This document shows positions 1 through 64,000 of a stretch of DNA of 64,000 nt, one piece after another; the first letter of the stretch is position 1; every line of letters starts with the position of its first letter. Origin of the DNA: Rhizobium sp. C4 (GTDB lineage Bacteria > Pseudomonadota > Alphaproteobacteria > Rhizobiales > Rhizobiaceae); NCBI RefSeq assembly GCF_021026315.1, contig NZ_JAJNCX010000002.1, positions 62,001-126,000 of the forward strand. Direction: 5' to 3'. The translations under genes and the position numbers were made by a program. The notes under the pieces were generated by a model. The model had not been told where the DNA came from. It did no database searches and saw nothing but the letters and a program-made list of their open reading frames with translations.

Positions 1-1
1 C

Positions 2-118
2 TATTCGCGCATCCTCGTCAACGCGGTGAAGAGCTGCGACGGAATGGCCGGCGAGACGGACGCCTGCGAGGCGGCGCTGACGGCGGCAAACAAGACCGGC
101 GTCGATTTCGGACTCTAG
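2..118 (+). CDS. C-terminal end of an unidentified protein (5' truncated by window edge)
   Basis: Reading frame 2 is open from the window edge to a TAG at 116-118 and gives 38 residues containing two cysteines (KSCDGM and TDACEAA), ending in GVDFGL. I do not recognise the family. The pair of cysteines could form a disulphide in an exported protein, but the N-terminus is outside the window so this cannot be tested. It lies 12 bases before the tonB-like gene on the same strand and may be co-transcribed with it. Confidence 0.4.
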   Translation, partial: YSRILVNAVKSCDGMAGETDACEAALTAANKTGVDFGL

Positions 119-130
119 ACGCCATAGCGC

Positions 131-1555
131 ATGAGGTCGCAGGACATGACGGATCTGCATATCGACAGCAAAATCCGCCGGTCGGGCATGCTGCCCGGTG
201 CCGGGGAGCTTCAAAGACGCAAGGAATTGCGAAACGGTCGCCGCACCTTCCGCTCATGGCCGTTGCTGCCGGTTCCCGCGCTCCTGCCCACCGCCGGTCC
301 GCAGCTCGGTCCCTCTGTCGATTGGCCGCCGGGCCAGACCGTCCAAGGCGAAGATGATTGGCAGGACAGGCCGGACGAGCGTGATCTTGGGCGGGATTTC
401 GCGCCGCTCTGCGAAGCCTCGCTCTCGGCGGAAAGCATTGAGCAACCGCAAGCCGCGGCGCAATCGCGAGCCCTGAAAACCTGCCTGCTGGCTTCCGTCG
501 CGCTGCATCTCTGCTGCGCTGTCTTCTTGATGTCCATGCCTGCGCCGGAAACGGTCGAGATCGCCGGTGGCGGTGCGGTGTCGGTCATGCTTGTCGGCGA
601 GCAGGCGTTCGACAGTCTCGCCGCCGGCACGGCGGATGGCGAGGCCATGACGCAGCCGGTGGAGCAAGCCAAGGTCGTCGAGACGGCTGACCAACCAGTG
701 GAGGCAACGGCGACGGAACAGTCGGTCGAACCGGTCGAGGCCGAGAAGGCAATGTCCGAGCCGGTGACGGAAACCGCACAGGCCACTGCAAGCGTACCAA
801 CCGAGCCGACCGATGCCACGCCGCCACCGGAGCAGATGGCGCAGGCGGTTCCCGAAACGCAAGGCGACGTGCCGCCGGTGGAGACTGCCCCCACAGCCGA
901 AAATTTCGCTCTCGACCCGACGGCGGTGTCTGAAAACGGCGAGCTGCAACCGGCACCGGAGGTCGCGGTGCTGGAGCCTCAGGCGCAACAGCCGGTGAGC
1001 GAGCCGCCGTCCGAGCCGTTAAAGGCGGCAGAGCCGAAGGCGCAGCCTGAGAAGAAGCGCGTGGAGAAGAAGGCTCCGAGCCCAAAGAAGGTCGAAAAGC
1101 CGAATGCGGATGAGAAGAAGGCCGCAGCGCGCAAACAAGCGGACACCGAAAGAGAAGCCAAAGCCGCCCCGGCAAAGAATCGCAAGGGCGAGGCGGGCGA
1201 GGGCACCGCCAATGCCCAGCGTGGCGCCTCGGCCACCGCTGACAGCGCGGCGCGCTCCGATCCCGGCAATGCCGCGATGTCCAACTATCCCGGCAAGGTC
1301 GCCGCCAAGTTGCGCCGCGCCTTGAAATATCCAAAGAGCGCCGTTTCTTCGAGCAGCGGCGAAGCGCAGGTCGCCTTCACCGTGCTCGCCGACGGGAGCG
1401 CCACCGGCATCCGTGTCGTATCAAGCTCGGGGTCGCCGGTTCTGGACCAGGCCGCCGTGGAGGCCGTCCGCAGAGCCTCTCCTTTCCCGCCGATCCCGGC
1501 CGAGGCCGGCCGGCGGCAGTGGCCTTTCGCAGTTCCGGTTCTTTTCAGGCGTTGA
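131..1555 (+). CDS. tonB: TonB-family energy transducer
   Basis: A 474-residue TonB-like protein that would couple the ExbBD proton motor to outer-membrane receptors. Residues 1-115 are a long, low-complexity cytoplasmic region. A single membrane anchor follows at about 117-138 (CLLASVALHLCCAVFLM). Then comes a long Pro/Glu/Lys/Ala-rich periplasmic spacer (about 170-385), with runs of EKK and PKK typical of TonB. A C-terminal TonB domain (about 388-474) carries YPGKVAAKLRRALKYP and GSATGIRVVSSSGS. The N-terminal extension is longer than in classical TonB (about 240 aa). The ATG at 146 (MTDLHIDS) is an equally possible start, as neither has a strong ribosome site. No exbB or exbD is adjacent on the visible side, so they may precede the window. 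Confidence 0.85.
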   Translation: MRSQDMTDLHIDSKIRRSGMLPGAGELQRRKELRNGRRTFRSWPLLPVPALLPTAGPQLGPSVDWPPGQTVQGEDDWQDRPDERDLGRDFAPLCEASLSAESIEQPQAAAQSRALKTCLLASVALHLCCAVFLMSMPAPETVEIAGGGAVSVMLVGEQAFDSLAAGTADGEAMTQPVEQAKVVETADQPVEATATEQSVEPVEAEKAMSEPVTETAQATASVPTEPTDATPPPEQMAQAVPETQGDVPPVETAPTAENFALDPTAVSENGELQPAPEVAVLEPQAQQPVSEPPSEPLKAAEPKAQPEKKRVEKKAPSPKKVEKPNADEKKAAARKQADTEREAKAAPAKNRKGEAGEGTANAQRGASATADSAARSDPGNAAMSNYPGKVAAKLRRALKYPKSAVSSSSGEAQVAFTVLADGSATGIRVVSSSGSPVLDQAAVEAVRRASPFPPIPAEAGRRQWPFAVPVLFRR

Positions 1556-1613
1556 GGCGAGCGCTGTCTAAAACTTCGCGGGGCAGGGATGCAGACACTG
1601 GGAGAGACTCACA

Positions 1614-1871
1614 TCACGTGGGGCGCTCGGTCCGAAGGCAATTCCGCAAGATTATCTTTGCCGATCCCGGCATCCGCACGGATCGACCAGGACGGGAGAT
1701 CGCGTCTACCTCGTTGGCGATGATGACGATGCCAGGCTCGCGCGTCCCGAAGGCGAAGTTGATGATCGCCGGCATGACCAGGGTCAACGGATAGAAGAGG
1801 ACGGGGACGAGCCACGGCAAGGCAACCCGGACTTTCGAAATTTGGCAATTTGTTACCGGGCGTTCACCCAT
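1614..1871 (-). other. Possible small membrane ORF or gene remnant in the tonB-MFS gap
   Basis: The 396-base gap between tonB and the MFS gene contains no clear gene. On the minus strand an open frame of about 85 codons from an ATG at 1871 encodes one strongly hydrophobic stretch (LPWLVPVLFYPLTLVMPAI) followed by NFAFGTREPGIVIIANEVDAI. The composition looks like a real membrane protein segment rather than random antisense, but it has no obvious ribosome site and no recognisable family. It could be the decayed end of a transporter gene or chance. Confidence 0.2.
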
Positions 1872-1951
1872 CGGGCTTCCTGTGTTACTGACGACCTCTC
1901 TTCGTAAGCCCCGAAGCGGGCGCAACCGTCAGCCGCAGACCGCGAGGCAAC

Positions 1952-3106
1952 ATGTCAATCCAGCCGCAGCAGCGTATCTACGCCTGCTTCTTTTTGTTCG
2001 CGATCTCCATGGGCGCCATGCTTTCACGCCTGCCGGACCTGCAGGAGAGCCTGCAGGTCAATAAGTCGGAGCTCGGGCTTACGCTGATCGGTGCTGCCAT
2101 CGGTGCGCTGGTGTCGTTGACATTTTCCTCACCACTCATCGCCCGTTTGGGCGCCCGCAAGACCGCGTTCCTGACGGTCCTTGGGACTTCCGGACTGCTG
2201 GCGCTTGTTCCGTGGGCGGGCAGTGCACCTCTCGTCTTTGCCATCCTCTTCTGCGAAGGGCTGCTGTCTGGCGCGCTCGAGATCAATCTCAATGTCGAGA
2301 TCGACCGCGTGGAGGCCGGGCTCGGAAAGGGCGTGATGAACCGCGCCCACGGCTTCTGGAGCCTGGGTTTCTTCGTCACCGCGCTTGTCTCTGCCGCGCT
2401 GCGCCAGGCGGAGGTATCGGTCCACTTGCATCTCGGCCTGACCTTCGCCTTTGTCCTCGTCGTCGGCAGCATCGCCATCGCAGGCATGCGGAACGCACCG
2501 GCACGTCAGGAGGCTGAACATGCCGAGGCCGGCCACATCGCGTTTCCGACCCGTGGCCTCCTGCCACTCTGCGCCATCGGCATCGCCGCCTTCCTCGTCG
2601 AAGGCGCGGGCATTGACTGGTCAGCGATCTATATGCGCGACGTCTTCCAGTCCGTGCCCTTCATCGGCGGTCTCGGCCTGACGCTCTTTACCTTTTTTAT
2701 GGCCTTCACGCGCCTCTTCGCTGACCCGTTTGTCGATCGCTTCGGCTCGCGCAACGTGGCCTTTGTGCTGCTTCTGGTGTCGACGGCTGGCCTCGCCGCC
2801 GTCTGGCTGGCCCCGCATGAATATGTTGCACTCCTCGGCTTCGCCCTGATGGGTTCGGGCTGCAGCGCAGTCTACCCGCTCGCCGTCTCGGCCGCCGCGC
2901 AGCGGAATGACCGCGCCTCGCATCTCAACGTCGCAGCACTCGCGCAGATGTCCTTCGTGGTGTTTTTTCTCGCCCCACCACTCCTCGGCTTCGTCGCCGA
3001 ACATTTCGGCATCCGCTCGTCCTACCTCGTTTGCCTGCCGGTGATCGTGCTGGCGTTAACCTGCGTCAAGGCACTGTCGACCCAGCGTAAGCTGGCGGTT
3101 GCCTGA
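1952..3106 (+). CDS. MFS transporter, YbjJ/MosC-like
   Basis: A 384-residue inner-membrane protein with about 12 hydrophobic segments and typical major facilitator length. Loop 2-3 has SPLIARLGARKTAF, a variant of the MFS motif A; the second half repeats it as DPFVDRFGSRNVAF. The overall pattern (RLPDLQESLQVNKSELGLT near the N-terminus, EINLNVEIDRVE in helix 4) matches the family of E. coli YbjJ and rhizobial MosC. The ATG at 1952 follows a GAGG ribosome site (CGAGGCAAC). The substrate is unknown. The name MosC (rhizopine locus) should not be taken as evidence of rhizopine use, because no mos or moc genes are near. It is convergent with the ABC operon ending at 3177, and I see no clear terminator in the 70-base gap. 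Confidence 0.8.
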   Translation: MSIQPQQRIYACFFLFAISMGAMLSRLPDLQESLQVNKSELGLTLIGAAIGALVSLTFSSPLIARLGARKTAFLTVLGTSGLLALVPWAGSAPLVFAILFCEGLLSGALEINLNVEIDRVEAGLGKGVMNRAHGFWSLGFFVTALVSAALRQAEVSVHLHLGLTFAFVLVVGSIAIAGMRNAPARQEAEHAEAGHIAFPTRGLLPLCAIGIAAFLVEGAGIDWSAIYMRDVFQSVPFIGGLGLTLFTFFMAFTRLFADPFVDRFGSRNVAFVLLLVSTAGLAAVWLAPHEYVALLGFALMGSGCSAVYPLAVSAAAQRNDRASHLNVAALAQMSFVVFFLAPPLLGFVAEHFGIRSSYLVCLPVIVLALTCVKALSTQRKLAVA

Positions 3107-3176
3107 GGCGAGCGTCGGCCTGGGGCATTATCAATACCCTTCGTCCACGACCTTCCTCGCCTGCGCAAGGCCTGAT

Positions 3177-4316
3177 TTAGACCGGTATGACCATGTCACG
3201 CAGCCCGGCAGCATTGCGGACCTCAGTCGCAGGGCTCACTGGCGCGAGCGTGTAATCCCGGCGCACGCCGCTCGCGGTTTCGAAGATATGCAGCGCTTCC
3301 GCGGGCAGGAGGAGACGGACTTCACGTCCTTCCTGGCCCCGGCCGTCGGTTGGCAGGACAACGGCAAGCGCGGTATCCGCCAGTGCGCAATAGGCAATAC
3401 GGCTGCCGCCCAGTTCCTCAACGAGATCGATGGTTACGGGCAAGCCTTCGGACTGATTGCCGCTGAGCAGGATGGCCTCGGGGCGAATGCCGACCGTGAC
3501 CGGACCTTCGGCAATGCCAGCCGCAACCTCGGCCAGAGGCGAAGCCGGCATTCCGGTTAGGCGAAGCTGGCCATCGCGGATTTCGGCCGGCAGGAGGTTC
3601 ATGGCGGGCGAACCGAGGAAGCCGGCAACGAACATGCTCGCCGGCTCGTGATAAACGACGGAGGGTGTACCGATCTGCTCGATGCGACCGCCATTCATGA
3701 CAATCAGGAGATCGGCGAGCGTCATCGCCTCGACCTGGTCATGGGTGACGAAAATCGAGGTGGCTTTCAGCCGGCGATGCAACTTCTTGATCTCGATGCG
3801 CATCTGCACGCGCAGCTTGGCGTCAAGGTTGGACAAGGGTTCGTCGAAGAGGAAGACGGAGGGCTCGCGCACGATGGCGCGGCCCATGGCGACGCGCTGG
3901 CGCTGGCCGCCGGACAAATGCGCCGGGCGGCGGTCGAGATAGGGTTCGAGCCCCAGAATGGCTGCGGCCTCGTCAACACGACGGCGGCGCTCTTCTTTGG
4001 AAAGACCGGCGATCTTCAGCGGATAATCCATGTTCCTGCGCACCGTCATATGCGGATAGAGTGCATAGTTCTGGAAAACCATGGCGCAGCCGCGGTCGGC
4101 CGGCTCGACATCGTTCATCAGCTCGCCATCGATCATGAACATGCCGGACGTGATGTCCTCAAGGCCGGCGATCATGCGCAGCAGCGTGGACTTGCCGCAG
4201 CCCGACGGGCCGACGATGACAACGAACTGGCCGTTTTCGATCTCGGCGTCGATGCCATGCAGCACTTCCTTGCCGTCATAGGCCTTGCGAAGCGAATTCA
4301 ACGTCAGATGGGTCAT
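3177..4316 (-). CDS. ABC transporter ATPase, UgpC/MalK type
   Basis: A 379-residue ATP-binding subunit of a carbohydrate-type (CUT1) importer. Walker A is GPSGCGKST (about 36-44), the signature LSGGQRQR about 134-141, Walker B VFLFDEP about 154-160, the switch His about 192 (VTHDQ), followed by a C-terminal TOBE/OB regulatory region (from about 240), as in UgpC and MalK. It is the last gene of a six-gene minus-strand operon. Its ATG overlaps the stop of the phosphatase gene (ATGA). The partner permeases and binding protein are upstream in the same operon. UgpC-like sequence with phosphoesterase neighbours favours a phosphorylated substrate such as glycerol 3-phosphate or a phosphodiester, by inference. 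Confidence 0.93.
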   Translation of the reverse strand: MTHLTLNSLRKAYDGKEVLHGIDAEIENGQFVVIVGPSGCGKSTLLRMIAGLEDITSGMFMIDGELMNDVEPADRGCAMVFQNYALYPHMTVRRNMDYPLKIAGLSKEERRRRVDEAAAILGLEPYLDRRPAHLSGGQRQRVAMGRAIVREPSVFLFDEPLSNLDAKLRVQMRIEIKKLHRRLKATSIFVTHDQVEAMTLADLLIVMNGGRIEQIGTPSVVYHEPASMFVAGFLGSPAMNLLPAEIRDGQLRLTGMPASPLAEVAAGIAEGPVTVGIRPEAILLSGNQSEGLPVTIDLVEELGGSRIAYCALADTALAVVLPTDGRGQEGREVRLLLPAEALHIFETASGVRRDYTLAPVSPATEVRNAAGLRDMVIPV

Positions 4317-5053
4317 TGCGCATCTCCCGTGAGCTTGGACTTGAGGCGGCCCGCGACAGCATCGCCGAGGCCAAGAGCATTCAGATAGTGGGCGATGGAG
4401 CCATGCCGTTCGCCGATATGGGCGAGCGTCGCGCGCATGGTTTCAGGCGCGCAGGCCAGCAGCGGTCGCATGGCCTCTTCGTCCATGCCCTGCTCGGCGG
4501 CATGTGCCAGAATGTCCTCCAGAAGCGGCGCAATCATCCGCCCCGTCAATGCGTAGTCCGCGATGATATCGTCGTCGGCAACACCCGCGTTCACGAGAAG
4601 AAGGGCGGCGATCAGTCCGGTGCGGTCCTTGCCTGCAGTGCAATGGAAAAGCACGGCACCCGCCTCTGCCTCGGCAATCACGGTCAGGATCGAGGCGATA
4701 ACCTCCATACGCTCCTCAAGCGCCCGGACGTAAAGCGCATGCAATGTGTCGATCTGCGGCCCATAGGTTGGCGCGAGATTTTCGAACAGCGAGACATTGA
4801 CGTAGCGCACGCGGGTGTCGGCGGCGAACGGATTGGGTTGCGCCTCAAGCTCGGCAGGGCGGCGCAGGTCGATGACGGTCCGGACACCTTCGGAAACGAG
4901 TGTATCGCGGCCGGCTTCGGTGATGCGGTGCAGGCCATCGGCTCGGAGAATGCGGCGCCAGAGCGTTTCAGCTGCGCCGGCCGAATAGCCGCCGAGATCC
5001 CGGATATTGAACGTGCCATCGATCGGCAGGTGGCGGTTCGGATGCATACCCAT
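4313..5053 (-). CDS. Tyrosine-phosphatase-family protein (dual-specificity-like)
   Basis: A 246-residue protein from the ATG at 5053, chosen because it overlaps the permease stop (TGATG), a classic coupling arrangement; an upstream in-frame start at 5164 would lie inside the permease gene. It begins with the DGTFNIRDLGGY signature of Y_phosphatase3/Siw14-like enzymes. It contains the catalytic P-loop HCTAGKDRTG, with nucleophile Cys about 138 and Arg about 144 (C-X5-R). A conserved VIDLRRPAE precedes it. No signal peptide is visible, so it acts in the cytoplasm. Being translationally coupled between permease and ATPase genes, it probably dephosphorylates the imported substrate or a product of it rather than acting in signalling, but that is inference. 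Confidence 0.85.
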   Translation of the reverse strand: MGMHPNRHLPIDGTFNIRDLGGYSAGAAETLWRRILRADGLHRITEAGRDTLVSEGVRTVIDLRRPAELEAQPNPFAADTRVRYVNVSLFENLAPTYGPQIDTLHALYVRALEERMEVIASILTVIAEAEAGAVLFHCTAGKDRTGLIAALLLVNAGVADDDIIADYALTGRMIAPLLEDILAHAAEQGMDEEAMRPLLACAPETMRATLAHIGERHGSIAHYLNALGLGDAVAGRLKSKLTGDAQ

Positions 5054-5925
5054 CAGCGGATCCCCGATTTCATGAAGGAGGAGACGACCTGCTGTTGCAG
5101 GACGATATAGAGGATGAAGATCGGCAGGCTGGCGAGCGTCGAGGCTGCCATCAGCGGCCCCCATTGCGTGCCTTCCGATGTCATGAACATCTGGATGCCG
5201 ATCTGGATGACGCTATGCTCCGGTGTACGAGTCAGCAGTAACGGCCAGAAATATTCGTTCCAGGTCGAGATGAAGATGAGGATGGCGAGCGAAGCAATCG
5301 TGCCGCGCAGGTTGGGTGTTACGACCTCCCACAGCACCCGCCAGCTGCCCGCGCCATCCATGCGCGCCGCCTCCAGTACCTCGTTCGGGAAACTGCGCAT
5401 GGCCTGAAGCAGCATGAGGACGGCAAGCGCCGAGGCGAAATGCGGCAGGATGAGCGCTGTCAGGCTGTCGAGCAGGCCGGCATTGGCGATCAGCAGGTAA
5501 TTCGGGATCATCACCACCTGCAACGGCACAAGCCAGGTCAGCGCGATCAGCACATGCACCAGCTTGTCGAAGGGGAAGCGCCAGCGGGCGAAGGCATAGG
5601 CCGCGAGCAGGCCGGTTATGAGCTGGACGACGGTGACGATTGCGGCCACGATCAGCGTGTTGACGAGCATCTGGCCGATCGGGATGGCGTTCAGCGCATA
5701 GGTATAGTTGTCGAGCGAGGCGGCGGTGGGCCAGAGGCTGCGCTCGAACACCTTGTTGGCCGGGCGCAGCGACGTGACGATCATCCAGTAGACCGGAAAC
5801 AGGCAGAAGAGTGACAGCAAAGCCATCACGACATGGCCACCGGCAAGGTCGAAGCCCTTCAGCCAGCCCGAAGCCGAGCTTGCCCGGCGGGCGCGACGGG
5901 GGAGGGCGAGCGCGTCAGTTGTCAT
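5053..5925 (-). CDS. ABC transporter permease, UgpE type
   Basis: A 290-residue inner-membrane permease of the CUT1 family with six hydrophobic segments and the EAA loop EAARMDGAGSWRVLWEVVTP near residue 190. It ends in FMKSGIR, typical of UgpE/MalG-like subunits. The ATG at 5925 lies inside the end of the upstream permease gene (11-base overlap), and its stop overlaps the phosphatase start. It pairs with the 5915-6859 permease to form the membrane channel. Confidence 0.93.
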   Translation of the reverse strand: MTTDALALPRRARRASSASGWLKGFDLAGGHVVMALLSLFCLFPVYWMIVTSLRPANKVFERSLWPTAASLDNYTYALNAIPIGQMLVNTLIVAAIVTVVQLITGLLAAYAFARWRFPFDKLVHVLIALTWLVPLQVVMIPNYLLIANAGLLDSLTALILPHFASALAVLMLLQAMRSFPNEVLEAARMDGAGSWRVLWEVVTPNLRGTIASLAILIFISTWNEYFWPLLLTRTPEHSVIQIGIQMFMTSEGTQWGPLMAASTLASLPIFILYIVLQQQVVSSFMKSGIR

Positions 5926-6859
5926 GGAACGAAACCTTGTCGATCAGCCGGAAGAGGACGAAGGCGAGCGCGCCGAAGCCGAGGAAGAGAATGACGGCGG
6001 CCGCCGAACTCCACCCGACGGAGAGGCTGGAGAAGCCGAAATCCCAGAGCACGTAATAGATGTTGGTGGAGGAGCCGAGTGGGCCGCCGCCGGTGAGCAC
6101 ATTGATATAGGAGAAGCTCCATTGTGCGCCCAAGAGGATCGTCATCATGACGAGGAAGAGCACGGTGGAACTCAGGAGCGGCAGGCGGATATCGCGGATG
6201 ATCTCCCACTTGCTTGCCCCATCCATCCGCGCCGCCTCGATCAGCGACGGATTGATGTTTGCGTTCGCCGCAGACAGGATCAGCGTCGAAAAGCCGATCA
6301 GCTTCCAGCCGGTGAGAACTACGATGGTCCAGAGGGCGAGATTGGGATCTTGCAGGAAGCGCAACGGACGGAAGCCGAAATCACGCATCATCATGTTGAC
6401 CATGCCATGGCCCGGATCGAGCAGCCAGCGCCAGATGGCGGCGGCAACGACCGGGGCAACGATCATCGGCACGAAGATGATGCCGCGATAGACCATTCGG
6501 GCGCGCGGCGGCAGATCGGCGGTGAAAATGGCAATTGCCAGCGGCAGCGCGACAGCGAGTGGCAATAGACCCGCGATGTACCAGCCGGTATTGCCGAGCG
6601 CCTGCCAGAATTTGGGCAGGGAGAAGATGTTGATGTAATTCGTCCAGCCGACGGGCACGATGGGCGAGGTCGGCAGCATGTCCCACTGGTAGAAGCTGAG
6701 ACGAAACGCATCGATCAGCGGCCAGTAGATCCAGACGATGAAGGTCGCGATGACCGGCGAGAGGTAAAGCCAGGGCAGAAGCCTGCGATTGGCCGTGCGG
6801 GTGCGGCGGCGGGCAAGCGGCTTCTCGGTGCTGCCCATGGTGGCGATGGCGGCGGTCAT
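5915..6859 (-). CDS. ABC transporter permease, UgpA type
   Basis: A 314-residue CUT1 permease. A cytoplasmic Arg-rich N-terminus (ARRRTRTANRR) is followed by about six transmembrane helices and the EAA motif EAARMDGASKWEIIRDIRLP near 205-225. The segment VLTGGGPLGSST is the usual UgpA/MalF-type periplasmic loop signature. It follows the binding-protein gene after a 70-base gap that holds a GC hairpin, and overlaps the next permease. Confidence 0.93.
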   Translation of the reverse strand: MTAAIATMGSTEKPLARRRTRTANRRLLPWLYLSPVIATFIVWIYWPLIDAFRLSFYQWDMLPTSPIVPVGWTNYINIFSLPKFWQALGNTGWYIAGLLPLAVALPLAIAIFTADLPPRARMVYRGIIFVPMIVAPVVAAAIWRWLLDPGHGMVNMMMRDFGFRPLRFLQDPNLALWTIVVLTGWKLIGFSTLILSAANANINPSLIEAARMDGASKWEIIRDIRLPLLSSTVLFLVMMTILLGAQWSFSYINVLTGGGPLGSSTNIYYVLWDFGFSSLSVGWSSAAAVILFLGFGALAFVLFRLIDKVSFHDN

Positions 6860-6889
6860 CTCATCGTCCCTTGAAACGTTCAGGATGGT

Positions 6890-6913
6890 CCCGGCGGAGA
6901 TGGCCCCGCCGGG
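6890..6913 (-). promoter_or_regulatory. GC-rich hairpin between binding-protein and permease genes
   Basis: CCCGGCGG (6890-6897) and CCGCCGGG (6906-6913) form a perfect 8-bp stem with an 8-base loop, 16 bases after the binding-protein stop on the minus strand. There is no T-run after it, so it is more likely an mRNA-stabilising or partial attenuation element than a full terminator. Confidence 0.5.
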
Positions 6914-6929
6914 TATGGTCGTGTGCCGG

Positions 6930-8249
6930 TCAGTTCATCGCGGCGGGCATCAGCTTCTGGGCGTTAGCCTGTGCATCCTTCATCGCCTTGGCCGGGTCGC
7001 CGCCACCGAAGACGGCCTGTTCGGCGCCGTCCATCATCGTCTTGACGATCTGGCGATAGTTGGCGCCGGGGAAGGATTCCCAAGGCTCGAGAACTGCCAG
7101 CTGCTGCAGGTTCGGCTGGATCAGCGGATGATCCTTGACCCATTCACCGAGATATTGCGGGTCGTTGACGATGTCCGTGCGCAGCGGCAGGTAGCCGATC
7201 TGCGAGGTGATGACTGTGTAGGCATGCTTGGAAGTCATGAACTTCATGAGTTCCCAGGCGGCGCGCTGCTTGACCGGGTCATGGCTCATGATGACGAGTG
7301 CCGAGCCCGAGTTGTTCGGACGCACCGGCTTGTCGCCGAAGCGCGGCATGGTCGAGGCGCGAAGCTCGAAATTGCCCTTCGCACCCTTCACCAGATAGCC
7401 CTGCACGGCAGAGGTCTGCAGATACATGCCGACCGTGCCGGCAGCCATGGCGTCCATGGCGGCGGAGATGTCGAGATTGCTGTAGACGCCGGACTTGTAG
7501 AGGTCCTGCAGCATCGAGACAGCCTCGATGCCTTCGGCGGAGGCGAAGGTCAGCGTCTTGCGGTCCTTGGAGAGCACGCTCGCACCGTTGGAACGGATCA
7601 GCCCCTGGAACAGCCAGTCGCCGGCGGACGGTCCGAAAATGCCGGTGGCAATGCCTTCGGCACCGGCCTTGTCGACGATCGCCTTGGCGGCGACCTTCAC
7701 TTCGGCCCAGGTCTTGGGCGGATTTTCCGGGTCAAGGCCAGCCTTGCGGAAGAGGTCGGCATTGTAGAAGAGAACCGGCGTTGAGAACGTGTAGGCGAGA
7801 CCATAGGTCTTGCCTTCATAGACGCCAAGCGCCAGACCCTTGGGCGAAATGCCCTCGAAATGCGCCTTCAGCTCTGCCGTCGGAATGATGTCTTCGAGCG
7901 CCACGGCACCGAGGTTGTGGACCATGAAGTCGAAATCCGAAAACACCATCTGGGCGACATCCGGACCGCGGCCGGCAGCGACATCGGCTTGGACGCGTGT
8001 GCTGATTTCGGCAGACGTCACGCCGACGCCGTTGACCTTGATGTTCGGATTGGCAGCCTCGAATTCGGCGATCAGCTTCTTCGTCGCCTCGCCGCCGATA
8101 CCAGCGGTGGCAAGGTTGTAGTTGTAGTAGCTGATCGTGACGGGTGCCTCGACCTTGGCCGGAATGTCACCGGCAAAGGCGAAGGCGGGCAGCGCAAGGG
8201 CGCCGAGAGCCAGCGAGACGCCGGCGGAAAGAAGCGTTCTGCGGTTCAT
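6930..8249 (-). CDS. ABC transporter solute-binding protein, family 1 (UgpB-like)
   Basis: A 439-residue periplasmic binding protein. The ATG at 8249 is preferred over an upstream in-frame GTG (8264) because GGAGAGAC precedes it and it gives a clean signal peptide: MNRRTLLSAGV followed by a hydrophobic stretch ending in ALPAFA. The mature part has family-1 features: LIAEFEAANPNIKVNGVGV, RGPDVAQM and WAEVKVAAKAIVD. The closest recognisable type is UgpB or a multiple-sugar binding protein. Co-transcription with two phosphoesterases hints at a phosphorylated ligand. The gene starts 11 bases after the stop of the metallophosphoesterase gene. Confidence 0.92.
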   Translation of the reverse strand: MNRRTLLSAGVSLALGALALPAFAFAGDIPAKVEAPVTISYYNYNLATAGIGGEATKKLIAEFEAANPNIKVNGVGVTSAEISTRVQADVAAGRGPDVAQMVFSDFDFMVHNLGAVALEDIIPTAELKAHFEGISPKGLALGVYEGKTYGLAYTFSTPVLFYNADLFRKAGLDPENPPKTWAEVKVAAKAIVDKAGAEGIATGIFGPSAGDWLFQGLIRSNGASVLSKDRKTLTFASAEGIEAVSMLQDLYKSGVYSNLDISAAMDAMAAGTVGMYLQTSAVQGYLVKGAKGNFELRASTMPRFGDKPVRPNNSGSALVIMSHDPVKQRAAWELMKFMTSKHAYTVITSQIGYLPLRTDIVNDPQYLGEWVKDHPLIQPNLQQLAVLEPWESFPGANYRQIVKTMMDGAEQAVFGGGDPAKAMKDAQANAQKLMPAAMN

Positions 8250-8260
8250 CTGTCTCTCCA

Positions 8261-9133
8261 TCACTCAGCAGCAGCAAGCGCTGCCTGATCTTCGTAGCGT
8301 TTCAGGATTTCCGCCATGTGGGCGAAGCTGAAGCTGTGGAGTTCGCGGCGCTCCGACGGCTGCGGCACGAAGGAGATCGTCAGGCCCGACGGGCGCAGCG
8401 TGCCGATGGCAAACGACGCGCCGGACACCATGCGGAAGGTTTCCGGGAAGGCGAGAATGTCGGTGGCCGCATGCTGGCCAACGCCAACGACGACCGGAAT
8501 GCCATGCCAGTTGCTGACGCGGTCATAGTGGATATGGCCGGAGAGAATGCCGACGACATTGTGGCCCGCTACGAGCTGGCGCAGCGTTTCTGTGTCGGCA
8601 AAAGACAGAGATTCCCACTCCAACGAGGCGTCGTCATCCAGCGCAGGGGCGTGATGCATGACGAGGAGCTTCGGCAGATCGGCATGCTGGGCGAGTTCGC
8701 TTTCCAGCCATTCGGCCTGGCCGGCTTCGAAGATGCCACCGACCTTGAAGGGAGCGCTGGTATCCAGCACGATGATGTGCAGGCCATCGATGACGGTCGA
8801 ATGGTCGTAAGGGGCGGTGAGGTTCTCGGTCTGGCCTTTCATGGCGCGGTAGAAGCCTTCGCGCTTGTCGTGGTTGCCGAGTGCGAAAAGCACGGGGATA
8901 TCGAGGTCTGCTTCATCAAAGAGACGCGTCAGCTCTTCATAGGAACCTTCATCGCCCTGGTTCGTCAGGTCGCCGCTGGCGACGATGAAGCGGGGCTTCG
9001 GCGAAATGCGCTTGACGTCGGCAAGGATCGTGGCGAGCGTCTTCGAGGTTTCGGAATAGAGGCGCTCATCGACGATGTTCGGGTTGCCGACATGGAGATC
9101 AGTCAGATGCACGAAAGTAAGGAGTTCGGTCAT
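8261..9133 (-). CDS. Class III metallophosphoesterase (CpdA/GpdQ-like)
   Basis: A 290-residue calcineurin-like phosphoesterase with the full set of metal ligands: D12-x-H14 (LTDLHVG), D55 (ASGDLTNQG), N86-H87-D88 (LGNHDKR), His about 159-160 (VMHHAP) and GHIH at about 198-201. This order matches the cAMP phosphodiesterase CpdA and the glycerophosphodiesterase GpdQ. No signal peptide is seen. As first gene of the ABC operon it is best placed to hydrolyse an imported phosphodiester, which with the downstream phosphatase would release a phosphate-free product; this is inference. A role as a cyclic-nucleotide phosphodiesterase is the alternative. Confidence 0.9.
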   Translation of the reverse strand: MTELLTFVHLTDLHVGNPNIVDERLYSETSKTLATILADVKRISPKPRFIVASGDLTNQGDEGSYEELTRLFDEADLDIPVLFALGNHDKREGFYRAMKGQTENLTAPYDHSTVIDGLHIIVLDTSAPFKVGGIFEAGQAEWLESELAQHADLPKLLVMHHAPALDDDASLEWESLSFADTETLRQLVAGHNVVGILSGHIHYDRVSNWHGIPVVVGVGQHAATDILAFPETFRMVSGASFAIGTLRPSGLTISFVPQPSERRELHSFSFAHMAEILKRYEDQAALAAAE

Positions 9134-9226
9134 GGCTGGGGTTCCTGGTTGGGTTCCAAGGTGGGGATCGTCCGATCCGCCTCTTGCCTTGATGCACGAG
9201 CATTGTTAGCTTTGCCCGATGACAGA

Positions 9227-9244
9227 TGAATGAAGGTTCATTCA
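9227..9244. promoter_or_regulatory. Perfect palindrome, candidate TetR operator
   Basis: TGAATGAAGGTTCATTCA: two perfect 8-bp arms around a central GG, between the divergent metallophosphoesterase operon (start 9133) and the tetR gene. It ends 2 bases before the ATG at 9247, so repressor binding would block the tetR transcript and possibly the divergent promoter. The location argues that the ATG at 9226, which would place the palindrome in coding sequence, is not the real start. Confidence 0.7.
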
Positions 9245-9246
9245 GA

Positions 9247-9870
9247 ATGGAACTAGACCCAAAGCGGCGTGCCCGCATTCTCGATGCCGCCGCCAAACTG
9301 ATCGTGGCAAACGGCCTGCAATGCTCGATGGCCGCGATTGCAGAACAGGCGGGCGTGGCCACAGGCTCGATCTACAACTACTTCAAATCCAAGGATGACA
9401 TGGTACGCGGCGTCTATACGCAGCTCGCCGACACGATCGCCGAACGGCTGATCTTTCCGGACGCGGAGGCGTTGAACCCCCGCGACCGCATCTTCAGGTA
9501 CATCTACGACTATATCGACTTCATGTGGGAGGATCATGACAGGGCGATCCTGTTCGAATATCTCTCCAACGTGCCCCTGATCTCGCCGCAGGAGCTGGTG
9601 GACATGTTCGAGGAGACGAACGAATATTCCATCGGCCTGATGACGGCCGGCAAGGCGGCCGGGTTTCTCAGCGACATTCCGTCCGGAACGCTTGCCGGCT
9701 ATATAGGCGGCGGCATTCGCAACACGCTCAAATGGCGCCGCGCCGCGCCACCGCCGCTGACCGAGGCGGAGAAGCTCCAGATTGCCCTGATCAGCTGGAA
9801 CACGATCGCTGTCCCGGGGCACACGCTCGACCTCACCACGCTCCCGGCCCGCGAGCTTGCAGCCGGGTAA
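9247..9870 (+). CDS. TetR-family transcriptional regulator
   Basis: A 207-residue regulator from the ATG at 9247 (MELDPKRRARILDAA), preceded by AAGG at 9233-9236. The N-terminal helix-turn-helix (about 20-50) contains MAAIAEQAGVATGSIYNYF, the classic TetR recognition pattern. The C-terminal ligand domain (about 60-200) has no specific signature that I recognise. It is divergent from the ABC/phosphoesterase operon and probably represses it and itself through the palindrome at 9227-9244, with release by an unknown ligand. An alternative start at 9226 adds seven residues. Confidence 0.92.
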   Translation: MELDPKRRARILDAAAKLIVANGLQCSMAAIAEQAGVATGSIYNYFKSKDDMVRGVYTQLADTIAERLIFPDAEALNPRDRIFRYIYDYIDFMWEDHDRAILFEYLSNVPLISPQELVDMFEETNEYSIGLMTAGKAAGFLSDIPSGTLAGYIGGGIRNTLKWRRAAPPPLTEAEKLQIALISWNTIAVPGHTLDLTTLPARELAAG

Positions 9871-9897
9871 GGGAGAGGGCTCACCCGGGTCGACAGT

Positions 9898-9916
9898 TCC
9901 AGCGGTTGTCGCTGGA
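9898..9916. terminator. Short hairpin between convergent tetR and PLD-like genes
   Basis: TCCAGCG and CGCTGGA form a 7-bp stem with loop GTTGT in the 63-base gap between two convergent genes. There is no T-run on either side, so terminator function is only suggested by position. Confidence 0.25.
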
Positions 9917-9933
9917 GTGCCGGCGGCGCTATC

Positions 9934-11619
9934 TCACGAGGCGGAGAAATAGAGGCGGCGCGCGGTTCGCGCGTTGCGGTCGCCGGGCGTGAAATAGTCC
10001 TGCGTCCAGTCGCCTTGATCCTGCAGGAACCTCCGCTCGAAATCCTCCGGCGACGCGCCGGGATTCTTTTCGAGGAAGATGCCCACGGCCTGCCGGAAGG
10101 CGTAATGCGAGTGCAGGCGGAAGAACTCGCCCATGTAGATATCAGCGACGCGCGTGCTGCCCCGGATCACCACCATGTTCTCGTCATTGGTCTTCGTGCT
10201 GGCATCGCTGAAATTGGCCGATCCGGTGACGACGACCGGATCCGTACCGAGCGGATCGACGAGCATGAACTTGGTGTGGACCCAATGGACATTCACGCGC
10301 GAGGTGACACGTTCGAGTTCTCCCAGCCATTGGTCGAAGCCGGACAGCGGGATGCGGTTTCCGATGGCGATGACGACATTGGGAAGGGCCTGAAGGGCGC
10401 GAACCTTCGCGATCTGCGCCTCCTTGTTGCGACCGTTCCACTCCTGCTCCATCAGCGCCATGCGCAGAATACCGTCCTGCTGGCCATAGATATTGGCGAA
10501 GAGGTCGTTCATGCCGAAGGCAAAGGTCATGAACAGGCCCTTGTCGGCCTCGTCCGCCAGATCGACATACCATTGCAGCGCCTTGAGATCGGGCCGTGGC
10601 GAGAAGACGGGCGCGAGATGCTGCGCTTCGAGCTCGACCGGCGCCGGGCTGCGATCGACATTGTCCTGCTTGTAGCGCGATTCCCTCGTGGTCAGCGGGT
10701 CGCCGGTCAAGGCATCAAAATAGGCGAGATATTTGCGGGCCGGATCGTCGCCCTCGATCACATGCACGCAATTGGCGTGACCGAAAATCCCGTTCTCCGT
10801 GAGGTTCGTCGAACCGAAGAGCAGCGCCTGCGGCGTCTCATCCTTGCTCAGCACCAGAAACTTGTTGTGCATCAGCGTGCCATTCGTGCGCGGGATCACG
10901 ATATCGCTGAGCTTTGCCGCCTTGATCGCCGTCTCGTTGTCCGTCCAGGGCCCGGTGGCACTCTCGATATCGTCGAACACGATCTTGACGGAGACACCGC
11001 GATCACGGGCGGCGCCAAGCTCTTCAAGCACGGATTTCCACTGAAACTCGTAGAACGCGCCGCGCAGGCTCCAGCCCTTGCCTTCGGCACGGCGGATGAA
11101 GGCGAGGATGCTTTCCTCCAGTCCGCGCGACAGCCATTGATAGGCGCCCGGTCCAGCCACGGACGGCTTCTTGTTCTGGAAGCGGCGCGCATATTCCTGG
11201 GTCGCAGGCGATCCCCGATTGAAGAACACACTGTGATCGGACCCATGGGTGGATTCGGTGTGCACGTCGACGGAAACTGATGGGTGGGCTTCCAGCGCAT
11301 TCGGGTCGCCATACATGGGCACGAGTTCATAGGTATAGGGACGGTCCGGCTTGGCCGAATAGTCGGCCCACTGGAAGGACTGGAATGGGTGCTGCAGGCT
11401 CGAGAACTGTTCGCCGGGCGCTGGATAGGGATTAACGGACTTGAAGGTCTTCGCGCCCTTCATCCAGTAGGTCTCCTGCTCGACCGGGTCGGTGCGCTTG
11501 ACCGCGAAGCCGCGCAAACCGGGGCGCAGCCGCTCCTCGATCGTCCAGCCCAGCAGCACGACATAGGTGCCGGCGACGGCGTTTACGGTAATGCCATTGT
11601 CAGTCTTGCGAGTTCTCAT
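9934..11619 (-). CDS. Phospholipase D-like protein with two HKD motifs
   Basis: A 561-residue protein from the ATG at 11619 (MRTRKTDNGI; GGATGGAAC just upstream); a GTG at 11709 would add 30 residues. Two HxK(x)4D motifs identify the PLD superfamily: HNKFLVLSKD at about 251-260, followed by FGSTN, and HTKFMLVDPLGTD at about 448-460, followed by TGSANF. The first about 150 residues have no family I recognise. They contain NAVAGTYVVLLGWTIEE and repeated WADYSAKPDRPYTYELVPMYG, which resembles a beta-sandwich (fibronectin-like) module. No signal peptide is seen. The role could be phospholipid hydrolysis, nuclease activity or phosphatidyl transfer; sequence alone does not decide. It stands alone as a transcription unit. 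Confidence 0.85.
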   Translation of the reverse strand: MRTRKTDNGITVNAVAGTYVVLLGWTIEERLRPGLRGFAVKRTDPVEQETYWMKGAKTFKSVNPYPAPGEQFSSLQHPFQSFQWADYSAKPDRPYTYELVPMYGDPNALEAHPSVSVDVHTESTHGSDHSVFFNRGSPATQEYARRFQNKKPSVAGPGAYQWLSRGLEESILAFIRRAEGKGWSLRGAFYEFQWKSVLEELGAARDRGVSVKIVFDDIESATGPWTDNETAIKAAKLSDIVIPRTNGTLMHNKFLVLSKDETPQALLFGSTNLTENGIFGHANCVHVIEGDDPARKYLAYFDALTGDPLTTRESRYKQDNVDRSPAPVELEAQHLAPVFSPRPDLKALQWYVDLADEADKGLFMTFAFGMNDLFANIYGQQDGILRMALMEQEWNGRNKEAQIAKVRALQALPNVVIAIGNRIPLSGFDQWLGELERVTSRVNVHWVHTKFMLVDPLGTDPVVVTGSANFSDASTKTNDENMVVIRGSTRVADIYMGEFFRLHSHYAFRQAVGIFLEKNPGASPEDFERRFLQDQGDWTQDYFTPGDRNARTARRLYFSAS

Positions 11620-11823
11620 GGTTCCATCCGGGATCTGGGTGGCGCGGGGCCACGCGTTGCACGCTGTCGCATTCGCATCGGGACGCCGGAGAAGCCGGAC
11701 GACATTCACGCATTCATCTCAATCGGACGACACCACCCGTTATGCGGAGTGGTCGCTTGCAGACCGGACGGCACAGCACATGACGCGCAATCGCGCGGCT
11801 TAAACCTGTCGGTGTGTCGGACT

Positions 11824-11844
11824 ATAAATCTACCCTGGATTTAT
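11824..11844. promoter_or_regulatory. AT-rich inverted repeat upstream of the PLD-like gene
   Basis: ATAAATC and GATTTAT are perfect 7-bp arms separated by TACCCTG. It lies in the 260-base gap 11620-11879 between the LysR gene end and the PLD-like gene start, about 205 bases before the latter. This is the only AT-rich patch there and may be a regulator site; no promoter could be assigned with confidence in the gap. Confidence 0.3.
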
Positions 11845-11879
11845 TTCAATGTTGTGGCAGTACCGATTTTTGCCGCCAC

Positions 11880-12770
11880 TCAGCCCAGATAGGCGGCAAG
11901 CTCTTCCGGCGTGCCGTGGGGGAAGGCCTTCTTCAGATAATCGAGAAAGGCGGAGACGCGAGCACTCAGCAGGCGCCGCGAGGGGTAGAGCGCCCAGAGC
12001 GCGACCTGCATGCCCTCGACCTCGCCCCAGCGCACGAGCTGCCCGGAGGCGAGGGCACGGCTGACCAGCGAAAGCGGCAGACGCGCCACGCCAGCCCCCA
12101 GCAGGACCGCATCGCGGATCATCGTGTTGGACGACATGCTGAGCACCGGCAGAATTGTCAGCGCCTTTGGCCCGTCCGGTGTCGCCAGCGTCCAGGTCTC
12201 GGCTCTGCGGATAGGTCCGCGCACCACGGCGGGGACTTCCGCTCCGTCCTGCGGCCATGCAAGACCCGGGGCCGCGACGACGACCTGCCGGTCGTGCAGG
12301 AAGGGGCGGCCGACGAGATTGACGTCCGGCTCCGGATTGACACGGATGACGAGGTCATAGGCCTCCTCGATCATGTCCACCGGACGGTCCTCGACGACGA
12401 TCTCCACCCGCACGTCCGGATATTGCATCACGAAACCCGCGGCGAGCTTGCCGAGCGCGGCCTGCGAGAACATCAGCGGCGCACTGATGCGCAGGCGGCC
12501 ACGCGGCGACTGGCCGCCCGAGGCGATCGCCGTCGTCGTTTCCTCAAGTTCTGTCAGCAGCTGGCCGGTCCGCTCGAACAGCGCCTGTCCCTCTTGCGTC
12601 AGCTTCAGGTTCCGCGCGCCGCGCTCGAAGAGCCGGAGATCTAGACTAGCCTCCAGTTCGGCGACACGGCGGGAGAGGGTGGCCTTGGGTCGGCCGGACA
12701 TGCGTGCGGCCTTTCCAAACCCGCCATGGCGGGCCACGAGATTGAAATCGGCGAGGGCTAGAAGATCCAT
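11880..12770 (-). CDS. LysR-family transcriptional regulator
   Basis: A 296-residue LysR regulator from the ATG at 12770 (AGGTGG precedes it); an in-frame GTG at 12779 would add three residues. The N-terminal winged helix (about 1-60) includes FNLVARHGGFGKAARMSGRPKAT split over the HTH. The substrate-binding region begins near RGRLRISAPLMFSQ. Its closest general type is the YafC/DsdC-like group that often sits beside oxidoreductases. It is divergent from the Old Yellow Enzyme gene (12915) with 144 bases between, so it probably controls that gene and itself. Confidence 0.92.
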   Translation of the reverse strand: MDLLALADFNLVARHGGFGKAARMSGRPKATLSRRVAELEASLDLRLFERGARNLKLTQEGQALFERTGQLLTELEETTTAIASGGQSPRGRLRISAPLMFSQAALGKLAAGFVMQYPDVRVEIVVEDRPVDMIEEAYDLVIRVNPEPDVNLVGRPFLHDRQVVVAAPGLAWPQDGAEVPAVVRGPIRRAETWTLATPDGPKALTILPVLSMSSNTMIRDAVLLGAGVARLPLSLVSRALASGQLVRWGEVEGMQVALWALYPSRRLLSARVSAFLDYLKKAFPHGTPEELAAYLG

Positions 12771-12801
12771 ATGTTCCACCTGTGAGACAATGAGTCCAGA
12801 T

Positions 12802-12812
12802 ATAGCGTCTAT
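12802..12812. promoter_or_regulatory. Candidate LysR-type box in the LysR/OYE divergent region
   Basis: ATAG-CGT-CTAT is a perfect short inverted repeat inside the divergent promoter region. It is the best palindrome in the 144-base gap and fits a LysR-type T-N11-A scale site, but it is short. Confidence 0.35.
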
Positions 12813-12914
12813 TGGAACGAATGTGGATCAGTAAATTGAGACGTGTCTTTCGACACCGCGCCGCTGGCCGGTTGTCCCGTTTCAAGTTTCGAACCGCATT
12901 CACAGGAGCACAAA

Positions 12915-13982
12915 ATGACCGATCTCTGGAGCCCGATCACATTCGCCGGCAACACGCTGCCGCATCGCCTGGCCATGGCGCCGATGACCCGCAGCCGCGC
13001 CAAGCCTGACGGCACGCCGGGCGATCTCGCTGCCGAATACTATGCCCAGCGCGCTTCAATCGGTCTGCTGATCACCGAGGGAACCCAGCCGTCGGAAGAC
13101 GGGCAGGGCTATCTCGCAACACCCGGGATCTACACGGATGCGCATGTCGCGGGCTGGCGCAAGGTCGCAGACGCCGTGCATGCCGGCGGCGGGCGCCTGT
13201 TCATCCAGCTCATGCATGTCGGCCGGCGGTCGCATCCCGACAACACGCCGCATCACCGCCAGCCCGTGGCGCCGTCCGCCCTCTCGGCAGGCGACGAGAT
13301 GTTCACGATGACGGGCATGCAGCCGGTTCCGGTGCCGCGGGCACTGGAAACCCCGGAGGTCCGCCAGACGATTGCCGCCTTTGCCCATGCCGCCAAGCGT
13401 GCCGTCGAGGCCGGGGCAGATGGTGTCGAGATCCATGGGGCCAATGGCTATCTGGTGCACCAGTTCCTGGCGCCCAACGCCAACCGGCGGACGGATGAGT
13501 ATGGCGGCTCGATGGAGAACCGGGCGCGTTTCGCCATCGAGGTCGCGCGTGCGGTCGACGAGGCGATCGGCCCAGATAAGACCGCGATCCGCCTCTCGCC
13601 CGGCGTGCCGACCGGCGGTATTGCCGAAGGCGAGGGTAATGACGATCTCTATCGCTATCTGGCGGCGGAACTCGGCAAGATGGACCTCGCCTATCTGCAT
13701 GTCCTCCATGTCCGCAGCGATGCATTCCTGCAGGAGATCCGGGGCGCCTTTGGTGGCACGCTGGTGGTCAACCGCCCCGCCCGCCCGCGCGACCAGATCG
13801 GCGCAGACGTGGCGGCAGGTCGTGCGGATATCGAGGCGCTTGGCGCCATGGCGCTCGCCAATCCGGATCTCGTCAATCGCCTGAAGACCGGCGCCCCGCT
13901 CAACGAGCCGAACCGGGCCTTCTTCTATGCCGGCGGCGGTGCGGAAGGCTACACCGACTATCCCGTGATCGCCGCGGCCTGA
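12915..13982 (+). CDS. Old Yellow Enzyme-family alkene reductase (NemA-like)
   Basis: A 355-residue FMN flavoprotein reducing activated C=C bonds (enones, N-ethylmaleimide, nitro esters) with NAD(P)H. The ATG at 12915 has a strong AGGAG site 6 bases upstream; an earlier in-frame ATG at 12843 has none. Recognisable motifs are the FMN-site segment MAPMTRSRA near the start, FIQLMHVGRRSHP, and the active-site HGANGYLVHQFLAP with the His/Asn pair near residues 172-175, then NRRTDEYGGS. Length matches NemA and XenA/B relatives (about 360). It is probably regulated by the divergent LysR and may detoxify electrophiles. Confidence 0.93.
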   Translation: MTDLWSPITFAGNTLPHRLAMAPMTRSRAKPDGTPGDLAAEYYAQRASIGLLITEGTQPSEDGQGYLATPGIYTDAHVAGWRKVADAVHAGGGRLFIQLMHVGRRSHPDNTPHHRQPVAPSALSAGDEMFTMTGMQPVPVPRALETPEVRQTIAAFAHAAKRAVEAGADGVEIHGANGYLVHQFLAPNANRRTDEYGGSMENRARFAIEVARAVDEAIGPDKTAIRLSPGVPTGGIAEGEGNDDLYRYLAAELGKMDLAYLHVLHVRSDAFLQEIRGAFGGTLVVNRPARPRDQIGADVAAGRADIEALGAMALANPDLVNRLKTGAPLNEPNRAFFYAGGGAEGYTDYPVIAAA

Positions 13983-14054
13983 TCGCTGACCGCAACGTGC
14001 AGACTGCCGCGCCTGCCTGAAATTTAGGCAGTGCAGTTCCTCGCGCCGACCGCT

Positions 14055-14093
14055 CACACTCCGCCACCCCTGAAAAACAGGTGGCGGAGTGTG
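14055..14093. terminator. Strong hairpin after the OYE gene
   Basis: CACACTCCGCCACC (14055-14068) pairs perfectly with GGTGGCGGAGTGTG (14080-14093), a 14-bp stem with an 11-base loop. It lies 72 bases after the OYE stop and before the small membrane protein. No T-run follows, so it could be a terminator of an unusual kind or an mRNA 5' structure for the nas operon. Confidence 0.4.
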
Positions 14094-14140
14094 CTGGCAT
14101 GCGGATTGCTTGTTCTTATCTGGTTCACCGGAGAGAGACC

Positions 14141-14443
14141 TTGGCAGCCTATTTGCCGTTCCTATGTCTTGCGATTGCCTTCAGCTGGTCAGCCTTTGCT
14201 TCGGGCTACAGGATGGAGGCTGCTGTTTCTCGGATGGAACTCGCCACGATCGTGCTGGGCTCCAGCATATTCCTGGGCGCCATCGCCATGCTTTTCGTGA
14301 ACGGCACGGCTCTTGTTGCTGTGGCTCTGCTGGCCTGCGGCATCGCCCTTGCGCTTCTCGGCGAACGCTTCATCGCCTCGCGCTGGTCTCTCCTCGCCGC
14401 CGCGACCAGTTTCGGCTCCTACCTTGTCGGGACGGTGCATTGA
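14141..14443 (+). CDS. Small membrane protein upstream of nasT, function unknown
   Basis: About 100 residues, nearly all hydrophobic, with about three to four transmembrane helices (AAYLPFLCLAIAFSW, LATIVLGSSIFLGAIAMLF, ALVAVALLACGIALALL). I chose the TTG at 14141 because GGAGAG lies at 14130-14135; an in-frame ATG at 14099 or GTG at 14081 would lengthen it. Its TGA overlaps the TTG start of nasT (TTGA), so the two are translationally coupled. I do not recognise the family. The coupling suggests a part in nitrate or nitrogen sensing or simply operon hitch-hiking. Confidence 0.55.
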   Translation: MAAYLPFLCLAIAFSWSAFASGYRMEAAVSRMELATIVLGSSIFLGAIAMLFVNGTALVAVALLACGIALALLGERFIASRWSLLAAATSFGSYLVGTVH

Positions 14444-15039
14444 GCGGGTCGAAGATCACCGCGGACCTGACGATCCTGGTGATCGACGAGAACGCGATCC
14501 GCGCCTCGATCATCGAGGAGGGACTGGCCGAGGCCGGCCATTGCAGGGTGACGGTCATTCACGAGGTCAACGGCGTGGCGCGGCTCATTGAGACGCTGCA
14601 GCCGGACGTCATCATAATTGATATTGAAAGCCCGAACCGCGACATGATGGAGCACATGTTCCAGCTCACCCGTTCGGTCTCGCGGCCGATTGCCATGTTC
14701 GTCGACCGCTCGGACACGGCTTCCATCGAAGCGGCCGTCGATGCCGGCGTCTCGGCGTACATCGTCGACGGTCTGAAGAAGGAGCGCGTCAAACCGATCC
14801 TCGACATGGCGGTCAGCCGTTTCAACGCCTTCAGCCGCCTGCAGCGCGAACTCGCCGAGGCGCGCAATGCGCTGGAGGAGCGCAAGATCATCGAGCGCGC
14901 CAAGGGCATTCTGATGAAGATGCGCGGCTTGAGCGAGGAAGAGGCTTTCGCGCTGCTGCGACAGTCCGCCATGAACGAAAAGAAGAAGATCGCCGACATC
15001 GCGCAGAGCGTGGTCACCGCAGCGGGGCTGTTGCTGTGA
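14440..15039 (+). CDS. nasT: NasT-type ANTAR antitermination response regulator
   Basis: A 199-residue protein starting from TTG at 14440, overlapping the previous stop. It has a receiver-like N-terminal domain (about 8-120: LTILVIDENAIRASIIEEGL, VIIIDIESPNRDM). A C-terminal ANTAR RNA-binding domain (about 135-195) has KIIERAKGILMKMRGLSEEEAFALLR. This is the layout of NasT from Azotobacter, Paracoccus and Bradyrhizobium. NasT binds a hairpin leader and allows transcription past a terminator; NasS holds it inactive when nitrate or nitrite is absent. The gene is followed by nasS after 27 bases, and the predicted RNA target is present at 16511-16640. Confidence 0.92.
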   Translation: MSGSKITADLTILVIDENAIRASIIEEGLAEAGHCRVTVIHEVNGVARLIETLQPDVIIIDIESPNRDMMEHMFQLTRSVSRPIAMFVDRSDTASIEAAVDAGVSAYIVDGLKKERVKPILDMAVSRFNAFSRLQRELAEARNALEERKIIERAKGILMKMRGLSEEEAFALLRQSAMNEKKKIADIAQSVVTAAGLLL

Positions 15040-15066
15040 TGGGCGAGGCGATCCGGAGACTTTGCG

Positions 15067-16335
15067 ATGAGTGAGATGTTTTCCATGAGCGCTATAGGGT
15101 CTGTCGCTGCGCCGCCACGGGTGTCGAAAGAGCAGAAGACGCTGCGCGCCGGCTTCATTCCGCTGATGGATGCCTCGATCCTCATCGTGGCGGCTGAACT
15201 CGGCTTTGCGGAGAAGGAAGGGCTGCGGCTCGATCTGGTGCGCGATGTCTCCTGGGCCAATGTGCGCGACCGGCTGGCGTTTCGGCAGTTTGATATCGCC
15301 CATATGCTTTCGCCCATGCCCGTTGCCTCCATGCTCGGGCTCGGCTCCAACCCGTCGCCGACCATCACGCCCTTCTCGCTTGGGCGCGGCGGCAACGCGA
15401 TCACGCTTTCCACCCGCATCTTCGAACGCATGCAGGCGCTGACTGGCCTGCCGGACGATGCGAGCGCGCTCGCCAACGCGCAGGCACTTGCGGCTGTGCT
15501 TTCAGACATGCGGGCGCGCGGCGAGGCCACGCCGACGCTCGGCATGACCTATCCCTTCTCCTCGCATAACTACGAGTTCCGCTACTGGCTCGCCGCCGGC
15601 GGCATCGACCCGGACCGGGACGTAAAGCTCGTCGTCGTGCCGCCACCGCTCACCTCCGATGCGCTGGCCGCGGGCGCCATCGACGGGTTCTGCGTCGGCG
15701 CGCCTTGGAACATGGTGGCGTCTGAACGCGGCATCGGCCGGATCGTGGCGGCAAAGCAGGATATCTGGCCTCTCGCGCCCGAGAAGGTGATCGGCCTGCG
15801 CCCCGAATGGGCCGAGGCGAATGCCGATACGGTCTCCCGCCTAATCGTGGCCCTCGACCGTGCGGCGCGCTGGTGCGATGATCCCGGCCATCACGATCAA
15901 CTTGCCGAAATTCTCAGCTCGCCGCCCTATATCCCGGCTCCGCGCGACATTATCCGCCGGGTGCTCGATGGCGAGTTCAGCCTGGATGCGCGCGGCAACA
16001 AGCGGATCATCCCCGACTACTTCCTCTTCCATCGCGGCGCGGCCAATTATCCGCGTCCCAATCAGGCGCTCTGGATCTATAGCCAGATGATGCGCTGGGG
16101 GCAGGCGGGCTTTTCGGAAGAAAACTGCGCCCGCGCCGAAAACGCCTATCGCCCCGACCTCTATCGCAATGCGCTGGGCGCTGACGCTTCCCTCCCGGAC
16201 GCCACGGAAGAGGTCGCCATGCTCTCCGCTTTCATGGATGAACAGGCCTTCGAACCGCAGCATATGCAGGACTATGTCGCCCGCTTCGCGGTGAAGACGG
16301 GCGCGTCGCCTGCCCCGAATGCCCAAGAGGACTGA
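15067..16335 (+). CDS. nasS: NasS nitrate/nitrite sensor (NrtA-like, no signal peptide)
   Basis: A 422-residue NrtA/CmpA-type binding protein. Motifs shared with nrtA downstream are GFIPLMDASILIVAAELGF, YPFSSHNYEFRYWLAAGGID and VVPPPLTSDALAAGAIDGFCVGAPWN. There is no signal peptide: the N-terminus MSEMFSMSAIGSVAAPPRVS is short and polar. That fits the cytoplasmic sensor NasS rather than a periplasmic binding protein. NasS sequesters NasT until it binds nitrate or nitrite. GGAG at 15054 supports the ATG at 15067. Gene order is nasT-nasS here. Confidence 0.92.
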   Translation: MSEMFSMSAIGSVAAPPRVSKEQKTLRAGFIPLMDASILIVAAELGFAEKEGLRLDLVRDVSWANVRDRLAFRQFDIAHMLSPMPVASMLGLGSNPSPTITPFSLGRGGNAITLSTRIFERMQALTGLPDDASALANAQALAAVLSDMRARGEATPTLGMTYPFSSHNYEFRYWLAAGGIDPDRDVKLVVVPPPLTSDALAAGAIDGFCVGAPWNMVASERGIGRIVAAKQDIWPLAPEKVIGLRPEWAEANADTVSRLIVALDRAARWCDDPGHHDQLAEILSSPPYIPAPRDIIRRVLDGEFSLDARGNKRIIPDYFLFHRGAANYPRPNQALWIYSQMMRWGQAGFSEENCARAENAYRPDLYRNALGADASLPDATEEVAMLSAFMDEQAFEPQHMQDYVARFAVKTGASPAPNAQED

Positions 16336-16346
16336 CCACGCTGCAC

Positions 16347-16363
16347 TGCACAAAAAATACGCA
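16347..16363 (+). promoter_or_regulatory. Candidate NtrC binding site
   Basis: A 17-base site beginning TGCAC and ending ACGCA has the spacing of the NtrC consensus (TGCAC-N7-GTGCA), with a good left half and a 3/5 right half. It sits about 150 bases upstream of the predicted sigma-54 start, normal for an NtrC enhancer. A second TGCAC lies at 16371. This links the operon to general nitrogen control by inference. Confidence 0.45.
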
Positions 16364-16482
16364 TGAAATCTGCACTGCTGAATTATTCATCGCTATTTGC
16401 GCCGTATCGGCCTGTGGCTGATGAGCCGGCCAGAACAGAAATTCGTTTCGATTCCAGCCAGATAGGGCAGTCGCCGACAAAC

Positions 16483-16498
16483 TGGCACGGTGTTTGCA
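16483..16498 (+). promoter_or_regulatory. Sigma-54 promoter of the nrt-nir-nas operon
   Basis: TGGCACG-GTGT-TTGCA is an exact match to the -24/-12 consensus (TGGCACG-N4-TTGCW), with GG and GC exactly 10 bases apart (GG 16484-16485, GC 16496-16497). Transcription should start near 16508-16510, just before the ANTAR-type hairpin. Confidence 0.9.
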
Positions 16499-16510
16499 TT
16501 GCTAATCACA

Positions 16511-16554
16511 TCCGGTCAACGGCGACCGGACACAAGAGCGCCTGAAGCGCGCTC
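16511..16554 (+). promoter_or_regulatory. NasT-responsive leader RNA hairpins (ANTAR target)
   Basis: Hairpin P1 (16511-16530) has a perfect 7-bp stem, TCCGGTC/GACCGGA, with a hexaloop AACGGC. Loop base 1 is A and base 4 is G, as in the described ANTAR-protein target. Five bases later P2 (16536-16554) pairs GAGCGC with GCGCTC around CTGAAGC; this loop is less canonical. A terminator follows at 16567. In NasT-controlled leaders the protein stabilises the P1-P2 form and prevents the terminator from forming. Confidence 0.75.
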
Positions 16555-16566
16555 ACCAGAGACATC

Positions 16567-16640
16567 GACGTCGCTTGGTTCTGCACACGGGAACACCTCC
16601 ATCCCGTTGTTGCACTAACCAGCGGCGTCTTTTTGTTTTT
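16567..16640 (+). terminator. Regulated intrinsic terminator in the nrtA leader
   Basis: A long, slightly imperfect stem runs from GACGTCGCTTGGTT (16567 on) to AACCAGCGGCGTC (ending 16629). Its inner part pairs TGCA with TGCA and ACGGGA with TCCCGT. It is followed immediately by TTTTTGTTTTT (16630-16640) and lies 38 bases before the nrtA start. Position between promoter and first gene marks it as the attenuator that NasT overrides. Confidence 0.85.
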
Positions 16641-16677
16641 CCGCATCTCCGTCACATCACCAGAGGGACACGAAGCA

Positions 16678-17976
16678 ATGACGAAGACGACAGGAACAGG
16701 GATTGGCCGCCGCGATCTGCTCAAGGTCACATCCGCAGCAGCGCTGATCAGCGCAGTGAAAATGGCATTTCCGTCCGGAGCCTTCGCGCAATCGGCCGGC
16801 CCCGAAGTCAAGGGCCTCAAGCTCGGTTATATCGCGCTCACCGATGCCGCGCCGCTGCTGATCGCCAAGGAAAAGGGCATTTTCGACAAACATGGGCTCA
16901 CCGAGGTCGAGGTCATCAAGCAGGCCTCCTGGGGCGCCACCCGCGACAATCTCGTGCTCGGTGGGGCCGCCAACGGCATTGACGGCGCGCATATCCTGAC
17001 CCCCATGCCGTACCTCATCTCGACCGGCAAGGTGACGCAGAACAATGTGCCCGTGCCGATGTCGATCATCGCCCGCCTCAATCTCGACAGCCAGGGCATT
17101 TCGGTTGCGCAGGAATATGCCCAGACGGGTGTGCAGATCGACGCTTCGAAGCTGAAGGAAGCCTTCGCGGCCAAGAAGGCAAAGGGCGGCGAAGTGAAGG
17201 TCGCGATGACCTTCCCCGGCGGCACGCATGACCTCTGGATCCGCTACTGGCTCGCCGCTGGCGGCATCGATCCGGACAAGGACGTTTCCACCATCGTCGT
17301 TCCGCCGCCGCAGATGGTTGCCAACATGAAGGTCGGCAATATGGATGCCTTCTGTGTCGGCGAGCCGTGGAACGAACAGCTCGTCAACCAGGGCATCGGC
17401 TTTACCGCCTGTACGACGGGCGAACTCTGGAAAGGCCACCCGGAAAAGGCGCTGGGGCTGCGCACCGACTGGATCGAGAAGAACCCGAATGCGGCGAAAG
17501 CCCTGATGATGGCCGTGATGGAAGCCCAGATGTGGGCCGACAGCATGGACAACAAGGAAGAGATGTCGGCGATCCTTGGCAAGCGCCAATGGTTCAACGT
17601 GCCGCCAAAGGACGTCGCCGGCCGCCTCAAGGGCACGATCAACTACGGCAACGGTCGCCTCGTGGAAAAGACCGGGCTCGAAATGAAGTTCTGGAAGGAC
17701 CATGCCTCCTATCCGTTCAAGAGCCACGACGCCTGGTTCCTCACCGAGAATATCCGCTGGGGCAAGTTTGCGCCCGACACGGATATCAAGGCGCTGGTCG
17801 ACAAGGTGAACCGCGAAGACATCTGGCGCTCGGCCGCCAAGGATCTCGGCGTCGCCGCCGCCGACATTCCGGCCTCGTCCTCGCGCGGGAAAGAGACCTT
17901 CTTCGACGGCAAGGTCTTCGATCCGGAAAATCCCAAGGCTTATCTCGACAGCCTGAAGATCAAGGCGATGGCCTGA
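16678..17976 (+). CDS. nrtA: Nitrate ABC transporter periplasmic binding protein
   Basis: A 432-residue NrtA/CmpA-family protein. It has a twin-arginine signal (GRRDLLKVTSAAALISAVKM, cleavage near AFAQS), so it is exported folded. The ligand-binding region has KGLKLGYIALTDAAPLLIAKE, FPGGTHDLWIRYWLAAGGID and VPPPQMVANMKVGNMDAFCVGEPWN, parallel to NasS. The ATG at 16678 follows GAGGG at 16663-16667. It delivers nitrate (possibly nitrite) to NrtB/NrtC. It is the first structural gene behind the leader terminator. Confidence 0.95.
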   Translation: MTKTTGTGIGRRDLLKVTSAAALISAVKMAFPSGAFAQSAGPEVKGLKLGYIALTDAAPLLIAKEKGIFDKHGLTEVEVIKQASWGATRDNLVLGGAANGIDGAHILTPMPYLISTGKVTQNNVPVPMSIIARLNLDSQGISVAQEYAQTGVQIDASKLKEAFAAKKAKGGEVKVAMTFPGGTHDLWIRYWLAAGGIDPDKDVSTIVVPPPQMVANMKVGNMDAFCVGEPWNEQLVNQGIGFTACTTGELWKGHPEKALGLRTDWIEKNPNAAKALMMAVMEAQMWADSMDNKEEMSAILGKRQWFNVPPKDVAGRLKGTINYGNGRLVEKTGLEMKFWKDHASYPFKSHDAWFLTENIRWGKFAPDTDIKALVDKVNREDIWRSAAKDLGVAAADIPASSSRGKETFFDGKVFDPENPKAYLDSLKIKAMA

Positions 17977-17986
17977 CGGTCATGCG

Positions 17987-18023
17987 GCCCCGCCCGCTGC
18001 TTTCCCCTCGCAGCGGGCGGGGC
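17987..18023 (+). promoter_or_regulatory. Perfect hairpin after nrtA
   Basis: GCCCCGCCCGCTGC (17987-18000) pairs perfectly with GCAGCGGGCGGGGC (18010-18023) around a 9-base loop, followed by only TTT. It starts 10 bases after the nrtA stop. It is likely a processing or stability element, or a partial terminator that gives more binding protein than permease. Confidence 0.6.
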
Positions 18024-18038
18024 TTTCACCCGAACCCA

Positions 18039-18092
18039 AAGCAATTCCAGCGAAAGTGGGAACCGGTTTCGCGTCCGGAATTGCGTAAAACC
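18039..18092. repeat. RIME-like rhizobial intergenic palindromic element
   Basis: The 132-base nrtA-nrtB gap holds a palindromic element with GCAATTCC (18041-18048) and GGAATTGC (18077-18084) as outer arms, and GCGAAA/TTTCGC inside. The wording AAAGCAATTCCAGCGAAAG and GTCCGGAATTGCGTAAAAC matches the rhizobial intergenic mosaic element family from memory. It supports a Rhizobiaceae origin and probably became part of the operon mRNA. Confidence 0.65.
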
Positions 18093-18117
18093 AAAGCGAC
18101 GAAACAGGATGAACCCC

Positions 18118-19005
18118 ATGACCGCAACTGCCCTCAAGGCTCAACCCGTGTCCGAGGCGACGCCCGCGACCAACACGGCGACGGTCGTCGTGATGCCGCG
18201 TGCCGCGCGCCGCACCTTCCAGCCGCAGGCCATGCTGGCCGCTGCTGCCCGCAATATCGTGCCGCCGTTTGTCGTGGTTCTGATCATCCTCGGCGTCTGG
18301 CAGCTGGCCTGTTCGCATCCGGGCGCCAGCCTGCCGGCCCCGTCGCAGATCTGGACCGACAGCGCCGATCTCATCACCTCGCCCTTCTTCAACAACGGGC
18401 CGCAGGACATTGGGCTTGCCTGGCGTGTGCTGATCTCGCTGGAGCGCGTGGCCATCGGTTTCGGCCTTGCGGCCATTGTCGGCGTTATCCTCGGTGCGGT
18501 CGTCGGCCAGTCGGTCTGGGCGATGCGCGGGCTTGATCCGATCTTCCAGGTGCTGCGCACCGTGCCGCCGCTCGCCTGGCTGCCGCTGTCGCTTGCCGCC
18601 TTTCGCGACAGCAGCCCGTCAGCCATTTTCGTGATCTTCATCACCTCGATCTGGCCGGTGATCATCAACACCGCCGTTGGCGTCCGCAATATTCCCGATG
18701 ACTATCGCAACATCGCCCGCGTGCTGCGTCTCAACCAGCTGGAATTCTTCTTCCGCATCATGATCCCGGCTGCCGCTCCTTACATCTTCACAGGACTTCG
18801 CATCGGCGTCGGCTTGTCGTGGCTCGCCATTGTTGCGGCGGAAATGCTGACCGGCGGCGTCGGAATCGGCTTCTTCATCTGGGATGCGTGGAACTCGTCG
18901 CGCCTCTCCGACATCATCGTGGCGCTCGTCTATATCGGCGTCACCGGCTTCATTCTCGACAAGCTCGTTGCCTTTGTCGGGACCATCGTCACGCGCAGCA
19001 ATTGA
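18118..19005 (+). CDS. nrtB: Nitrate ABC transporter permease
   Basis: A 295-residue inner-membrane permease of the NrtB/SsuC/TauC family, with about six transmembrane helices and the cytoplasmic EAA-like loop (VGVRNIPDDYRNIARVLRLN, then MIPAAAPYIFTGLRI). LRTVPPLAWLPLSLAAF is typical of this group. The ATG at 18118 fits the AGGA at 18105-18108 better than the ATG at 18109. It works with nrtA and nrtC. Confidence 0.94.
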   Translation: MTATALKAQPVSEATPATNTATVVVMPRAARRTFQPQAMLAAAARNIVPPFVVVLIILGVWQLACSHPGASLPAPSQIWTDSADLITSPFFNNGPQDIGLAWRVLISLERVAIGFGLAAIVGVILGAVVGQSVWAMRGLDPIFQVLRTVPPLAWLPLSLAAFRDSSPSAIFVIFITSIWPVIINTAVGVRNIPDDYRNIARVLRLNQLEFFFRIMIPAAAPYIFTGLRIGVGLSWLAIVAAEMLTGGVGIGFFIWDAWNSSRLSDIIVALVYIGVTGFILDKLVAFVGTIVTRSN

Positions 19006-19016
19006 GGGAGGTCGTC

Positions 19017-19814
19017 ATGACGAGCTATCTGAAAATCGACCATATCGACAAGAGTTTCGAGCGCGGCGGCGTGCGCACCGATGTCCTGAAGGACGTGTCG
19101 CTGACCATCGAGAAGGGAGAATTCGTCTCCATCATCGGCCATTCCGGCTGCGGGAAATCGACGCTGCTCAACCTCATCGCGGGGCTGACCCGCGTCACCA
19201 CCGGCGCGATCCTGCTCAGCAATATCGAGGTCAACGCGCCGGGCCCGGAACGCGCCGTCGTCTTCCAGAACCATTCGCTGCTGCCCTGGCTGACGGTCTA
19301 CGAAAACGTCAATCTCGCCGTCTCGAAGGTCTTTGCCGGCCGTAAGAGCAAGGCCGAGAAGCATGAATGGGTGATGCACAATCTCGACCTCGTGCAGATG
19401 GCGCATGCCAAGGACAAGCGACCTTCGGAAATCTCCGGCGGCATGAAGCAGCGCGTCGGCATTGCCCGCGCGCTTGCCATGGAGCCGAAAATCCTGCTGC
19501 TGGACGAGCCCTTCGGCGCGCTGGATGCGCTGACCCGCGCCCATCTTCAGGATGCGGTGATGGAAATCCACGCCCGCCTCGGCAACACGATGATCATGAT
19601 CACCCATGACGTGGACGAGGCCGTGCTGCTTTCCGATCGCATCGTCATGATGACCAACGGGCCGGCTGCGCGCATCGGCGAGGTTCTGGAGGTTCCGATC
19701 CCGCGGCCGCGCGACCGCATCGCGCTTTCCGCCGACCGCACTTACCTGAAATCCCGCGAAGCCGTGCTGAAGTTCCTCTACGAACGCCACCGCTTTGTCG
19801 AAGCCGCGGAGTAA
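19017..19814 (+). CDS. nrtC: Nitrate ABC transporter ATPase
   Basis: A 265-residue ATP-binding subunit. Walker A is GHSGCGKST (41-49), the Q-loop VVFQNHSLLPW, the signature SGGMKQR (about 140-146), Walker B ILLLDEP, and the switch His ITHDVDEA. It lacks the C-terminal NrtA-like extension of cyanobacterial NrtC, so it corresponds to the NrtD-size form. GGGAGG directly after the nrtB stop supports the ATG at 19017. Confidence 0.94.
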   Translation: MTSYLKIDHIDKSFERGGVRTDVLKDVSLTIEKGEFVSIIGHSGCGKSTLLNLIAGLTRVTTGAILLSNIEVNAPGPERAVVFQNHSLLPWLTVYENVNLAVSKVFAGRKSKAEKHEWVMHNLDLVQMAHAKDKRPSEISGGMKQRVGIARALAMEPKILLLDEPFGALDALTRAHLQDAVMEIHARLGNTMIMITHDVDEAVLLSDRIVMMTNGPAARIGEVLEVPIPRPRDRIALSADRTYLKSREAVLKFLYERHRFVEAAE

Positions 19815-19819
19815 GCACC

Positions 19820-22267
19820 ATGACGCAAAAGCTTGTGATCATCGGCAATGGCATGGCTCCGGGGCGCATGCTGGAAGAGCTCTTCGAAAAGGCGCCCGGT
19901 CTTTACGAGGTAACGATCTTCAACGCCGAGCCGCGCGTCAACTATGACCGCATCATGCTCTCGCCCGTTCTGTCCGGCGAGAAAGCCTATGAGGATATCG
20001 TCATCCACAATGACGACTGGTATGCCGCAAACAATGTCACGCTCCACAAGGGCGCGAAGGTGACGGAGATCGACCGCCACGCAAGGACCGTGACGTCTGC
20101 CAACGGTATCATGGCCGGATACGACAAGCTGGTCATCGCCACCGGCTCGCTGCCCTTCATCATCCCGGTCCCCGGCCATCAGCTGCCCGGCGTTCTCGCC
20201 TATCGCGATCTCGACGATGTCGAGCAGATGCTGGAGATCTCCAAGGGCAAAGGCCGCGCCATCGTCATTGGCGCAGGTCTTCTCGGGCTCGAGGCCGCCT
20301 ATGGCCTGAAGCGGCAGGGCATGGATGTCACCGTTATTCATCTCATGCCAACGATCATGGAACGCCAGCTCGACCCCGCCGCCGCTTATCTTCTCGAAAA
20401 GGCGCTGACCGAGCGCGGCATCGACATCATCACCAAGGCCAACACCAAGCAGATCCTCGGCACGGACAAGGTCGAGGGCATCGAACTGGAAGACGGGCGG
20501 GTGATTGAGGGTGACATGGTCGTCATGGCCGTCGGCATCCGCCCGGCGTCGGGACTTGCCAAGGAGGCCGGCCTTGCGGTCAATCGCGGCATCGTCGTGG
20601 ACGACGGCATGTTGACCTCGGACGCCTCGATCTATGCGCTCGGCGAATGCGCCGAACATCGCGGCCAGTGCTACGGGCTCGTAGCGCCGCTTTATGAAAG
20701 CGCCCGCGTGCTGGCGGATCGACTGACCGGCGGCGAGGCTGAATATCACGGCTCCGTCACCAATACGAAGCTGAAGGTGACGGGTATCAACCTCTTCTCC
20801 GCCGGCGATTTCGCCGACGCGCCCGACCGGCAGGAAATCGTGCTGCGTGATGCCGCCGCCGGCGTCTACAAGCGGCTCGTGCTGAAGGAAGACCGCATCA
20901 TCGGCGCGGTACTCTATGGCGAGACTGCTGACGGTTCCTGGTTCTTCGATCTGATGAAGAAGGGCACCGACATTTCCGCCATGCGCGACACATTGATCTT
21001 CGGCCAGTCATTTCAGGGGGGCGCTCCGCTGGACCCTATGGCGGCCGTTGCAGCCTTGCCGGATGATGCGGAAATCTGCGGCTGCAACGGCGTCTGCAAG
21101 GGCAAGATCACGTCTGCCATCACCGGTAAGGCCCTGACGACGCTCGATGGCGTCAGGGCGCATACCAAGGCGTCCGCCTCCTGCGGCAATTGCACGGGGC
21201 TGGTTGAACAGCTGATGTCACTGACGCTGGGCGACGCCTATAATCCGGCCGCCGTCACGCCCATGTGTTCTTGCACCGAGCTTGGCCATGACGATGTGCG
21301 CCGGCTGATCAAGGCCAAGGGGCTGAAGTCCATTCCCGCCGTCATGCAGGAACTGGAATGGAAGACCTCCTGCGGCTGCGCCAAGTGCCGCCCGGCGCTG
21401 AACTATTACCTCGTCTGCGACTGGCCGGACGAATATGCCGACGACTATCAGTCGCGTTTCATCAACGAGCGCGTTCACGCCAATATCCAGAAGGATGGCA
21501 CCTATTCGGTCGTGCCCCGCATGTGGGGCGGCGTGACGAATTCAGCGGAACTGCGCGCCATTGCCGATGTGGTCGACAAGTTCGAAATCCCAATGGTGAA
21601 GGTGACGGGCGGCCAGCGCATCGACCTTCTCGGCATCGAGAAGGAAGACCTGCCGGCCGTGTGGGCCGATCTCGGCAAGGCGGGCTTCGTCTCCGGCCAG
21701 GCCTATGCCAAGGGCCTGCGCACCGTGAAGACCTGTGTCGGCTCCGACTGGTGCCGTTTCGGCACGCAGGACTCGACCGGGCTCGGCATCCGCATCGAGA
21801 AATTCATGTGGGGCTCATGGACACCGGCCAAGCTGAAGCTCGCCGTCTCGGGGTGTCCGCGCAACTGCGCCGAGGCGACCTGCAAGGATATCGGCGTCAT
21901 CTGCGTGGATTCAGGCTTCGAAATCCATTTCGCGGGTGCTGCCGGTCTCGACATCAAGGGCACCGACGTTCTGGGGCTGGTCAAGACCGAGGACGAGGCG
22001 CTGGAGCATATCGTGGCACTGACCCAGATGTATCGCGAGCAGGCCCGCTATCTGGAGCGCATCTACAAATGGGCGAAACGCATCGGCCATGACGAGATCC
22101 GCCGGCAGATCATGGAGGATGGCGACAAACGCCGCGCCTATTACGAACGCTTCGTCTTCTCCCAGACATTCGCCCAGGTCGATCCATGGTCGGAGCGTGT
22201 CTCCGGCAAGGACAAGCACGAGTTCAAGCCGATGGCGACCATCAGCTTTCATCAGGCAGCGGAGTGA
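19820..22267 (+). CDS. nirB: Assimilatory nitrite reductase [NAD(P)H], large subunit
   Basis: An 815-residue enzyme reducing nitrite to ammonium in the cytoplasm. Domains in order: FAD/NAD(P)H oxidoreductase (about 1-300; VIIGNGMAPGRML, IVIGAGLLGLEAAYGL), a linker domain, and two BFD-like [2Fe-2S] regions (CGCNGVCKG with CGNCTG near 420-460; CSCTEL with CGCAKC near 485-525). Sulfite/nitrite reductase domains follow, with the [4Fe-4S]-siroheme cysteines CVGSDWC near 638 and SGCPRNC near 677. Length is normal for NirB (about 810-850). It starts 5 bases after nrtC. Siroheme is needed, but no cysG is in the window. Confidence 0.97.
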   Translation: MTQKLVIIGNGMAPGRMLEELFEKAPGLYEVTIFNAEPRVNYDRIMLSPVLSGEKAYEDIVIHNDDWYAANNVTLHKGAKVTEIDRHARTVTSANGIMAGYDKLVIATGSLPFIIPVPGHQLPGVLAYRDLDDVEQMLEISKGKGRAIVIGAGLLGLEAAYGLKRQGMDVTVIHLMPTIMERQLDPAAAYLLEKALTERGIDIITKANTKQILGTDKVEGIELEDGRVIEGDMVVMAVGIRPASGLAKEAGLAVNRGIVVDDGMLTSDASIYALGECAEHRGQCYGLVAPLYESARVLADRLTGGEAEYHGSVTNTKLKVTGINLFSAGDFADAPDRQEIVLRDAAAGVYKRLVLKEDRIIGAVLYGETADGSWFFDLMKKGTDISAMRDTLIFGQSFQGGAPLDPMAAVAALPDDAEICGCNGVCKGKITSAITGKALTTLDGVRAHTKASASCGNCTGLVEQLMSLTLGDAYNPAAVTPMCSCTELGHDDVRRLIKAKGLKSIPAVMQELEWKTSCGCAKCRPALNYYLVCDWPDEYADDYQSRFINERVHANIQKDGTYSVVPRMWGGVTNSAELRAIADVVDKFEIPMVKVTGGQRIDLLGIEKEDLPAVWADLGKAGFVSGQAYAKGLRTVKTCVGSDWCRFGTQDSTGLGIRIEKFMWGSWTPAKLKLAVSGCPRNCAEATCKDIGVICVDSGFEIHFAGAAGLDIKGTDVLGLVKTEDEALEHIVALTQMYREQARYLERIYKWAKRIGHDEIRRQIMEDGDKRRAYYERFVFSQTFAQVDPWSERVSGKDKHEFKPMATISFHQAAE

Positions 22268-22271
22268 GATC

Positions 22272-22610
22272 ATGACCACCAACTGGATCGCCATTGGCCA
22301 TATCGACGACATTCCGCTGCGCGGCGCGCGCTGCGTAAAAACGCCGGAGGGCAAGATCGCCGTCTTCCGCACGGCCGACAACGAGGTCTTCGCCATCGAG
22401 GATCAATGCCCGCACAAGGGGGGACCGCTGAGCCAGGGCATCGTCCACGGCAAGGCCGTCACCTGCCCCTTGCACAATTTCGTCATCTCGCTGGAAAGCG
22501 GCAAGGCGCTGGGGGCCGATGAGGGTGCGGTGCGGACGATCCCGCTGAGGAATATCGACGGGCAGCTTTCGATTGCGTTTGAGGCTGCGGCTCTGGTTGC
22601 GGCGGAGTGA
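22272..22610 (+). CDS. nirD: Nitrite reductase small subunit with intact Rieske motif
   Basis: A 112-residue NirD-type protein. The ATG at 22272 follows GGAGTGAG overlapping the nirB end. It carries C46-P-H48 (EDQCPHKGGPLSQG) and C65-P-L-H68 (TCPLHNF), all four ligands of a Rieske [2Fe-2S] centre. Some NirD proteins, such as that of E. coli, lack these ligands, so this one could carry a cluster and pass electrons within the NirBD complex. Confidence 0.93.
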   Translation: MTTNWIAIGHIDDIPLRGARCVKTPEGKIAVFRTADNEVFAIEDQCPHKGGPLSQGIVHGKAVTCPLHNFVISLESGKALGADEGAVRTIPLRNIDGQLSIAFEAAALVAAE

Positions 22611-22633
22611 GGCGGCGATGATGGTGGACGAGT

Positions 22634-22813
22634 TACCCCCCTCTGCCTTGCCAGGCATCTCCCCCGCAAGGGGGGAGATTGACCCGGAGTGGCCGTACCG
22701 CCCGGTTAAAGCCCTTGGAGCAGAATGCGAGAGCGTTAGAGGGGGAATGGCGCGCACGCTCCATCCAATCTCCCCCCTTGCGGGGGAGATGTCCGGCAGG
22801 ACAGAGGGGGGTA
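22634..22813. repeat. Pair of 47-bp inverted REP-like repeats between nirD and nasA
   Basis: Copies at 22634-22680 and 22767-22813 are inverted to each other with only four mismatches. Each holds its own hairpin (ATCTCCCCC-GCAA-GGGGGGAGAT). They are separated by 86 bases with no gene. The pair fills most of the 230-base gap and could form one very long stem in the operon mRNA. It looks like a rhizobial REP/BIME or MITE-like insertion. Confidence 0.8.
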
Positions 22814-22840
22814 GCCCCTCCAAACTCCGGAGCCATCCCC

Positions 22841-25498
22841 ATGCCCACTGAAACCCGCACCACTTGCCCCTATTGCGGCGTCGGCTGCGGCGTGATTGCC
22901 CGTGTCGGGGATGACGGCAAGGTCAGCGTCAAGGGCGACCCGGACCATCCGGCGAATTTCGGCCGGCTCTGTTCCAAAGGCTCGGCGCTGGCCGAAACGC
23001 TCGATCTCGAAGGCCGCGTGCTTTACCCGCAGGTCGATGGCGCCCGCGCCAGCTGGGACGACGCGCTTGATCTCGTCGCGCAACGTTTCAGCCAAACGAT
23101 TGCCGCGCATGGACCGGATTCGGTTGCCTTCTATGTCTCCGGGCAATTGCTGACGGAAGATTATTATGTCGCCAACAAGCTGATGAAGGGCTTCATCGGC
23201 TCGGCCAATATCGACACGAATTCGCGCCTCTGCATGGCCTCCTCGGTCGCCGGCCACCGCCGCGCCTTCGGGGCGGATACGGTTCCGGGCTGCTACGAGG
23301 ATCTGGACGAGGCCGAGCTTGTCGTTCTCACCGGCTCAAACATGGCCTGGTGCCACCCAGTCCTCTACCAGCGGATTGTCGCCGCCAAGGCGGCCCGCCC
23401 GGCAATGAAGATCGTGGTGATCGATCCGCGCCGCACCGCCACTTGCGACATTGCCGATCTGCATTTGCCCGTCCGCGCCGATGGCGATGTGGCGCTGTTT
23501 ACCGGCCTCTTCCACCATCTGGCCGATACCGGCCGGGTCGACGAGGACTTTGTCGGCGCGCACACATCGGGTTTCAGCGAGGCGCTGATGGCAGCAGCCC
23601 GGCTGAATATGGCCGATCTGTCCGAGGCGACCGGCCTTACCGGCATGGCGCTGCGCCAGTTCTTCCGGCTCTTTGGCGAAACGGAAAAGGTCGTCACCTG
23701 CTACAGCCAGGGCGTCAACCAGTCGGCGGTCGGCACGGACAAGGTGAATGCCATTCTCAACTGCCATCTCGCCACCGGCCGCATCGGCCGGCCGGGGATG
23801 GGGCCGTTTTCGCTGACGGGCCAGCCGAACGCCATGGGCGGGCGCGAGGTGGGTGGGCTGGCCAACATGCTCGCCGCCCATATGGAGATCGGCAGCGCGG
23901 CGGATTGCGACACCGTGCAACGTTTCTGGAACGCGCCCGTCATCGCACGCGCACCCGGCCTCAAGGCCGTCGAGATGTTCGAGGCGGTGGCGGATGGGCG
24001 GATCAAGGCGATCTGGATCATGTCGACCAACCCTGTCGTCTCCATGCCGGATGCCGATGCGGTGCGGGCAGCGCTGAAAGCCTGTCCCTTTGTCGTCGTG
24101 TCCGACATCCAGGCGGAGACGGACACCGCGCGGCTTGCCCATGTGCTCCTGCCCGCGACCGGCTGGGGCGAGAAATCCGGCACCGTCACCAATTCCGAAC
24201 GTCGCATCTCGCGACAGCGTCCGTTCCTCTCGGCCCCCGGCGCGGCGCGGCCGGACTGGTGGCAGATGGCGGAGGTCGGCAAGCGCATGGGCTTCGCATC
24301 CGCCTTCGATTTCGCCTCGCCTGCGGCGATCTTTGCCGAACATGCCGCGCTCTCCGCCTTCGAGAATGAGGGCAAACGCGATTTCGATATCGGCCACCAT
24401 GCCGGGATCGACGAGGCCGGCTATGAAGGGCTCATCCCGTTTCAATGGCCGCAGCCGACGGGCGCGTCTCCACGGAAGCGCTTCTTCGCCGACGGACGCT
24501 TCTATCACACGGACGGCAAGGCGCGTTTTGTGCCGGTGACGCCGCCGGCCCCTGCCGCACGGGATGCGGAGTTCCCCTTCACGCTGAACACCGGCCGCGT
24601 GCGCGACCATTGGCACACGATGACGCGCACGGGCAAAAGCGCGCGCCTTTCCGCCCATATGGCCGAACCGTCTTGCGAGATGAACCCACTGGACGCACAG
24701 GCGCTTGGCATTGCCGATGCAGACCTCGTGAGGGTCGCTGCTCCTTCGGGACGCGCGGTCATCGTCCGCGCACTCTTGACGGACAGGCAGGCGCAGGGCG
24801 CGGTCTTCGTTCCGATGCACTGGACGGGCGAGACGGCCGCCGCCGCGCGGGTCGATACGCTCGTGCCCGGCCGTGTCGATCCGATTTCCGGCCAGCCGGC
24901 GCTGAAACTGGCTGCCGTTTCGGTTGCCCGGTATGCGGCATCGGCTCATGGGTTTCTCGTTTCATCGTCCATGCCTTCGTCGCTGCCCTTCGATTACTGG
25001 GCCATTGCCAGGGCGGATGGCGGCTATCGTCTGGAACTTGCGGGCGATGTGCCTGGGCAGGGGTGGGAGGCCTGGCTGCGGGAAAGTCTGGCACTTGCCG
25101 GCGGGGTGGAGATTTCCGGCTATGCCGATGCCGAAAGCGGCGATCATCGCCTGCTTGTCTTCGAGGGAGACCGGCTTGTAGCGGCACTTTTCATCGCGCG
25201 TGGCCCGGTCGCGGTCTCGCGGCAATGGGCCGTCGAGCAATTGACGGTCAGCCACACAGACCCTTCGTCCCGCTTCATGCTGATCGCCGGGCGTCCGGCA
25301 CCCGGCCGGCCGGACAAGGGCGCCATCGTCTGCTCCTGCTTCTCGGTCGGCATCAACGAGATTGCCTGCGCCGTGCGCGGGGGCTGCTGGTCGGTCGAAA
25401 AGATCGGCGAAAGCCTGAATGCAGGCACCAATTGCGGCTCCTGCCGCCCCGAAATCAGGAGGATCATCGATGCGACGCAAGTCCTTGCCGCCGAGTGA
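22841..25498 (+). CDS. nasA: Assimilatory nitrate reductase, catalytic subunit
   Basis: An 885-residue molybdopterin (bis-MGD) enzyme reducing nitrate to nitrite in the cytoplasm. The N-terminal [4Fe-4S] site is CPYCGVGCGV with GRLCSKG (residues about 8-50). The Mo-cofactor domains follow, with NTDSRLC-type segment NIDTNSRLCMASSVAG, GSNMAWCHP, STNPVVSMPDAD and the dinucleotide-binding domain near 585-700 (FTLNTGRVRDHWHTMTRTGKS). The C-terminus adds a BFD-like [2Fe-2S] domain (CSCFSV near 832, CGSCRPE), as in NasA/NarB types that take electrons from a partner. The ATG at 22841 is right because upstream in-frame codons lie in the repeats. No separate NasC-type reductase is in the window. Confidence 0.96.
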   Translation: MPTETRTTCPYCGVGCGVIARVGDDGKVSVKGDPDHPANFGRLCSKGSALAETLDLEGRVLYPQVDGARASWDDALDLVAQRFSQTIAAHGPDSVAFYVSGQLLTEDYYVANKLMKGFIGSANIDTNSRLCMASSVAGHRRAFGADTVPGCYEDLDEAELVVLTGSNMAWCHPVLYQRIVAAKAARPAMKIVVIDPRRTATCDIADLHLPVRADGDVALFTGLFHHLADTGRVDEDFVGAHTSGFSEALMAAARLNMADLSEATGLTGMALRQFFRLFGETEKVVTCYSQGVNQSAVGTDKVNAILNCHLATGRIGRPGMGPFSLTGQPNAMGGREVGGLANMLAAHMEIGSAADCDTVQRFWNAPVIARAPGLKAVEMFEAVADGRIKAIWIMSTNPVVSMPDADAVRAALKACPFVVVSDIQAETDTARLAHVLLPATGWGEKSGTVTNSERRISRQRPFLSAPGAARPDWWQMAEVGKRMGFASAFDFASPAAIFAEHAALSAFENEGKRDFDIGHHAGIDEAGYEGLIPFQWPQPTGASPRKRFFADGRFYHTDGKARFVPVTPPAPAARDAEFPFTLNTGRVRDHWHTMTRTGKSARLSAHMAEPSCEMNPLDAQALGIADADLVRVAAPSGRAVIVRALLTDRQAQGAVFVPMHWTGETAAAARVDTLVPGRVDPISGQPALKLAAVSVARYAASAHGFLVSSSMPSSLPFDYWAIARADGGYRLELAGDVPGQGWEAWLRESLALAGGVEISGYADAESGDHRLLVFEGDRLVAALFIARGPVAVSRQWAVEQLTVSHTDPSSRFMLIAGRPAPGRPDKGAIVCSCFSVGINEIACAVRGGCWSVEKIGESLNAGTNCGSCRPEIRRIIDATQVLAAE

Positions 25499-25583
25499 CG
25501 GCAGGGAGCGCATCACGCGGCTCGCCTAGCTGCCGGTCTTCTGGCCGCTGACGACAGGCCGCCTTGCCGAGTTGCCGTGGGGC

Positions 25584-26150
25584 CTATGACGATCGTGGCA
25601 TGGCTTGGGGAATGTCGGACATTCTGCCGCCGGCGTCGAGATCGACGGCGTGCTGCCAGATCGTGCGCGCTCGTTGAAGCGGAGTGTCGCGAAGCTTGAT
25701 CGTCTTTCCCATGAGGTCGGTCACTGACAGGTCCCAATCGCCTTCGCTCAGGTCGCGCCATTCGACATTCAGATGAATGGCGGAATGTTCGAACAGGTAG
25801 CGCAGCGCGCGTGAGGGCTGGGTAACGCCGAATTCGAGATCATCGGGCGAAATGGCCGCCTGTTTGGGAAAAGGGCCGGTCTGTCCGGTTCTCGCCCAGG
25901 CGACGATTTCGCTCAGCAGCCTTGCCTGATAGCCCACCGAGGCAATCAGCCTTCGCCTGGAAAACCCGAGGATCCTGCTCGGCGCGTCCAGCGCCTCATC
26001 CGGCAGATTGTTGAGGAGGCGGGCAAAATAGGCGGTGCCGCGACGCGCCCAGTCGAGTTCGCGAGAGGGCGCGCCGGGCGCATCGTAACGCGCGCCCAGA
26101 CCCTGACGCGCGCGCAGGGCTGCGCGCGCTTCGTTAAGCGCGGTGCTCAT
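25584..26150 (-). CDS. Maleylpyruvate isomerase-like (DinB fold) protein, metal ligands altered
   Basis: A 188-residue protein of the mycothiol-dependent maleylpyruvate isomerase/DinB superfamily. Segments YQARLLSEIVAWARTGQTGP and RARTIWQHAVDLDAGG match that family. Its ATG (26150) overlaps the gentisate dioxygenase stop (ATGA), so it is the last gene of the gentisate operon. Aligned by eye to the Corynebacterium enzyme, the first zinc His appears to be Ser (LIASVGYQ) and the Glu four residues before the last His appears to be Thr (RTIWQH); only one ligand remains. Rhizobia lack mycothiol, and a GST-type isomerase is present in the same operon. The protein may therefore be a non-catalytic or repurposed relative. 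Confidence 0.75.
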   Translation of the reverse strand: MSTALNEARAALRARQGLGARYDAPGAPSRELDWARRGTAYFARLLNNLPDEALDAPSRILGFSRRRLIASVGYQARLLSEIVAWARTGQTGPFPKQAAISPDDLEFGVTQPSRALRYLFEHSAIHLNVEWRDLSEGDWDLSVTDLMGKTIKLRDTPLQRARTIWQHAVDLDAGGRMSDIPQAMPRSS

Positions 26151-27250
26151 CGCTCCGGCTCCGCAACATGGGTGCGCATGAAGTTCAGCCGCTCCATGAT
26201 CGGCGCATCGGAGAAGCGGAAGAGATCGAGCTGGGTCTCGGCCTGGAACGACCACGAGATCCAGGACGGGATGACGAACATATCGCCGACATCGAGCGTC
26301 TGCGTGACGCCGTCGATGACGACTGCGCCCTTGCCCTGAAACACCTGAAACACATTCGATCCCACTTCGCGCCGCACCGGCGTTTCGGTGCCTTCGCGCA
26401 GGCGATGGAACTCGCAGCGGATCGTCGGCATGACATCGCCGCCGGTCGTCGGGTTGACATAGCGGATTGCCGCATGCCCCTGTTCGACGGTTGCCGGCTG
26501 GCCTTCCTCTTCGAGCAGCAATTGTTCGGTCAGCGCCCGGTCAGTATGTTCCCAGCGATAGGCGCCGATCGGCGAATTGACGGTGTCGCGCAGACCCGAG
26601 AGCGGGCGCAGGCCCGGATGGCACCAGAGCCGTTCGCCGCGCGAGAATTTCGGCGTCGAATAATCCGTCACCCGGTCCGAGCCGAATTCGAAGAAGCCGA
26701 CATCCATCTGCTGGCAGAAGGGAATGTCGAGCCCGTCGATCCAGGCCATCGGGTGGTCGGTGTCGTTATGGTGGCCATGGAAATGCCAGCCGGGGGTGAG
26801 CAGAAGATCACCGCGGCTCATGCGAACCGGATCGCCATTGACGACAGTCCACACGCCTTCGCCTTCGATGACGAAGCGGAACGCGTTTTGCGAATGGCGG
26901 TGTTCGGGCGCCGTCTCGCGCGGTCCCAGATACTGGATCGCGGCCCAGAGCGTCGGGGTGATATAGGCATTGCCGCCGAGGCCGGGATTGGCAAGGCCGA
27001 GTGCACGGCGCTCGCCGCCACGGCCGACGGGAACGAGTTCGCCCGCCTTCTGCGCCAGCGGCAGAAGATCGGCCCAGCGCCACAGATGCGGCACGGCCTT
27101 CGGCATCGGATGACGTGGCATCAGGTTGCCCACCTGCGTCCAGAGCGGCATCAGCTGCTGTTCTTCGAAGGCCTGGTAAAGGGCGCGCAGTTCCGGCGTG
27201 TCGTCGGGCATCATCGCATTGGCATGGGCTTTTTTGGCCTGATCGAGCAT
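26147..27250 (-). CDS. gtdA: Gentisate 1,2-dioxygenase
   Basis: A 367-residue bicupin Fe(II) enzyme cleaving gentisate to maleylpyruvate. The ATG at 27250 has an AAGGAGG site 9 bases upstream. The N-terminal cupin holds the iron ligands (APEHRHSQNAFRFVIEG, His about 117 and 119; GWHFHGHHND, His about 156-160). A second, degenerate cupin lies at about 265-345 (NVFQVFQGKGAVVIDG, GDMFVIPSW). Length fits GDO enzymes (about 340-380). It overlaps the DinB-type gene and follows the GST-type isomerase gene after 31 bases. Confidence 0.95.
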   Translation of the reverse strand: MLDQAKKAHANAMMPDDTPELRALYQAFEEQQLMPLWTQVGNLMPRHPMPKAVPHLWRWADLLPLAQKAGELVPVGRGGERRALGLANPGLGGNAYITPTLWAAIQYLGPRETAPEHRHSQNAFRFVIEGEGVWTVVNGDPVRMSRGDLLLTPGWHFHGHHNDTDHPMAWIDGLDIPFCQQMDVGFFEFGSDRVTDYSTPKFSRGERLWCHPGLRPLSGLRDTVNSPIGAYRWEHTDRALTEQLLLEEEGQPATVEQGHAAIRYVNPTTGGDVMPTIRCEFHRLREGTETPVRREVGSNVFQVFQGKGAVVIDGVTQTLDVGDMFVIPSWISWSFQAETQLDLFRFSDAPIMERLNFMRTHVAEPER

Positions 27251-27281
27251 AACGAATTCCTCCTTGTTGACGGCCTCGGTC

Positions 27282-27929
27282 TCACGCCGCATCGGGCTGG
27301 TTGGGCGGGGCGGCCTTGTTGAATGCGGGGATTGCGTCGAGGCGCTTGAAGATGCGGTCGATCTCCGGCCAGGTGTCGGTTGCGATATCGAAGCGGCGAT
27401 TGTTCCAGACCTGTGCATAGAGGCAGAGATCGGCCATGGTCGGCGTGTCGCCATGGCAGAATGCGCCGGTGCGGGGATTGGCGGCAAGTTCCGCCTGCAA
27501 GGCGTCGAAGGTGAGCCCGACCCAATGGGTGAACCACTCCTTTTGTGCGGCCTCGTCCGCGCCGAAACGCTCGCCGAGATAGCCAAGCACCCGCAGATTG
27601 TTGAGCGGATGGACTTCGCAGGCGATCATCAGGGACAGCGCGCGAACGCGTGCCCGCCCATCCGCATCAGCCGGCAGGAGAGGGGGCTCGGGATGCGTCT
27701 CCTCCAGCCACTCGATGATCGAAAGCGACTGCGTCAGATAAGACCCGTCCTCGCGCTCCAGAACCGGTACGAGACCGGCCGGGTTCATGGCGAGGTAATC
27801 CGGCTGGCGGGTATCGCCCCGGCGCAGCACATAGGGAATGTAGTCGTAATCCAGACCCTTCAGGTTCAGCGCCGCGCGCACGCGCACCGAGGTTGAAGAG
27901 CGGAAGAAATTGTGAAGCTTCAGCGTCAT
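27282..27929 (-). CDS. nagL: Maleylpyruvate isomerase, zeta-class GST type
   Basis: A 215-residue glutathione transferase-like protein. The zeta-class motif SSTSVRVRAALNLKGL (about 11-26) binds glutathione. NPAGLVPVLEREDG and LTQSLSIIEWLEE complete the thioredoxin-like half, and the alpha-helical domain has the usual GDTPTMADLCLYAQ. In gentisate clusters this enzyme converts maleylpyruvate to fumarylpyruvate with glutathione; the closely related maleylacetoacetate isomerase is the alternative, made unlikely by the neighbours. Its ATG overlaps the stop of the hydrolase gene (ATGA). Confidence 0.92.
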   Translation of the reverse strand: MTLKLHNFFRSSTSVRVRAALNLKGLDYDYIPYVLRRGDTRQPDYLAMNPAGLVPVLEREDGSYLTQSLSIIEWLEETHPEPPLLPADADGRARVRALSLMIACEVHPLNNLRVLGYLGERFGADEAAQKEWFTHWVGLTFDALQAELAANPRTGAFCHGDTPTMADLCLYAQVWNNRRFDIATDTWPEIDRIFKRLDAIPAFNKAAPPNQPDAA

Positions 27930-28621
27930 GCGCGCGGCCCTATCCTCGTTTCGATGGCGCCGAGCCCTTCGATCGACACGACGCAGACATCGCCGGGAAC
28001 GAGAGGTCCGACGCCGGCCGGCGTGCCGGTCATGATGAGATCGCCGGGGGCGAGCGCAATCGAATGCGACAGGAAGGAAATCACGTCCGGCACCGACCAG
28101 ATGAGTTCCGCAAGATCGGCATCCTGCTTGACCGTCCCGTTGACGGTGAGCCGGATCGAACCCTTGTCCGGATGGCCGACATCGGTCACCGCATGGATCG
28201 GGCCGATGATGGCGGAGCGGTCGAAGGCCTTGCCGAAATCCCACGGCCGACCCTGATCGCGGGCGGTGAGCTGCAGGTCGCGGCGCGTGAGGTCATTGCC
28301 AACGGCATAGCCCCAGACGTGATCAAGCGCCTGGTCAAGCGCGATGTCGCGTCCGCCCTTGCCGATGGCAACGACCAGTTCGGCCTCGTAATGGAAATTC
28401 TCCGTCTGCGGCGGATAGGCGACCGTCTCGCCGCTGTCGACCACGGCATCGGCGGGCTTCGAGAAGAAGAACGGCGGTTCGCGATCCGGATCCTTGCCCA
28501 TCTCGCGGGCATGGGCCGCATAGTTGCGCCCCACGCAGAAAATGCGCCGGACAGGGAAGCGCGCGTCGCCACCGGAAACGGCAACCGTGGGCGTTGCGGG
28601 AGCGGGAAATACGAGCGTCAT
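27926..28621 (-). CDS. nagK: Fumarylpyruvate hydrolase (FAH family)
   Basis: A 231-residue fumarylacetoacetate-hydrolase-fold enzyme, expected to split fumarylpyruvate into fumarate and pyruvate. Typical motifs are IFCVGRNYAAHAREMG, FFFSKPADAVV, the metal-binding ENFHYEAELVVAIG, and GYAVGNDLTRRDLQ, followed by MTGTPAGVGPL near the C-terminus. The ATG at 28621 follows AAGGAAC; an in-frame ATG at 28639 would add six residues. It is translationally coupled to the isomerase gene. Confidence 0.93.
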   Translation of the reverse strand: MTLVFPAPATPTVAVSGGDARFPVRRIFCVGRNYAAHAREMGKDPDREPPFFFSKPADAVVDSGETVAYPPQTENFHYEAELVVAIGKGGRDIALDQALDHVWGYAVGNDLTRRDLQLTARDQGRPWDFGKAFDRSAIIGPIHAVTDVGHPDKGSIRLTVNGTVKQDADLAELIWSVPDVISFLSHSIALAPGDLIMTGTPAGVGPLVPGDVCVVSIEGLGAIETRIGPRA

Positions 28622-28699
28622 GACAAGTTCCTTCTGCATGTCCGGCGTTCCGCCTCGCCGTGCGGAACGCGCATTTTGTGAAAAGGTCGAGGTGGGAGG

Positions 28700-29425
28700 T
28701 CAGTCCCTGCCGGCTTCCATGATCTTCTGGGCCGTGAGCGCCGGGGCGGTGACGAATGTCGAGTGGCTGCCGGGCATCGACACCAGCCGGTAAAGCCCCA
28801 GCTTTTCGGAAAGGCGCGGATGGAAGGGCAGCGATTGCGGCAGCGACGTATCCTCGGTGCAATGCAGGAAGGACTTGCCGATCTGCATTTCCGCCGGGTT
28901 CTTCGACAGCGCTATGCGGTCGTTCATCGTGTTGAACGGTTGCGGGTTCAACGAGTCGAAAAGCGCCTTTGCATCCGCCTCGCTGCCATCGTTGAAGAAG
29001 GCTTCGCGCAGGATCGGAAGTGGGAACAGGACCTCGCCCGTGTCGCCGGCCAGCGCCGGGAACAGCGCCTGATAATGCGGCGGGCACATGTCCATCAGGC
29101 TCTCGCCATTGTTGGGAACGAAGGCGCAGTAATAGATCAGGCGACGGACGCGGCCGGGTGCCAGCCGGTCTGCGGCACCGGTGATCGGAAGGCCGCCCCA
29201 GCTGTGGCCGAGCAGGATGGCGTCATGGATATTGTTCTCGTCGAAATAGTCGACGAGCGAGTTGATTGCATCCTCAAGGGTCGTCGTCTTCCTGCTGTCG
29301 CCGGGACGGTTGCCCTTCAGGGTCGGCAGGAACACGGTGTGTTCGGCGGCGCGAAGATGCTTGGCGCATTCTTCGAAATGTTGCCCCTCATGACAGGCGC
29401 CGTGAACCAGTACGTAAGTTGCCAT
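28700..29425 (-). CDS. Alpha/beta hydrolase, candidate gentisyl-CoA thioesterase or salicylate esterase
   Basis: A 241-residue hydrolase with an AGGAGGAG site before the ATG at 29425. The nucleophile elbow is GHSWGG (Ser about 76). The oxyanion segment is VHGACHEG near the N-terminus and the catalytic His is in PGSHSTFVTAP. This pattern resembles plant methyl-salicylate esterases and hydroxynitrile lyases. It lies directly downstream of the ligase-monooxygenase fusion. Two roles fit the context: hydrolysing the aryl-CoA product (gentisyl-CoA) to gentisate, or releasing salicylate from an ester such as methyl salicylate. Sequence does not separate them. Confidence 0.8.
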   Translation of the reverse strand: MATYVLVHGACHEGQHFEECAKHLRAAEHTVFLPTLKGNRPGDSRKTTTLEDAINSLVDYFDENNIHDAILLGHSWGGLPITGAADRLAPGRVRRLIYYCAFVPNNGESLMDMCPPHYQALFPALAGDTGEVLFPLPILREAFFNDGSEADAKALFDSLNPQPFNTMNDRIALSKNPAEMQIGKSFLHCTEDTSLPQSLPFHPRLSEKLGLYRLVSMPGSHSTFVTAPALTAQKIMEAGRD

Positions 29426-29456
29426 AAAACTCTCCTCCTGTTTATGACGTTGAAAT

Positions 29457-32216
29457 TCAGGCCACGATCTTTTCGTCGCCTCTGATCGGTGCTGCCGCGA
29501 TGGCTTGCCGGTCGATCTTGCCGGTGCCGGTCTTGGGCAGGTCGGTGACATATTCGACGATGCGCGGATATTTGTAGGGCTGAAGCTGCGACTTGATATA
29601 GGCGCGCAGCGCCTCGCTCTGCGCCTCATTGCCCTGCCGGCCCTCCCGAAGCCGGATCACGGCGCGCAGCGTCATCCGCCTGTCCTCCATCTGGTGGCCG
29701 AGCACTGCGCATTCGTGAACGTCCGGGTGCTCGTTGAGGCAGCGTTCGACCTCAAGCGGCCACACCCATTGACCCGACACCTTGATCAATTCGTCGGCGC
29801 GGCCCTGGAAATAATAGTAGCCGTCCTTCTCGATGAAGCGGTCGCCGGTATAGATCCAGTCGTCGCGCATGGTCTCGCGCGTCTTGTCCGGGCGGTTCCA
29901 GTAGGTTGGGGCGGAGGAATGTCCGCGCACGAACATCACGCCCTCTTCGCCCGGTCCCGGCACTGCGCCATCCGGCGTTTCCAGCCGGATTTCATAGCCC
30001 GGCACCCGCGCGCCGGCCGAGCCGATGCGGTGGTCTGTCAGGCTGTTCGACAGATAGATATGCAGAAGCTCGGTCGAGCCCAGCCCCTCCGTCGGTCCAT
30101 GACCGGTCAGCGCCTTCCAGGCCGCGTAAATGTCCTCGGACAGAATTTCTGCCGCCGACATCGATTGGCGCAGCGAACTCAGGTCGCGATGCTTGGCCGC
30201 ATCGGCGCGCGCCAGCGAGGTGTAAAGCGTCGGCAGCCCGAAGAGCACGGTCGGCCGGAAGGTCTCGATGGTTTCGAGCACAGCATCCGCACGTGGCTGG
30301 CCGGGCATCAGAACGGTGGTCGCGCCGATCGAGAAGGGGAAGGTGAAGGCATTGCCGAAGCCATAGGCGAAGAACACCTTCGGCACCGAGAAGCAGATAT
30401 CGTCTTCCTTGAGCTTCAGCACATGGCGACCGAAGGAGGCCTGCGTATAGGCCATGTCGTGATGGAGATGAACGATGCCCTTCGGGCGACCTGTCGATCC
30501 GGAGGAATACATCCAGAACGCCATGTCGTCCGGGCCGGTTGCGGCTGAGGCGAGGCTTGTGGCGTGTCCGGCCACAAAATCGGTCGCAGCGATATGCTTG
30601 TAACCCTTGGCCGATCCATTGGCGACAACAATTGTCTTGAGCGATGTGCCCTTGAGGACATCTTCGGCAAACACGCCGAGGAAGGTTGCCTCGCACAGTG
30701 CGACCCGCGCGCCCGTGTCCTGAAGAAAGTAATTCAGCACGTCCGGCGGGGTCTGCGTGTTGAGGAGCACGGGGACGAAGCCCGCGCGCACCGCGCCGAA
30801 GAAGGCTGCCGGATAGACGGGCGTGTCATCGATGAAAAACGCGATGCGTTCGCCCTGTTCAAGGCCTGCTGCGGTAAAGGCATTGCCCCAGCGGGCGGCT
30901 TCCGCGATCAGGTCCGCATAGGTTATGGTGCCGGCGGGGCCGGTGACGGCGATCTTATGAGGGTTGCGCTCCAGATTGTCCCACAGGATGCTGGAACAAT
31001 TGCGATGGGCGGCCTTGTCGAAGCCGATTTCGGCGCTGCCAGGCGTGTTGGCGGCAACCGGATCGGAGATGGATGTGGAGGGCTTGCGTCCCTCTGCCTC
31101 ATATCGGGCCGCAAATTCCGGGGCCATGCGGCGCAGGCGCTCCATGTCGATCCGGCCCGAGCGGGTGATGTAGTCGAAGGCGAAATCGACCGGCGGCAGA
31201 TCCATCTTGGCCGCGAAGCTCTCATACCATTTGGCTGAGGTGTTCGCCGCATCGACGATCTTCTTGGCAATCGGCTGGCGTTCGGCCTGATAGGCGGCGA
31301 GTGCTTCGTCGACGTCGTCATGGCTGGCGAGTGCCCTGACCAGTGCAATGGCATCTTCCATGGCAAGGCGCGTTCCCGAACCGATGGAGAAATGGGCGGT
31401 GTGGACGGCGTCGCCGAGAAGCACATGGCGGCCGGACACCCATTTATCGCACCAGAGCCGGGGGAATTGCCGCCACATGGACTTGTTGGTGATCAGCGGT
31501 GCGCCGGCCAGCGTATCGGCAAAAATGCCCTCGCAAAGCCTTGCGCTTTCATCCTCGCCCATATGCTCGAAGCCATAGGCCTTGAAGGTCTCGTCGTCGC
31601 ATTCGACGATGAACGTGCTGCGGTTGGGCTGGAAGCGATAGTGGTGGGCGTTGAACGCGCCCTTGTCGGTCTTCACGAAGGTCTGCGTCAGCGTGTCGAA
31701 CGGCCGTTCCGTGCCGAACCAGGCAAAATGATTGCTGAAATGGTCGAGATGGACGCCAAAGCCCGCTTCATCCGAGCGACGCACCAGCGAGTTCAGCCCG
31801 TCCGCGCCGATGACGAGATCCGCGTCGAAGTCGGCAAGCGAGTCGATATGCTGCGAAAACCGGATTTCGACGCCCAGCGCCTCGGCGCGCTTGCGCAGGA
31901 TTTCGATCAGCTCGAGACGACCCACGGCCGAAAAGCCGACGCCATCGAGCACGACCTGACCCGCCGGCAGGTTGAGCGTCATGTTGCGCCAGCGCTCCAT
32001 GGCCGGCGTCACCAGATCATGCGTTTCCGGATCGTCTGCTTTCAGGAAATCCAGTGCCTGATCGGAAAAAACGACACCGAAGCCGAAGGTCGCACCCTTG
32101 GCATTCTGCTCCGTCACGCGGAGCCGGACATGCGGCATCATGCGCCGCAGCAGGATCGCCGTATAGAGCCCTGCCGGACCGCCGCCCAGAATCTCAACTG
32201 TTGTCAGCTTTGACAT
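29457..32216 (-). CDS. Bifunctional FAD aryl-CoA monooxygenase / aryl-CoA ligase fusion
   Basis: A 919-residue fusion. Residues 1-375 are an FAD monooxygenase: GGGPAGLYTAILLRR (11-25), GADGLNSLVRR near 138 and the FAD-ribityl GD motif HVLLGDAVHTAHFSIGSG near 264-281, as in salicylyl-CoA 5-hydroxylase and 2-aminobenzoyl-CoA monooxygenase. Residues about 405-919 are an AMP-forming benzoate-CoA ligase-type enzyme: YSSGSTGRPKG (570-580), YTGDRF, and the catalytic Lys motif PKTGTGKIDRQ near the end. A linker of about 25 residues (380-405) joins them. The downstream genes cleave gentisate, so the likely chemistry is activation of salicylate (or benzoate or 3-hydroxybenzoate) to its CoA ester and ring hydroxylation to gentisyl-CoA in one polypeptide. 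It is first in its operon and divergent from the IclR gene. Confidence 0.9.
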   Translation of the reverse strand: MSKLTTVEILGGGPAGLYTAILLRRMMPHVRLRVTEQNAKGATFGFGVVFSDQALDFLKADDPETHDLVTPAMERWRNMTLNLPAGQVVLDGVGFSAVGRLELIEILRKRAEALGVEIRFSQHIDSLADFDADLVIGADGLNSLVRRSDEAGFGVHLDHFSNHFAWFGTERPFDTLTQTFVKTDKGAFNAHHYRFQPNRSTFIVECDDETFKAYGFEHMGEDESARLCEGIFADTLAGAPLITNKSMWRQFPRLWCDKWVSGRHVLLGDAVHTAHFSIGSGTRLAMEDAIALVRALASHDDVDEALAAYQAERQPIAKKIVDAANTSAKWYESFAAKMDLPPVDFAFDYITRSGRIDMERLRRMAPEFAARYEAEGRKPSTSISDPVAANTPGSAEIGFDKAAHRNCSSILWDNLERNPHKIAVTGPAGTITYADLIAEAARWGNAFTAAGLEQGERIAFFIDDTPVYPAAFFGAVRAGFVPVLLNTQTPPDVLNYFLQDTGARVALCEATFLGVFAEDVLKGTSLKTIVVANGSAKGYKHIAATDFVAGHATSLASAATGPDDMAFWMYSSGSTGRPKGIVHLHHDMAYTQASFGRHVLKLKEDDICFSVPKVFFAYGFGNAFTFPFSIGATTVLMPGQPRADAVLETIETFRPTVLFGLPTLYTSLARADAAKHRDLSSLRQSMSAAEILSEDIYAAWKALTGHGPTEGLGSTELLHIYLSNSLTDHRIGSAGARVPGYEIRLETPDGAVPGPGEEGVMFVRGHSSAPTYWNRPDKTRETMRDDWIYTGDRFIEKDGYYYFQGRADELIKVSGQWVWPLEVERCLNEHPDVHECAVLGHQMEDRRMTLRAVIRLREGRQGNEAQSEALRAYIKSQLQPYKYPRIVEYVTDLPKTGTGKIDRQAIAAAPIRGDEKIVA

Positions 32217-32246
32217 GAAACCTCCCTAAATCCTCAAAACTCCCTG

Positions 32247-32266
32247 AAATTGAGAATATGCAATTT
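32247..32266. promoter_or_regulatory. Candidate operator of the gentisate operon
   Basis: AAATTG-AGAATATG-CAATTT is an inverted repeat with 6-bp arms, 30 bases upstream of the fusion-gene start. It is in the 290-base divergent region shared with the IclR gene; the AT-rich stretch 32247-32345 is the most promoter-like part. The rest of this gap holds no gene that I can see. Confidence 0.4.
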
Positions 32267-32506
32267 TCCATTCTGTGCAATAAGTTCCGTATAGTGAAAT
32301 TCAAGAAAAACAGCATTTGCCTGAATCCATTCGATTTTCTTTTTCGAAAGCCGATGTGAAACAGGTGATTTGGAGGTCAAGTTGGCATATTCAGGCAGCG
32401 GGATTGACCGCAATCACCTCGGATCGGGCGGTCCGTGGGGACCTGTTCAAACCGGGCGGCGATGGGTATCGTCAAACAGGAAATTTGAAAGTTCGAGGCA
32501 GGATCT

Positions 32507-33310
32507 GTGGGCGTGATGGACAATGAAGATGACAGCGAACGCCAGTCCGGTGGCATCCAGTCCCTGGACGCGGCGCTGAAATTGTTGAACACCATGCAGG
32601 CCTATGCGGGGCCGGTTTCGCTGTCGGAACTGGCACGCGATTGCGGCATGCCGCCCAGCAAGGTCCACCGCTATCTGACGTCCTTTTCCAATGCCGGGCT
32701 GGTGGCTCAGGCCGGGCGTTCCGGCAAGTATGATCTCGGCCATGGCGCCGTCATGCTGGGTCTGGCGGCGCTTGCCCGGCACGACTTCGTCAACCGGGCG
32801 GCGGATGTGTTGCCGGAACTATGCCAGGAAACGGGCCTGACCGTGCTTCTTTCGGTCTGGGGCACGCATGGCGCAACGGTGGTTCGCTGGGAGCGCGCGG
32901 CAACGCCTGCCGTCACCTCGATGGGCCTGGGGACAATCCTGCCGCTTCTCAACTCTGCGACCGGGCGGGCGTTTCTGGCCTGGGCGCCGCAAGCGCCGCT
33001 TCAGAACATCCGCAATGCCGAACTGCGGGAAGCTCGCCGGACATCCACCACGGCGGATCAGCGGATCACGAGCGAAAAGGATATCGAAAAGCTGGTCGCC
33101 GAGACGCGCCAGCGCGGCTACGCCTCTGTCGAAGGCCGTTATATTCCGGGGCTGGTTGCCATCGCTGCGCCCATTCTCGACTGGCAGGGCGAGGCGCAGG
33201 CGGTTGTCACACTCATCGGAACCGATCCCGAGGTGATGCAGCCGGATTCACCCTTGACGAAATCGCTGATCGCCTGCTGCCAGCGCCTGTCCTACGCCAA
33301 GATCGGGTGA
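32507..33310 (+). CDS. IclR-family transcriptional regulator
   Basis: A 267-residue regulator. An N-terminal winged helix-turn-helix (about 18-75; GPVSLSELARDCGMPPSKVHRYL) precedes the IclR effector domain (about 85-260; TGLTVLLSVWGTHGATVV, RGYASVEGRYIPGLVAIAAPI). The start is either GTG 32507 or ATG 32516; GAGG at 32495-32498 favours the GTG. Placed between the gentisate operon (minus) and the cat-ben operon (plus), it most likely controls the divergent gentisate genes, since the cat promoter has its own BenM/CatM-type site. Confidence 0.9.
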   Translation: MGVMDNEDDSERQSGGIQSLDAALKLLNTMQAYAGPVSLSELARDCGMPPSKVHRYLTSFSNAGLVAQAGRSGKYDLGHGAVMLGLAALARHDFVNRAADVLPELCQETGLTVLLSVWGTHGATVVRWERAATPAVTSMGLGTILPLLNSATGRAFLAWAPQAPLQNIRNAELREARRTSTTADQRITSEKDIEKLVAETRQRGYASVEGRYIPGLVAIAAPILDWQGEAQAVVTLIGTDPEVMQPDSPLTKSLIACCQRLSYAKIG

Positions 33311-33382
33311 GTGAAGCACCTGCAAAAGCTGCGTGATCCCTTGAGCAGGGCGCGTTGGTGCCGCAGGACGCCTCGTCCACAC

Positions 33383-33399
33383 TATACCTCAAAGGTATA
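33383..33399 (+). promoter_or_regulatory. BenM/CatM-type operator upstream of catB
   Basis: TATACCTCAAAGGTATA contains ATAC-N7-GTAT (33384-33398), the exact recognition pattern known for BenM and CatM, with perfect 7-bp arms. It lies 56 bases before the catB start and matches the BenM/CatM-like LysR gene at 41187-42125. It is the only such site I find in the cat-ben region. Confidence 0.85.
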
Positions 33400-33454
33400 A
33401 AAACGCACTTAAACGGTGTTGGACGCCGGGGCTGCGGTTTCGCAATATTTGCCC

Positions 33455-34636
33455 ATGAACGTTACCTTTCACGCACCTTTCGCCACGCTGAGCAGTGGCC
33501 CTGTTATCGAACGCATCGAGACGATGCTGGTCGATCTGCCGACGATCCGGCCGCACAAGCTGTCTGTCGCCACGATGACCGGGCAGACGCTGATGCTGGT
33601 TCTGGTCCATTGCAGCGACGGCATTGTCGGCATCGGCGAAGGCACGACCATCGGCGGGCTGGCCTATGGCGGCGAAAGCCCGGAAAGCATGAAACTGGCG
33701 ATCGACCGCTATTTTTCGCGGGTCATGATCGGTGAGGATGCGAGCCGGATCCAGGCGCTGATGGCGCGGATCGGCAAGATGGTGAAGGAAAACCGCTTCG
33801 CCAAGAGCGCGGTGGAAACGGCGCTTCTGGATGCCCAGGGCAAGCGCGTTGGCCTGCCTGTCAGCGAATTGCTCGGCGGTCGCCGGCGCGATCGGCTGCC
33901 TGTCGCCTGGACACTCGCCTCCGGTGATACCGCCCGCGATATTGACGAGGCCGAACGGATGCTGGCGCTGCGCCGCCACTCGATCTTCAAGCTGAAGATC
34001 GGCTTGCGGCCTGTGCGTGAGGATGTGGCACATGTTGCTGCCATCAAACGGGCGCTCGGCGACCGTGGCGCTGTTCGCGTCGACGTCAACATGGCCTGGA
34101 GCGAGACGGAGGCAAGCCTTGGTATCCCCGCCCTTGCCGATGCGGGTTGTGAGCTGGTCGAACAGCCCGTCCAGTCGACGGCGGCGCTCGCCCGTCTCGT
34201 CCGTCGCTTCCCGACGGCAGTGATGGCGGATGAATCGCTGCACGGACCCGAAAGCGCGTTTGAAATTGCACGCATCCAAGGGGCCGATGTCTTTGCGGTC
34301 AAGGTCGAACAGAGCGGCGGTCCGTTCAATGCGTTGCGGGTGGGTGCCATTGCCGACGCGGCCGGTATCGAACTCTATGGCGGCACGATGCTCGAAGGCG
34401 CGGTGGGTACGATCATCTCCGCCCATGTCTTTTCGACCTTTGCCCATCTGCATTGGGGAACCGAGCTTTTCGGTCCGCTTCTGCTGACGGAGGAGATCCT
34501 GCAGACGCCGCTCGATTACAGCGACTTCTCGCTCGGGGTTCCCGCTGGGCCCGGTCTCGGCATTGCTCTCGACGTGGAGAAGCTTGACCGTTTCACCCGG
34601 GATGGTTCCCGGTCGATCACCAGCGCGAAAGGCTGA
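33455..34636 (+). CDS. catB: Muconate cycloisomerase
   Basis: A 393-residue enolase-superfamily enzyme converting cis,cis-muconate to muconolactone. The N-terminal capping domain has VIERIETMLVDLPTIRPHKLSV. The barrel carries the KxK general base (FKLKIGLRP), the metal ligands in DVNMAWSE, VEQPV and ADESLHGP, and the following KVEQSGGP. Length and motifs match CatB. The ATG at 33455 (MNVTFHAP) is downstream of the BenM-type site; an in-frame start at 33416 has no ribosome site. It is first in the plus-strand aromatic operon. Confidence 0.94.
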   Translation: MNVTFHAPFATLSSGPVIERIETMLVDLPTIRPHKLSVATMTGQTLMLVLVHCSDGIVGIGEGTTIGGLAYGGESPESMKLAIDRYFSRVMIGEDASRIQALMARIGKMVKENRFAKSAVETALLDAQGKRVGLPVSELLGGRRRDRLPVAWTLASGDTARDIDEAERMLALRRHSIFKLKIGLRPVREDVAHVAAIKRALGDRGAVRVDVNMAWSETEASLGIPALADAGCELVEQPVQSTAALARLVRRFPTAVMADESLHGPESAFEIARIQGADVFAVKVEQSGGPFNALRVGAIADAAGIELYGGTMLEGAVGTIISAHVFSTFAHLHWGTELFGPLLLTEEILQTPLDYSDFSLGVPAGPGLGIALDVEKLDRFTRDGSRSITSAKG

Positions 34637-34649
34637 GGAGAAACGCGCC

Positions 34650-34940
34650 ATGCTCTTTCACGTCAGGATGAACGTCAATTTGCCCCACGATCTGCCCGCC
34701 GAGGAGGCGGCCGAGATCCTGAAGCGGGAAAAGGCCTATTCTCAGGATCTGCAACGCCAGGGCAAATGGCGGCATATCTGGCGGATTGCCGGACAATACG
34801 CAAATATCAGCATCTTGGACGTTGCTGATAACGACGAGCTGCATCAGCTCCTGTCCGGCCTTCCGCTTTTCAAGTTCATGGACATCGAGGTCATGCCGCT
34901 TTTGCGCCATCCCTCCGCTGTCCGCGATGACGACCGCTGA
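34650..34940 (+). CDS. catC: Muconolactone delta-isomerase
   Basis: A 96-residue CatC: MLFHVRMNVNLPHDLPAEEAAEI at the N-terminus, and WRIAGQYANISILDVADNDELHQ with a LPLFKFMDIEVMPL end, all typical of the family. GAGGAG at 34635-34640 supports the ATG at 34650. The protein isomerises muconolactone to 3-oxoadipate enol-lactone. The next enzyme (catD/pcaD) is not in this window. Confidence 0.96.
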   Translation: MLFHVRMNVNLPHDLPAEEAAEILKREKAYSQDLQRQGKWRHIWRIAGQYANISILDVADNDELHQLLSGLPLFKFMDIEVMPLLRHPSAVRDDDR

Positions 34941-34995
34941 ATTCAAAACTCCGGGGATCTCCCGGCTCATACGCACCATGTGAGGAGGACATGAC

Positions 34996-35934
34996 ATGAC
35001 CGTACAAATCTTCAACCGGCCCGATATTCAGGAATTCCTGAAGACGCTGAGCGGCTTCGACCAGAGCGGCGGCAATTCGCGCGTCAAGGAAATCACCCAC
35101 CGCATCGTCTCCGACCTTTTCAAGGCCATCGACGACCTGAACATCACGCCCGACGAATACTGGGCCGGCATTGCCTGGCTCAACGAAATCGGCGCGGCCG
35201 GGCAGGCGGGCCTCATTTCGCCCGGCCTTGGCATCGACCATTTCCTCGACGAGCGGCTTGACGCGATCGACGCCGAACTGGGCATCGAGAACCCGACGCC
35301 GCGCACCATCGAAGGTCCACTCTATGTCGCCGGCGCTCCCGTTTCGACCGGGTTTGCCCGTCTCGATGACGGCGCTGACGAAAACGGTCACACGCTGATC
35401 ATGCATGGCACGGTCTATGGTGCCGATGGCAAGCCGATGCCGGGTGCGAAGGTCGAGGTCTGGCACTGTGACACGCGCGGCTTCTATTCGCATTTCGATC
35501 CGACCGGCAAGCAGGCACCCTTCAACATGCGCCGCACGATCATTGCCGACGACAAGGGTGGTTACAAGTTCCAGAGCATCCTGCCGAGCGGCTATGGCGT
35601 TCCCCCGGGCAGCCCGACCGAACAGCTGCTGTCGGCCCTTGGCCGCCATGGCCAGCGCCCGGCGCATATCCACTTCTTCATCAGCGCCGACGGTCACCGC
35701 AAGCTGACGACGCAGATCAATATCGAAGGCGATCCGCTCATCAATGACGACTTCGCCTATGCAACGCGTGATGGTCTGGTGCCTTCGGTGATCGAACGGA
35801 CGGATGAAGCGAGCATCCATGCCAACAACCTGAACGGCCCCTTTGCCGAGATCGTCTTCGACATCCGCCTGACGGCGCTGATCGACGGCGTCGACAATCA
35901 GGTCAACGAGCTGCGCAAGCGCGCTGCCGCCTGA
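34996..35934 (+). CDS. catA: Catechol 1,2-dioxygenase
   Basis: A 312-residue intradiol dioxygenase opening catechol to cis,cis-muconate. It has the N-terminal helical dimer domain (about 1-100) and a beta-sandwich with the Fe(III) ligands: Tyr in GPLYVAGAP, Tyr in GFYSHFDP and two His in RPAHIHFF. The ATG at 34996 follows GAGGACATGAC. Length is normal for CatA. Gene order catB-catC-catA and 55 bases from catC point to one operon. Confidence 0.96.
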   Translation: MTVQIFNRPDIQEFLKTLSGFDQSGGNSRVKEITHRIVSDLFKAIDDLNITPDEYWAGIAWLNEIGAAGQAGLISPGLGIDHFLDERLDAIDAELGIENPTPRTIEGPLYVAGAPVSTGFARLDDGADENGHTLIMHGTVYGADGKPMPGAKVEVWHCDTRGFYSHFDPTGKQAPFNMRRTIIADDKGGYKFQSILPSGYGVPPGSPTEQLLSALGRHGQRPAHIHFFISADGHRKLTTQINIEGDPLINDDFAYATRDGLVPSVIERTDEASIHANNLNGPFAEIVFDIRLTALIDGVDNQVNELRKRAAA

Positions 35935-35943
35935 AGACTGCTT

Positions 35944-35977
35944 CCGATCGGCTCGGCCTCTGAGCCGGGCCGATCGG
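35944..35977 (+). promoter_or_regulatory. Hairpin between catA and benA
   Basis: CCGATCGGC and GCCGATCGG are outer arms of a stem that continues (CGGC/GCCG) with one mismatch and a short loop. It starts 10 bases after the catA stop. No T-run follows, so it is more likely a stability or partial termination element within a cat-ben transcript. Confidence 0.4.
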
Positions 35978-36047
35978 CCAAGCCTTCTGACATTGCAGAC
36001 ATTGTTACATCGGTCGAGCCGGACGCTCTGCCGGGGAGGGAGAAACC

Positions 36048-37406
36048 ATGTCCAAAATCATCGACACCTATTCGGCCCTGCAGGACCTGCTCGCCAATGC
36101 CGTCGAGGACGACAAGGAAACCGGTGTTTTCCGGTGCCGTCGCGACATCTTTACAAATGCGGACCTGTTCGAGCTGGAGATGAAATACATCTTCGAAAGC
36201 AACTGGGTCTATCTGGCGCATGAAAGCCAGATCCCGGAGCCGAACGACTATTACACGACCTCGATCGGTCGCCAGCCCGTCGTCATCACACGCGACAAGA
36301 CGGGTGTTCTTCACGCCGTGATCAATGCCTGCGCGCATCGTGGTGCGATGCTTTGCCGCCGCAAGCACGGTAACAAGAGCTCCTTCACCTGTCCCTTCCA
36401 TGGCTGGACCTTCTCCAACAATGGCAAGCTGTTGAAGGTGAAGGACGAGAAGACGACGCAATATCCCGAACAGTTCGCCAAGAACGGCTCGCACGACCTG
36501 ACCCGCGTCGCCCGTTTCGAGAACTATCGTGGCTTCCTGTTCGGCAGCCTCAATCCCGACGTTGCACCGCTTGAAGCGTTTCTCGGCGAGACCAAGGCGA
36601 TCATCGACCAGATCGTCGATCAGGCGCCGGAAGGCCTGGAAGTTCTGCGCGGCAACTCGTCCTATATCTATGACGGCAACTGGAAGCTCCAGATGGAGAA
36701 CGGCTGCGACGGCTATCACGTCAGCTCCGTTCACTGGAACTATGCCGCGACCATGGGCCGCCGCAAGGAAGAAGGCACCAAGGCCGTCGATGCGAACAGC
36801 TGGAGCCGTTCGGTTGCCGGCGTCTATGGGTTCGACAACGGCCACATCCTGTTGTGGACCAACACGATGAACCCCGAGGTGCGCCCCGTCTATCACCGCC
36901 GTGAGGAAATCAGCGATCGGGTCGGCAGCGACAAGGCCGATTTCATCATCAACCAGACGCGCAACCTTTGTCTCTATCCGAACGTCTTCCTGATGGACCA
37001 GTTCAGCACGCAGATCCGCGTGACGCGCCCCATCAGCGTCGACAAGACGGAAATCAGCATCTTCTGCTTCGCGCCAAAGGGCGAAAGCGCTGCTGATCGC
37101 GCGCTCCGCATCCGCCAGTACGAAGACTTCTTCAACGTCTCAGGCATGGGAACGGCAGACGATCTGGAAGAATTCCGCGCCTGCCAGAACGGCTATGCGG
37201 GAACCGCCGCGCTCTGGAACGATCTGTCGCGGGGCGCACCGCTCTGGATCGACGGACCCGATGAGAATGCCCGCCGCATGGGCATCAACCCGCTCCTGTC
37301 AGGTGAGCGCAGCGAAGACGAAGGCCTGTTTGTTCGCCAGCACGAATATTGGGCGACCGTCATGCGCAATGCGCTGACTGTGGAAATGGAAGGAGCCGAG
37401 GCATGA
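36048..37406 (+). CDS. benA: Benzoate 1,2-dioxygenase, large (alpha) subunit
   Basis: A 452-residue Rieske oxygenase alpha subunit. The Rieske site is CAHRGAMLCRR with CPFHGWTF (about 103-130). The mononuclear iron site is in NGCDGYHVSSVHWNY (Asp and two His near 220-232). The sequence matches the BenA/XylX type, and benB, benC and benD follow. GGGGAGGGAG precedes the ATG. It forms the alpha3beta3 oxygenase making the benzoate cis-diol. Confidence 0.95.
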   Translation: MSKIIDTYSALQDLLANAVEDDKETGVFRCRRDIFTNADLFELEMKYIFESNWVYLAHESQIPEPNDYYTTSIGRQPVVITRDKTGVLHAVINACAHRGAMLCRRKHGNKSSFTCPFHGWTFSNNGKLLKVKDEKTTQYPEQFAKNGSHDLTRVARFENYRGFLFGSLNPDVAPLEAFLGETKAIIDQIVDQAPEGLEVLRGNSSYIYDGNWKLQMENGCDGYHVSSVHWNYAATMGRRKEEGTKAVDANSWSRSVAGVYGFDNGHILLWTNTMNPEVRPVYHRREEISDRVGSDKADFIINQTRNLCLYPNVFLMDQFSTQIRVTRPISVDKTEISIFCFAPKGESAADRALRIRQYEDFFNVSGMGTADDLEEFRACQNGYAGTAALWNDLSRGAPLWIDGPDENARRMGINPLLSGERSEDEGLFVRQHEYWATVMRNALTVEMEGAEA

Positions 37407-37891
37407 GCACGATCCAGGAATCCGTCTCGACCTTCATCTATCGCGAGGCCCGCTTTCTCGATGACAGGGAATGGGACAACTGGCTGACCTGTTATGCCGA
37501 GGACGCCACCTACTGGATGCCGGCCTGGGATGATGACGACAAGATCACCGAGGATCCGCAGAGCGAAATCTCGCTGATCTATTATCCGGATCGCGGCGGG
37601 CTTGAGGACCGGGTGTTCCGCATCAAGACGGAGCGTTCCGGGGCCTCCACGCCGGAGCCGCGCACGACCCACATGATCTCCAATATCGAGATTCTTGCGG
37701 ACGCGCCGGCCGGGATCGAGCTTCGCTATAATTTCCACACGCTCAATCACCGCTACAAGGTGACGGACCATTTCTTCGGTACGGTGTTCCTGACGCTGCG
37801 CCGCAGCGGTGACACGTTCCTGATCGCGGCCAAGAAGATCGTGTTGAAGAACGACTACATCCGCCAGGTGATCGACGTCTACCACGTTTGA
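37403..37891 (+). CDS. benB: Benzoate 1,2-dioxygenase, small (beta) subunit
   Basis: A 162-residue ring-hydroxylating dioxygenase beta subunit with the snoaL-like fold: YREARFLDDREWDNWL at the N-terminus, then DATYWMPAWDDD, and the C-terminal AKKIVLKNDYIRQVIDVYHV. The ATG at 37403 overlaps the benA stop (ATGA), which ensures equal production of the two subunits. Confidence 0.95.
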   Translation: MSTIQESVSTFIYREARFLDDREWDNWLTCYAEDATYWMPAWDDDDKITEDPQSEISLIYYPDRGGLEDRVFRIKTERSGASTPEPRTTHMISNIEILADAPAGIELRYNFHTLNHRYKVTDHFFGTVFLTLRRSGDTFLIAAKKIVLKNDYIRQVIDVYHV

Positions 37892-37929
37892 CGTCGACCC
37901 CCGGTTTGATTTGCAGAGGAGGATGAACC

Positions 37930-38958
37930 ATGAGCACTTACCGCATCGCACTGAATTTCGAAGATGGCGTAACGCGCTTCGTGGATTGCCGCGAGGGTGA
38001 AAAGCTTCTCGACGCGGCTTATCGCAGTCAGATCAATCTTCCCATGGATTGTTCGGACGGCGTTTGCGGAACCTGCAAATGCCGTTCGGAAACCGGAACC
38101 TACGATCTCGGCGACGACTATCTGGAAGATGCGCTGTCGGCGGACGAGGCGGCAGAACGCCTCGTTCTGACCTGTCAGATGCGGCCGACCAGCGACGGCG
38201 TGATCGCGGTGCCGGCCAATTCCTCCGTCTGCAAGACGGCACAGCAGAAGATTGCCACCACGGTCGTCCGGGTGGAGGCGCATAACGACGCCGCAGTCGT
38301 CCTGGAACTCGAGGTGGATGGCGGCGCGACGCCGGCATTTCTGCCGGGCCAGTATGTCAATATCGACGTTCCGGCAAGCGGGGCGACACGCTCCTATTCC
38401 TTCACCACGCCGCCCGAACAAAATCGCCTTGGTTTCCTGATCAAGAAACAGCCGGGCGGTTTGATGAGCAATTGGCTTGCACATGCCAAGCCGGGCGACC
38501 GCCTGTCGCTGACCGGCCCCATGGGCAGTTTCTATCTGCGCGAAGCAGCGCGTCCGCTGCTTTTCCTGGCCGGCGGAACGGGTCTTGCGCCCTTCCTGTC
38601 CATGCTGGACGTACTGGCACAAAAGCAGTCGCAACAGCCGATCCATCTTGTCTATGGCGTCACGCGCGACGAGGACCTCGTGCTGGTCGACGTGCTGGAA
38701 GCTCATGCGGCGCGCCTGCCGGGCTTTGCATTCACAACCGTCGTGGCCGACAAGGCATCCTCTCATCCGCGTAAGGGTTGGGTTACGGAACATATGCCTC
38801 AGGATCTGCTCGGCGCCGGCGAGATCGATGTCTATCTCTGCGGCCCGCCGCCGATGGTGGATGCCGTGCGCACCTGGCTTGCCGACAAAGGCGTCACGCC
38901 GGTGAGCTTCCACTATGAGAAGTTCACGCCGAACCTCGTCTTGAAGGAAAGCGCATGA
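37930..38958 (+). CDS. benC: Benzoate dioxygenase reductase
   Basis: A 342-residue electron-transfer component. An N-terminal plant-type [2Fe-2S] ferredoxin domain (CSDGVCGTCKCR, then LTCQM near 75-80) is followed by an FAD domain (RSYSFTTPPE) and an NAD(H) domain (LFLAGGTGLAPFLSML, YLCGPPPMVDAV). This order is that of BenC/XylZ. GAGGAGGATG lies just before the ATG. It passes electrons from NADH to BenAB. Confidence 0.95.
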   Translation: MSTYRIALNFEDGVTRFVDCREGEKLLDAAYRSQINLPMDCSDGVCGTCKCRSETGTYDLGDDYLEDALSADEAAERLVLTCQMRPTSDGVIAVPANSSVCKTAQQKIATTVVRVEAHNDAAVVLELEVDGGATPAFLPGQYVNIDVPASGATRSYSFTTPPEQNRLGFLIKKQPGGLMSNWLAHAKPGDRLSLTGPMGSFYLREAARPLLFLAGGTGLAPFLSMLDVLAQKQSQQPIHLVYGVTRDEDLVLVDVLEAHAARLPGFAFTTVVADKASSHPRKGWVTEHMPQDLLGAGEIDVYLCGPPPMVDAVRTWLADKGVTPVSFHYEKFTPNLVLKESA

Positions 38959-39743
38959 CCAGCCCTGTGTTCGAAGGTCGGTTCCGGGACAAGGTTCTCG
39001 TCGTCACCGGGGCTGCCCAGGGCATCGGCCTTGCGGTCGCCACCCGGGCGGTTGCGGAAGGGGGCCGTGTCCTCTTCGTGGATCGTGCCGAATTCGTGCA
39101 TGACATCGTGGCCGATCTCGCCACCGAGAAGGCTGCCGCTTTTGTCGCCGATCTTGAGACCTATCAGGGGGCAGAGGCTGTCATGCGTCATGCCGCCGAG
39201 CAGTTCGGCGGCATCGACATCCTGATCAACAATGTCGGCGGCGCGATCCGCATGCGCCCCTATGAAGCCTTCGAGGCGGAGCAGGTCGATGCGGAAATCC
39301 GCCGTTCGCTGATGCCGACGCTCTATTGCTGCCACGCAGTCCTGCCGCATCTCTTCGAGCGCGGCGCGGGAACGATCGTCAACGTCTCGTCCAATGCCAC
39401 GCGCGGCATTCATCGCGTGCCCTATTCGGCTGCCAAGGGCGGCATCAATGGGCTGACGCAGTCGCTCGCCATGGAAGTTGCCGAGCGCAACATCCGGGTT
39501 GTCGCAACGGCACCCGGCGGCACGGAAGCGCCGGCAAGGCGTGTACCGCGCAATGCGGCCGGCGACACTGCCGAGGAGCAGGCCTGGATGCGCGACGTCG
39601 TCGCGCAGGTGAAGCAATCGAGTTTCATGAAACGCTACGGCACGCTGTCGGAACAGGTCGCACCGATCCTGTTTCTGGCATCCGACGAGGCGTCCTACAT
39701 CACCGGGTCCATTCTGCCGGTCGCAGGGGGCGATCTCGGGTAG
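38955..39743 (+). CDS. benD: Benzoate cis-diol dehydrogenase
   Basis: A 262-residue short-chain dehydrogenase: TGAAQGIG nucleotide motif (about 19-26), NNVGG, catalytic Ser in VNVSSNATRG and YSAAKGG active site. In this position it is 1,6-dihydroxycyclohexa-2,4-diene-1-carboxylate dehydrogenase, giving catechol and CO2. The ATG overlaps the benC stop (ATGA). The last residues AGGDLG are typical of the group. Confidence 0.93.
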   Translation: MTSPVFEGRFRDKVLVVTGAAQGIGLAVATRAVAEGGRVLFVDRAEFVHDIVADLATEKAAAFVADLETYQGAEAVMRHAAEQFGGIDILINNVGGAIRMRPYEAFEAEQVDAEIRRSLMPTLYCCHAVLPHLFERGAGTIVNVSSNATRGIHRVPYSAAKGGINGLTQSLAMEVAERNIRVVATAPGGTEAPARRVPRNAAGDTAEEQAWMRDVVAQVKQSSFMKRYGTLSEQVAPILFLASDEASYITGSILPVAGGDLG

Positions 39744-39784
39744 GGACAGACCCGCAATATGCATCACACCTGGGAGGAGGAAAC

Positions 39785-41110
39785 ATGCGTAATATCGATA
39801 TCAATGAAGCCATAGACGGAGGTCCGTTCGGGCGCTTCCAATGGATGATCGTCGCCCTTTGCGGGCTTCTGCTCATCGTCGACGGCTATGACGTCTTCGT
39901 CGCCGGCACCGTGCTGCCGAAGCTCATTGCCGAATGGGGACTGACAAAGCCGCAGGCCGGCGCGCTTCAGGCCTGGGCGCTTTTCGGCATGATGTTCGGG
40001 GCGCTGGTCTTCGGTCCGCTGGCCGACCGGATCGGCCGCAAGAAGGGCATCGCCATCAGCTTCGTCCTCTTTACCTGCGCAACGATCGCCACGGGCTTTG
40101 CCCGCTCGCCGCAGCAGTTTGAAATCTTCCGCTTCATCGCCGGTCTCGGTTGCGGCGGCCTGATGCCGAACGCGGTTGCGCTGATGAACGAATATGCGCC
40201 GAAGAAGCTCCGGGGTACGATGGTGGCCATCATGTTCTCCGGCTATTCGGTCGGTGGAATGGTGGCGGCCGGTCTCGGCATCGCGATCATCCCGGCCTTT
40301 GGCTGGCAGTGGATGTTTCTGGTGGCAGCGCTTCCGCTTGCCATGCTGCCGCTGATCCTCTGGAATCTGCCGGAATCGCCCGGTTTTCTCATCCGTCAGG
40401 ACCGGCAGGCCGAAGCCCGCGTGATCTATGGAAAACTGTTCCCGAATGAACATCTGGCCGATGGCGACAGGCTTGTCTTCAGCGAGGCAAAGGGTGCGTC
40501 TGCTTCCGTGATGGAACTGTTCCGCCAGAAACGCGCGGTGCCCACCGTGCTGCTCTGGGTCGCCTTCTTCTGCTGCCTCCTGCTGGTCTATCTGCTGTCG
40601 TCCTGGCTGCCCAAGGTGCTTCAGGAAGCGGGCTATGCCGAAAAGGCGAGCTTGCTCAGCCTGTTCTCGCTGAATTTCGGCGGCATGGCGGGCGCGATTG
40701 TAGGCGGCTTCCTGGGAGACCGTTTCGGTCTGCCCAGGGTCGTGTTCTGCTTCTTTGCAGCGGCGGCCGTTTCCATCGGCCTGATCGGCAGCGGCCTGCC
40801 CGCAGGTCTGCTCTTCGTCAGCGTCTTCGTGGCCGGTGCCACGACAATCGGCACGCAGATCCTGCTCTATGCGAGCGTCGCCCAGCTCTACACGCTCTCC
40901 ATCCGCTCGACCGGGCTTGGCTGGGCATCCGGGGTTGGACGTATCGGCGCGATCGTGGGTCCGACACTGGGCGGCTATCTGCTTGCGCAGGAATTGCCCC
41001 TGCAGCAGAACTTCCTGCTGTTTTCCGTGCCGGCCGTCGCTTCCGCTCTGGCAATGCTGGTCTATGCGGCGCTGAGCCTTCGGCCCGAACGTGAACTGGC
41101 AACGGCCTGA
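39785..41110 (+). CDS. benK: MFS aromatic acid transporter, BenK-like
   Basis: A 441-residue aromatic acid:H+ symporter (AAHS family) with 12 predicted helices. The helix-1 motif DGYDVFVAGTVLPKL has the Asp pair typical of PcaK/BenK. Loop 2-3 is GPLADRIGRKKG, and its second-half copy is GGFLGDRFGLPR. GGAGGAGGAAAC precedes the ATG at 39785. Last gene of the cat-ben unit before a strong terminator; its likely cargo is benzoate. Confidence 0.9.
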   Translation: MRNIDINEAIDGGPFGRFQWMIVALCGLLLIVDGYDVFVAGTVLPKLIAEWGLTKPQAGALQAWALFGMMFGALVFGPLADRIGRKKGIAISFVLFTCATIATGFARSPQQFEIFRFIAGLGCGGLMPNAVALMNEYAPKKLRGTMVAIMFSGYSVGGMVAAGLGIAIIPAFGWQWMFLVAALPLAMLPLILWNLPESPGFLIRQDRQAEARVIYGKLFPNEHLADGDRLVFSEAKGASASVMELFRQKRAVPTVLLWVAFFCCLLLVYLLSSWLPKVLQEAGYAEKASLLSLFSLNFGGMAGAIVGGFLGDRFGLPRVVFCFFAAAAVSIGLIGSGLPAGLLFVSVFVAGATTIGTQILLYASVAQLYTLSIRSTGLGWASGVGRIGAIVGPTLGGYLLAQELPLQQNFLLFSVPAVASALAMLVYAALSLRPERELATA

Positions 41111-41133
41111 GGCTCACGCACGCGCAACACTCT

Positions 41134-41158
41134 GAGGCCCGCTCTGCGGGCCTCTTTT
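41134..41158 (+). terminator. Intrinsic terminator of the cat-ben operon
   Basis: GAGGCCCGC-TCT-GCGGGCCTC-TTTT: perfect 9-bp GC stem, three-base loop and T-run, 24 bases after the benK stop and between convergent genes. Confidence 0.92.
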
Positions 41159-41186
41159 CCGGCTCACCATTGCCGGGCTTTCGCAA

Positions 41187-42125
41187 TCACGCCTCGCCGG
41201 TATCCAGACGGAGGTTGGACAGCTGAAGCCAGGGTGGATTGTCGGCATACATTTCCCGAATGAGCTGCTTGATCGTGTCCATCCTGCTTTTGGCGTCGCT
41301 GCGCCGGTAACTCATGATGATCGGTGAGGTGGCTTTCTCATCGGCGATGATCCGGTAGACCACGTCGTCCGGGCGCTGGCGCTGCGAGGCCACCGGGATG
41401 ATGCAGATGCCGGCGCCGGCAGCGACCATGCCAAGCGCCGTCTGAATTTCACGCACTTCCTCGACGCGGCGAAGGGGCACGCGGTTTTCCTCGAAGAGGT
41501 TCAGTACTTCATCGGCAAAACTCGGCCGCGGCATGCCGGGATAGACGATCAGGCTTTCCCCCTCCAGATCCCGAAGCGCAAGCGGCTCCTTGTCTCCGGC
41601 CTTGGCATGCGATGGCGGCAGGGCGACGGCAAGCCGCTCCTCACGAAGCGTGATGCGCTCCACCTCCTTGTCATTGAAGCGCACCCGGCCAAAGCCGAGA
41701 TCGATATGGCGCTCCTTCAGCGCCGCAACCTGTTCCGTCGACATCATTTCCCGGATTTCGATGTCGAGATCGGGCCAATGCTGGCGCATTCGCCGCACAA
41801 GATCGGGAATGCCACCATAAAGTGTAGACCCGACGCAGCCGATCACAAAACGCTCGCGCTGGCTCTTGCCGATCCTCTGCGTTTGATCGCGCACATGGTC
41901 CAGCCGCCGCAGGATCTGCGAGGCTTGGTCGAAGAAGAAGCGCCCTGCCTGCGTCAGGGTCAGTGGCCGGTTCGTGCGATCGATGAGGCTGACGCCCAGC
42001 TCCTCCTCCAGCTGCTGGATCTGCCGGCTGAGCGGTGGCTGCGCGATATGCAGGATTTCGGCAGCGCGCGAGAAATTGCGTTCCGTGGCGACCGCGACGA
42101 AATACCGGAGTTGGCGAACTTCCAT
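41187..42125 (-). CDS. benM: LysR-family regulator, BenM/CatM type
   Basis: A 312-residue LysR protein. The N-terminus MEVRQLRYFVAVATERNFSRAAEILHIAQPPLSRQIQQLEEELG closely follows CatM/BenM, as do GFGRVRFNDKEVER and REIQTALGMVAAGAGICIIP in the effector domain. In Acinetobacter these bind ATAC-N7-GTAT with muconate and benzoate as co-inducers; exactly that site stands before catB. It lies at the distal, convergent end of the operon it is predicted to control, separated from it by a terminator. CatR is the alternative name. Confidence 0.88.
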   Translation of the reverse strand: MEVRQLRYFVAVATERNFSRAAEILHIAQPPLSRQIQQLEEELGVSLIDRTNRPLTLTQAGRFFFDQASQILRRLDHVRDQTQRIGKSQRERFVIGCVGSTLYGGIPDLVRRMRQHWPDLDIEIREMMSTEQVAALKERHIDLGFGRVRFNDKEVERITLREERLAVALPPSHAKAGDKEPLALRDLEGESLIVYPGMPRPSFADEVLNLFEENRVPLRRVEEVREIQTALGMVAAGAGICIIPVASQRQRPDDVVYRIIADEKATSPIIMSYRRSDAKSRMDTIKQLIREMYADNPPWLQLSNLRLDTGEA

Positions 42126-42182
42126 ACGAGATGCCCTTGCTTCATTCCCCGGAACGACAGTCTTGTTTCCCGAGCCCTGCGG

Positions 42183-42370
42183 TGTTGATTTTCACTGAGA
42201 GCTGCCCCGGCGTTTCCACCGAGAATTGACCCGCCTTCAAATATCCTTCGTATTGATCGTCGCGGTCAAGTTCCTGCGTTTCTCCTTTGCTCGCTTCGGC
42301 TCACAAGCCGAGCTGTTCTCCAAGCGGAAGCTGCCGCTTCCGGCTTCCAGCAGGTGACAGTGGCGGGTTA
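42183..42370 (-). mobile_element. Remnant of an IS21-family element (istB 3' end and terminal repeats)
   Basis: From 42183 two copies of a terminal motif stand in tandem (TTTTCACTGAGAGCTGCCCC and TTTCCACCGAGAATTGACCC), like the multiple terminal repeats of IS21 elements. Next to them on the minus strand is the end of an IstB-like frame, LTRHCHLLEAGSGSFRLENS, ending at 42237. Only about 45 codons remain, cut off where the IS630 element begins. No istA or rest of istB is on the other side, so most of the element is lost. Confidence 0.7.
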
Positions 42371-42461
42371 GAACGTTTCCCCGTTTTTCTGAATCGGGTT
42401 GGATTCCCAAATCAGCTTTGTTCTGGGTCATTGATGCTGGCTGGATGGAGGCCAGCATCAC

Positions 42462-42821
42462 ATGACCGCACCGATCTCAAACGATCTTCGTGAGCGTGTT
42501 GTCGCCGCCGTGTCTGGCGGCGAGAGCATTCGGGCCGTGGCGGCGCGGTTCGGAGTGGCCGCGTCCTCAGTGGTGAAGTGGTCGCAGCGCCATCGCGCGA
42601 CCGGATCGGTTCGCCCGGCCAAGATGGGTGGTTATCGAAAGCGCATCCTTGAGCCGCATCGCGACTTCATTGCCGAGCGGCTCGCTCAAAATCCACATCT
42701 GACGCTGCATGGACTGAAGGCGGAACTGGCTGCACGCGGCATTACCGTCTCCCATAATACGATTTGGGAATTCCTCCGCAGCCAAGGGCTACGCTTCAAA
42801 AAAAACACTGTTTGCCCTTGA
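42462..42821 (+). CDS. IS630-family transposase, N-terminal frame
   Basis: 119 residues. The helix-turn-helix DNA-binding part covers [20 protein letters not shown] and [19 protein letters not shown]. The frame runs into a stop just after a run of eight A (42798-42805), after which the catalytic part continues in the +1 frame. This is either a slippage/frameshift device or a one-base insertion. Confidence 0.88.
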
Positions 42822-43410
42822 GCAGGCTCGTGCCGACGTCGCCCGCAGAAGACAGCGATGGAAGGCCCTGCAGCAGCACCTCGATCCCGACCGACTGGTC
42901 TTCATTGATGAGACCTGGATCAAGACCAACATGACACCGATCAGAGGCTGGGGGCCAAAAGGCATGCGTCTGCGGGCGTTTGCGCCGCACGGTCACTGGC
43001 GCACACTGACATTCCTCGGTGCCTTGAGAAACGACCGGCTGACAGCACCTTGCGTCTTTGACGGACCGATCAACAGTCAGTGCTTCCGCGCCTATGTCGA
43101 ACAGCAGCTGGTGCCCGTCCTCAAGCCCGGCGACATCGTCATCATGGACAACCTCGGCAGCCACAAGGCGGCTGCCATCAGAAGCGCCATCAAAGCTGCA
43201 GGCGCACGCCTCTGGTTCACGCCGCCCTATTCGCCCGACCTCAATCCCATCGAACAGGCCTTCTCGAAGATTAAGCACTGGATGCGTCATGCGCAGAAAC
43301 GCACCATTGAAGATACCTGGCGACAAATCGGCGCGCTCGTTCAAACAATCCAACCAGACGAATGCGCCAACTCTCTCCAAAACGCAGGATATGTTTCTGT
43401 TAAAAGGTGA
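42799..43410 (+). CDS. IS630-family transposase, catalytic frame
   Basis: About 200 residues with no independent start near its beginning, continuing from the poly-A run. It carries the DDE catalytic triad: Asp in [11 protein letters not shown], Asp in [12 protein letters not shown] and Glu in [15 protein letters not shown]. With seven instead of eight A residues the two frames would be one protein. Expression probably needs +1 (or -2) slippage at the A-run. Confidence 0.85.
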
Positions 43411-43487
43411 AACGCACTAGGAATGTGGAAGAGATTGGCGACCTTGGCATGGATGGGAGCCGGCCTCAGCCCCGGTTGCAGTTCTAC

Positions 43488-44813
43488 TCAGAACTCCGCC
43501 ACCTTGCCCCAGGCCGAGGCCGCGAAGCGGGACGGGTGGTAAGGCTTCGGATCAACGATCGGCTCCGCCCCCGTCACGATATCGGCGATGAGATGACCGG
43601 CGCCGGGGCCGATGCCGAAGCCGTGGCCGGAGAAGCCGGCGGCGAGGATGAAGCCCGGCAGGCTCTCGACTTCGCCGATCCCCGGCACGCCGTCCGGCGT
43701 GGAATCTATATAACCGGCCCAGCTTGCGGCGATCTTCGTCTTCTTCAGTTCAGGAAGCAGTTCCAGCGCGCGCTGATGCGTGAGGCGGATCGTCGCCTGA
43801 TCCGGCGCGGGGTCGAGAATGCGCATCGCTTCCATCGGCGTCGGCCGGTCGAGCCGCCAGCGGGCCAGCGTCTCGTGGCCGCTTCTGAACCCTTCGAGCC
43901 CGCCGGGGGCAAGGCTCTTCCAGCGCTTGAGGAACATCGGCAGGAATTGCGGCGAGAAGCGGAGTTGCTGCGGCGTCACGTCGACGCGCCCGCGTCCGCT
44001 GATTGCCAGCGTATGCCCGCCATCGCCGCGCGCCGTGATGGAAATCTCGGCCGTGTGCAGGGCGGCCGGAATGCCTTCTGCCCCGCCCGAAACGGACAGG
44101 ATGGAGGAGCGGATCGAGGCCTGCGGGAAGCGGATGCCCAATTGCCGGCAGAAGGATGAGGCCCAGGCCCCGCCGGCAAGGATGGCCGTCTTGGTCAGGA
44201 TCGTGCCGCGTTCGGTGACGACGGCACTCAAGCGACCGCCTTCCGTCTCGATGCCGCGCGCCGCGCAATTCTGGATGACGGCACGGCCGAGCTTGACGAT
44301 GGCGCGGGCCACGGCGGGCGCGGCACTGGCCGGATCGGCAATGCCATCGGTCGGCGAGAAGACGCCGCCCTTCCAGGAGCGACCCGTGGCGCGACCCTTT
44401 TCAGCGGCTTCCGATGCGGAGAGCATATGCGTGGTCACGCCGACGGTCCTGGCGAAATCGCGCCAGCGCGCCCAGCCGGCAATCTCGGCTTCGTTGTTGC
44501 TGAGATACAGGAGGCCGCATCGGCGGAAGCCGGTATTCTCGCCGGTCTCCGTGGCGAAGCGCTCCCAGAGATCGAGGCTCTTGGTCGAGATCGGCAGTTC
44601 GCGTGCATCGCGGTTCTGCTGGCGGCACCAGCCCCAGTTCCGGCTCGACTGTTCCGCGCCGATGCGGCCCTTCTCGATCAGCACGGTCTTGAGGCCGCGC
44701 TGCGTGAGATAATAGGCCGTGAAGACGCCGATGATCCCGCCGCCGATCACGACGGCATCGGCAGTCTTCGGCAGGTCGGACGGGGTGTCGATCAGGGCAA
44801 GCGGCGCGGGCAT
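43488..44813 (-). CDS. FAD-dependent amino-acid/amine oxidoreductase (DAO family)
   Basis: A 441-residue flavoprotein of the D-amino-acid oxidase/glycine oxidase fold. The FAD motif VVIGGGIIGVFTAYYLTQRG lies at about 21-40, RIGAEQSSRNWGWCRQQNRD is a cofactor-site segment, and the C-terminal FAD region is PGFILAAGFSGHGFGIGPGAG. DadA-like or opine/sarcosine oxidase-like activity is plausible. It stands divergent from the Lrp regulator (45038), with two candidate Lrp motifs between, so it probably belongs to the Lrp-controlled locus. Confidence 0.87.
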   Translation of the reverse strand: MPAPLALIDTPSDLPKTADAVVIGGGIIGVFTAYYLTQRGLKTVLIEKGRIGAEQSSRNWGWCRQQNRDARELPISTKSLDLWERFATETGENTGFRRCGLLYLSNNEAEIAGWARWRDFARTVGVTTHMLSASEAAEKGRATGRSWKGGVFSPTDGIADPASAAPAVARAIVKLGRAVIQNCAARGIETEGGRLSAVVTERGTILTKTAILAGGAWASSFCRQLGIRFPQASIRSSILSVSGGAEGIPAALHTAEISITARGDGGHTLAISGRGRVDVTPQQLRFSPQFLPMFLKRWKSLAPGGLEGFRSGHETLARWRLDRPTPMEAMRILDPAPDQATIRLTHQRALELLPELKKTKIAASWAGYIDSTPDGVPGIGEVESLPGFILAAGFSGHGFGIGPGAGHLIADIVTGAEPIVDPKPYHPSRFAASAWGKVAEF

Positions 44814-44884
44814 GGCAATCTCCAGTTCTTACCCCCACACTAGGCGCTCACCGCGCGCATGCGAAGCCGCAGTTTCTGTCGTGA

Positions 44885-45012
44885 CGGCAGAAAATTGCGA
44901 GGCCCGCCCGCCCATCGCAATCTTCTGCGCCATTTCCGATTTCCCGGCTTGGTGGACAACGGATCAGTCTATGCTAACGTTGTTTGGGACAGGCGGCAGA
45001 ATTTTATGCTGC
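44885..45012. promoter_or_regulatory. Candidate Lrp-binding motifs in the DAO/Lrp divergent region
   Basis: CGGCAGAAAATTGCGAG (44885-44901) and GCAGAATTTTATGCTGC (44996-45012) are similar AT-cored sites in the 224-base divergent region. The second is a near-perfect palindrome (GCAGNAT-TTT-ATNCTGC). The reverse complement of the second shares GCAGCATAAAATT with the site at 50999-51013. Confidence 0.55.
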
Positions 45013-45037
45013 AAGAGAATGGGGACACGGCAAGCCG

Positions 45038-45517
45038 ATGATGAAACTCGACCGGACGGACATCAAGATCCTCTACGAACTGCAAAAGAACGGCCGCATC
45101 ACCAATGTGGAATTGGCCGACCTCGTGCATCTGTCGCCGAGCCCCTGTCTCATGCGTGTGAAGCGTCTGCAGGCGGAAGGCTATATCGAGGGCTATTCCG
45201 CGCAGATCAATCTCGGCAAGCTCGGCCAGACGCTGACCGTCTTTACAGAGATCACGCTGAAGAACCACCGTCAGGTCGATTTCGCCCGCTTTCTTGCCGT
45301 GGTCGACAAGATCGACCAGGTGATCGAATGCCATCTGGTCTCGGGCGGCTACGACTATCTCTTGAAATTCGTCACCGCCGGCATCGGCGAATACCAGACG
45401 ATCATGGAGCGGCTGACCGACATGGATATCGGCATCGACAAATATTTCAGCTTCGTCGTGCTGAAATCGCCGATCGTCAAATCGCACCTGCCGCTGACGA
45501 GCCTGTTTCCGGTGTGA
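45038..45517 (+). CDS. Lrp/AsnC-family transcriptional regulator
   Basis: A 159-residue regulator. The N-terminal HTH (about 3-50) is KLDRTDIKILYELQKNGRIT followed by NVELADLVHLSPSPCLMRVK. The C-terminal RAM/AsnC effector domain (about 65-150) has VTAGIGEYQTIMERLT and the end VKSHLPLTSLFPV. The start is ATG 45038 or 45041. Such regulators commonly sense the amino acid degraded by neighbouring genes. It is flanked by a divergent FAD oxidase gene and a convergent peptide-type ABC operon. Confidence 0.93.
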   Translation: MMKLDRTDIKILYELQKNGRITNVELADLVHLSPSPCLMRVKRLQAEGYIEGYSAQINLGKLGQTLTVFTEITLKNHRQVDFARFLAVVDKIDQVIECHLVSGGYDYLLKFVTAGIGEYQTIMERLTDMDIGIDKYFSFVVLKSPIVKSHLPLTSLFPV

Positions 45518-45558
45518 GGTGCAGGTTGGTGGGCTAGAACCCCTCATCCGGCCCTTCG

Positions 45559-45606
45559 GGCCTCCTCTTCCTCTTCTCCCCAAGGGGAGAAGAGGAAGAG
45601 GAGGCC
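45559..45606. repeat. 48-bp perfect palindrome (REP-like, bidirectional terminator candidate)
   Basis: Two perfect 23-base arms (45559-45581 and 45584-45606) surround AA. The inner part is TTCTCCCC-AA-GGGGAGAA, with an outer GGCCTCCTC/GAGGAGGCC. It fills most of the 89-base gap between the convergent Lrp and ABC ATPase genes. The neighbouring CTCATCCGGCCCTTCGGG is a common rhizobial repeat wording. It may stop transcription from both sides. Confidence 0.8.
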
Positions 45607-47262
45607 TCACGCCCCGCCATACTGCCGCACCAGTTCCGGCTCCAGCACGAGATTGTCGAGCCAGGTCGGATCGAGTTTCGGTACCGAGGAGAAGAGCAGC
45701 TTCGAATAGGGATGGGTGGGTGATTTCACATCTTCCCGCGTCAGGTGCTCGACCTTCTCGCCGCGGTACATGACCATGATCTCGTCGCAGATCGCCTCGA
45801 CCACCGATAGGTCGTGGCTGATGAAGATGTAGGAGAGGTCGAGTTCGCGCTGCAATTCCTTCAGCAGTTCGATGATCGCAGCGGCGACAACCGTATCAAG
45901 CGCCGAGGTGATCTCGTCGCAGATGATCAGCTTCGGATTGGCGGCGAGCGCCCGGGCGAAGTTGATGCGCTGCTTCTGTCCGCCGGAGAGTTCGGCAGGG
46001 TGGCGGTAGCGCAGCGCCTTCGGCAGGCGCACCATGTCGAGAAGTTCATCGACGCGGGCGTCGCGCGCCTTGCCCTTGAGGCCGTGATAGAAGCTCAAAG
46101 GCCGGCCGAGAATGTCCTCGATGGGCTTGGCCGGGTTCAGCGCCGTGTCGGCATATTGGAAGACGATCTGCATTTCGCGCAGCGCGTCGCGTGATCGCCG
46201 CCGAGCGTTGTGGTCGAGTTCCTTGCCGTCGAAGACGATATTGCCGGCATTCGCGGGCAGGATGCCGGCGATGCAACGCGCCAGCGTCGACTTCCCGCAG
46301 CCGGATTCGCCGATGATCCCGAGATTGCGGCCCTTTTCGACCGAGAGGCTGACCGAGCGCACGGCCGTCATGAACGGCAGGCCATCGGCCTGGATCGGGC
46401 CATAGCCGGCAATGACGTTCTCGATCTCAAGCAGCGGGCGCGCCTTGTCGGTTCGTTTGCCGGCAAATTGTGTTTCCTTCGGCTCGAAGGCGGCCAGAAG
46501 TTCCTGCGTATAAGGATGGGTGGGCGTTGCAAGGATTGCTTCCGTCGTGCCTTCCTCCTGCACCTCGCCGCCCTTGAGCACGACGATGCGGTCGGCGATC
46601 TGGGCGACGACGGCGAGATCGTGCGAGACATAGACGCCGGCAATGCCGCCGGCTTTCATCACCGACTTGAACGCCTTCAGCACGTCGATCTGCGTCGTCA
46701 CGTCGAGCGCCGTGGTCGGCTCGTCGAAGATCACGAGCTTGGGATCGCCGATCAGCGCCATGGCGGCGGCAAGCCGCTGCAACTGCCCGCCGGAGACCTG
46801 ATGCGGATAGCGCCCGCCGATGGTTTCGGGCGAAGGGAGCGACAGGGCCTTGAAAAGTTCGATGGCGCGGGCGCGTGCCTGGTCCGGGGTCATCAGGCCG
46901 TGAATGCGGGTCACTTCGATGACCTGATCCATGATCGTCTGCGACGGGTTGAAGGCGGCAGCCGCACTTTGCGGCACATAGGCGACTTTGGTGCCGCGAA
47001 TGTCGGCCCGCTCCTGCTCGGAAAGCTTCGCCATGTCCTTGCCGTCCACCAGCAGCGCGCCGCCGGAAATGCGGCAGCCGGGGCGGGTATAGCCCATCAG
47101 CGTCAGGGCGATCGTCGTCTTGCCCGAACCGCTTTCGCCAATCAACGCCACGATCTCGCCCTTCGCGATGTCGATATTGACGCCCTTGATGATCTCGATG
47201 CGGCGGCCGGCATCAGTCTTGGCCTCTACATGCAGGTTCCTGATTTCGACAAGCTTGCTCAT
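45607..47262 (-). CDS. Fused ABC ATPase (DppD-DppF type), peptide/opine importer
   Basis: A 551-residue protein with two complete ATPase halves. The first has Walker A GESGSGKTT (about 43-51), signature VSGGQLQR and Walker B LVIFDEP. The second has GESGCGKST (about 320-328), signature LSGGQKQR and LIICDEIT. Each half ends in a peptide-transporter C-terminal segment (PTHPYTQELL and PTHPYSKLL). It thus replaces separate DppD and DppF proteins. It is the last gene of a six-gene minus-strand operon, 1 base after the DppC-like gene. Confidence 0.95.
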   Translation of the reverse strand: MSKLVEIRNLHVEAKTDAGRRIEIIKGVNIDIAKGEIVALIGESGSGKTTIALTLMGYTRPGCRISGGALLVDGKDMAKLSEQERADIRGTKVAYVPQSAAAAFNPSQTIMDQVIEVTRIHGLMTPDQARARAIELFKALSLPSPETIGGRYPHQVSGGQLQRLAAAMALIGDPKLVIFDEPTTALDVTTQIDVLKAFKSVMKAGGIAGVYVSHDLAVVAQIADRIVVLKGGEVQEEGTTEAILATPTHPYTQELLAAFEPKETQFAGKRTDKARPLLEIENVIAGYGPIQADGLPFMTAVRSVSLSVEKGRNLGIIGESGCGKSTLARCIAGILPANAGNIVFDGKELDHNARRRSRDALREMQIVFQYADTALNPAKPIEDILGRPLSFYHGLKGKARDARVDELLDMVRLPKALRYRHPAELSGGQKQRINFARALAANPKLIICDEITSALDTVVAAAIIELLKELQRELDLSYIFISHDLSVVEAICDEIMVMYRGEKVEHLTREDVKSPTHPYSKLLFSSVPKLDPTWLDNLVLEPELVRQYGGA

Positions 47263-47263
47263 A

Positions 47264-48112
47264 TCAGGCGCTCCGGTCGCGGATCTTGCGGGGAAGGTTG
47301 TCGATCAGCAGGTTGACGCTGATCGTCAGGCTGGCAATGGCAATCGAGGGTGCAATCACCGCAGCCGAGCCAAAGGACAGGCCTTGAATGTTTTCATGCA
47401 CCAGCGCGCCCCAGTCGGCGAGCGGCGGCTGCACGCCGAGGCCAAGGAAGGAGAGGCCGGAAAGCAGCAGTACGATGAAGACGAAACGGATGCCGAAATC
47501 GGCGAGAACCGGCCGGATGATATTGGGCAGGATTTCCGAGACGGCAAGATAGAGCGTGTTTTCACCGCGAATGCGGGCAACCGTGATGAAATCCATCGTG
47601 TTGACGTTCACTGCCAGCGCACGGGCGAAGCGATAGGAGCCCGGCGTGTAGATGAAGGCGAGTGTCAGGATGAGCGATGGCAGCGAGGAGCCGACGGCGG
47701 CCACGACAACGAGGCCGAACAGCTTGCTGGGAATGGAAATCATCGCATCCATGAAACGGCTAAGCGCTGCATCGAACCAGCCGCCGATGACGGCAGCCGC
47801 CATGCCGAGGATCACGCCGCAGGACGAGGCGATCAGCACGCCGGCCAGCGCAATGCCGAGTGTGTAGCGCGCGCCATAGATGATGCGGGACAGCATGTCG
47901 CGGCCGAGATAGTCCGAACCCAGCCAGAGCTTGGCGCTCATCGGGCCGAAATAGTCCATGTCAACGATCTTGCCGACCGGATAGGGGGCGAAATGCGGGG
48001 CGAAGAGCGCCACCACAGCCCAGAAGAGGATGACCGCGAAGGCGAGAACGCCAACGAGACTGAACGAGTAGCCGTAGAAGCCGGCGGAGGTCGACGGGGC
48101 GCTTTGCGTCAT
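47264..48112 (-). CDS. Peptide/opine ABC transporter permease, DppC type
   Basis: A 282-residue permease with six helices and the DppC signature GSDYLGRDMLSRIIYGAR near the N-terminus; the EAA-like loop is FITVARIRGENTLYLAVSEILPN. The ATG at 48112 overlaps the DppB stop (TGATG). Substrate is not determined by sequence; peptides, opines and amine derivatives all use this family. Confidence 0.93.
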   Translation of the reverse strand: MTQSAPSTSAGFYGYSFSLVGVLAFAVILFWAVVALFAPHFAPYPVGKIVDMDYFGPMSAKLWLGSDYLGRDMLSRIIYGARYTLGIALAGVLIASSCGVILGMAAAVIGGWFDAALSRFMDAMISIPSKLFGLVVVAAVGSSLPSLILTLAFIYTPGSYRFARALAVNVNTMDFITVARIRGENTLYLAVSEILPNIIRPVLADFGIRFVFIVLLLSGLSFLGLGVQPPLADWGALVHENIQGLSFGSAAVIAPSIAIASLTISVNLLIDNLPRKIRDRSA

Positions 48113-49062
48113 CAGCGGAGCCTCGGATTGGAGATGATGGCGATGATGTCGGCAATCGTGATCAGGATCAGATAGCCGGCGCAGAAGATCACCGCGCAGG
48201 TCTGGATCAGCGGCAGGTCGCGGGTGGCGACCGCATCGACCATGAGCTTGGCGATGCCGGGATAGTTGAAGATCGTCTCGATGATGATGACGCCGCCGAT
48301 GAGATAGGAGAGCGAGAGCGCCAGCGCATTGACGATCGGCCCCAGCGCATTGGGCAGCGCATGGCGCAGCACGATGCGGCTGCGCGACGCCCCTTTGAGC
48401 AGTGCCATTTCGACATAGGGCGTCGAGAGCGTTTCGATCACGGCGGCGCGCGTCATGCGGATGATCTGCGCGGAGACGACGAAGGTCAGCGTGACGACCG
48501 GCATGGCATACATGCGCAACAGGTCGGAAAGCGAATGCACCTCGTTGACGAAGGAAATGGCCGGCAGCCATTTGAGATAGACGGCGAAGAGGAGAACAGC
48601 CGTCGAGGCGACCATGAATTCCGGCACGGAAATGACACCGATGGTCAGCACCGTAACGATGCGGTCGTAAACCGAGCCGCGCATGACCGCCGAGGTAATA
48701 CCGAGTGTCAGCGCGAAGGGAATGGAAATGAGTGCGGTGATGCCGGCCAGCTCCATCGTGTTGACGAAGCGCCCGCCGATCAGCGTCGTGATCGGCATGT
48801 CGTTCGCATAGGACTTGCCCAGATCGCCGGTGATGAAGCCGCCACCCCAGCGCAGGAAGCGCAGGATGGCGGGATCGTCGAGATGCATGGCCTGGCGCAG
48901 GCCCGCCACGGCTTCGGGCGTTGCCGATTGGCCGAGCAGAATGGTCGCCGTGTCGCCCGGCAGCATGCTGGTGGCGAAGAAGACCGCGAAGGAGACGATG
49001 AGAAGGGTGATGACGGCAATCACCAACCGCTTGGCGATCATGTTTGCGATTTCTGAATTCAT
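48112..49062 (-). CDS. Peptide/opine ABC transporter permease, DppB type
   Basis: A 316-residue permease: N-terminal helix IAKRLVIAVITLLIVSFAVFF, then LPGDTATILLGQSATPEAV, and the EAA loop PYVEMALLKGASRSRIVLRHALPNALGPI. GGAGG 6 bases before the ATG at 49062 fixes the start. It lies 180 bases after the binding-protein gene, a gap that contains a perfect hairpin. Confidence 0.93.
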   Translation of the reverse strand: MNSEIANMIAKRLVIAVITLLIVSFAVFFATSMLPGDTATILLGQSATPEAVAGLRQAMHLDDPAILRFLRWGGGFITGDLGKSYANDMPITTLIGGRFVNTMELAGITALISIPFALTLGITSAVMRGSVYDRIVTVLTIGVISVPEFMVASTAVLLFAVYLKWLPAISFVNEVHSLSDLLRMYAMPVVTLTFVVSAQIIRMTRAAVIETLSTPYVEMALLKGASRSRIVLRHALPNALGPIVNALALSLSYLIGGVIIIETIFNYPGIAKLMVDAVATRDLPLIQTCAVIFCAGYLILITIADIIAIISNPRLR

Positions 49063-49203
49063 GTCAGACCTCCAGCCGCGTTGTCTGTTGACGGCAGCCA
49101 CACCACTTTTTCATCAAATGGCCACTGAAAGAAGAGCCGTCTGCGGCCGGCGGCGAAAGTCTCGCAGGACCGGGTTCATGCGCAGTGTCAAAACGGCGAT
49201 CGG

Positions 49204-49229
49204 GTCCGGAGGGCTTTGGCCCTCCGGAC
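49204..49229 (-). promoter_or_regulatory. Perfect hairpin after the peptide-type binding-protein gene
   Basis: GTCCGGAGGGC (49204-49214) and GCCCTCCGGAC (49219-49229) form an 11-bp perfect stem with a four-base loop, 13 bases after the binding-protein stop on the minus strand. No T-run follows, so it is probably an mRNA stabiliser or partial attenuator inside the operon. Confidence 0.6.
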
Positions 49230-49242
49230 GGGGTCAAGGTAG

Positions 49243-50844
49243 TCAGGCCTCGAGCCAGATATATTCAGCCATGGCATAGCCCATCATGCCGCCGAGCGGG
49301 TTGGGCAGCAGGCCTTTCACCTTCGAGGAAATGGCGTCCGCATTGGTGATATAGGCCGGGATGATCGTGCCGGCTTCGTCCGAGATCATGGTCTGCATCT
49401 CGTTGTAGATCTCGCGGCGCTTGGCCTGGTCGAGCATGCCGCGGGCCTCAAGCAGCATGGAGTCGAACTTGGGCGACTTGTACTGGCTTTCGTTCCACGG
49501 TGCGTCGGACGAGTAGAGCAGCGAGAAATAGATGTCCGGCGTCGGGCGCGGGTTGATATTGCCGAAATGGATCGGCGCCTTCAGCCAGTACTTGCTCCAG
49601 TAACCGTCGGAGGGCACGCGCTGCACGTCGAGCTTGAGGCCGATTTCGGCAGCCGAGGCCTGCATGATCATCGCCATGTCGATGGAATTGTTGGCCGCGT
49701 CCGAGGCAATGACCGGGATCGTCTGGCCGAGAACGCCGGCCTTTTCGAAATAGTGCTTGGCCTTGTCGGGATCGTAGGCCTTCGGCTTCAGGTCCGCATT
49801 GTGGAAGAAATTGGCCTTGGAGATCGGCTGGTCGTTGCCGACTTCGCCGAAGCCGCGCAGCGCTGCCGTGACGATCTGTTCGCGGTCGACCAGATATTTC
49901 ATGCCCGTGGCAAAATCGGGCTTGTTCATGTCGAGGCGGATGTTGAGGTTGGTATAGTTGCCGGAGGTCGACTTGGAGAGTTCAAAACCCTTCTGGGCTT
50001 CAACCAGCTTGGCCGAACGCGGGTTGATGGCCGAGGCGAACTGGATGTCGCCGGCCAGCAGCGCGTTGACGCGGGCATTGTCGTCGCCAATGGCGAAGAA
50101 TTCGAAACTGTCGAGATGCGGCAGGCCCGGCTTCCAGTAGTTCTTGTTCTTCTTGACGATGGAGCGGACGCCCGGCTCGAATGTTTCGAGAACGAAGGCG
50201 CCGGTGCCGTTGCCCTTGGAGAAATCGGTTGTGCCGTCCTGGACGATCATGAAGTGATGCAGCGCCAGGATGAAGGGAAGGTCGGCATTGGCGGCCGTGA
50301 GAACGATCTCGACCGTGTTCGGGTCGATCGCCTTGATCTCCGACATCTGGGCGGCGATCTTGGCAACCTTGGAGCCGACATTCGGATCAAGGTGGCGTTT
50401 CAGTGCGAAGACGACGTCGGCAGAGGTCATCGTCTTGCCGTCATGGAAGGTGACGCCCTTGCGCAGCGTGATGGTCCAGGTCTTGGCGTCCTTGGTGTCC
50501 ATCTTTTCGGCCAGTTCCATCTGCGGAACGCCGGCGGCGTCGATGAAGGTCAGGCGGTTGTAAAGCGAGCAGCAGCGCACATAGTCGGTGCCGAGCGACG
50601 CCTTGGCCGGGTCAAGCGTGTCGGCGTTGGAGGCGGAAAGGCCGGCCGCCTTGAAATGGCCGCCCGAAACCGGGGTTGCGGCAACGGCGCGCTCGGCGCG
50701 GCCGAAAACAGCGCCACCGGCGGTCAATGCAACGCCGCTTGCCAGCATCATCTTCAGGAGATCGCGGCGGGAGGCGCCACGACGGATGGCGTCTTCGACG
50801 CGGGCGTCGTCGGACTTCGTCCAGTTGGTAATCTTGTCGGTCAT
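49243..50844 (-). CDS. Peptide/opine ABC transporter binding protein, family 5
   Basis: A 533-residue periplasmic protein of the DppA/OppA family. It has a twin-arginine signal (SRRDLLKMMLASGVALTAGG, cleavage near AERAVAA). Mature signatures include LAEKMDTKDAKTWTITLRKGVTFHDGKTM broken by family positions, GTGAFVLETFEPG and YWKPGLPHLDSFEF. Family-5 proteins bind peptides, opines, nickel or amine conjugates. The gap before it (50845-51070) contains an AT-rich Lrp-like motif. Confidence 0.94.
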   Translation of the reverse strand: MTDKITNWTKSDDARVEDAIRRGASRRDLLKMMLASGVALTAGGAVFGRAERAVAATPVSGGHFKAAGLSASNADTLDPAKASLGTDYVRCCSLYNRLTFIDAAGVPQMELAEKMDTKDAKTWTITLRKGVTFHDGKTMTSADVVFALKRHLDPNVGSKVAKIAAQMSEIKAIDPNTVEIVLTAANADLPFILALHHFMIVQDGTTDFSKGNGTGAFVLETFEPGVRSIVKKNKNYWKPGLPHLDSFEFFAIGDDNARVNALLAGDIQFASAINPRSAKLVEAQKGFELSKSTSGNYTNLNIRLDMNKPDFATGMKYLVDREQIVTAALRGFGEVGNDQPISKANFFHNADLKPKAYDPDKAKHYFEKAGVLGQTIPVIASDAANNSIDMAMIMQASAAEIGLKLDVQRVPSDGYWSKYWLKAPIHFGNINPRPTPDIYFSLLYSSDAPWNESQYKSPKFDSMLLEARGMLDQAKRREIYNEMQTMISDEAGTIIPAYITNADAISSKVKGLLPNPLGGMMGYAMAEYIWLEA

Positions 50845-50998
50845 GTCATTCCCCTTCTTTGCTTCGGTTTGGGCGGGTATCCGTCTTTCGCGGACTTTCC
50901 GGCCCTGGTGATCGGTTCACTCGCGGCGTTTTTTGCCTTTTCTTAAAAATCAGTCTGGCATGTCCGCCGGGGCGTATCGTTCGATTTGGCCGTGGGCG

Positions 50999-51013
50999 GC
51001 AGCATAAAATTGC
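50999..51013. promoter_or_regulatory. Candidate Lrp-binding motif upstream of the binding-protein gene
   Basis: GCAGCATAAAATTGC lies 155 bases upstream of the binding-protein ATG, in the 226-base gap after the aminotransferase gene. Its first 13 bases (GCAGCATAAAATT) are identical to the reverse strand of the site at 44996-45012. Confidence 0.5.
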
Positions 51014-51070
51014 GAACTTGCTTCCTCCGGCGACATTTCGGTCAAATGCCGCCGGACTTCTTCGTTCCCG

Positions 51071-52444
51071 TCAGGCCATGGCCTTGCGGATATCCGCGTC
51101 CTGCAGCGTCTCATCGAGCGTCTTGCGGGTGCGCTCGACAATGGCGTCGATGTCGGCATCCGTGCAGCAAAGCGGCGGCGCATAGCCGAGCACGCCCTGC
51201 GGGAAGGCGCGGATGACGAGGCCATTGTCCCAGGCACGGTCGAAAATGCGGCGCGCCGGCTGGGCGGCTGCGGGAAGCGGCGTCTTCTTCGCCTTGTCCG
51301 TCACCAGCTCGACGCCATAGAGCATGCCGCGGCCGCGAATGTCGCCGACCAGCGGGTGGTCGCTGAGGCTCTGAAGGCCCGCCAGCAGACGCGCACCGGC
51401 CTTGCGGCCATTCTCCAGAAGCCCGCCTTCATAAAGTTTCAGCACTTCCAGCGCGACGGCGGCGCTGACCGGATGGGCGGAATAGGTGAAGCCATGGCCA
51501 ACGGCCGCTTCGCCTGCGCCATCGGCAATCACGTCATAGACATGATCGGCCATGAAGACCGCGCCCATCGGCACATAGCCGGAGGTCAGGCCCTTGGCGA
51601 CGGTCAACATGTCCGGCACGATGCCTTCGTCGGCACAGGCAAAGAGCGGGCCGGTGCGGCCGAAGCCGGTGATGACTTCGTCGGCAATGAAGAGAACGCC
51701 ATATTCCTTGCAGAGATCGCGCATCGCCTTGATCCAGCCCTTGGGCGGCACGATGACGCCGCCGGAACCCTGGATCGGTTCGGCATAAAATGCTGCGACG
51801 CGATCCGCGCCGATTCCTTCGATCTTGGCCTTCAGGGCCGCAAGCGAAGCCGCGATGATCGCAGCATCGTCTTCGCCGACCGGGTTTCGATAGGGATAGG
51901 GCGAGGGGATCTTGTGCTGCCAGTCAAAGGGCAGGCCGAAGCCGGCATGGAAGGCCGGCAGTGCGGTGAGCCCGGCGCCGACCGTGGTCGAGCCGTGATA
52001 ACCCTGCTGGATCGAGATGAACTGATCGCGCTGCGGCTGACCCTTGGCGTGCCAGTAATAACGGACGAAGCGGATGGTGGAATCCACCGCATCCGAGCCG
52101 CCGAGCGTGAAATAGACACGGTTGAGATCGCCCGGCGCGCGTTCGGCCAGTTCCGCAGCAAGCCGGATCGCCGGCTCGGAGCCGAGATCGAAATAACCGG
52201 TCGCATAGGGCAGCTCGCGCAATTGCTTCGTGGCCGCCTCGATGATGCTCTCATGGCCGTAGCCGGCATTGACGCACCACAGACCTGCAAAGCCATCGAC
52301 CAGCTGATGGCCATTGGCCTCGGTGACGGTTGCGCCGGAGGCGGATTTCAGCACCCGCACGCCCTGGCGCTCATGCCCGCGATAGGACGAGACGGGGTGG
52401 ATCAGGTGGGCGCGATCGAGTTCGATCAGGGAGTTGGCGAGCAT
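51071..52444 (-). CDS. Class III (omega-amino acid) aminotransferase
   Basis: A 457-residue PLP enzyme. The class III motif is FIADEVITGFGRTG (Asp about 250), followed by the PLP lysine in LTVAKGLTSGYVPMGA. GYHGSTTVGAGLTALP and VYFTLGGSDAVDSTIRF are typical of beta-alanine/GABA/putrescine:pyruvate transaminases. It is in an operon with a GNAT gene and a peptide-type importer. By context it would remove a terminal amino group from a GABA-like or diamine compound to give a semialdehyde for the dehydrogenases encoded at 55712-59706. Confidence 0.92.
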   Translation of the reverse strand: MLANSLIELDRAHLIHPVSSYRGHERQGVRVLKSASGATVTEANGHQLVDGFAGLWCVNAGYGHESIIEAATKQLRELPYATGYFDLGSEPAIRLAAELAERAPGDLNRVYFTLGGSDAVDSTIRFVRYYWHAKGQPQRDQFISIQQGYHGSTTVGAGLTALPAFHAGFGLPFDWQHKIPSPYPYRNPVGEDDAAIIAASLAALKAKIEGIGADRVAAFYAEPIQGSGGVIVPPKGWIKAMRDLCKEYGVLFIADEVITGFGRTGPLFACADEGIVPDMLTVAKGLTSGYVPMGAVFMADHVYDVIADGAGEAAVGHGFTYSAHPVSAAVALEVLKLYEGGLLENGRKAGARLLAGLQSLSDHPLVGDIRGRGMLYGVELVTDKAKKTPLPAAAQPARRIFDRAWDNGLVIRAFPQGVLGYAPPLCCTDADIDAIVERTRKTLDETLQDADIRKAMA

Positions 52445-52494
52445 GGGTGGTCTCCGGTTAAGCGTTTTGGGCCGGATCAGCGGCCGGATCGGGT

Positions 52495-53334
52495 TCAGCC
52501 GAGCGCCTGGTTGGCGAGCGCATAGACTTTTCGGCGTGCCTGTTCGGCATCCTCCTTGGGCGGCCGGCGCATGGCGATGCCGCCGCCGACATGGGCAAGG
52601 CCGATTTCGGTGAGCCAGGGCGCAATTCCGGTCTCGCTGCCGGTATCGACGCGCAGGAAGGCGCCGGGGCGGGAGGATGCGTGCCAGGCAATGAGCGCGC
52701 AGGCGGTCTTGGCATCCGGCGCGATGACCGGGCCGATGACCTCACCGCGGCCGAAGGGGCGGATCGCCGCCCAGGCCTCGATCGTCTCGCCCTTGCGGAT
52801 GACGGCGATCTCGCCGCGCTCGACCAGGGCATCGATCAGCGCCGAGCGGTCCGCGCCATAGGCTTCCCTGTCGAGCGCCTTGAGCGCATCAAGGTCGCCG
52901 GCCTGCATCTCTTCGATGCCCTCGGGGCGCTCGAGCCGGCGAACCTCGCCCTGATGCTGGCGGATGAGACCGGTCGTCACGAAGCCGAGCTTTTCATAAA
53001 GCGGCAGGCCTTCCTTGGTGGCGACGAGGCGGAGCGGCCGGCCATCGGCAAGGGCGACCGCTCGTTCCATCAGCGTGCGACCCAGGCCCAGCCCGCGCAT
53101 CGACTTGTCGACGATGACCATGTTGATCGTTGCGCAATCCGTGCCATAGGGCGTGACCAGCGTTGTGCCGGTGACGCGGCCGTCTGCATCCATTGCAGCA
53201 ACGCCCTCGCTCAACGCATGCGCCAGGACCCAGTCCTCGCGGCGATGCGGCCAGCTTTCGGCGCGCGACAGCGCCACTGCGCCGTCAATATGCTCAGGCC
53301 CGAAGGCGACGATGTCGATTTGGCTCTTCTGCAT
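52495..53334 (-). CDS. Tandem GNAT acetyltransferase, first paralogue
   Basis: A 279-residue protein with an N-terminal GNAT domain (about 5-135; acetyl-CoA loop RGLGLGRTLM, then LPLYEKLGFV) and a second C-terminal GNAT-like domain (about 140-270; RPFGRGEVIGPVIAPD). It is related by eye along its full length to 62541-63443: WPHRREDW against WPHRGADW, RLVATKEG against RLNATRAA, YALANQALG against YGLVSQTLG. First gene of the minus-strand operon with the aminotransferase and importer. The substrate is unknown; an amine of the pathway is a reasonable guess. Confidence 0.85.
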   Translation of the reverse strand: MQKSQIDIVAFGPEHIDGAVALSRAESWPHRREDWVLAHALSEGVAAMDADGRVTGTTLVTPYGTDCATINMVIVDKSMRGLGLGRTLMERAVALADGRPLRLVATKEGLPLYEKLGFVTTGLIRQHQGEVRRLERPEGIEEMQAGDLDALKALDREAYGADRSALIDALVERGEIAVIRKGETIEAWAAIRPFGRGEVIGPVIAPDAKTACALIAWHASSRPGAFLRVDTGSETGIAPWLTEIGLAHVGGGIAMRRPPKEDAEQARRKVYALANQALG

Positions 53335-53644
53335 GGCATTTCCTTTCCTGACATGAAGTCTCGTGCAGGATGGGGAAGCTAATCATCTGAATGGAGAGGC
53401 TGGCGCACTATCTTTCGCCGAAGCGTCGGGGTGGCGCCGCATCTTATGCTGTAGCCCCGGCAAGGCAGGGGGTTGAAAGGGGTGTGACCGGCGGCCGGAC
53501 GAGGGCTTTCGTGCAATAGTGTGCCAAACCGGATGGCAGATTAAAAACTTTGTGCTTCCCGGACGGGTCAATTCGGCCCGCGAGCGTTGGCAGGCCCGTC
53601 CTATGATCAGGTCAACGAAACATCAAAGCCAGAGGAAGAACGTC
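53335..53644. promoter_or_regulatory. Divergent promoter region of the amine locus
   Basis: A 310-base gap between the GNAT operon (minus) and the HAD-like gene (plus). No gene is seen in it. It holds motif-like stretches GCCGCATCTTATGCTGTA (53436-53453), and GGCAG followed by an AT core at 53535-53555, similar to the Lrp candidates elsewhere. GGCGCACTATCTTTCGCC at 53402-53419 is an imperfect palindrome. Confidence 0.45.
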
Positions 53645-54313
53645 ATGGCCCCCATTCGTCCGAAATATGTGTCCTTCGACTGCTACGGCACGCTGATCAA
53701 TTTCGACATGGCGGGAGCCGCCCGAGATCTCTATGGCGATCGTCTCGACGAGCAGGCCATGCAGAAGTTCATCAAGAACTTCTCCGCCTACCGTCTTGAC
53801 GAGATCATGGGCGCATGGAAGCCCTATGCAGAAGTCGTTCACAACTCGCTGTCGCGCACCTGCAAGGCCAATGGCGTGACCTTTAAGGACGAAGACGCGC
53901 AGATGGTTTATGAGCGCGTGCCGACCTGGGGTCCGCATGCCGACGTGCCGGCAGGCCTTGCCAAGGTGGCCAAGGAGATCCCGCTGGTCATCCTGTCCAA
54001 CGCGATGAACTCGCAGATCATGTCGAATGTCGAAAAGCTCGGCGCGCCCTTCCATGCCGTCTACACCGCCGAACAGGCGCAGGCCTACAAGCCGCGCTTC
54101 AAGGCCTTCGAATATATGCTCGACATGCTCGGCTGCGGTCCTGAAGACATGCTGCACGTCTCTTCTTCCTTCCGCTATGACCTGATGTCGGCCCATGATC
54201 TCGGCATCAAGAACAAGGTCTGGGTCAATCGCGGCCATGAGCCGGCCAATCCCTATTATGGCTATACCGAGATTGCCGACATTTCCGGCCTGCCGGGTGT
54301 TGTGGGTCTCTGA
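53645..54313 (+). CDS. HAD-superfamily hydrolase annotated as type II haloacid dehalogenase
   Basis: A 222-residue HAD protein. The nucleophile motif is FDCYGTLINF (Asp about 12), the second motif VILSNAM, the Lys in QAYKPRFKAFEY and the final acidic motif in DLMSAHDLGIKN. The layout is that of L-2-haloacid dehalogenases. The usual SSNxWD segment reads VSSSFRYD here, so true dehalogenase activity is doubtful and another small C-X or phosphate ester may be the substrate. AGAGGAAG precedes the ATG. It sits 15 bases before the FAD oxidase gene and is co-transcribed. Confidence 0.85.
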   Translation: MAPIRPKYVSFDCYGTLINFDMAGAARDLYGDRLDEQAMQKFIKNFSAYRLDEIMGAWKPYAEVVHNSLSRTCKANGVTFKDEDAQMVYERVPTWGPHADVPAGLAKVAKEIPLVILSNAMNSQIMSNVEKLGAPFHAVYTAEQAQAYKPRFKAFEYMLDMLGCGPEDMLHVSSSFRYDLMSAHDLGIKNKVWVNRGHEPANPYYGYTEIADISGLPGVVGL

Positions 54314-54328
54314 GAAAGCGTGAGCGCG

Positions 54329-55603
54329 ATGAAATTCGTCTCCTATTGGCATGACACGGCACCGGCCTTTTCCGGTGCTGCGCAAGGCCCGGTCAGCGGG
54401 CATTATGATGTTGCCGTCATCGGCGCGGGCTTTACGGGTCTCGCGGCGGCGCGGCAGCTGGCGCGAGCGGGGGCGAAGGTCGTCGTGCTGGAGGCCGAGC
54501 GCGTCGGCTTCGGCGCGTCGGGCCGCAATGGCGGCCATCTCAACAATGGTCTGGCACATAGCTATCTCGGCGCGAAAGCCGAGCTTGGCAAGGAGCGCGC
54601 GATTGCGCTCTATCATGCGCTGGACGATTCCATCGATACGATCGAGGCGCTGATTGCCGAAGAAGGCATCGACTGCAGTTTCCGCCGCTCCGGCAAGCTG
54701 AAGCTTGCCTCCAAGCCGAAGCATTTCGAGGCCATTGCCCGCAATTTCGAGGCGCTTCACCAGGAATGCGATCCCGATACGGCGCTTCTCTCGCCGGAAG
54801 AGCTGACGCGCGAAGTCGGCTCGCCCTTCCATGGCGCGATGCTGTCGAAGAAGAGCGCCATGATGCATATGGGCCGCTATGTCGTCGGCCTGGCCGAGGC
54901 CGCCGCGCGCCATGGCGCGACGATTTTCGAAGGCACGACCGTTACCGAGCATCGCGAGACCAACGGTGTTCACTCGGTGCAAACATCGAGCGGCACCGTC
55001 ACCGCCACCAATGTGATCGTGGCGACCGGGGCCTATACGACGAAGAATTTCAGCTGGTTCCGCCGCCGCATCATCGCGGTGGGCAGTTTCCTCATTGCCA
55101 CGCGGCCGCTGACGGAAACGGAAGTGCAGGCGGTGATGCCCGGCAACCGCACCTGCGTCAACACGATGAATATCGGCAATTACTGGCGGCTTGCGCCCGA
55201 CAATCGCCTGATCTTCGGTGGACGCGCCCGTTTCTCGGCCACATCCGACCAGCGTTCGGACGAAAAGAGCGGCGCGATCCTGCGCGAAAGCATGGAGCGC
55301 ATCTTCCCGCAATTGAAGGGCGTCGATATCGATTATTGCTGGGGCGGCCTCGTCGACATGACGGCCGATCGCTATCCGCGCGCCGGCTTCCATGACGGGC
55401 TCTGGTACGCCATGGGCTATTCCGGCCATGGCGCGCAGCTCTCCACCCATCTCGGCATGATGATCGCCGACGCCATCCTCGGCCGCACCGACCGCAACCC
55501 GATGCGCGACTACCCCTGGCCCGCAGTGCCTGGCCATTTCGGCAAGCCCTGGTTCCTGCCGCTGGTGGGGCAGTATTACAAGATGCTCGACAGGTTTCAG
55601 TGA
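54329..55603 (+). CDS. FAD amine oxidase, PuuB-like (gamma-glutamylputrescine oxidase family)
   Basis: A 424-residue DAO-fold flavoprotein. The FAD motif is VAVIGAGFTGLAAARQLA, with the PuuB-type segments RVGFGASGRNGGHLNNGLAHSYLG split over two positions and GYSGHGAQLSTHLG at the C-terminus. An N-terminal SYWHDTAP is also typical of PuuB relatives. Start may be ATG 54329 or GTG 54320. Such enzymes oxidise N-acylated amines to aldehydes with H2O2 release. Two aldehyde dehydrogenases are encoded on the opposite strand beyond the terminator. Confidence 0.88.
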   Translation: MKFVSYWHDTAPAFSGAAQGPVSGHYDVAVIGAGFTGLAAARQLARAGAKVVVLEAERVGFGASGRNGGHLNNGLAHSYLGAKAELGKERAIALYHALDDSIDTIEALIAEEGIDCSFRRSGKLKLASKPKHFEAIARNFEALHQECDPDTALLSPEELTREVGSPFHGAMLSKKSAMMHMGRYVVGLAEAAARHGATIFEGTTVTEHRETNGVHSVQTSSGTVTATNVIVATGAYTTKNFSWFRRRIIAVGSFLIATRPLTETEVQAVMPGNRTCVNTMNIGNYWRLAPDNRLIFGGRARFSATSDQRSDEKSGAILRESMERIFPQLKGVDIDYCWGGLVDMTADRYPRAGFHDGLWYAMGYSGHGAQLSTHLGMMIADAILGRTDRNPMRDYPWPAVPGHFGKPWFLPLVGQYYKMLDRFQ

Positions 55604-55623
55604 CACGCCTCCCAAGGTAAACA

Positions 55624-55662
55624 GAAGGCGCGGATTGGAAACGATCCGCGCCTTCTTCTTTT
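55624..55662 (+). terminator. Intrinsic terminator after the FAD oxidase gene
   Basis: GAAGGCGCGGAT (55624-55635) pairs perfectly with ATCCGCGCCTTC (55644-55655) and is followed by TTCTTTT. It stands between convergent genes and ends the HAD-oxidase transcript; it may act weakly for the opposite operon. Confidence 0.9.
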
Positions 55663-55711
55663 CATGAGATCGAATGCAGAGGGCAGCCTTTCGACCGCCC
55701 TTTGCATGTTC

Positions 55712-57169
55712 TCAGGCGAGCCCACCCATGTGGAAGCTCTTCGTTTCCAGATATTCCTCGACGCCCATCTGCGCGCCCTCGCGGCCGAGGCCGGATTGCT
55801 TGACGCCGCCGAAGGGGGCGACTTCCATCGAGATGAGGCCGGTGTTCAGCGCGACCATGCCGAATTCCAGCGCTTCGCCGACGCGCCAGGCGCGTTTCAT
55901 GTTCTCCGTGTAGAAATAGGAGGCGAGGCCGAAGGGCGTGCCATTGGCGATGGCGATGGCCTCTTCTTCCGTTTCGAAGCGGAAGAGTGGGGCGACGGGG
56001 CCGAAGGTTTCTTCGGTGGCAAGCTCCATCTCGGTCGTCGCACCCGTCAGCACGATCGGGGCCGTATATTGGTGGCCGTTCGGCATGGCGGGCGTTTCGG
56101 TGATGATCTTCGCACCCTTCGACAGCGCGTCGGCCACGTGGCGTTCGATCTTGTCGATGGCGGCGGCGTTGATCATCGGGCCGATGGTGACGCCGGCTTC
56201 CGTGCCGGGGCCGACCTTCATCGCGTCAACGCGGGCCTTCAACTTGGCGGCGAATGTATCGTAGACGCCGGACTGCACGAGAATGCGGTTGGCGCAGACG
56301 CAGGTCTGGCCGCCATTGCGGAACTTAGATGCAAGCGCGCCTTCAATGGCAAGGTCGAGATCGGCGTCATCGAAGACGATGAAGGGCGCATTGCCGCCAA
56401 GCTCCAGGCTCAGCCGTTTCACGCTGTCGGCAGCCCCACGCATCAGCAGCGAGCCAACGCGGGTCGAGCCAGTGAAGGAGATCTTGCGGACGGTCTCGTT
56501 GGCCATCAGCTCGTTGCCGATCTCGGTCGGCATGCCGGTGACGATATTGATGACACCAGCCGGAATGCCGGCACGTTCGGCAAGTACGCCGAGAGCCAGC
56601 GCCGAATAGGGCGTGAATTCGGAGGGCTTGATGACAACCGTGCAGCCGGCGGCAAGTGCCGGGGCCACCTTGCGGGTGATCATCGCATTGGGGAAGTTCC
56701 ATGGCGTGATGATGCCGCAGACACCGACCGGTTCCTTCAGGACGATGATGCGGCGGTCGCGCGTGGGCGCGGGGATGGTGTGGCCGTTGATGCGGCGGGC
56801 TTCCTCTGCAAACCATTTGACGAAGGAGGCGCCATAGCGGATTTCGCCGCGCGCCTCGTCCAGCGGCTTGCCCTGTTCCGAGGTCAGGATCAGCGCCAGA
56901 TCCTCAAGGTTTTCGATCATCAGACCGAACCACTTTTCGATGAGCTGCCCGCGCTCGGCATTCGTTTTCGCCTTCCAGATCTTGAAGGCGGCTTCGGCGG
57001 CGACAATCGCGGCGCGTGTCTCGTCACCGCCCATGTCGGGAACGGTGCCCATGACGGCCTGCGTTGCCGGATCGATGACATCGACCGTCTTGCCCGAGCG
57101 GGCGGCGACCCATTCGCCATTGATGAGGCCGGCCTGACGCAGCAGGCTCTTGTCCTTGAGGTTCAGCAT
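55712..57169 (-). CDS. gabD: NAD(P)-dependent succinate-semialdehyde dehydrogenase
   Basis: A 485-residue aldehyde dehydrogenase of the GabD group. It has GVCGIITPWNFPNAMITRK, the catalytic Glu in LELGGNAPFIVFDDAD and catalytic Cys in NGGQTCVCANRI (two Cys, as in E. coli GabD). EYLETKSFHMGGL forms the end. The ATG at 57169 (MLNLKDKSLL) is preferred over 57223. In context it would oxidise succinate semialdehyde or glutarate semialdehyde made by the aminotransferase. Last gene of the six-gene minus operon starting at 62318. Confidence 0.9.
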   Translation of the reverse strand: MLNLKDKSLLRQAGLINGEWVAARSGKTVDVIDPATQAVMGTVPDMGGDETRAAIVAAEAAFKIWKAKTNAERGQLIEKWFGLMIENLEDLALILTSEQGKPLDEARGEIRYGASFVKWFAEEARRINGHTIPAPTRDRRIIVLKEPVGVCGIITPWNFPNAMITRKVAPALAAGCTVVIKPSEFTPYSALALGVLAERAGIPAGVINIVTGMPTEIGNELMANETVRKISFTGSTRVGSLLMRGAADSVKRLSLELGGNAPFIVFDDADLDLAIEGALASKFRNGGQTCVCANRILVQSGVYDTFAAKLKARVDAMKVGPGTEAGVTIGPMINAAAIDKIERHVADALSKGAKIITETPAMPNGHQYTAPIVLTGATTEMELATEETFGPVAPLFRFETEEEAIAIANGTPFGLASYFYTENMKRAWRVGEALEFGMVALNTGLISMEVAPFGGVKQSGLGREGAQMGVEEYLETKSFHMGGLA

Positions 57170-57173
57170 GGAA

Positions 57174-58229
57174 TTATCCTTCAGAAGAACTGATTGCATT
57201 GATGACCGCTGCCGTAATCGCATCGGTCGAGTCCTTGCCCGGCACGGTGCCGATGCCTTGCGCGGTGACGGTTGAAAGCGCGGTCATGAGGCGGGCGGCG
57301 GCATCCGTTTCGCCCAGATGTTCCAGCATCATCGCGCCGGACCAGATGGCTGCCATGGGGTTGGCGATGCCCTTTCCGGCAATGTCCGGGGCCGAGCCGT
57401 GGACGGGCTCGAACATGGAGGGGGCGGAGCGGTCGGGATTGATATTGGCGGAGGCCGCGAAGCCGAGGCCGCCCTGGATGGCGGCGCCCAGATCGGTCAG
57501 GATATCGCCGAAGAGGTTGGAGGCGACGATGACGTCGAGGCTTTCCGGCGCCATGACCATGCGGGCGGCGAGCGCATCGACATGATAGCTCGTGACCTCG
57601 ACATCCGGATATTCGGCTGCCAGCGTCTTGGTGATCTCGTCCCAGAAGACCATGGAATATTTCTGCGCGTTGGACTTCGTCACGGAGGCAAGCTTGCCGC
57701 GCCGCGCGCGCGCCTGTTCGAAGCCGAAGCGGATGATGCGCTCGACACCCTTGCGGGTGAAGATCGAGGTTTCGACGGCGACTTCATTGTCCATGCCCTG
57801 ATGGACACGCCCGCCGGCGCCTGAATATTCGCCTTCCGTATTCTCGCGGATGCAGAGAATGTCGAAGCCTTCCGCCTTCAACGGACCCTGCACGCCCGGC
57901 AAAAGCCGGTGCGGGCGGATATTGGCATATTGGACGAAGGCCTTGCGGATCGGCAGCAGAAGCCCGTGCAGCGAAACGGAATCCGGCACTTCCGCCGGCC
58001 AGCCGACCGCGCCGAGAAGGATGGCGTCGAAGGCGCGCAGCGTCTCGATGCCGTCTTCCGGCATCATCCGGCCGGTCTCCTTGTAAAAGGCGCAGGACCA
58101 CGGGAATTCCGTACCTTCCAGCCCGAAGCCGGAGCTTTTGGCAACGGTTTGCAGCACGGCCCAGGCGGCGTCGGTGACGTCGCGGCCGATGCCGTCGCCG
58201 GGGATCAATGCGATCTTGTGGATTTTCAT
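57174..58229 (-). CDS. Tartrate/D-malate/isopropylmalate-type dehydrogenase
   Basis: A 351-residue beta-decarboxylating dehydrogenase of the TtuC/DmlA/LeuB family: IALIPGDGIGRDV at the N-terminus, LRPENTEGEYSGAGG-type loop as CIRENTEGEYSGAGGR, SVTKSNAQKYSMVFWDEI and NLFGDILTDLGAAIQGGLG. LHGLLLPIRKAFVQYANIRP is the tartrate-dehydrogenase-like version. The ATG at 58229 is fixed by the KIALIPGDG start. It starts 13 bases after the aldehyde dehydrogenase stop. The substrate could be a hydroxy-dicarboxylate formed in the pathway; not determined. Confidence 0.88.
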   Translation of the reverse strand: MKIHKIALIPGDGIGRDVTDAAWAVLQTVAKSSGFGLEGTEFPWSCAFYKETGRMMPEDGIETLRAFDAILLGAVGWPAEVPDSVSLHGLLLPIRKAFVQYANIRPHRLLPGVQGPLKAEGFDILCIRENTEGEYSGAGGRVHQGMDNEVAVETSIFTRKGVERIIRFGFEQARARRGKLASVTKSNAQKYSMVFWDEITKTLAAEYPDVEVTSYHVDALAARMVMAPESLDVIVASNLFGDILTDLGAAIQGGLGFAASANINPDRSAPSMFEPVHGSAPDIAGKGIANPMAAIWSGAMMLEHLGETDAAARLMTALSTVTAQGIGTVPGKDSTDAITAAVINAISSSEG

Positions 58230-58242
58230 GGCTGTGGCTTCC

Positions 58243-59706
58243 TTAGAGGCTGATGAGAACACTCTTGCTCTTGCGATTGGCCTCATAGGCCTCGCGGCCG
58301 AGATCCTTGCCGATGCCGGAGCGCTTGTAGCCGCCGGTCGGCAGGATATGGTCGCGCGAGCGGCTGTAGCGGTTGACCCAGACCGTGCCGGCCTCCAGCG
58401 CACGGGCAAAACGCAGCGTGCGCGAGAGGTCCGAGGTGAAGAGGCCGGAGGCAAGGCCGTAGACCGGGTGGGCGGAGAGGGCGAGCGCCTCCTCTTCCGT
58501 CTCGAAGGTTTGCACGGTCAGCACCGGCCCGAAGATTTCCTCGACAATGGCCGGATTGTCCTGCGCCACGCCACCGATCAGCGTCGGCTCGTAGAAATAG
58601 CCGACCCCTTCCATGCTGTTTCCGCCCGTCAGGCATTCGCCGCCAGCGGCTTTTGCCGCGTCGACGATGCTGGCAATGCGGCCGCGCTGGCGATCGGAAA
58701 TGATCGGCGAATATTGGGTCGCGGCATCCCAGGTCGGACCGGGGCGGGCGGTTTGCATCCGCGCGATGATCGCGGCGATGAGTTGGTCGGCGACGGATTT
58801 CTCCACGATCAACCGCGTGCCGGCCACACAGGCCTGGCCGGCATTGAAGATCACGCTGCCGGCAATGGCCGCCGCCGCCTTGTCGATATCGGCATCGGCG
58901 AAGACGAGTTGCGGGCTCTTGCCGCCCAGTTCCAGCGTCATCGGCTTGACGCCGGTGCGGGCGATATTTTCCATGATGGCGGAGCCGGCGCGGGTCGAGC
59001 CCGTGAAGCTTACCTTGGCGATGTCGGTGTGACCCGTCAGCGCATTGCCGGTCGTCGGGCCATCGCCGAGGACGACATTGATCAGGCCTGCCGGGATGCC
59101 GGCCTTGATGGCCAGTTGCGCCATGTAGACGGTCGAGAAGGGCGTCATTTCGGACGGCTTGATGACGACGGCATTGCCGGCGGCGAGCGCCGGCCCAAGC
59201 TTCCAGCCGGCCATAGAAATGGGAAAGTTCCACGGCGTGATGGCGCCGACGACGCCATAGGGCTCGCTGATGGTCATGCCGAAGGTCTGGTCGTCGGTCG
59301 GCACGACATCGCTGCCTTCCTTGTCGGCAAATTCGGCAAAGAAGCGGATCTGCTCGGCCGTGACGGCGATATCGCCGGCAACAAGCTGGCCGACGGGGCG
59401 GGTGGAGGATAGCGCCTCGATCTTCGCCAGCGTCTCGGCCTCAGCCTCGATGAGGTCGGCCCAGGCCTGCAGGGCCTTGGTGCGCTCGCGCGGGCGGACA
59501 CCGCCCCAGTTGCTGGACTTCAGCGCCGCCTTGGCGTTCTCGATGGCGTGGTTCACCAGTTCGGCACCGGCGACCGGGCAGTGCGCATAGGCCTTGCCGT
59601 CGGAGGGGCGATGCATGTCGAGCCCGTCCGAAGCTTCAATCAGCGTGCCGCCGATGAAATGGCCGATCGGCAGGGCAAGCGTGTCGGGGTTGAAGCTCAG
59701 GCTCAT
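58243..59706 (-). CDS. Aldehyde dehydrogenase (PuuC-like)
   Basis: A 487-residue NAD(P)-dependent aldehyde dehydrogenase. It has GVVGAITPWNFPISMAGWK, catalytic Glu in LELGGKSPQLVFADAD and catalytic Cys in NAGQACVAGTRL. The C-terminal WVNRYSRSRDHILPTGGYKRSG is of the PuuC/betaine-aldehyde type. The ATG at 59706 (MSLSFNPDTL) is the first sensible start. In context it would oxidise the aldehyde made by the FAD amine oxidase. A GGCAG-type palindrome lies 108 bases upstream. Confidence 0.92.
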   Translation of the reverse strand: MSLSFNPDTLALPIGHFIGGTLIEASDGLDMHRPSDGKAYAHCPVAGAELVNHAIENAKAALKSSNWGGVRPRERTKALQAWADLIEAEAETLAKIEALSSTRPVGQLVAGDIAVTAEQIRFFAEFADKEGSDVVPTDDQTFGMTISEPYGVVGAITPWNFPISMAGWKLGPALAAGNAVVIKPSEMTPFSTVYMAQLAIKAGIPAGLINVVLGDGPTTGNALTGHTDIAKVSFTGSTRAGSAIMENIARTGVKPMTLELGGKSPQLVFADADIDKAAAAIAGSVIFNAGQACVAGTRLIVEKSVADQLIAAIIARMQTARPGPTWDAATQYSPIISDRQRGRIASIVDAAKAAGGECLTGGNSMEGVGYFYEPTLIGGVAQDNPAIVEEIFGPVLTVQTFETEEEALALSAHPVYGLASGLFTSDLSRTLRFARALEAGTVWVNRYSRSRDHILPTGGYKRSGIGKDLGREAYEANRKSKSVLISL

Positions 59707-59813
59707 GGCGGCAGGTTCCTTCTCGGTCTTTGAAAGGAGACTAGCCGGAACTGCCGAGCAGGAATGGTTGCGTCTGCCATCGCTGCCCGACGTTTCTTGC
59801 GTTTTAGGGGTGG

Positions 59814-59836
59814 GCGGCAGACAAATCTTTTGCCGC
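59814..59836. promoter_or_regulatory. GCGGCA/TGCCGC palindrome upstream of the aldehyde dehydrogenase
   Basis: GCGGCA and TGCCGC are perfect arms around GACAAATCTTT. It is in the 168-base gap after the cupin gene and resembles the other GGCAG-plus-AT-core sites in this locus, so it may be an internal Lrp-controlled promoter region. Confidence 0.45.
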
Positions 59837-59874
59837 GCCGCCACGCCTTGGCATTGACCGGAAGGTGTCTTGCG

Positions 59875-60228
59875 TCAGTTGACGACGACGTAGATCTTGC
59901 GAACGGTCTCGATCGTCTTCCAGACGCCGACAAAGCCCGGCTTCATGACAAAGCTGTCGCCGGTCTTGTAGATGACCGGTTCGCCGCCATCGGGGGTGAT
60001 TTCGACCACGCCCGAGAGGATATGGCAGAATTCGAAGACTTCGCCCTTGATCGATTTTGTTTCGCCGGGTGTTGCTTCCCAGACGCCGGAGAGCACCTTG
60101 CCATCCTTGGCCTCGTCCATTGCCCAGGTCTTGAAGGTGGGCGTGCCGGCAATCAGCCGTTCCGGCAGCGGGCCGGATTCGCGCGGCGTGGACGTCGGGT
60201 TCGGGTCGAGGGTTTTCAAGAGAGACAT
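59875..60228 (-). CDS. Cupin-domain protein, DUF861 type
   Basis: A 117-residue single-domain cupin: LSGVWEATPGETKSIKGEVFEFCHILSGVVEI and GDSFVMKPGFVGVWKTIETVRKIYVVV are typical of the small (S)-ureidoglycine aminohydrolase-like DUF861 cupins often found in amine and amino-acid catabolic operons. AAAGGAATGAC precedes the ATG at 60228. A catalytic role is unproven; only Glu and one His of the classical metal set are evident. Confidence 0.85.
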   Translation of the reverse strand: MSLLKTLDPNPTSTPRESGPLPERLIAGTPTFKTWAMDEAKDGKVLSGVWEATPGETKSIKGEVFEFCHILSGVVEITPDGGEPVIYKTGDSFVMKPGFVGVWKTIETVRKIYVVVN

Positions 60229-60256
60229 GTCATTCCTTTCAAGATGTTGGTGCAGT

Positions 60257-61180
60257 TCAATAGCCACGCGCCCGGTCGACAAGGCCGATCGGCTCCTGTC
60301 CGGCGAGATGAAGCTTGATGTTTTCGATGACGGCACGCGCAGCACTTTGCGGCTGCGTGACGCTGGCGATATGCGGGGTGAGTATGATCTTCGGATGTGT
60401 CCAGAAGGCGTGATCGGCCGGCAGTGGCTCCGGCTCGGTGACGTCGATCATCGCAGCAGAGAGCTGCCCGCTTTCAAGTGCCTCCAGCAGGGCGGCCTCA
60501 TCCAGCTGCGGGCCGCGTCCGACATGGACGAGGGCGGCGCCCTGCGGCAGTTTGGCGAAGAGGTCGGCATTGAGAAATCCGCGCGTCTCCGGCGTCAGCG
60601 GCAGCAGGCAGACAAGGATGTCTGTTTCCGACAAGAGCGCCTCAAGCCCGGCCTCGCCGTGACGGCAGGTGACGCCGTCGATGGCGCGCGGGCTGCGGCT
60701 CCAGCCGGCAAGCGGAAAGCCGAGCGGCTTCAACCGTTCCAGAACCGCCTGTGCCAGCATGCCGAGGCCGAGAATGCCGATGCGTCGGTCTTCCGCCTGC
60801 ATCTGCGGCAGGGGCGACCAGACGCCCTGCCGCTGCTGCGCAAGATAGGCCGGGAGATTGCGGTGGAGCGCAAGGGCTGCCAGCAGCACATATTCCTGCA
60901 TCATCCGCACGATCCCGTCCTCGACCATGCGCACCACCTTCACATGGTCCGGAACGGCTGCGAGATTGAGCTGGTCGACACCGGCCCCGATGGAAAAGAG
61001 GATTTCGAGATTGCGATAGCGCGCGAGATCGGTGGGCGCTGTCCAGGTGATCAAGTAGCGCACCGCATCCGGATCGACCTGTGCTGCATCCATGTGAAAG
61101 GGCAGGTCCGGCAGCGCCTTGGCGAAAGCGTCGGCGAAGATCGCGCCGCGCCTGGCATCAGAGTTGAAGAGAAAGGTCAT
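60257..61180 (-). CDS. D-2-hydroxyacid dehydrogenase, GhrA-like
   Basis: A 307-residue NAD(P)-dependent dehydrogenase: Rossmann motif [17 protein letters not shown], catalytic Arg/Glu/His set in [25 protein letters not shown] and LTPHIASVT. It belongs to the glyoxylate/hydroxypyruvate reductase A group. In context it may reduce a 2-keto acid by-product of the pathway. The ATG at 61180 ([10 protein letters not shown]) starts 13 bases after the ArgE-like stop. Confidence 0.9.
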
Positions 61181-61193
61181 CCTGCTTTTCCCG

Positions 61194-62318
61194 TCACGCC
61201 GTGCAGCGGTCGCCGAGCGCTTCGATGAAGCGCTGGCAGGCAAGGAGCTCGGTTTCGAGGATGAATTCGTCCGGCTTGTGGGCGCGACCGATATCGCCGG
61301 GGCCGCAGATCAGGGCATCGATGCCGGCGGCCTGATAGAGCCCGGCCTCCGTGCCGTAGCTCACGGCGTCGAGCGGCGTCTCTCCGCTCAGTTCCGCGAC
61401 GAGATGGGCGAGCGGGCTTTGTGGTGAAAGTGCCAGCGCCGGATAGGCGCTCATCTCTTCCCAGTCGACCTCGAAGCCCTCCGCGCGTAGCGCTTCGGCT
61501 CTCGTGCGGATCGGCGCGAGCAGATCACGGGGATTGACGCCCGAGATCGCGCGGGCTTCCAGCTCCAGCGTGCAGAGGTCGGGTATGATATTGATTGCCT
61601 TGCCGCCGGAAATCACGCCGGCCTGCAGCGACGAATAGGGGGGCTCGAAGGCCGCGTCGAAGGGGCCTTGCGTCAGCTTGGCTGCCTGTTCGATGGCGGC
61701 ATTGAGGACACTGGCCATCGCATGGATGGCATTGAGCCCGAGGTCCGGACGCGAGGAATGGCCGGCGCGGCCGCGCACGGTCACCCGCGCGGCTGCCTTG
61801 CCCTTGTGGGCGAGCACGGCGCGCATGTTGCTGGGCTCGCCGATCACTGCGCCGGCTGGCGGCGCGCAGAGGTCGGGCAGGCGGGCAAGCAGATGCGGCA
61901 CGCCGCGGCAGCCGGCCTCTTCGTCATAGGAAAAGGCGAGATGGATCGGCCGCGCAAGCTCCGCCTTCACCAGATGCGGCACGGCGGCGAGGGCTGCGGC
62001 GAGATAGCCCTTCATGTCGGTCGTGCCGCGCCCATAAAGCGCGTCGCCTTCACGCCGCAGGCGGAAGGGCGAGGTGGTCCATTCGCTCGCCGCGGCCGGA
62101 ACGACATCCATATGTCCGGAGAGGATATAGCCTGGGACCTCCGCGGGCCCGATTGTCGCGAAAAGATTGCTGCGGTCGCCTTCCGGCCCGGCAAGCACCG
62201 TCGCCGTGATGCCATGGTCCGCGAGATAGGCGCTGATCCAAGAGACGATCGCGCCGTTCGGCGTGCCGACCACGCTTTCAAAGGAAACCAGCTTTTCCAG
62301 AATTTCGGTCGCGTTCAT
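61194..62318 (-). CDS. argE: ArgE/DapE-family deacylase (acetylornithine deacetylase-like)
   Basis: A 374-residue M20-family metallo-hydrolase. It has [10 protein letters not shown] (metal His, Asp), [13 protein letters not shown] (bridging Asp) and [11 protein letters not shown] (Glu-Glu). [17 protein letters not shown] marks the dimerisation domain, and the last metal His falls in the C-terminal [10 protein letters not shown]. The annotation as N-acetylornithine deacetylase is the closest name, but the operon suggests it removes an acyl group from an N-acylated amino acid of the catabolic route. The ATG at 62318 follows GGGGAATTC. First gene of its operon. Confidence 0.9.
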
Positions 62319-62354
62319 GAATTCCCCGGTGCGGCCTGCAGCCGTTTGTGACAT

Positions 62355-62463
62355 GGTTCGGCAGGTCTTCAGAATGGCCGTTTTCAGCGGGATTCCATGC
62401 CGAACCTGTGCTCGTTTCGGTCGAATGTTGTGTGGGATGTGAATTTTCAAGCAAATTCTGCGG
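62355..62463. promoter_or_regulatory. Inverted repeat and Lrp-like motif in the ArgE/GNAT divergent region
   Basis: The 222-base divergent gap contains GGTTCGGCA (62355-62363) and TGCCGAACC (62398-62406), perfect 9-bp arms 34 bases apart. It also contains GCAAATTCTGCGG (62451-62463), whose reverse strand CCGCAGAATTTGC resembles the other GCAG/AT-core motifs. Both are candidate regulator sites for the two divergent transcripts. Confidence 0.45.
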
Positions 62464-62540
62464 TAGCGCGGATTTATGATGGTTGTGCAGGCTTGCATGG
62501 TTGCATGCCGCGTTGTCTGAAATATTTCGAGGATTGATCG

Positions 62541-63443
62541 GTGGCCGAGACATTGATGCCGAGCGACAAACTCCAGATTGACGCCTTCGCGATGCAGATC
62601 GGCGATGTCGCGGAGGCGGATCTTGAGCAGCTTCACGCGTTGTCGATTTCAGTCGGCTGGCCGCATCGCGGCGCGGACTGGCAGTTCCTCCGTGAAGTCG
62701 GCAAGGGAGTCGTCGCCACTGACGAAATCGGCCGGATCATGAGCTCGGCCATGTGGTTTCGCCAGGCGCCGGAACTGGCGACGATCGGCATGGTCATCAC
62801 CTCGCCGCGCCTGCAGACGCAGGGCACCGGTCTCTGGCTGATGGAATATGCGCTGAAGGATCTTGAAGGCGTCAATCTGCGCCTGAATGCCACGCGTGCC
62901 GCCCAGCGGCTTTATCTCTCGCTCGGTTTCAAACCGGAAAAGACGGTCTATCAATGTCAGGGCGTCGTCACAGATGCTCCTGCGGTGCAGACAGTTGCTG
63001 GCGAGTTGCGGGCCCTGACAGATGGTGATCTCGCGGCGGCGATCGCTCTGGACGCGGCCGCCTTTGGTGTGGCGCGAGCCTCTCTCTTGGAAAAACTATT
63101 CCAGCATTCGCGTGGCTACGGTCTTTTCCGCGACGGCGCGTTGAAGGCCTTCGCACTCTGCCGCCGCTTCGGCCGGGGCCATGTCGTCGGCCCGATCGTA
63201 GCCTCCGGCGACGAGGACGCCATCGCCGTCGTATCTTCGCATATTCGCGATCATGAGGGACGGTTCCTGCGTCTCGACACGCATTTCGAAACGGGTGATT
63301 TCGCACTCCTCGTCGTGCGGAGCGGCCTTGCGGTCTTCGATACGGTGCTGACCATGTCGCTTGGCAAGTCACTGAATGACTTTGCCGCCGAAGGAAGCGA
63401 GCCGCCCGTGACCTATGGGCTCGTCAGCCAGACGCTGGGATAA
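62541..63443 (+). CDS. Tandem GNAT acetyltransferase, second paralogue
   Basis: A 300-residue protein from GTG 62541 (CGAGGATTGATCG upstream). The first GNAT domain (about 20-150) carries the acetyl-CoA loop region TSPRLQTQGTGLWLME and RLYLSLGFKPEK. The second, degenerate domain (about 155-290) carries RRFGRGHVVGPIVASG and FLRLDTHFETGDF. It matches the 52495-53334 protein along its whole length. It is divergent from the ArgE-like operon. Confidence 0.82.
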   Translation: MAETLMPSDKLQIDAFAMQIGDVAEADLEQLHALSISVGWPHRGADWQFLREVGKGVVATDEIGRIMSSAMWFRQAPELATIGMVITSPRLQTQGTGLWLMEYALKDLEGVNLRLNATRAAQRLYLSLGFKPEKTVYQCQGVVTDAPAVQTVAGELRALTDGDLAAAIALDAAAFGVARASLLEKLFQHSRGYGLFRDGALKAFALCRRFGRGHVVGPIVASGDEDAIAVVSSHIRDHEGRFLRLDTHFETGDFALLVVRSGLAVFDTVLTMSLGKSLNDFAAEGSEPPVTYGLVSQTLG

Positions 63444-63534
63444 GCCTGTCGACATCCCTCGCTGAGCTGGTGAGGCATCATCGCGTAGTTCGTGAGCCCG
63501 GCTGTCCAAGCCGGACCCCATTTCATCGAGCATC

Positions 63535-64000
63535 TCACGGGAGGCGATAGGCGATGACGTAGTCGCCTGCCTTGGTCCCGATCGAACCGTGGCCGCCGGC
63601 CACCAGCACGACATACTGATTGTTGTCGCTTCCCGTATAGGTCATTGGAGTTGCCTGCCCGCCGGCGGGAAGGCGGGCTTCCCACAGCTGCTTGCCTGTC
63701 GTCAGGTCGTAGGCGCGGAAATAATTGTCCACCGCTGCCGCCAGGAAGGCAACGCCGCCCTTGGTGATGATCGGTCCGCCGATGCCCGGAACGCCGAGCT
63801 TGAAGGGGAGGGGCAGAGGCGTCATGTCGTAGACCGTGCCGTTCTTGTGCTTGTAGGCAATCTGGCCGGTGCGCAGGTCCGCGCCAGCCACATAGCCCCA
63901 TGGCGGAGCCTGGCATGGGATCTGCAGAGGTCCGAGGAAGGGCTTCAGGATTACCGCGTAAGGCGCGCCTTCATTGCGGTTCAGGCCCTGCTCGCTTCCC
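63535..64000 (-). CDS. gcd: Membrane-bound PQQ-dependent dehydrogenase, C-terminal part
   Basis: About 155 C-terminal residues of a quinoprotein, continuing beyond the window on the minus strand. PFLGPLQIPCQAPPWGYVAG and DLRTGQIAYKHKNGTV are typical of glucose/quinate dehydrogenases. GVPGIGGPIITKGGVAFLAA and YDLTTGKQLWEARLPAGGQ are propeller blades. It oxidises aldoses or cyclic polyols in the periplasm and passes electrons to ubiquinone. It is convergent with the GNAT gene; a short CCGGCT/AGCCGG hairpin (63498-63514) lies between. Quinate or other polyol dehydrogenase is the alternative to glucose dehydrogenase. Confidence 0.88.
   Translation of the reverse strand, partial: GSEQGLNRNEGAPYAVILKPFLGPLQIPCQAPPWGYVAGADLRTGQIAYKHKNGTVYDMTPLPLPFKLGVPGIGGPIITKGGVAFLAAAVDNYFRAYDLTTGKQLWEARLPAGGQATPMTYTGSDNNQYVVLVAGGHGSIGTKAGDYVIAYRLP

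Follow-up and report, generated by a model that had tools for sequence, protein, structure and literature searches.

A fused hydroxylase–ligase at the head of a gentisate operon in Rhizobium sp. C4, probably a joined form of CehH and CehG

Structure of the locus

The window analyzed in this work is a stretch of 64,000 nt of Rhizobium sp. C4 (contig NZ_JAJNCX010000002.1, positions 62,001–126,000). Its reverse strand harbors, at 29457–32216, a frame of 919 open codons with an ATG start and the sequence AGGGAGG 5' of it. According to homology, Pfam and NCBIfam profiles, a predicted model, and the alignment of the linker, the product comprises an FAD monooxygenase resembling CehH (residues 1 to about 370), a linker (about 371–405), and an AMP-forming aryl-CoA ligase resembling CehG (about 406–919). 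The Pfam domains are FAD_binding_3 (5–323), AMP-binding (413–773), and AMP-binding_C (822–900). Frame and domains agree with the first-pass annotation of this DNA, which had recognized both halves in one polypeptide from the motifs GGGPAG, GD, SSGSTGRPKG, and PKTGTGKIDR, all of them present.

On the same strand, the frame is followed by genes coding for an alpha/beta hydrolase of 241 residues (28700–29425; Pfam, motifs, and fold match), an FAH-family hydrolase, probably a fumarylpyruvate hydrolase according to family profiles (27926–28621), a maiA-family protein, probably a glutathione-dependent maleylpyruvate isomerase (27282–27929; TIGR01262, 253 bits, cut-off 171), and a gentisate 1,2-dioxygenase (26147–27250), assigned from its 83% identity to the Pseudaminobacter salicylatoxidans enzyme, although its TIGR02272 score of 279 bits lies below the cut-off of 442. 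The gentisate cleavage genes thus share one operon with the fusion, as the same annotation had proposed, and the FAH, maiA, and dioxygenase families were recovered.

Two genes had been left out of that description. The first is a sixth gene of the operon, encoding an MDMPI_N-family protein (maleylpyruvate isomerase N-terminal domain; reverse strand, 25584 to about 26150, the start being inferred and overlapping the dioxygenase stop). The second is a divergent gene of the IclR family, assigned by family profile (forward strand, 32507–33310) and separated from the fusion by 290 bp; a relative of it is present in 62 of the 80 related genome loci that made up our survey sample. The benABC and cat genes adjoin the operon. 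A promoter and terminator scan of the region 25400–32600 revealed nothing beyond chance.

Conservation and distribution of the fusion

The same joined frame was retrieved from 49 of the 80 loci and is therefore no sequencing artefact; in 30 others the two halves are encoded by two ORFs. The fusion is not, then, singular to this genome, which answers the search for further fusions suggested at first pass; moreover, the frame is open throughout, with no stop between the halves. No in-frame ATG, GTG, or TTG was found in the region of residues 365–475; a standard start codon from which the ligase half could be translated separately is thus missing around the junction. In the comparison with two relatives 91% identical, dN/dS was 0.05 for the hydroxylase half, 0.08 for the ligase half, and 0.14–0.16 for the linker; with two relatives 80% identical, the values were 0.11, 0.12–0.13, and 0.21–0.30, respectively. 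When the window protein was aligned with those of 44 of the 49 fused loci, no variation was seen at the key motif residues of either half, nor at the positions matching Ala227, Tyr228, and His333 of 4eat, which we take to line the benzoate pocket of that enzyme.

The tree shows six changes between the fused and the split state, five of them forced by well supported branches. A single origin of the fusion was rejected by the AU test (p = 2.4e-31, all 50 fused rows, quick trees); it was likewise rejected when L054 and L057 were left out (p = 1.0e-4, quick trees, the group having been picked after the tree was seen). With outgroup rooting on the hydroxylase half, the root state is split and the number of changes is again six, several deep branches being weakly supported. 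Neighbouring genes are the probable source of the fusion, which has been gained or lost several times. An apparent second fusion in the Rhizobium sp. C4 genome (C3, a 954-aa frame) was discarded: three stops lie between its monooxygenase gene and its ligase gene.

The fusion is also carried by plasmids of clover rhizobia and, in the plasmid records examined, is labelled only as “benzoate-CoA ligase family protein”. Under this label, what is probably a route for salicylate goes unnoticed in alphaproteobacteria from roots and from the sea. No paper on a named fused version was found in a search covering mostly titles and abstract openings, with most subscription papers outside its coverage.

Comparison with known families and systems

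The ligase half passes the model TIGR02262 of the benzoate-CoA ligase family (493.2 bits, cut-off 375.25). It shares with this family (4eat, 2v7b) the aligned Ala, Tyr, and His; however, it is joined to a monooxygenase and is about 36–37% identical to 4eat. Among the best 25 NCBIfam matches, no equivalog cut-off was passed by either half of the window protein or by the named CehH and CehG. The predicted model of the fusion matches 4eat (TM 0.81 by target) and VioD (8gqr, 0.87).

The hydroxylase half matches the first half of NF006101/PRK08255, the bifunctional salicylyl-CoA 5-hydroxylase/oxidoreductase, with 384 bits against a full-length cut-off of 1078. In PRK08255, though, the partner is a reductase of the old-yellow-enzyme type, whereas in the window it is a ligase. 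The Rhizobium sp. C4 genome also harbors a true PRK08255 member (1354 bits), and the hydroxylase half is 42% identical to a paralogue of this type in the same genome. By its description, the Av-GC1 cluster of Allorhizobium vitis is comparable, being predicted to lead from salicyl-CoA to gentisate as is proposed here; the passage on it in PMC9219206 does not mention a fusion.

Relation to the CehG/CehH/CehI pathway

A CoA-dependent salicylate pathway comprising CehG, CehH, and CehI has been described (Zhou et al. 2021, Mol. Microbiol. 116:783, as cited by eLife PMC11335346). We took the names cehH, cehG, and cehI from the record of the A. tumefaciens plasmid pAt1, where cehI (gentisyl-CoA thioesterase) is divergent and the FAH, maiA, cupin dioxygenase, and MPI-N genes follow cehH and cehG. 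The hydroxylase half is 71.8% identical over 372 residues to the protein named salicylyl-CoA hydroxylase (cehH), and the ligase half 72.9% over 527 residues to that named salicylyl--CoA ligase (cehG). By homology, the window therefore encodes both an FAD-dependent salicylyl-CoA hydroxylase and a salicylyl-CoA ligase of the benzoate-CoA ligase family; the gentisate genes stand in identical order and a divergent IclR gene is shared. The window differs in that the two activities lie on a single chain rather than on separate proteins, in that an alpha/beta hydrolase gene follows the fusion, and in that the hotdog thioesterase gene cehI is not next to the hydroxylase. Nor was a clear cehI found in the window's own genome, where the best match, located elsewhere, is 25% identical; a CehI-like gene occurs in 45 of the 80 relatives, within the stretches fetched per locus.

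On the basis of these similarities, the split form of the fusion is best read as the pathway already named, and the fusion as its joined variant. We consider it quite probable that the fused protein unites CehH and CehG and converts salicylate into gentisyl-CoA; hence, the known salicylate catabolic route probably exists in joined-enzyme form in this bacterium of the Rhizobium group. The homology and the gentisate genes that follow thus favor the CoA-dependent route with fused activation and hydroxylation put forward in the first-pass annotation.

Concerning substrate, order of reactions, and coupling, we infer the following scheme. The C-terminal half would adenylate salicylate and yield salicylyl-CoA. 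Using NAD(P)H and O2, the FAD half at the N terminus would hydroxylate this ester para to the hydroxyl group, giving gentisyl-CoA. A hydrolase would then free gentisate, which the dioxygenase, isomerase, and fumarylpyruvate hydrolase of the operon would convert into pyruvate and fumarate.

Independence of the two halves

It is likely, and compatible with the CehH–CehG assignment, that the two halves act independently, the fusion only balancing their amounts and salicylyl-CoA not being passed between the sites. The coexistence of fused and split loci with repeated changes between the two states points in this direction, as do the short, variable, and poorly modelled linker and the predicted model, in which the mutual placement of the domains is not fixed (pTM 0.55). 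In L041 and L078, moreover, the fused gene comes after a separate gene for a free hydroxylase. The retention of the joined frame in so many loci, together with the window junction lacking a start codon, argues against it. We regard channelling, akin to the retention of the aryl-CoA on one protein put forward at first pass, as improbable; in that case salicylyl-CoA made by the ligase would reach the flavin site without leaving the chain, repeated independent fusions would have been selected for this, and salicylate, perhaps derived from methyl salicylate via the neighbouring hydrolase, would be used without tying up CoA. The natural fused and split versions represent a clean set for testing the effect of fusion on a two-step CoA pathway.

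The alpha/beta hydrolase

The 28700–29425 product carries the motifs GHSWGG (position 73), TEDTS (190), and GSHS (219), and its Ser75 and His221 are invariant in seven aligned relatives. Its best match in both structure and sequence is 6tj2 (TM 0.90, 35% identity), whose title mentions homology to tobacco “Sal…” (salicylic acid binding protein); BioH-like and SABP2 esterases follow, the fold matches ranging from TM 0.72 to 0.90. Like SABP2, it has an alpha/beta-hydrolase fold, a Ser nucleophile, and a catalytic His.

There is a little under an even chance that this protein is an esterase that acts before the fused enzyme and frees salicylate from methyl salicylate or another such ester. This would fit the 6tj2 match, the presence of SABP2, whose structure is titled methylsalicylate esterase, lower in the list, and the co-occurrence of the hydrolase with a CehI-like gene in four loci (L013, L024, L035, and L038). 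However, identity to SABP2 is no higher than about 20%, the same list includes hydroxynitrile lyases and pyrethroid hydrolases, and this function would leave the genome without an assigned gentisyl-CoA hydrolase.

The function proposed at first pass, a gentisyl-CoA thioesterase, here one substituting for the hotdog protein CehI, is doubtful, at roughly one chance in three. What speaks for it is the clade of the window: no strong match to CehI was obtained in the genome or in two relatives 91% identical (G187 and G113), and the hydrolase lies directly after the fusion in all three, whereas a strong CehI match stands beside the joined frame in 8 of the 12 family genomes having that frame. Nevertheless, these three genomes form one clade, so that they count as one event. 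The hydrolase is found in 2 of 35 loci without a hotdog gene and in 4 of 45 with one, which indicates no general exchange, and neither gene is present in 33 of the 80 loci; a replacement of CehI across the whole family is not borne out by these counts, though one within the window's own clade may have taken place. The esterase-like order of the fold matches also argues against a thioesterase.

Substrate and gentisate dioxygenase

The hydroxylase/ligase pair co-occurs with two unlike groups of gentisate dioxygenases, 75–95% (33 loci) and 34–38% (8 loci) identical to that of the window; gentisate, their common substrate, is thus the expected product of the route. In the remaining 39 of 80 loci no relative of the dioxygenase was found in the stretches fetched, where some contigs end.

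The first-pass annotation had named salicylate or benzoate as the substrate. Only the former is upheld by the similarity to CehH and CehG and by the shared gentisate genes. Benzoate is not supported, since flavin hydroxylases of class A depend on an activating group on the ring and the benABC and cat genes are adjacent. The CoA ester of 3-hydroxybenzoate is 6-hydroxylated to gentisyl-CoA, and that of 4-hydroxybenzoate reaches the same product by hydroxylation with a side-chain shift; either acid is an unlikely substrate of the fused enzyme, since, even though the 3-hydroxybenzoate ligase model HbdA also hits the ligase half (373 bits, below the cut-off of 1000) and the genes that follow define no more than the product, gentisate, the nearest named relatives are salicylyl-CoA enzymes (HbdA being compared at the level of the profile model), and the SDO-type dioxygenase and SABP2-like hydrolase point to salicylate.

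The known enzyme to which the window dioxygenase is 83% identical, the salicylate 1,2-dioxygenase of P. salicylatoxidans (2phd, a gentisate 1,2-dioxygenase by its PDB name), belongs to a similar type of operon. It has Gly at position 106, whose change presumably leads to loss of salicylate activity, whereas the window enzyme has Ala and is predicted to act on gentisate but not on salicylate. Gly also occupies the aligned position in eight divergent dioxygenases, so that residue 106 is not a general rule. The occurrence of this crystallized enzyme in the same operon type suggests how it arose. Its gene sits in a split ceh-type operon, and it differs from a sister enzyme in three residues, one of them at position 106.

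The Fused Gene and Its Operon

The first-pass annotation had read a hydroxylase and a ligase in a single frame at the head of a gentisate operon, and this reading stands: the gene (29457–32216, minus strand) is translated into 919 residues with no stop, and Pfam recovers both parts, FAD_binding_3 at residues 5–323 and, at 413–900, an AMP-binding enzyme together with its C-terminal domain. No in-frame ATG, GTG, or TTG occurs between codons 365 and 475 of the fusion. According to NCBIfam, the ligase half belongs to the benzoate-CoA ligase family, scoring above the cut-off, and the hydroxylase half matches the first half of "bifunctional salicylyl-CoA 5-hydroxylase/oxidoreductase" with a score below that model's cut-off. 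The domains of the predicted structure are confident (mean pLDDT 84), with a weak hinge at 377–381, and the pTM of 0.55 leaves the mutual facing of the active sites unset; the best structural matches are VioD (8gqr) for the N-terminal half and benzoate-CoA ligase (4eat) for the C-terminal one. Measured against the two closest relatives, dN/dS comes to about 0.05 over the hydroxylase and 0.08 over the ligase, with 0.14–0.16 in the 35-residue linker joining them; against two relatives of about 80% identity the values are 0.11, 0.12–0.13, and 0.21–0.30, respectively.

The fused gene is followed, in the same operon, by the genes for an alpha/beta hydrolase (after a 31-bp gap), a FAH-family hydrolase (78-bp gap), a maiA-type isomerase (27282–27929, overlapping the FAH-family gene by 4 bp), gentisate dioxygenase (31-bp gap), and, in the last position, an MDMPI_N protein (25584–26150). 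Two unrelated maleylpyruvate-isomerase-like genes are present, the maiA-type one being glutathione-type and the last one carrying a mycothiol-type N-terminal domain; relatives of this last gene were found again in other loci. An IclR gene diverges from the operon, and past it lie the muconate cycloisomerase, catechol 1,2-dioxygenase, and benABC benzoate dioxygenase genes; benzoate is thus probably left to these neighbors.

Distribution and History of the Fused and Split Forms

One genome per species was scanned, which yielded 153 encoding stretches; among the best 80, which were ranked by likeness to a fused query and may hence be biased towards fused forms, the two halves lie in one frame at 49 loci and in two frames at 30. 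The frames of the split loci are close or overlapping in all cases but one (29 out of 30; 2.5 kb apart at L081), and only the ligase half was recovered from L083. In the window's family, 23 out of 297 genomes match at an E value of at most 1e-150, and in 12 of these a single frame spans both halves; in its order, 29 out of 297 match at 1e-120, some genomes being common to both samples.

The tree, built on the window and 79 loci (L083 being left out) after removal of the junction columns, requires six changes between fused and split forms, five of which are forced by the starred branches. A single clade of fused proteins was rejected by the tree tests. Rooting the hydroxylase half with a same-genome paralogue gives the split form as the starting state, with weak deep branches. 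Several split relatives have hydroxylase and ligase genes overlapping by 4 bp, from which fusion is a short step.

At L041 (8001–11996) and L078 (8001–11989), a free 380-residue hydroxylase gene precedes the fused one, so that these operons encode two hydroxylase domains per ligase. Three other copies look decayed: in the Rhizobium leguminosarum loci L020 and L059, the hotdog matches are short and no dioxygenase match lies nearby, the FAH matches of L059 also being broken, and the annotation of R. beringeri TP24 (L109) divides the frame into two overlapping genes, with the break within the ligase half.

The Predicted Pathway

In the record of the Agrobacterium tumefaciens plasmid pAt1, split homologues are named cehH (salicylyl-CoA hydroxylase) and cehG (salicylyl-CoA ligase), with a divergent cehI (gentisyl-CoA thioesterase) adjoining them and the gentisate genes downstream. 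The hydroxylase half of the window's protein is 71.8% identical to CehH and the ligase half 72.9% identical to CehG; on this naming and identity, the fused protein would most simply be CehH and CehG in one chain. The three steps were reportedly demonstrated for CehG, CehH, and CehI in 2021 by Zhou et al. Their study, on Rhizobium sp., is cited in a passage of PMC11335346; the same route was reported earlier for Streptomyces sp. WA46, according to a section of a review (PMC4600096), and was predicted for Allorhizobium vitis in part of a genome paper (PMC9219206).

Furthermore, two unlike dioxygenase groups pair with the hydroxylase and ligase, one at 33 loci (75–95% identical to the window's enzyme) and one at eight (34–38%), the fetched stretches of the other 39 out of 80 lacking a dioxygenase relative; this pairing, too, suggests gentisate as the product. 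The chemistry is most likely that of a known pathway, whose fused version is found repeatedly among alphaproteobacteria. The new elements here are the fused protein itself, the repeated gains and losses of the fusion, the absence of CehI, and the link to salicylate dioxygenase.

Elsewhere in the same genome (L010, C3:58000–70000), the gene at 4831–7146 encodes a full bifunctional salicylyl-CoA 5-hydroxylase/oxidoreductase (1354 bits, cut-off 1078), adjoined by a hotdog-like gene (3591–4010) and an apparent RidA-like gene; this is perhaps a second cluster for CoA-ester hydroxylation.

The Missing Thioesterase

A CehI-kind hotdog gene occurs in 45 of the 80 fetched stretches, mostly with the IclR gene on one side and the hydroxylase on the other; all three tested by Pfam fall into thioesterase families, and the copies at L013 and L069 are 50% and 96% identical to the named CehI. 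No such gene was found in the window, and the sole match in its genome is 25% identical and adjoins another hydroxylase cluster; the two nearest genomes offer no more than a weak match (G187) or none at all (G113). In all three, the alpha/beta hydrolase directly follows the fusion. Among the 12 family genomes with a joined frame, a strong hotdog match adjoins it in eight, the hydrolase in three, and neither in one (G032); this distribution speaks for a replacement of CehI by the hydrolase, as a single event, in the window's clade. Against a replacement count the 80 loci, four of which have both genes, two the hydrolase alone, and 33 neither (L016, L034, and L057, for instance, lack both a CehI-like gene and a hydrolase relative in the fetched stretch), as well as off-locus hydrolase copies, which occur in genomes where a strong hotdog match is present too.

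The predicted hydrolase structure (pLDDT 87) most resembles 6tj2, an entry tied by its title to a tobacco protein that we take to be SABP2, the salicylic acid binding protein; SABP2 itself, titled methylsalicylate esterase, comes after it among the matches, at about 20% identity. An esterase supplying salicylate would be at least as likely as a CehI substitute. The proposal that this hydrolase releases gentisate agrees with the three-genome clade but is weakened by the 80-locus pattern and the esterase-like fold.

Relationship with Salicylate 1,2-Dioxygenase

The window's dioxygenase is 83% identical to that of Pseudaminobacter salicylatoxidans DSM 6986 (L069, 12342–13448), which differs at one of 368 aligned positions from PDB 2phd. 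That entry is the species' salicylate 1,2-dioxygenase, an assignment with which PMC11264262 agrees. At L069, the hydroxylase shares 99.7% identity with the named CehH and the ligase 99.6% with the named CehG; thus, the gene of the crystallized enzyme sits in a split ceh-type operon, which is 98.5% identical to that of pAt1 (L094) across 7.6 kb. The dioxygenases of L069 and pAt1 (13346–14452) differ in three out of 368 residues, including position 106, where L069 has Gly and pAt1 has Ala. Among 34 close sequences (the window and 33 loci), Ala occupies this position in 33 and Gly in L069 only; Ala is also found in all of eight further genomes, some of which may be among the 80 loci. A position-106 mutant of salicylate 1,2-dioxygenase reportedly loses its activity on salicylate. 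Gly at 106 is not a general rule, since the eight divergent dioxygenases carry it at the aligned position. From these sequences, we infer that direct salicylate cleavage may have arisen through one substitution within an operon of the CoA pathway.
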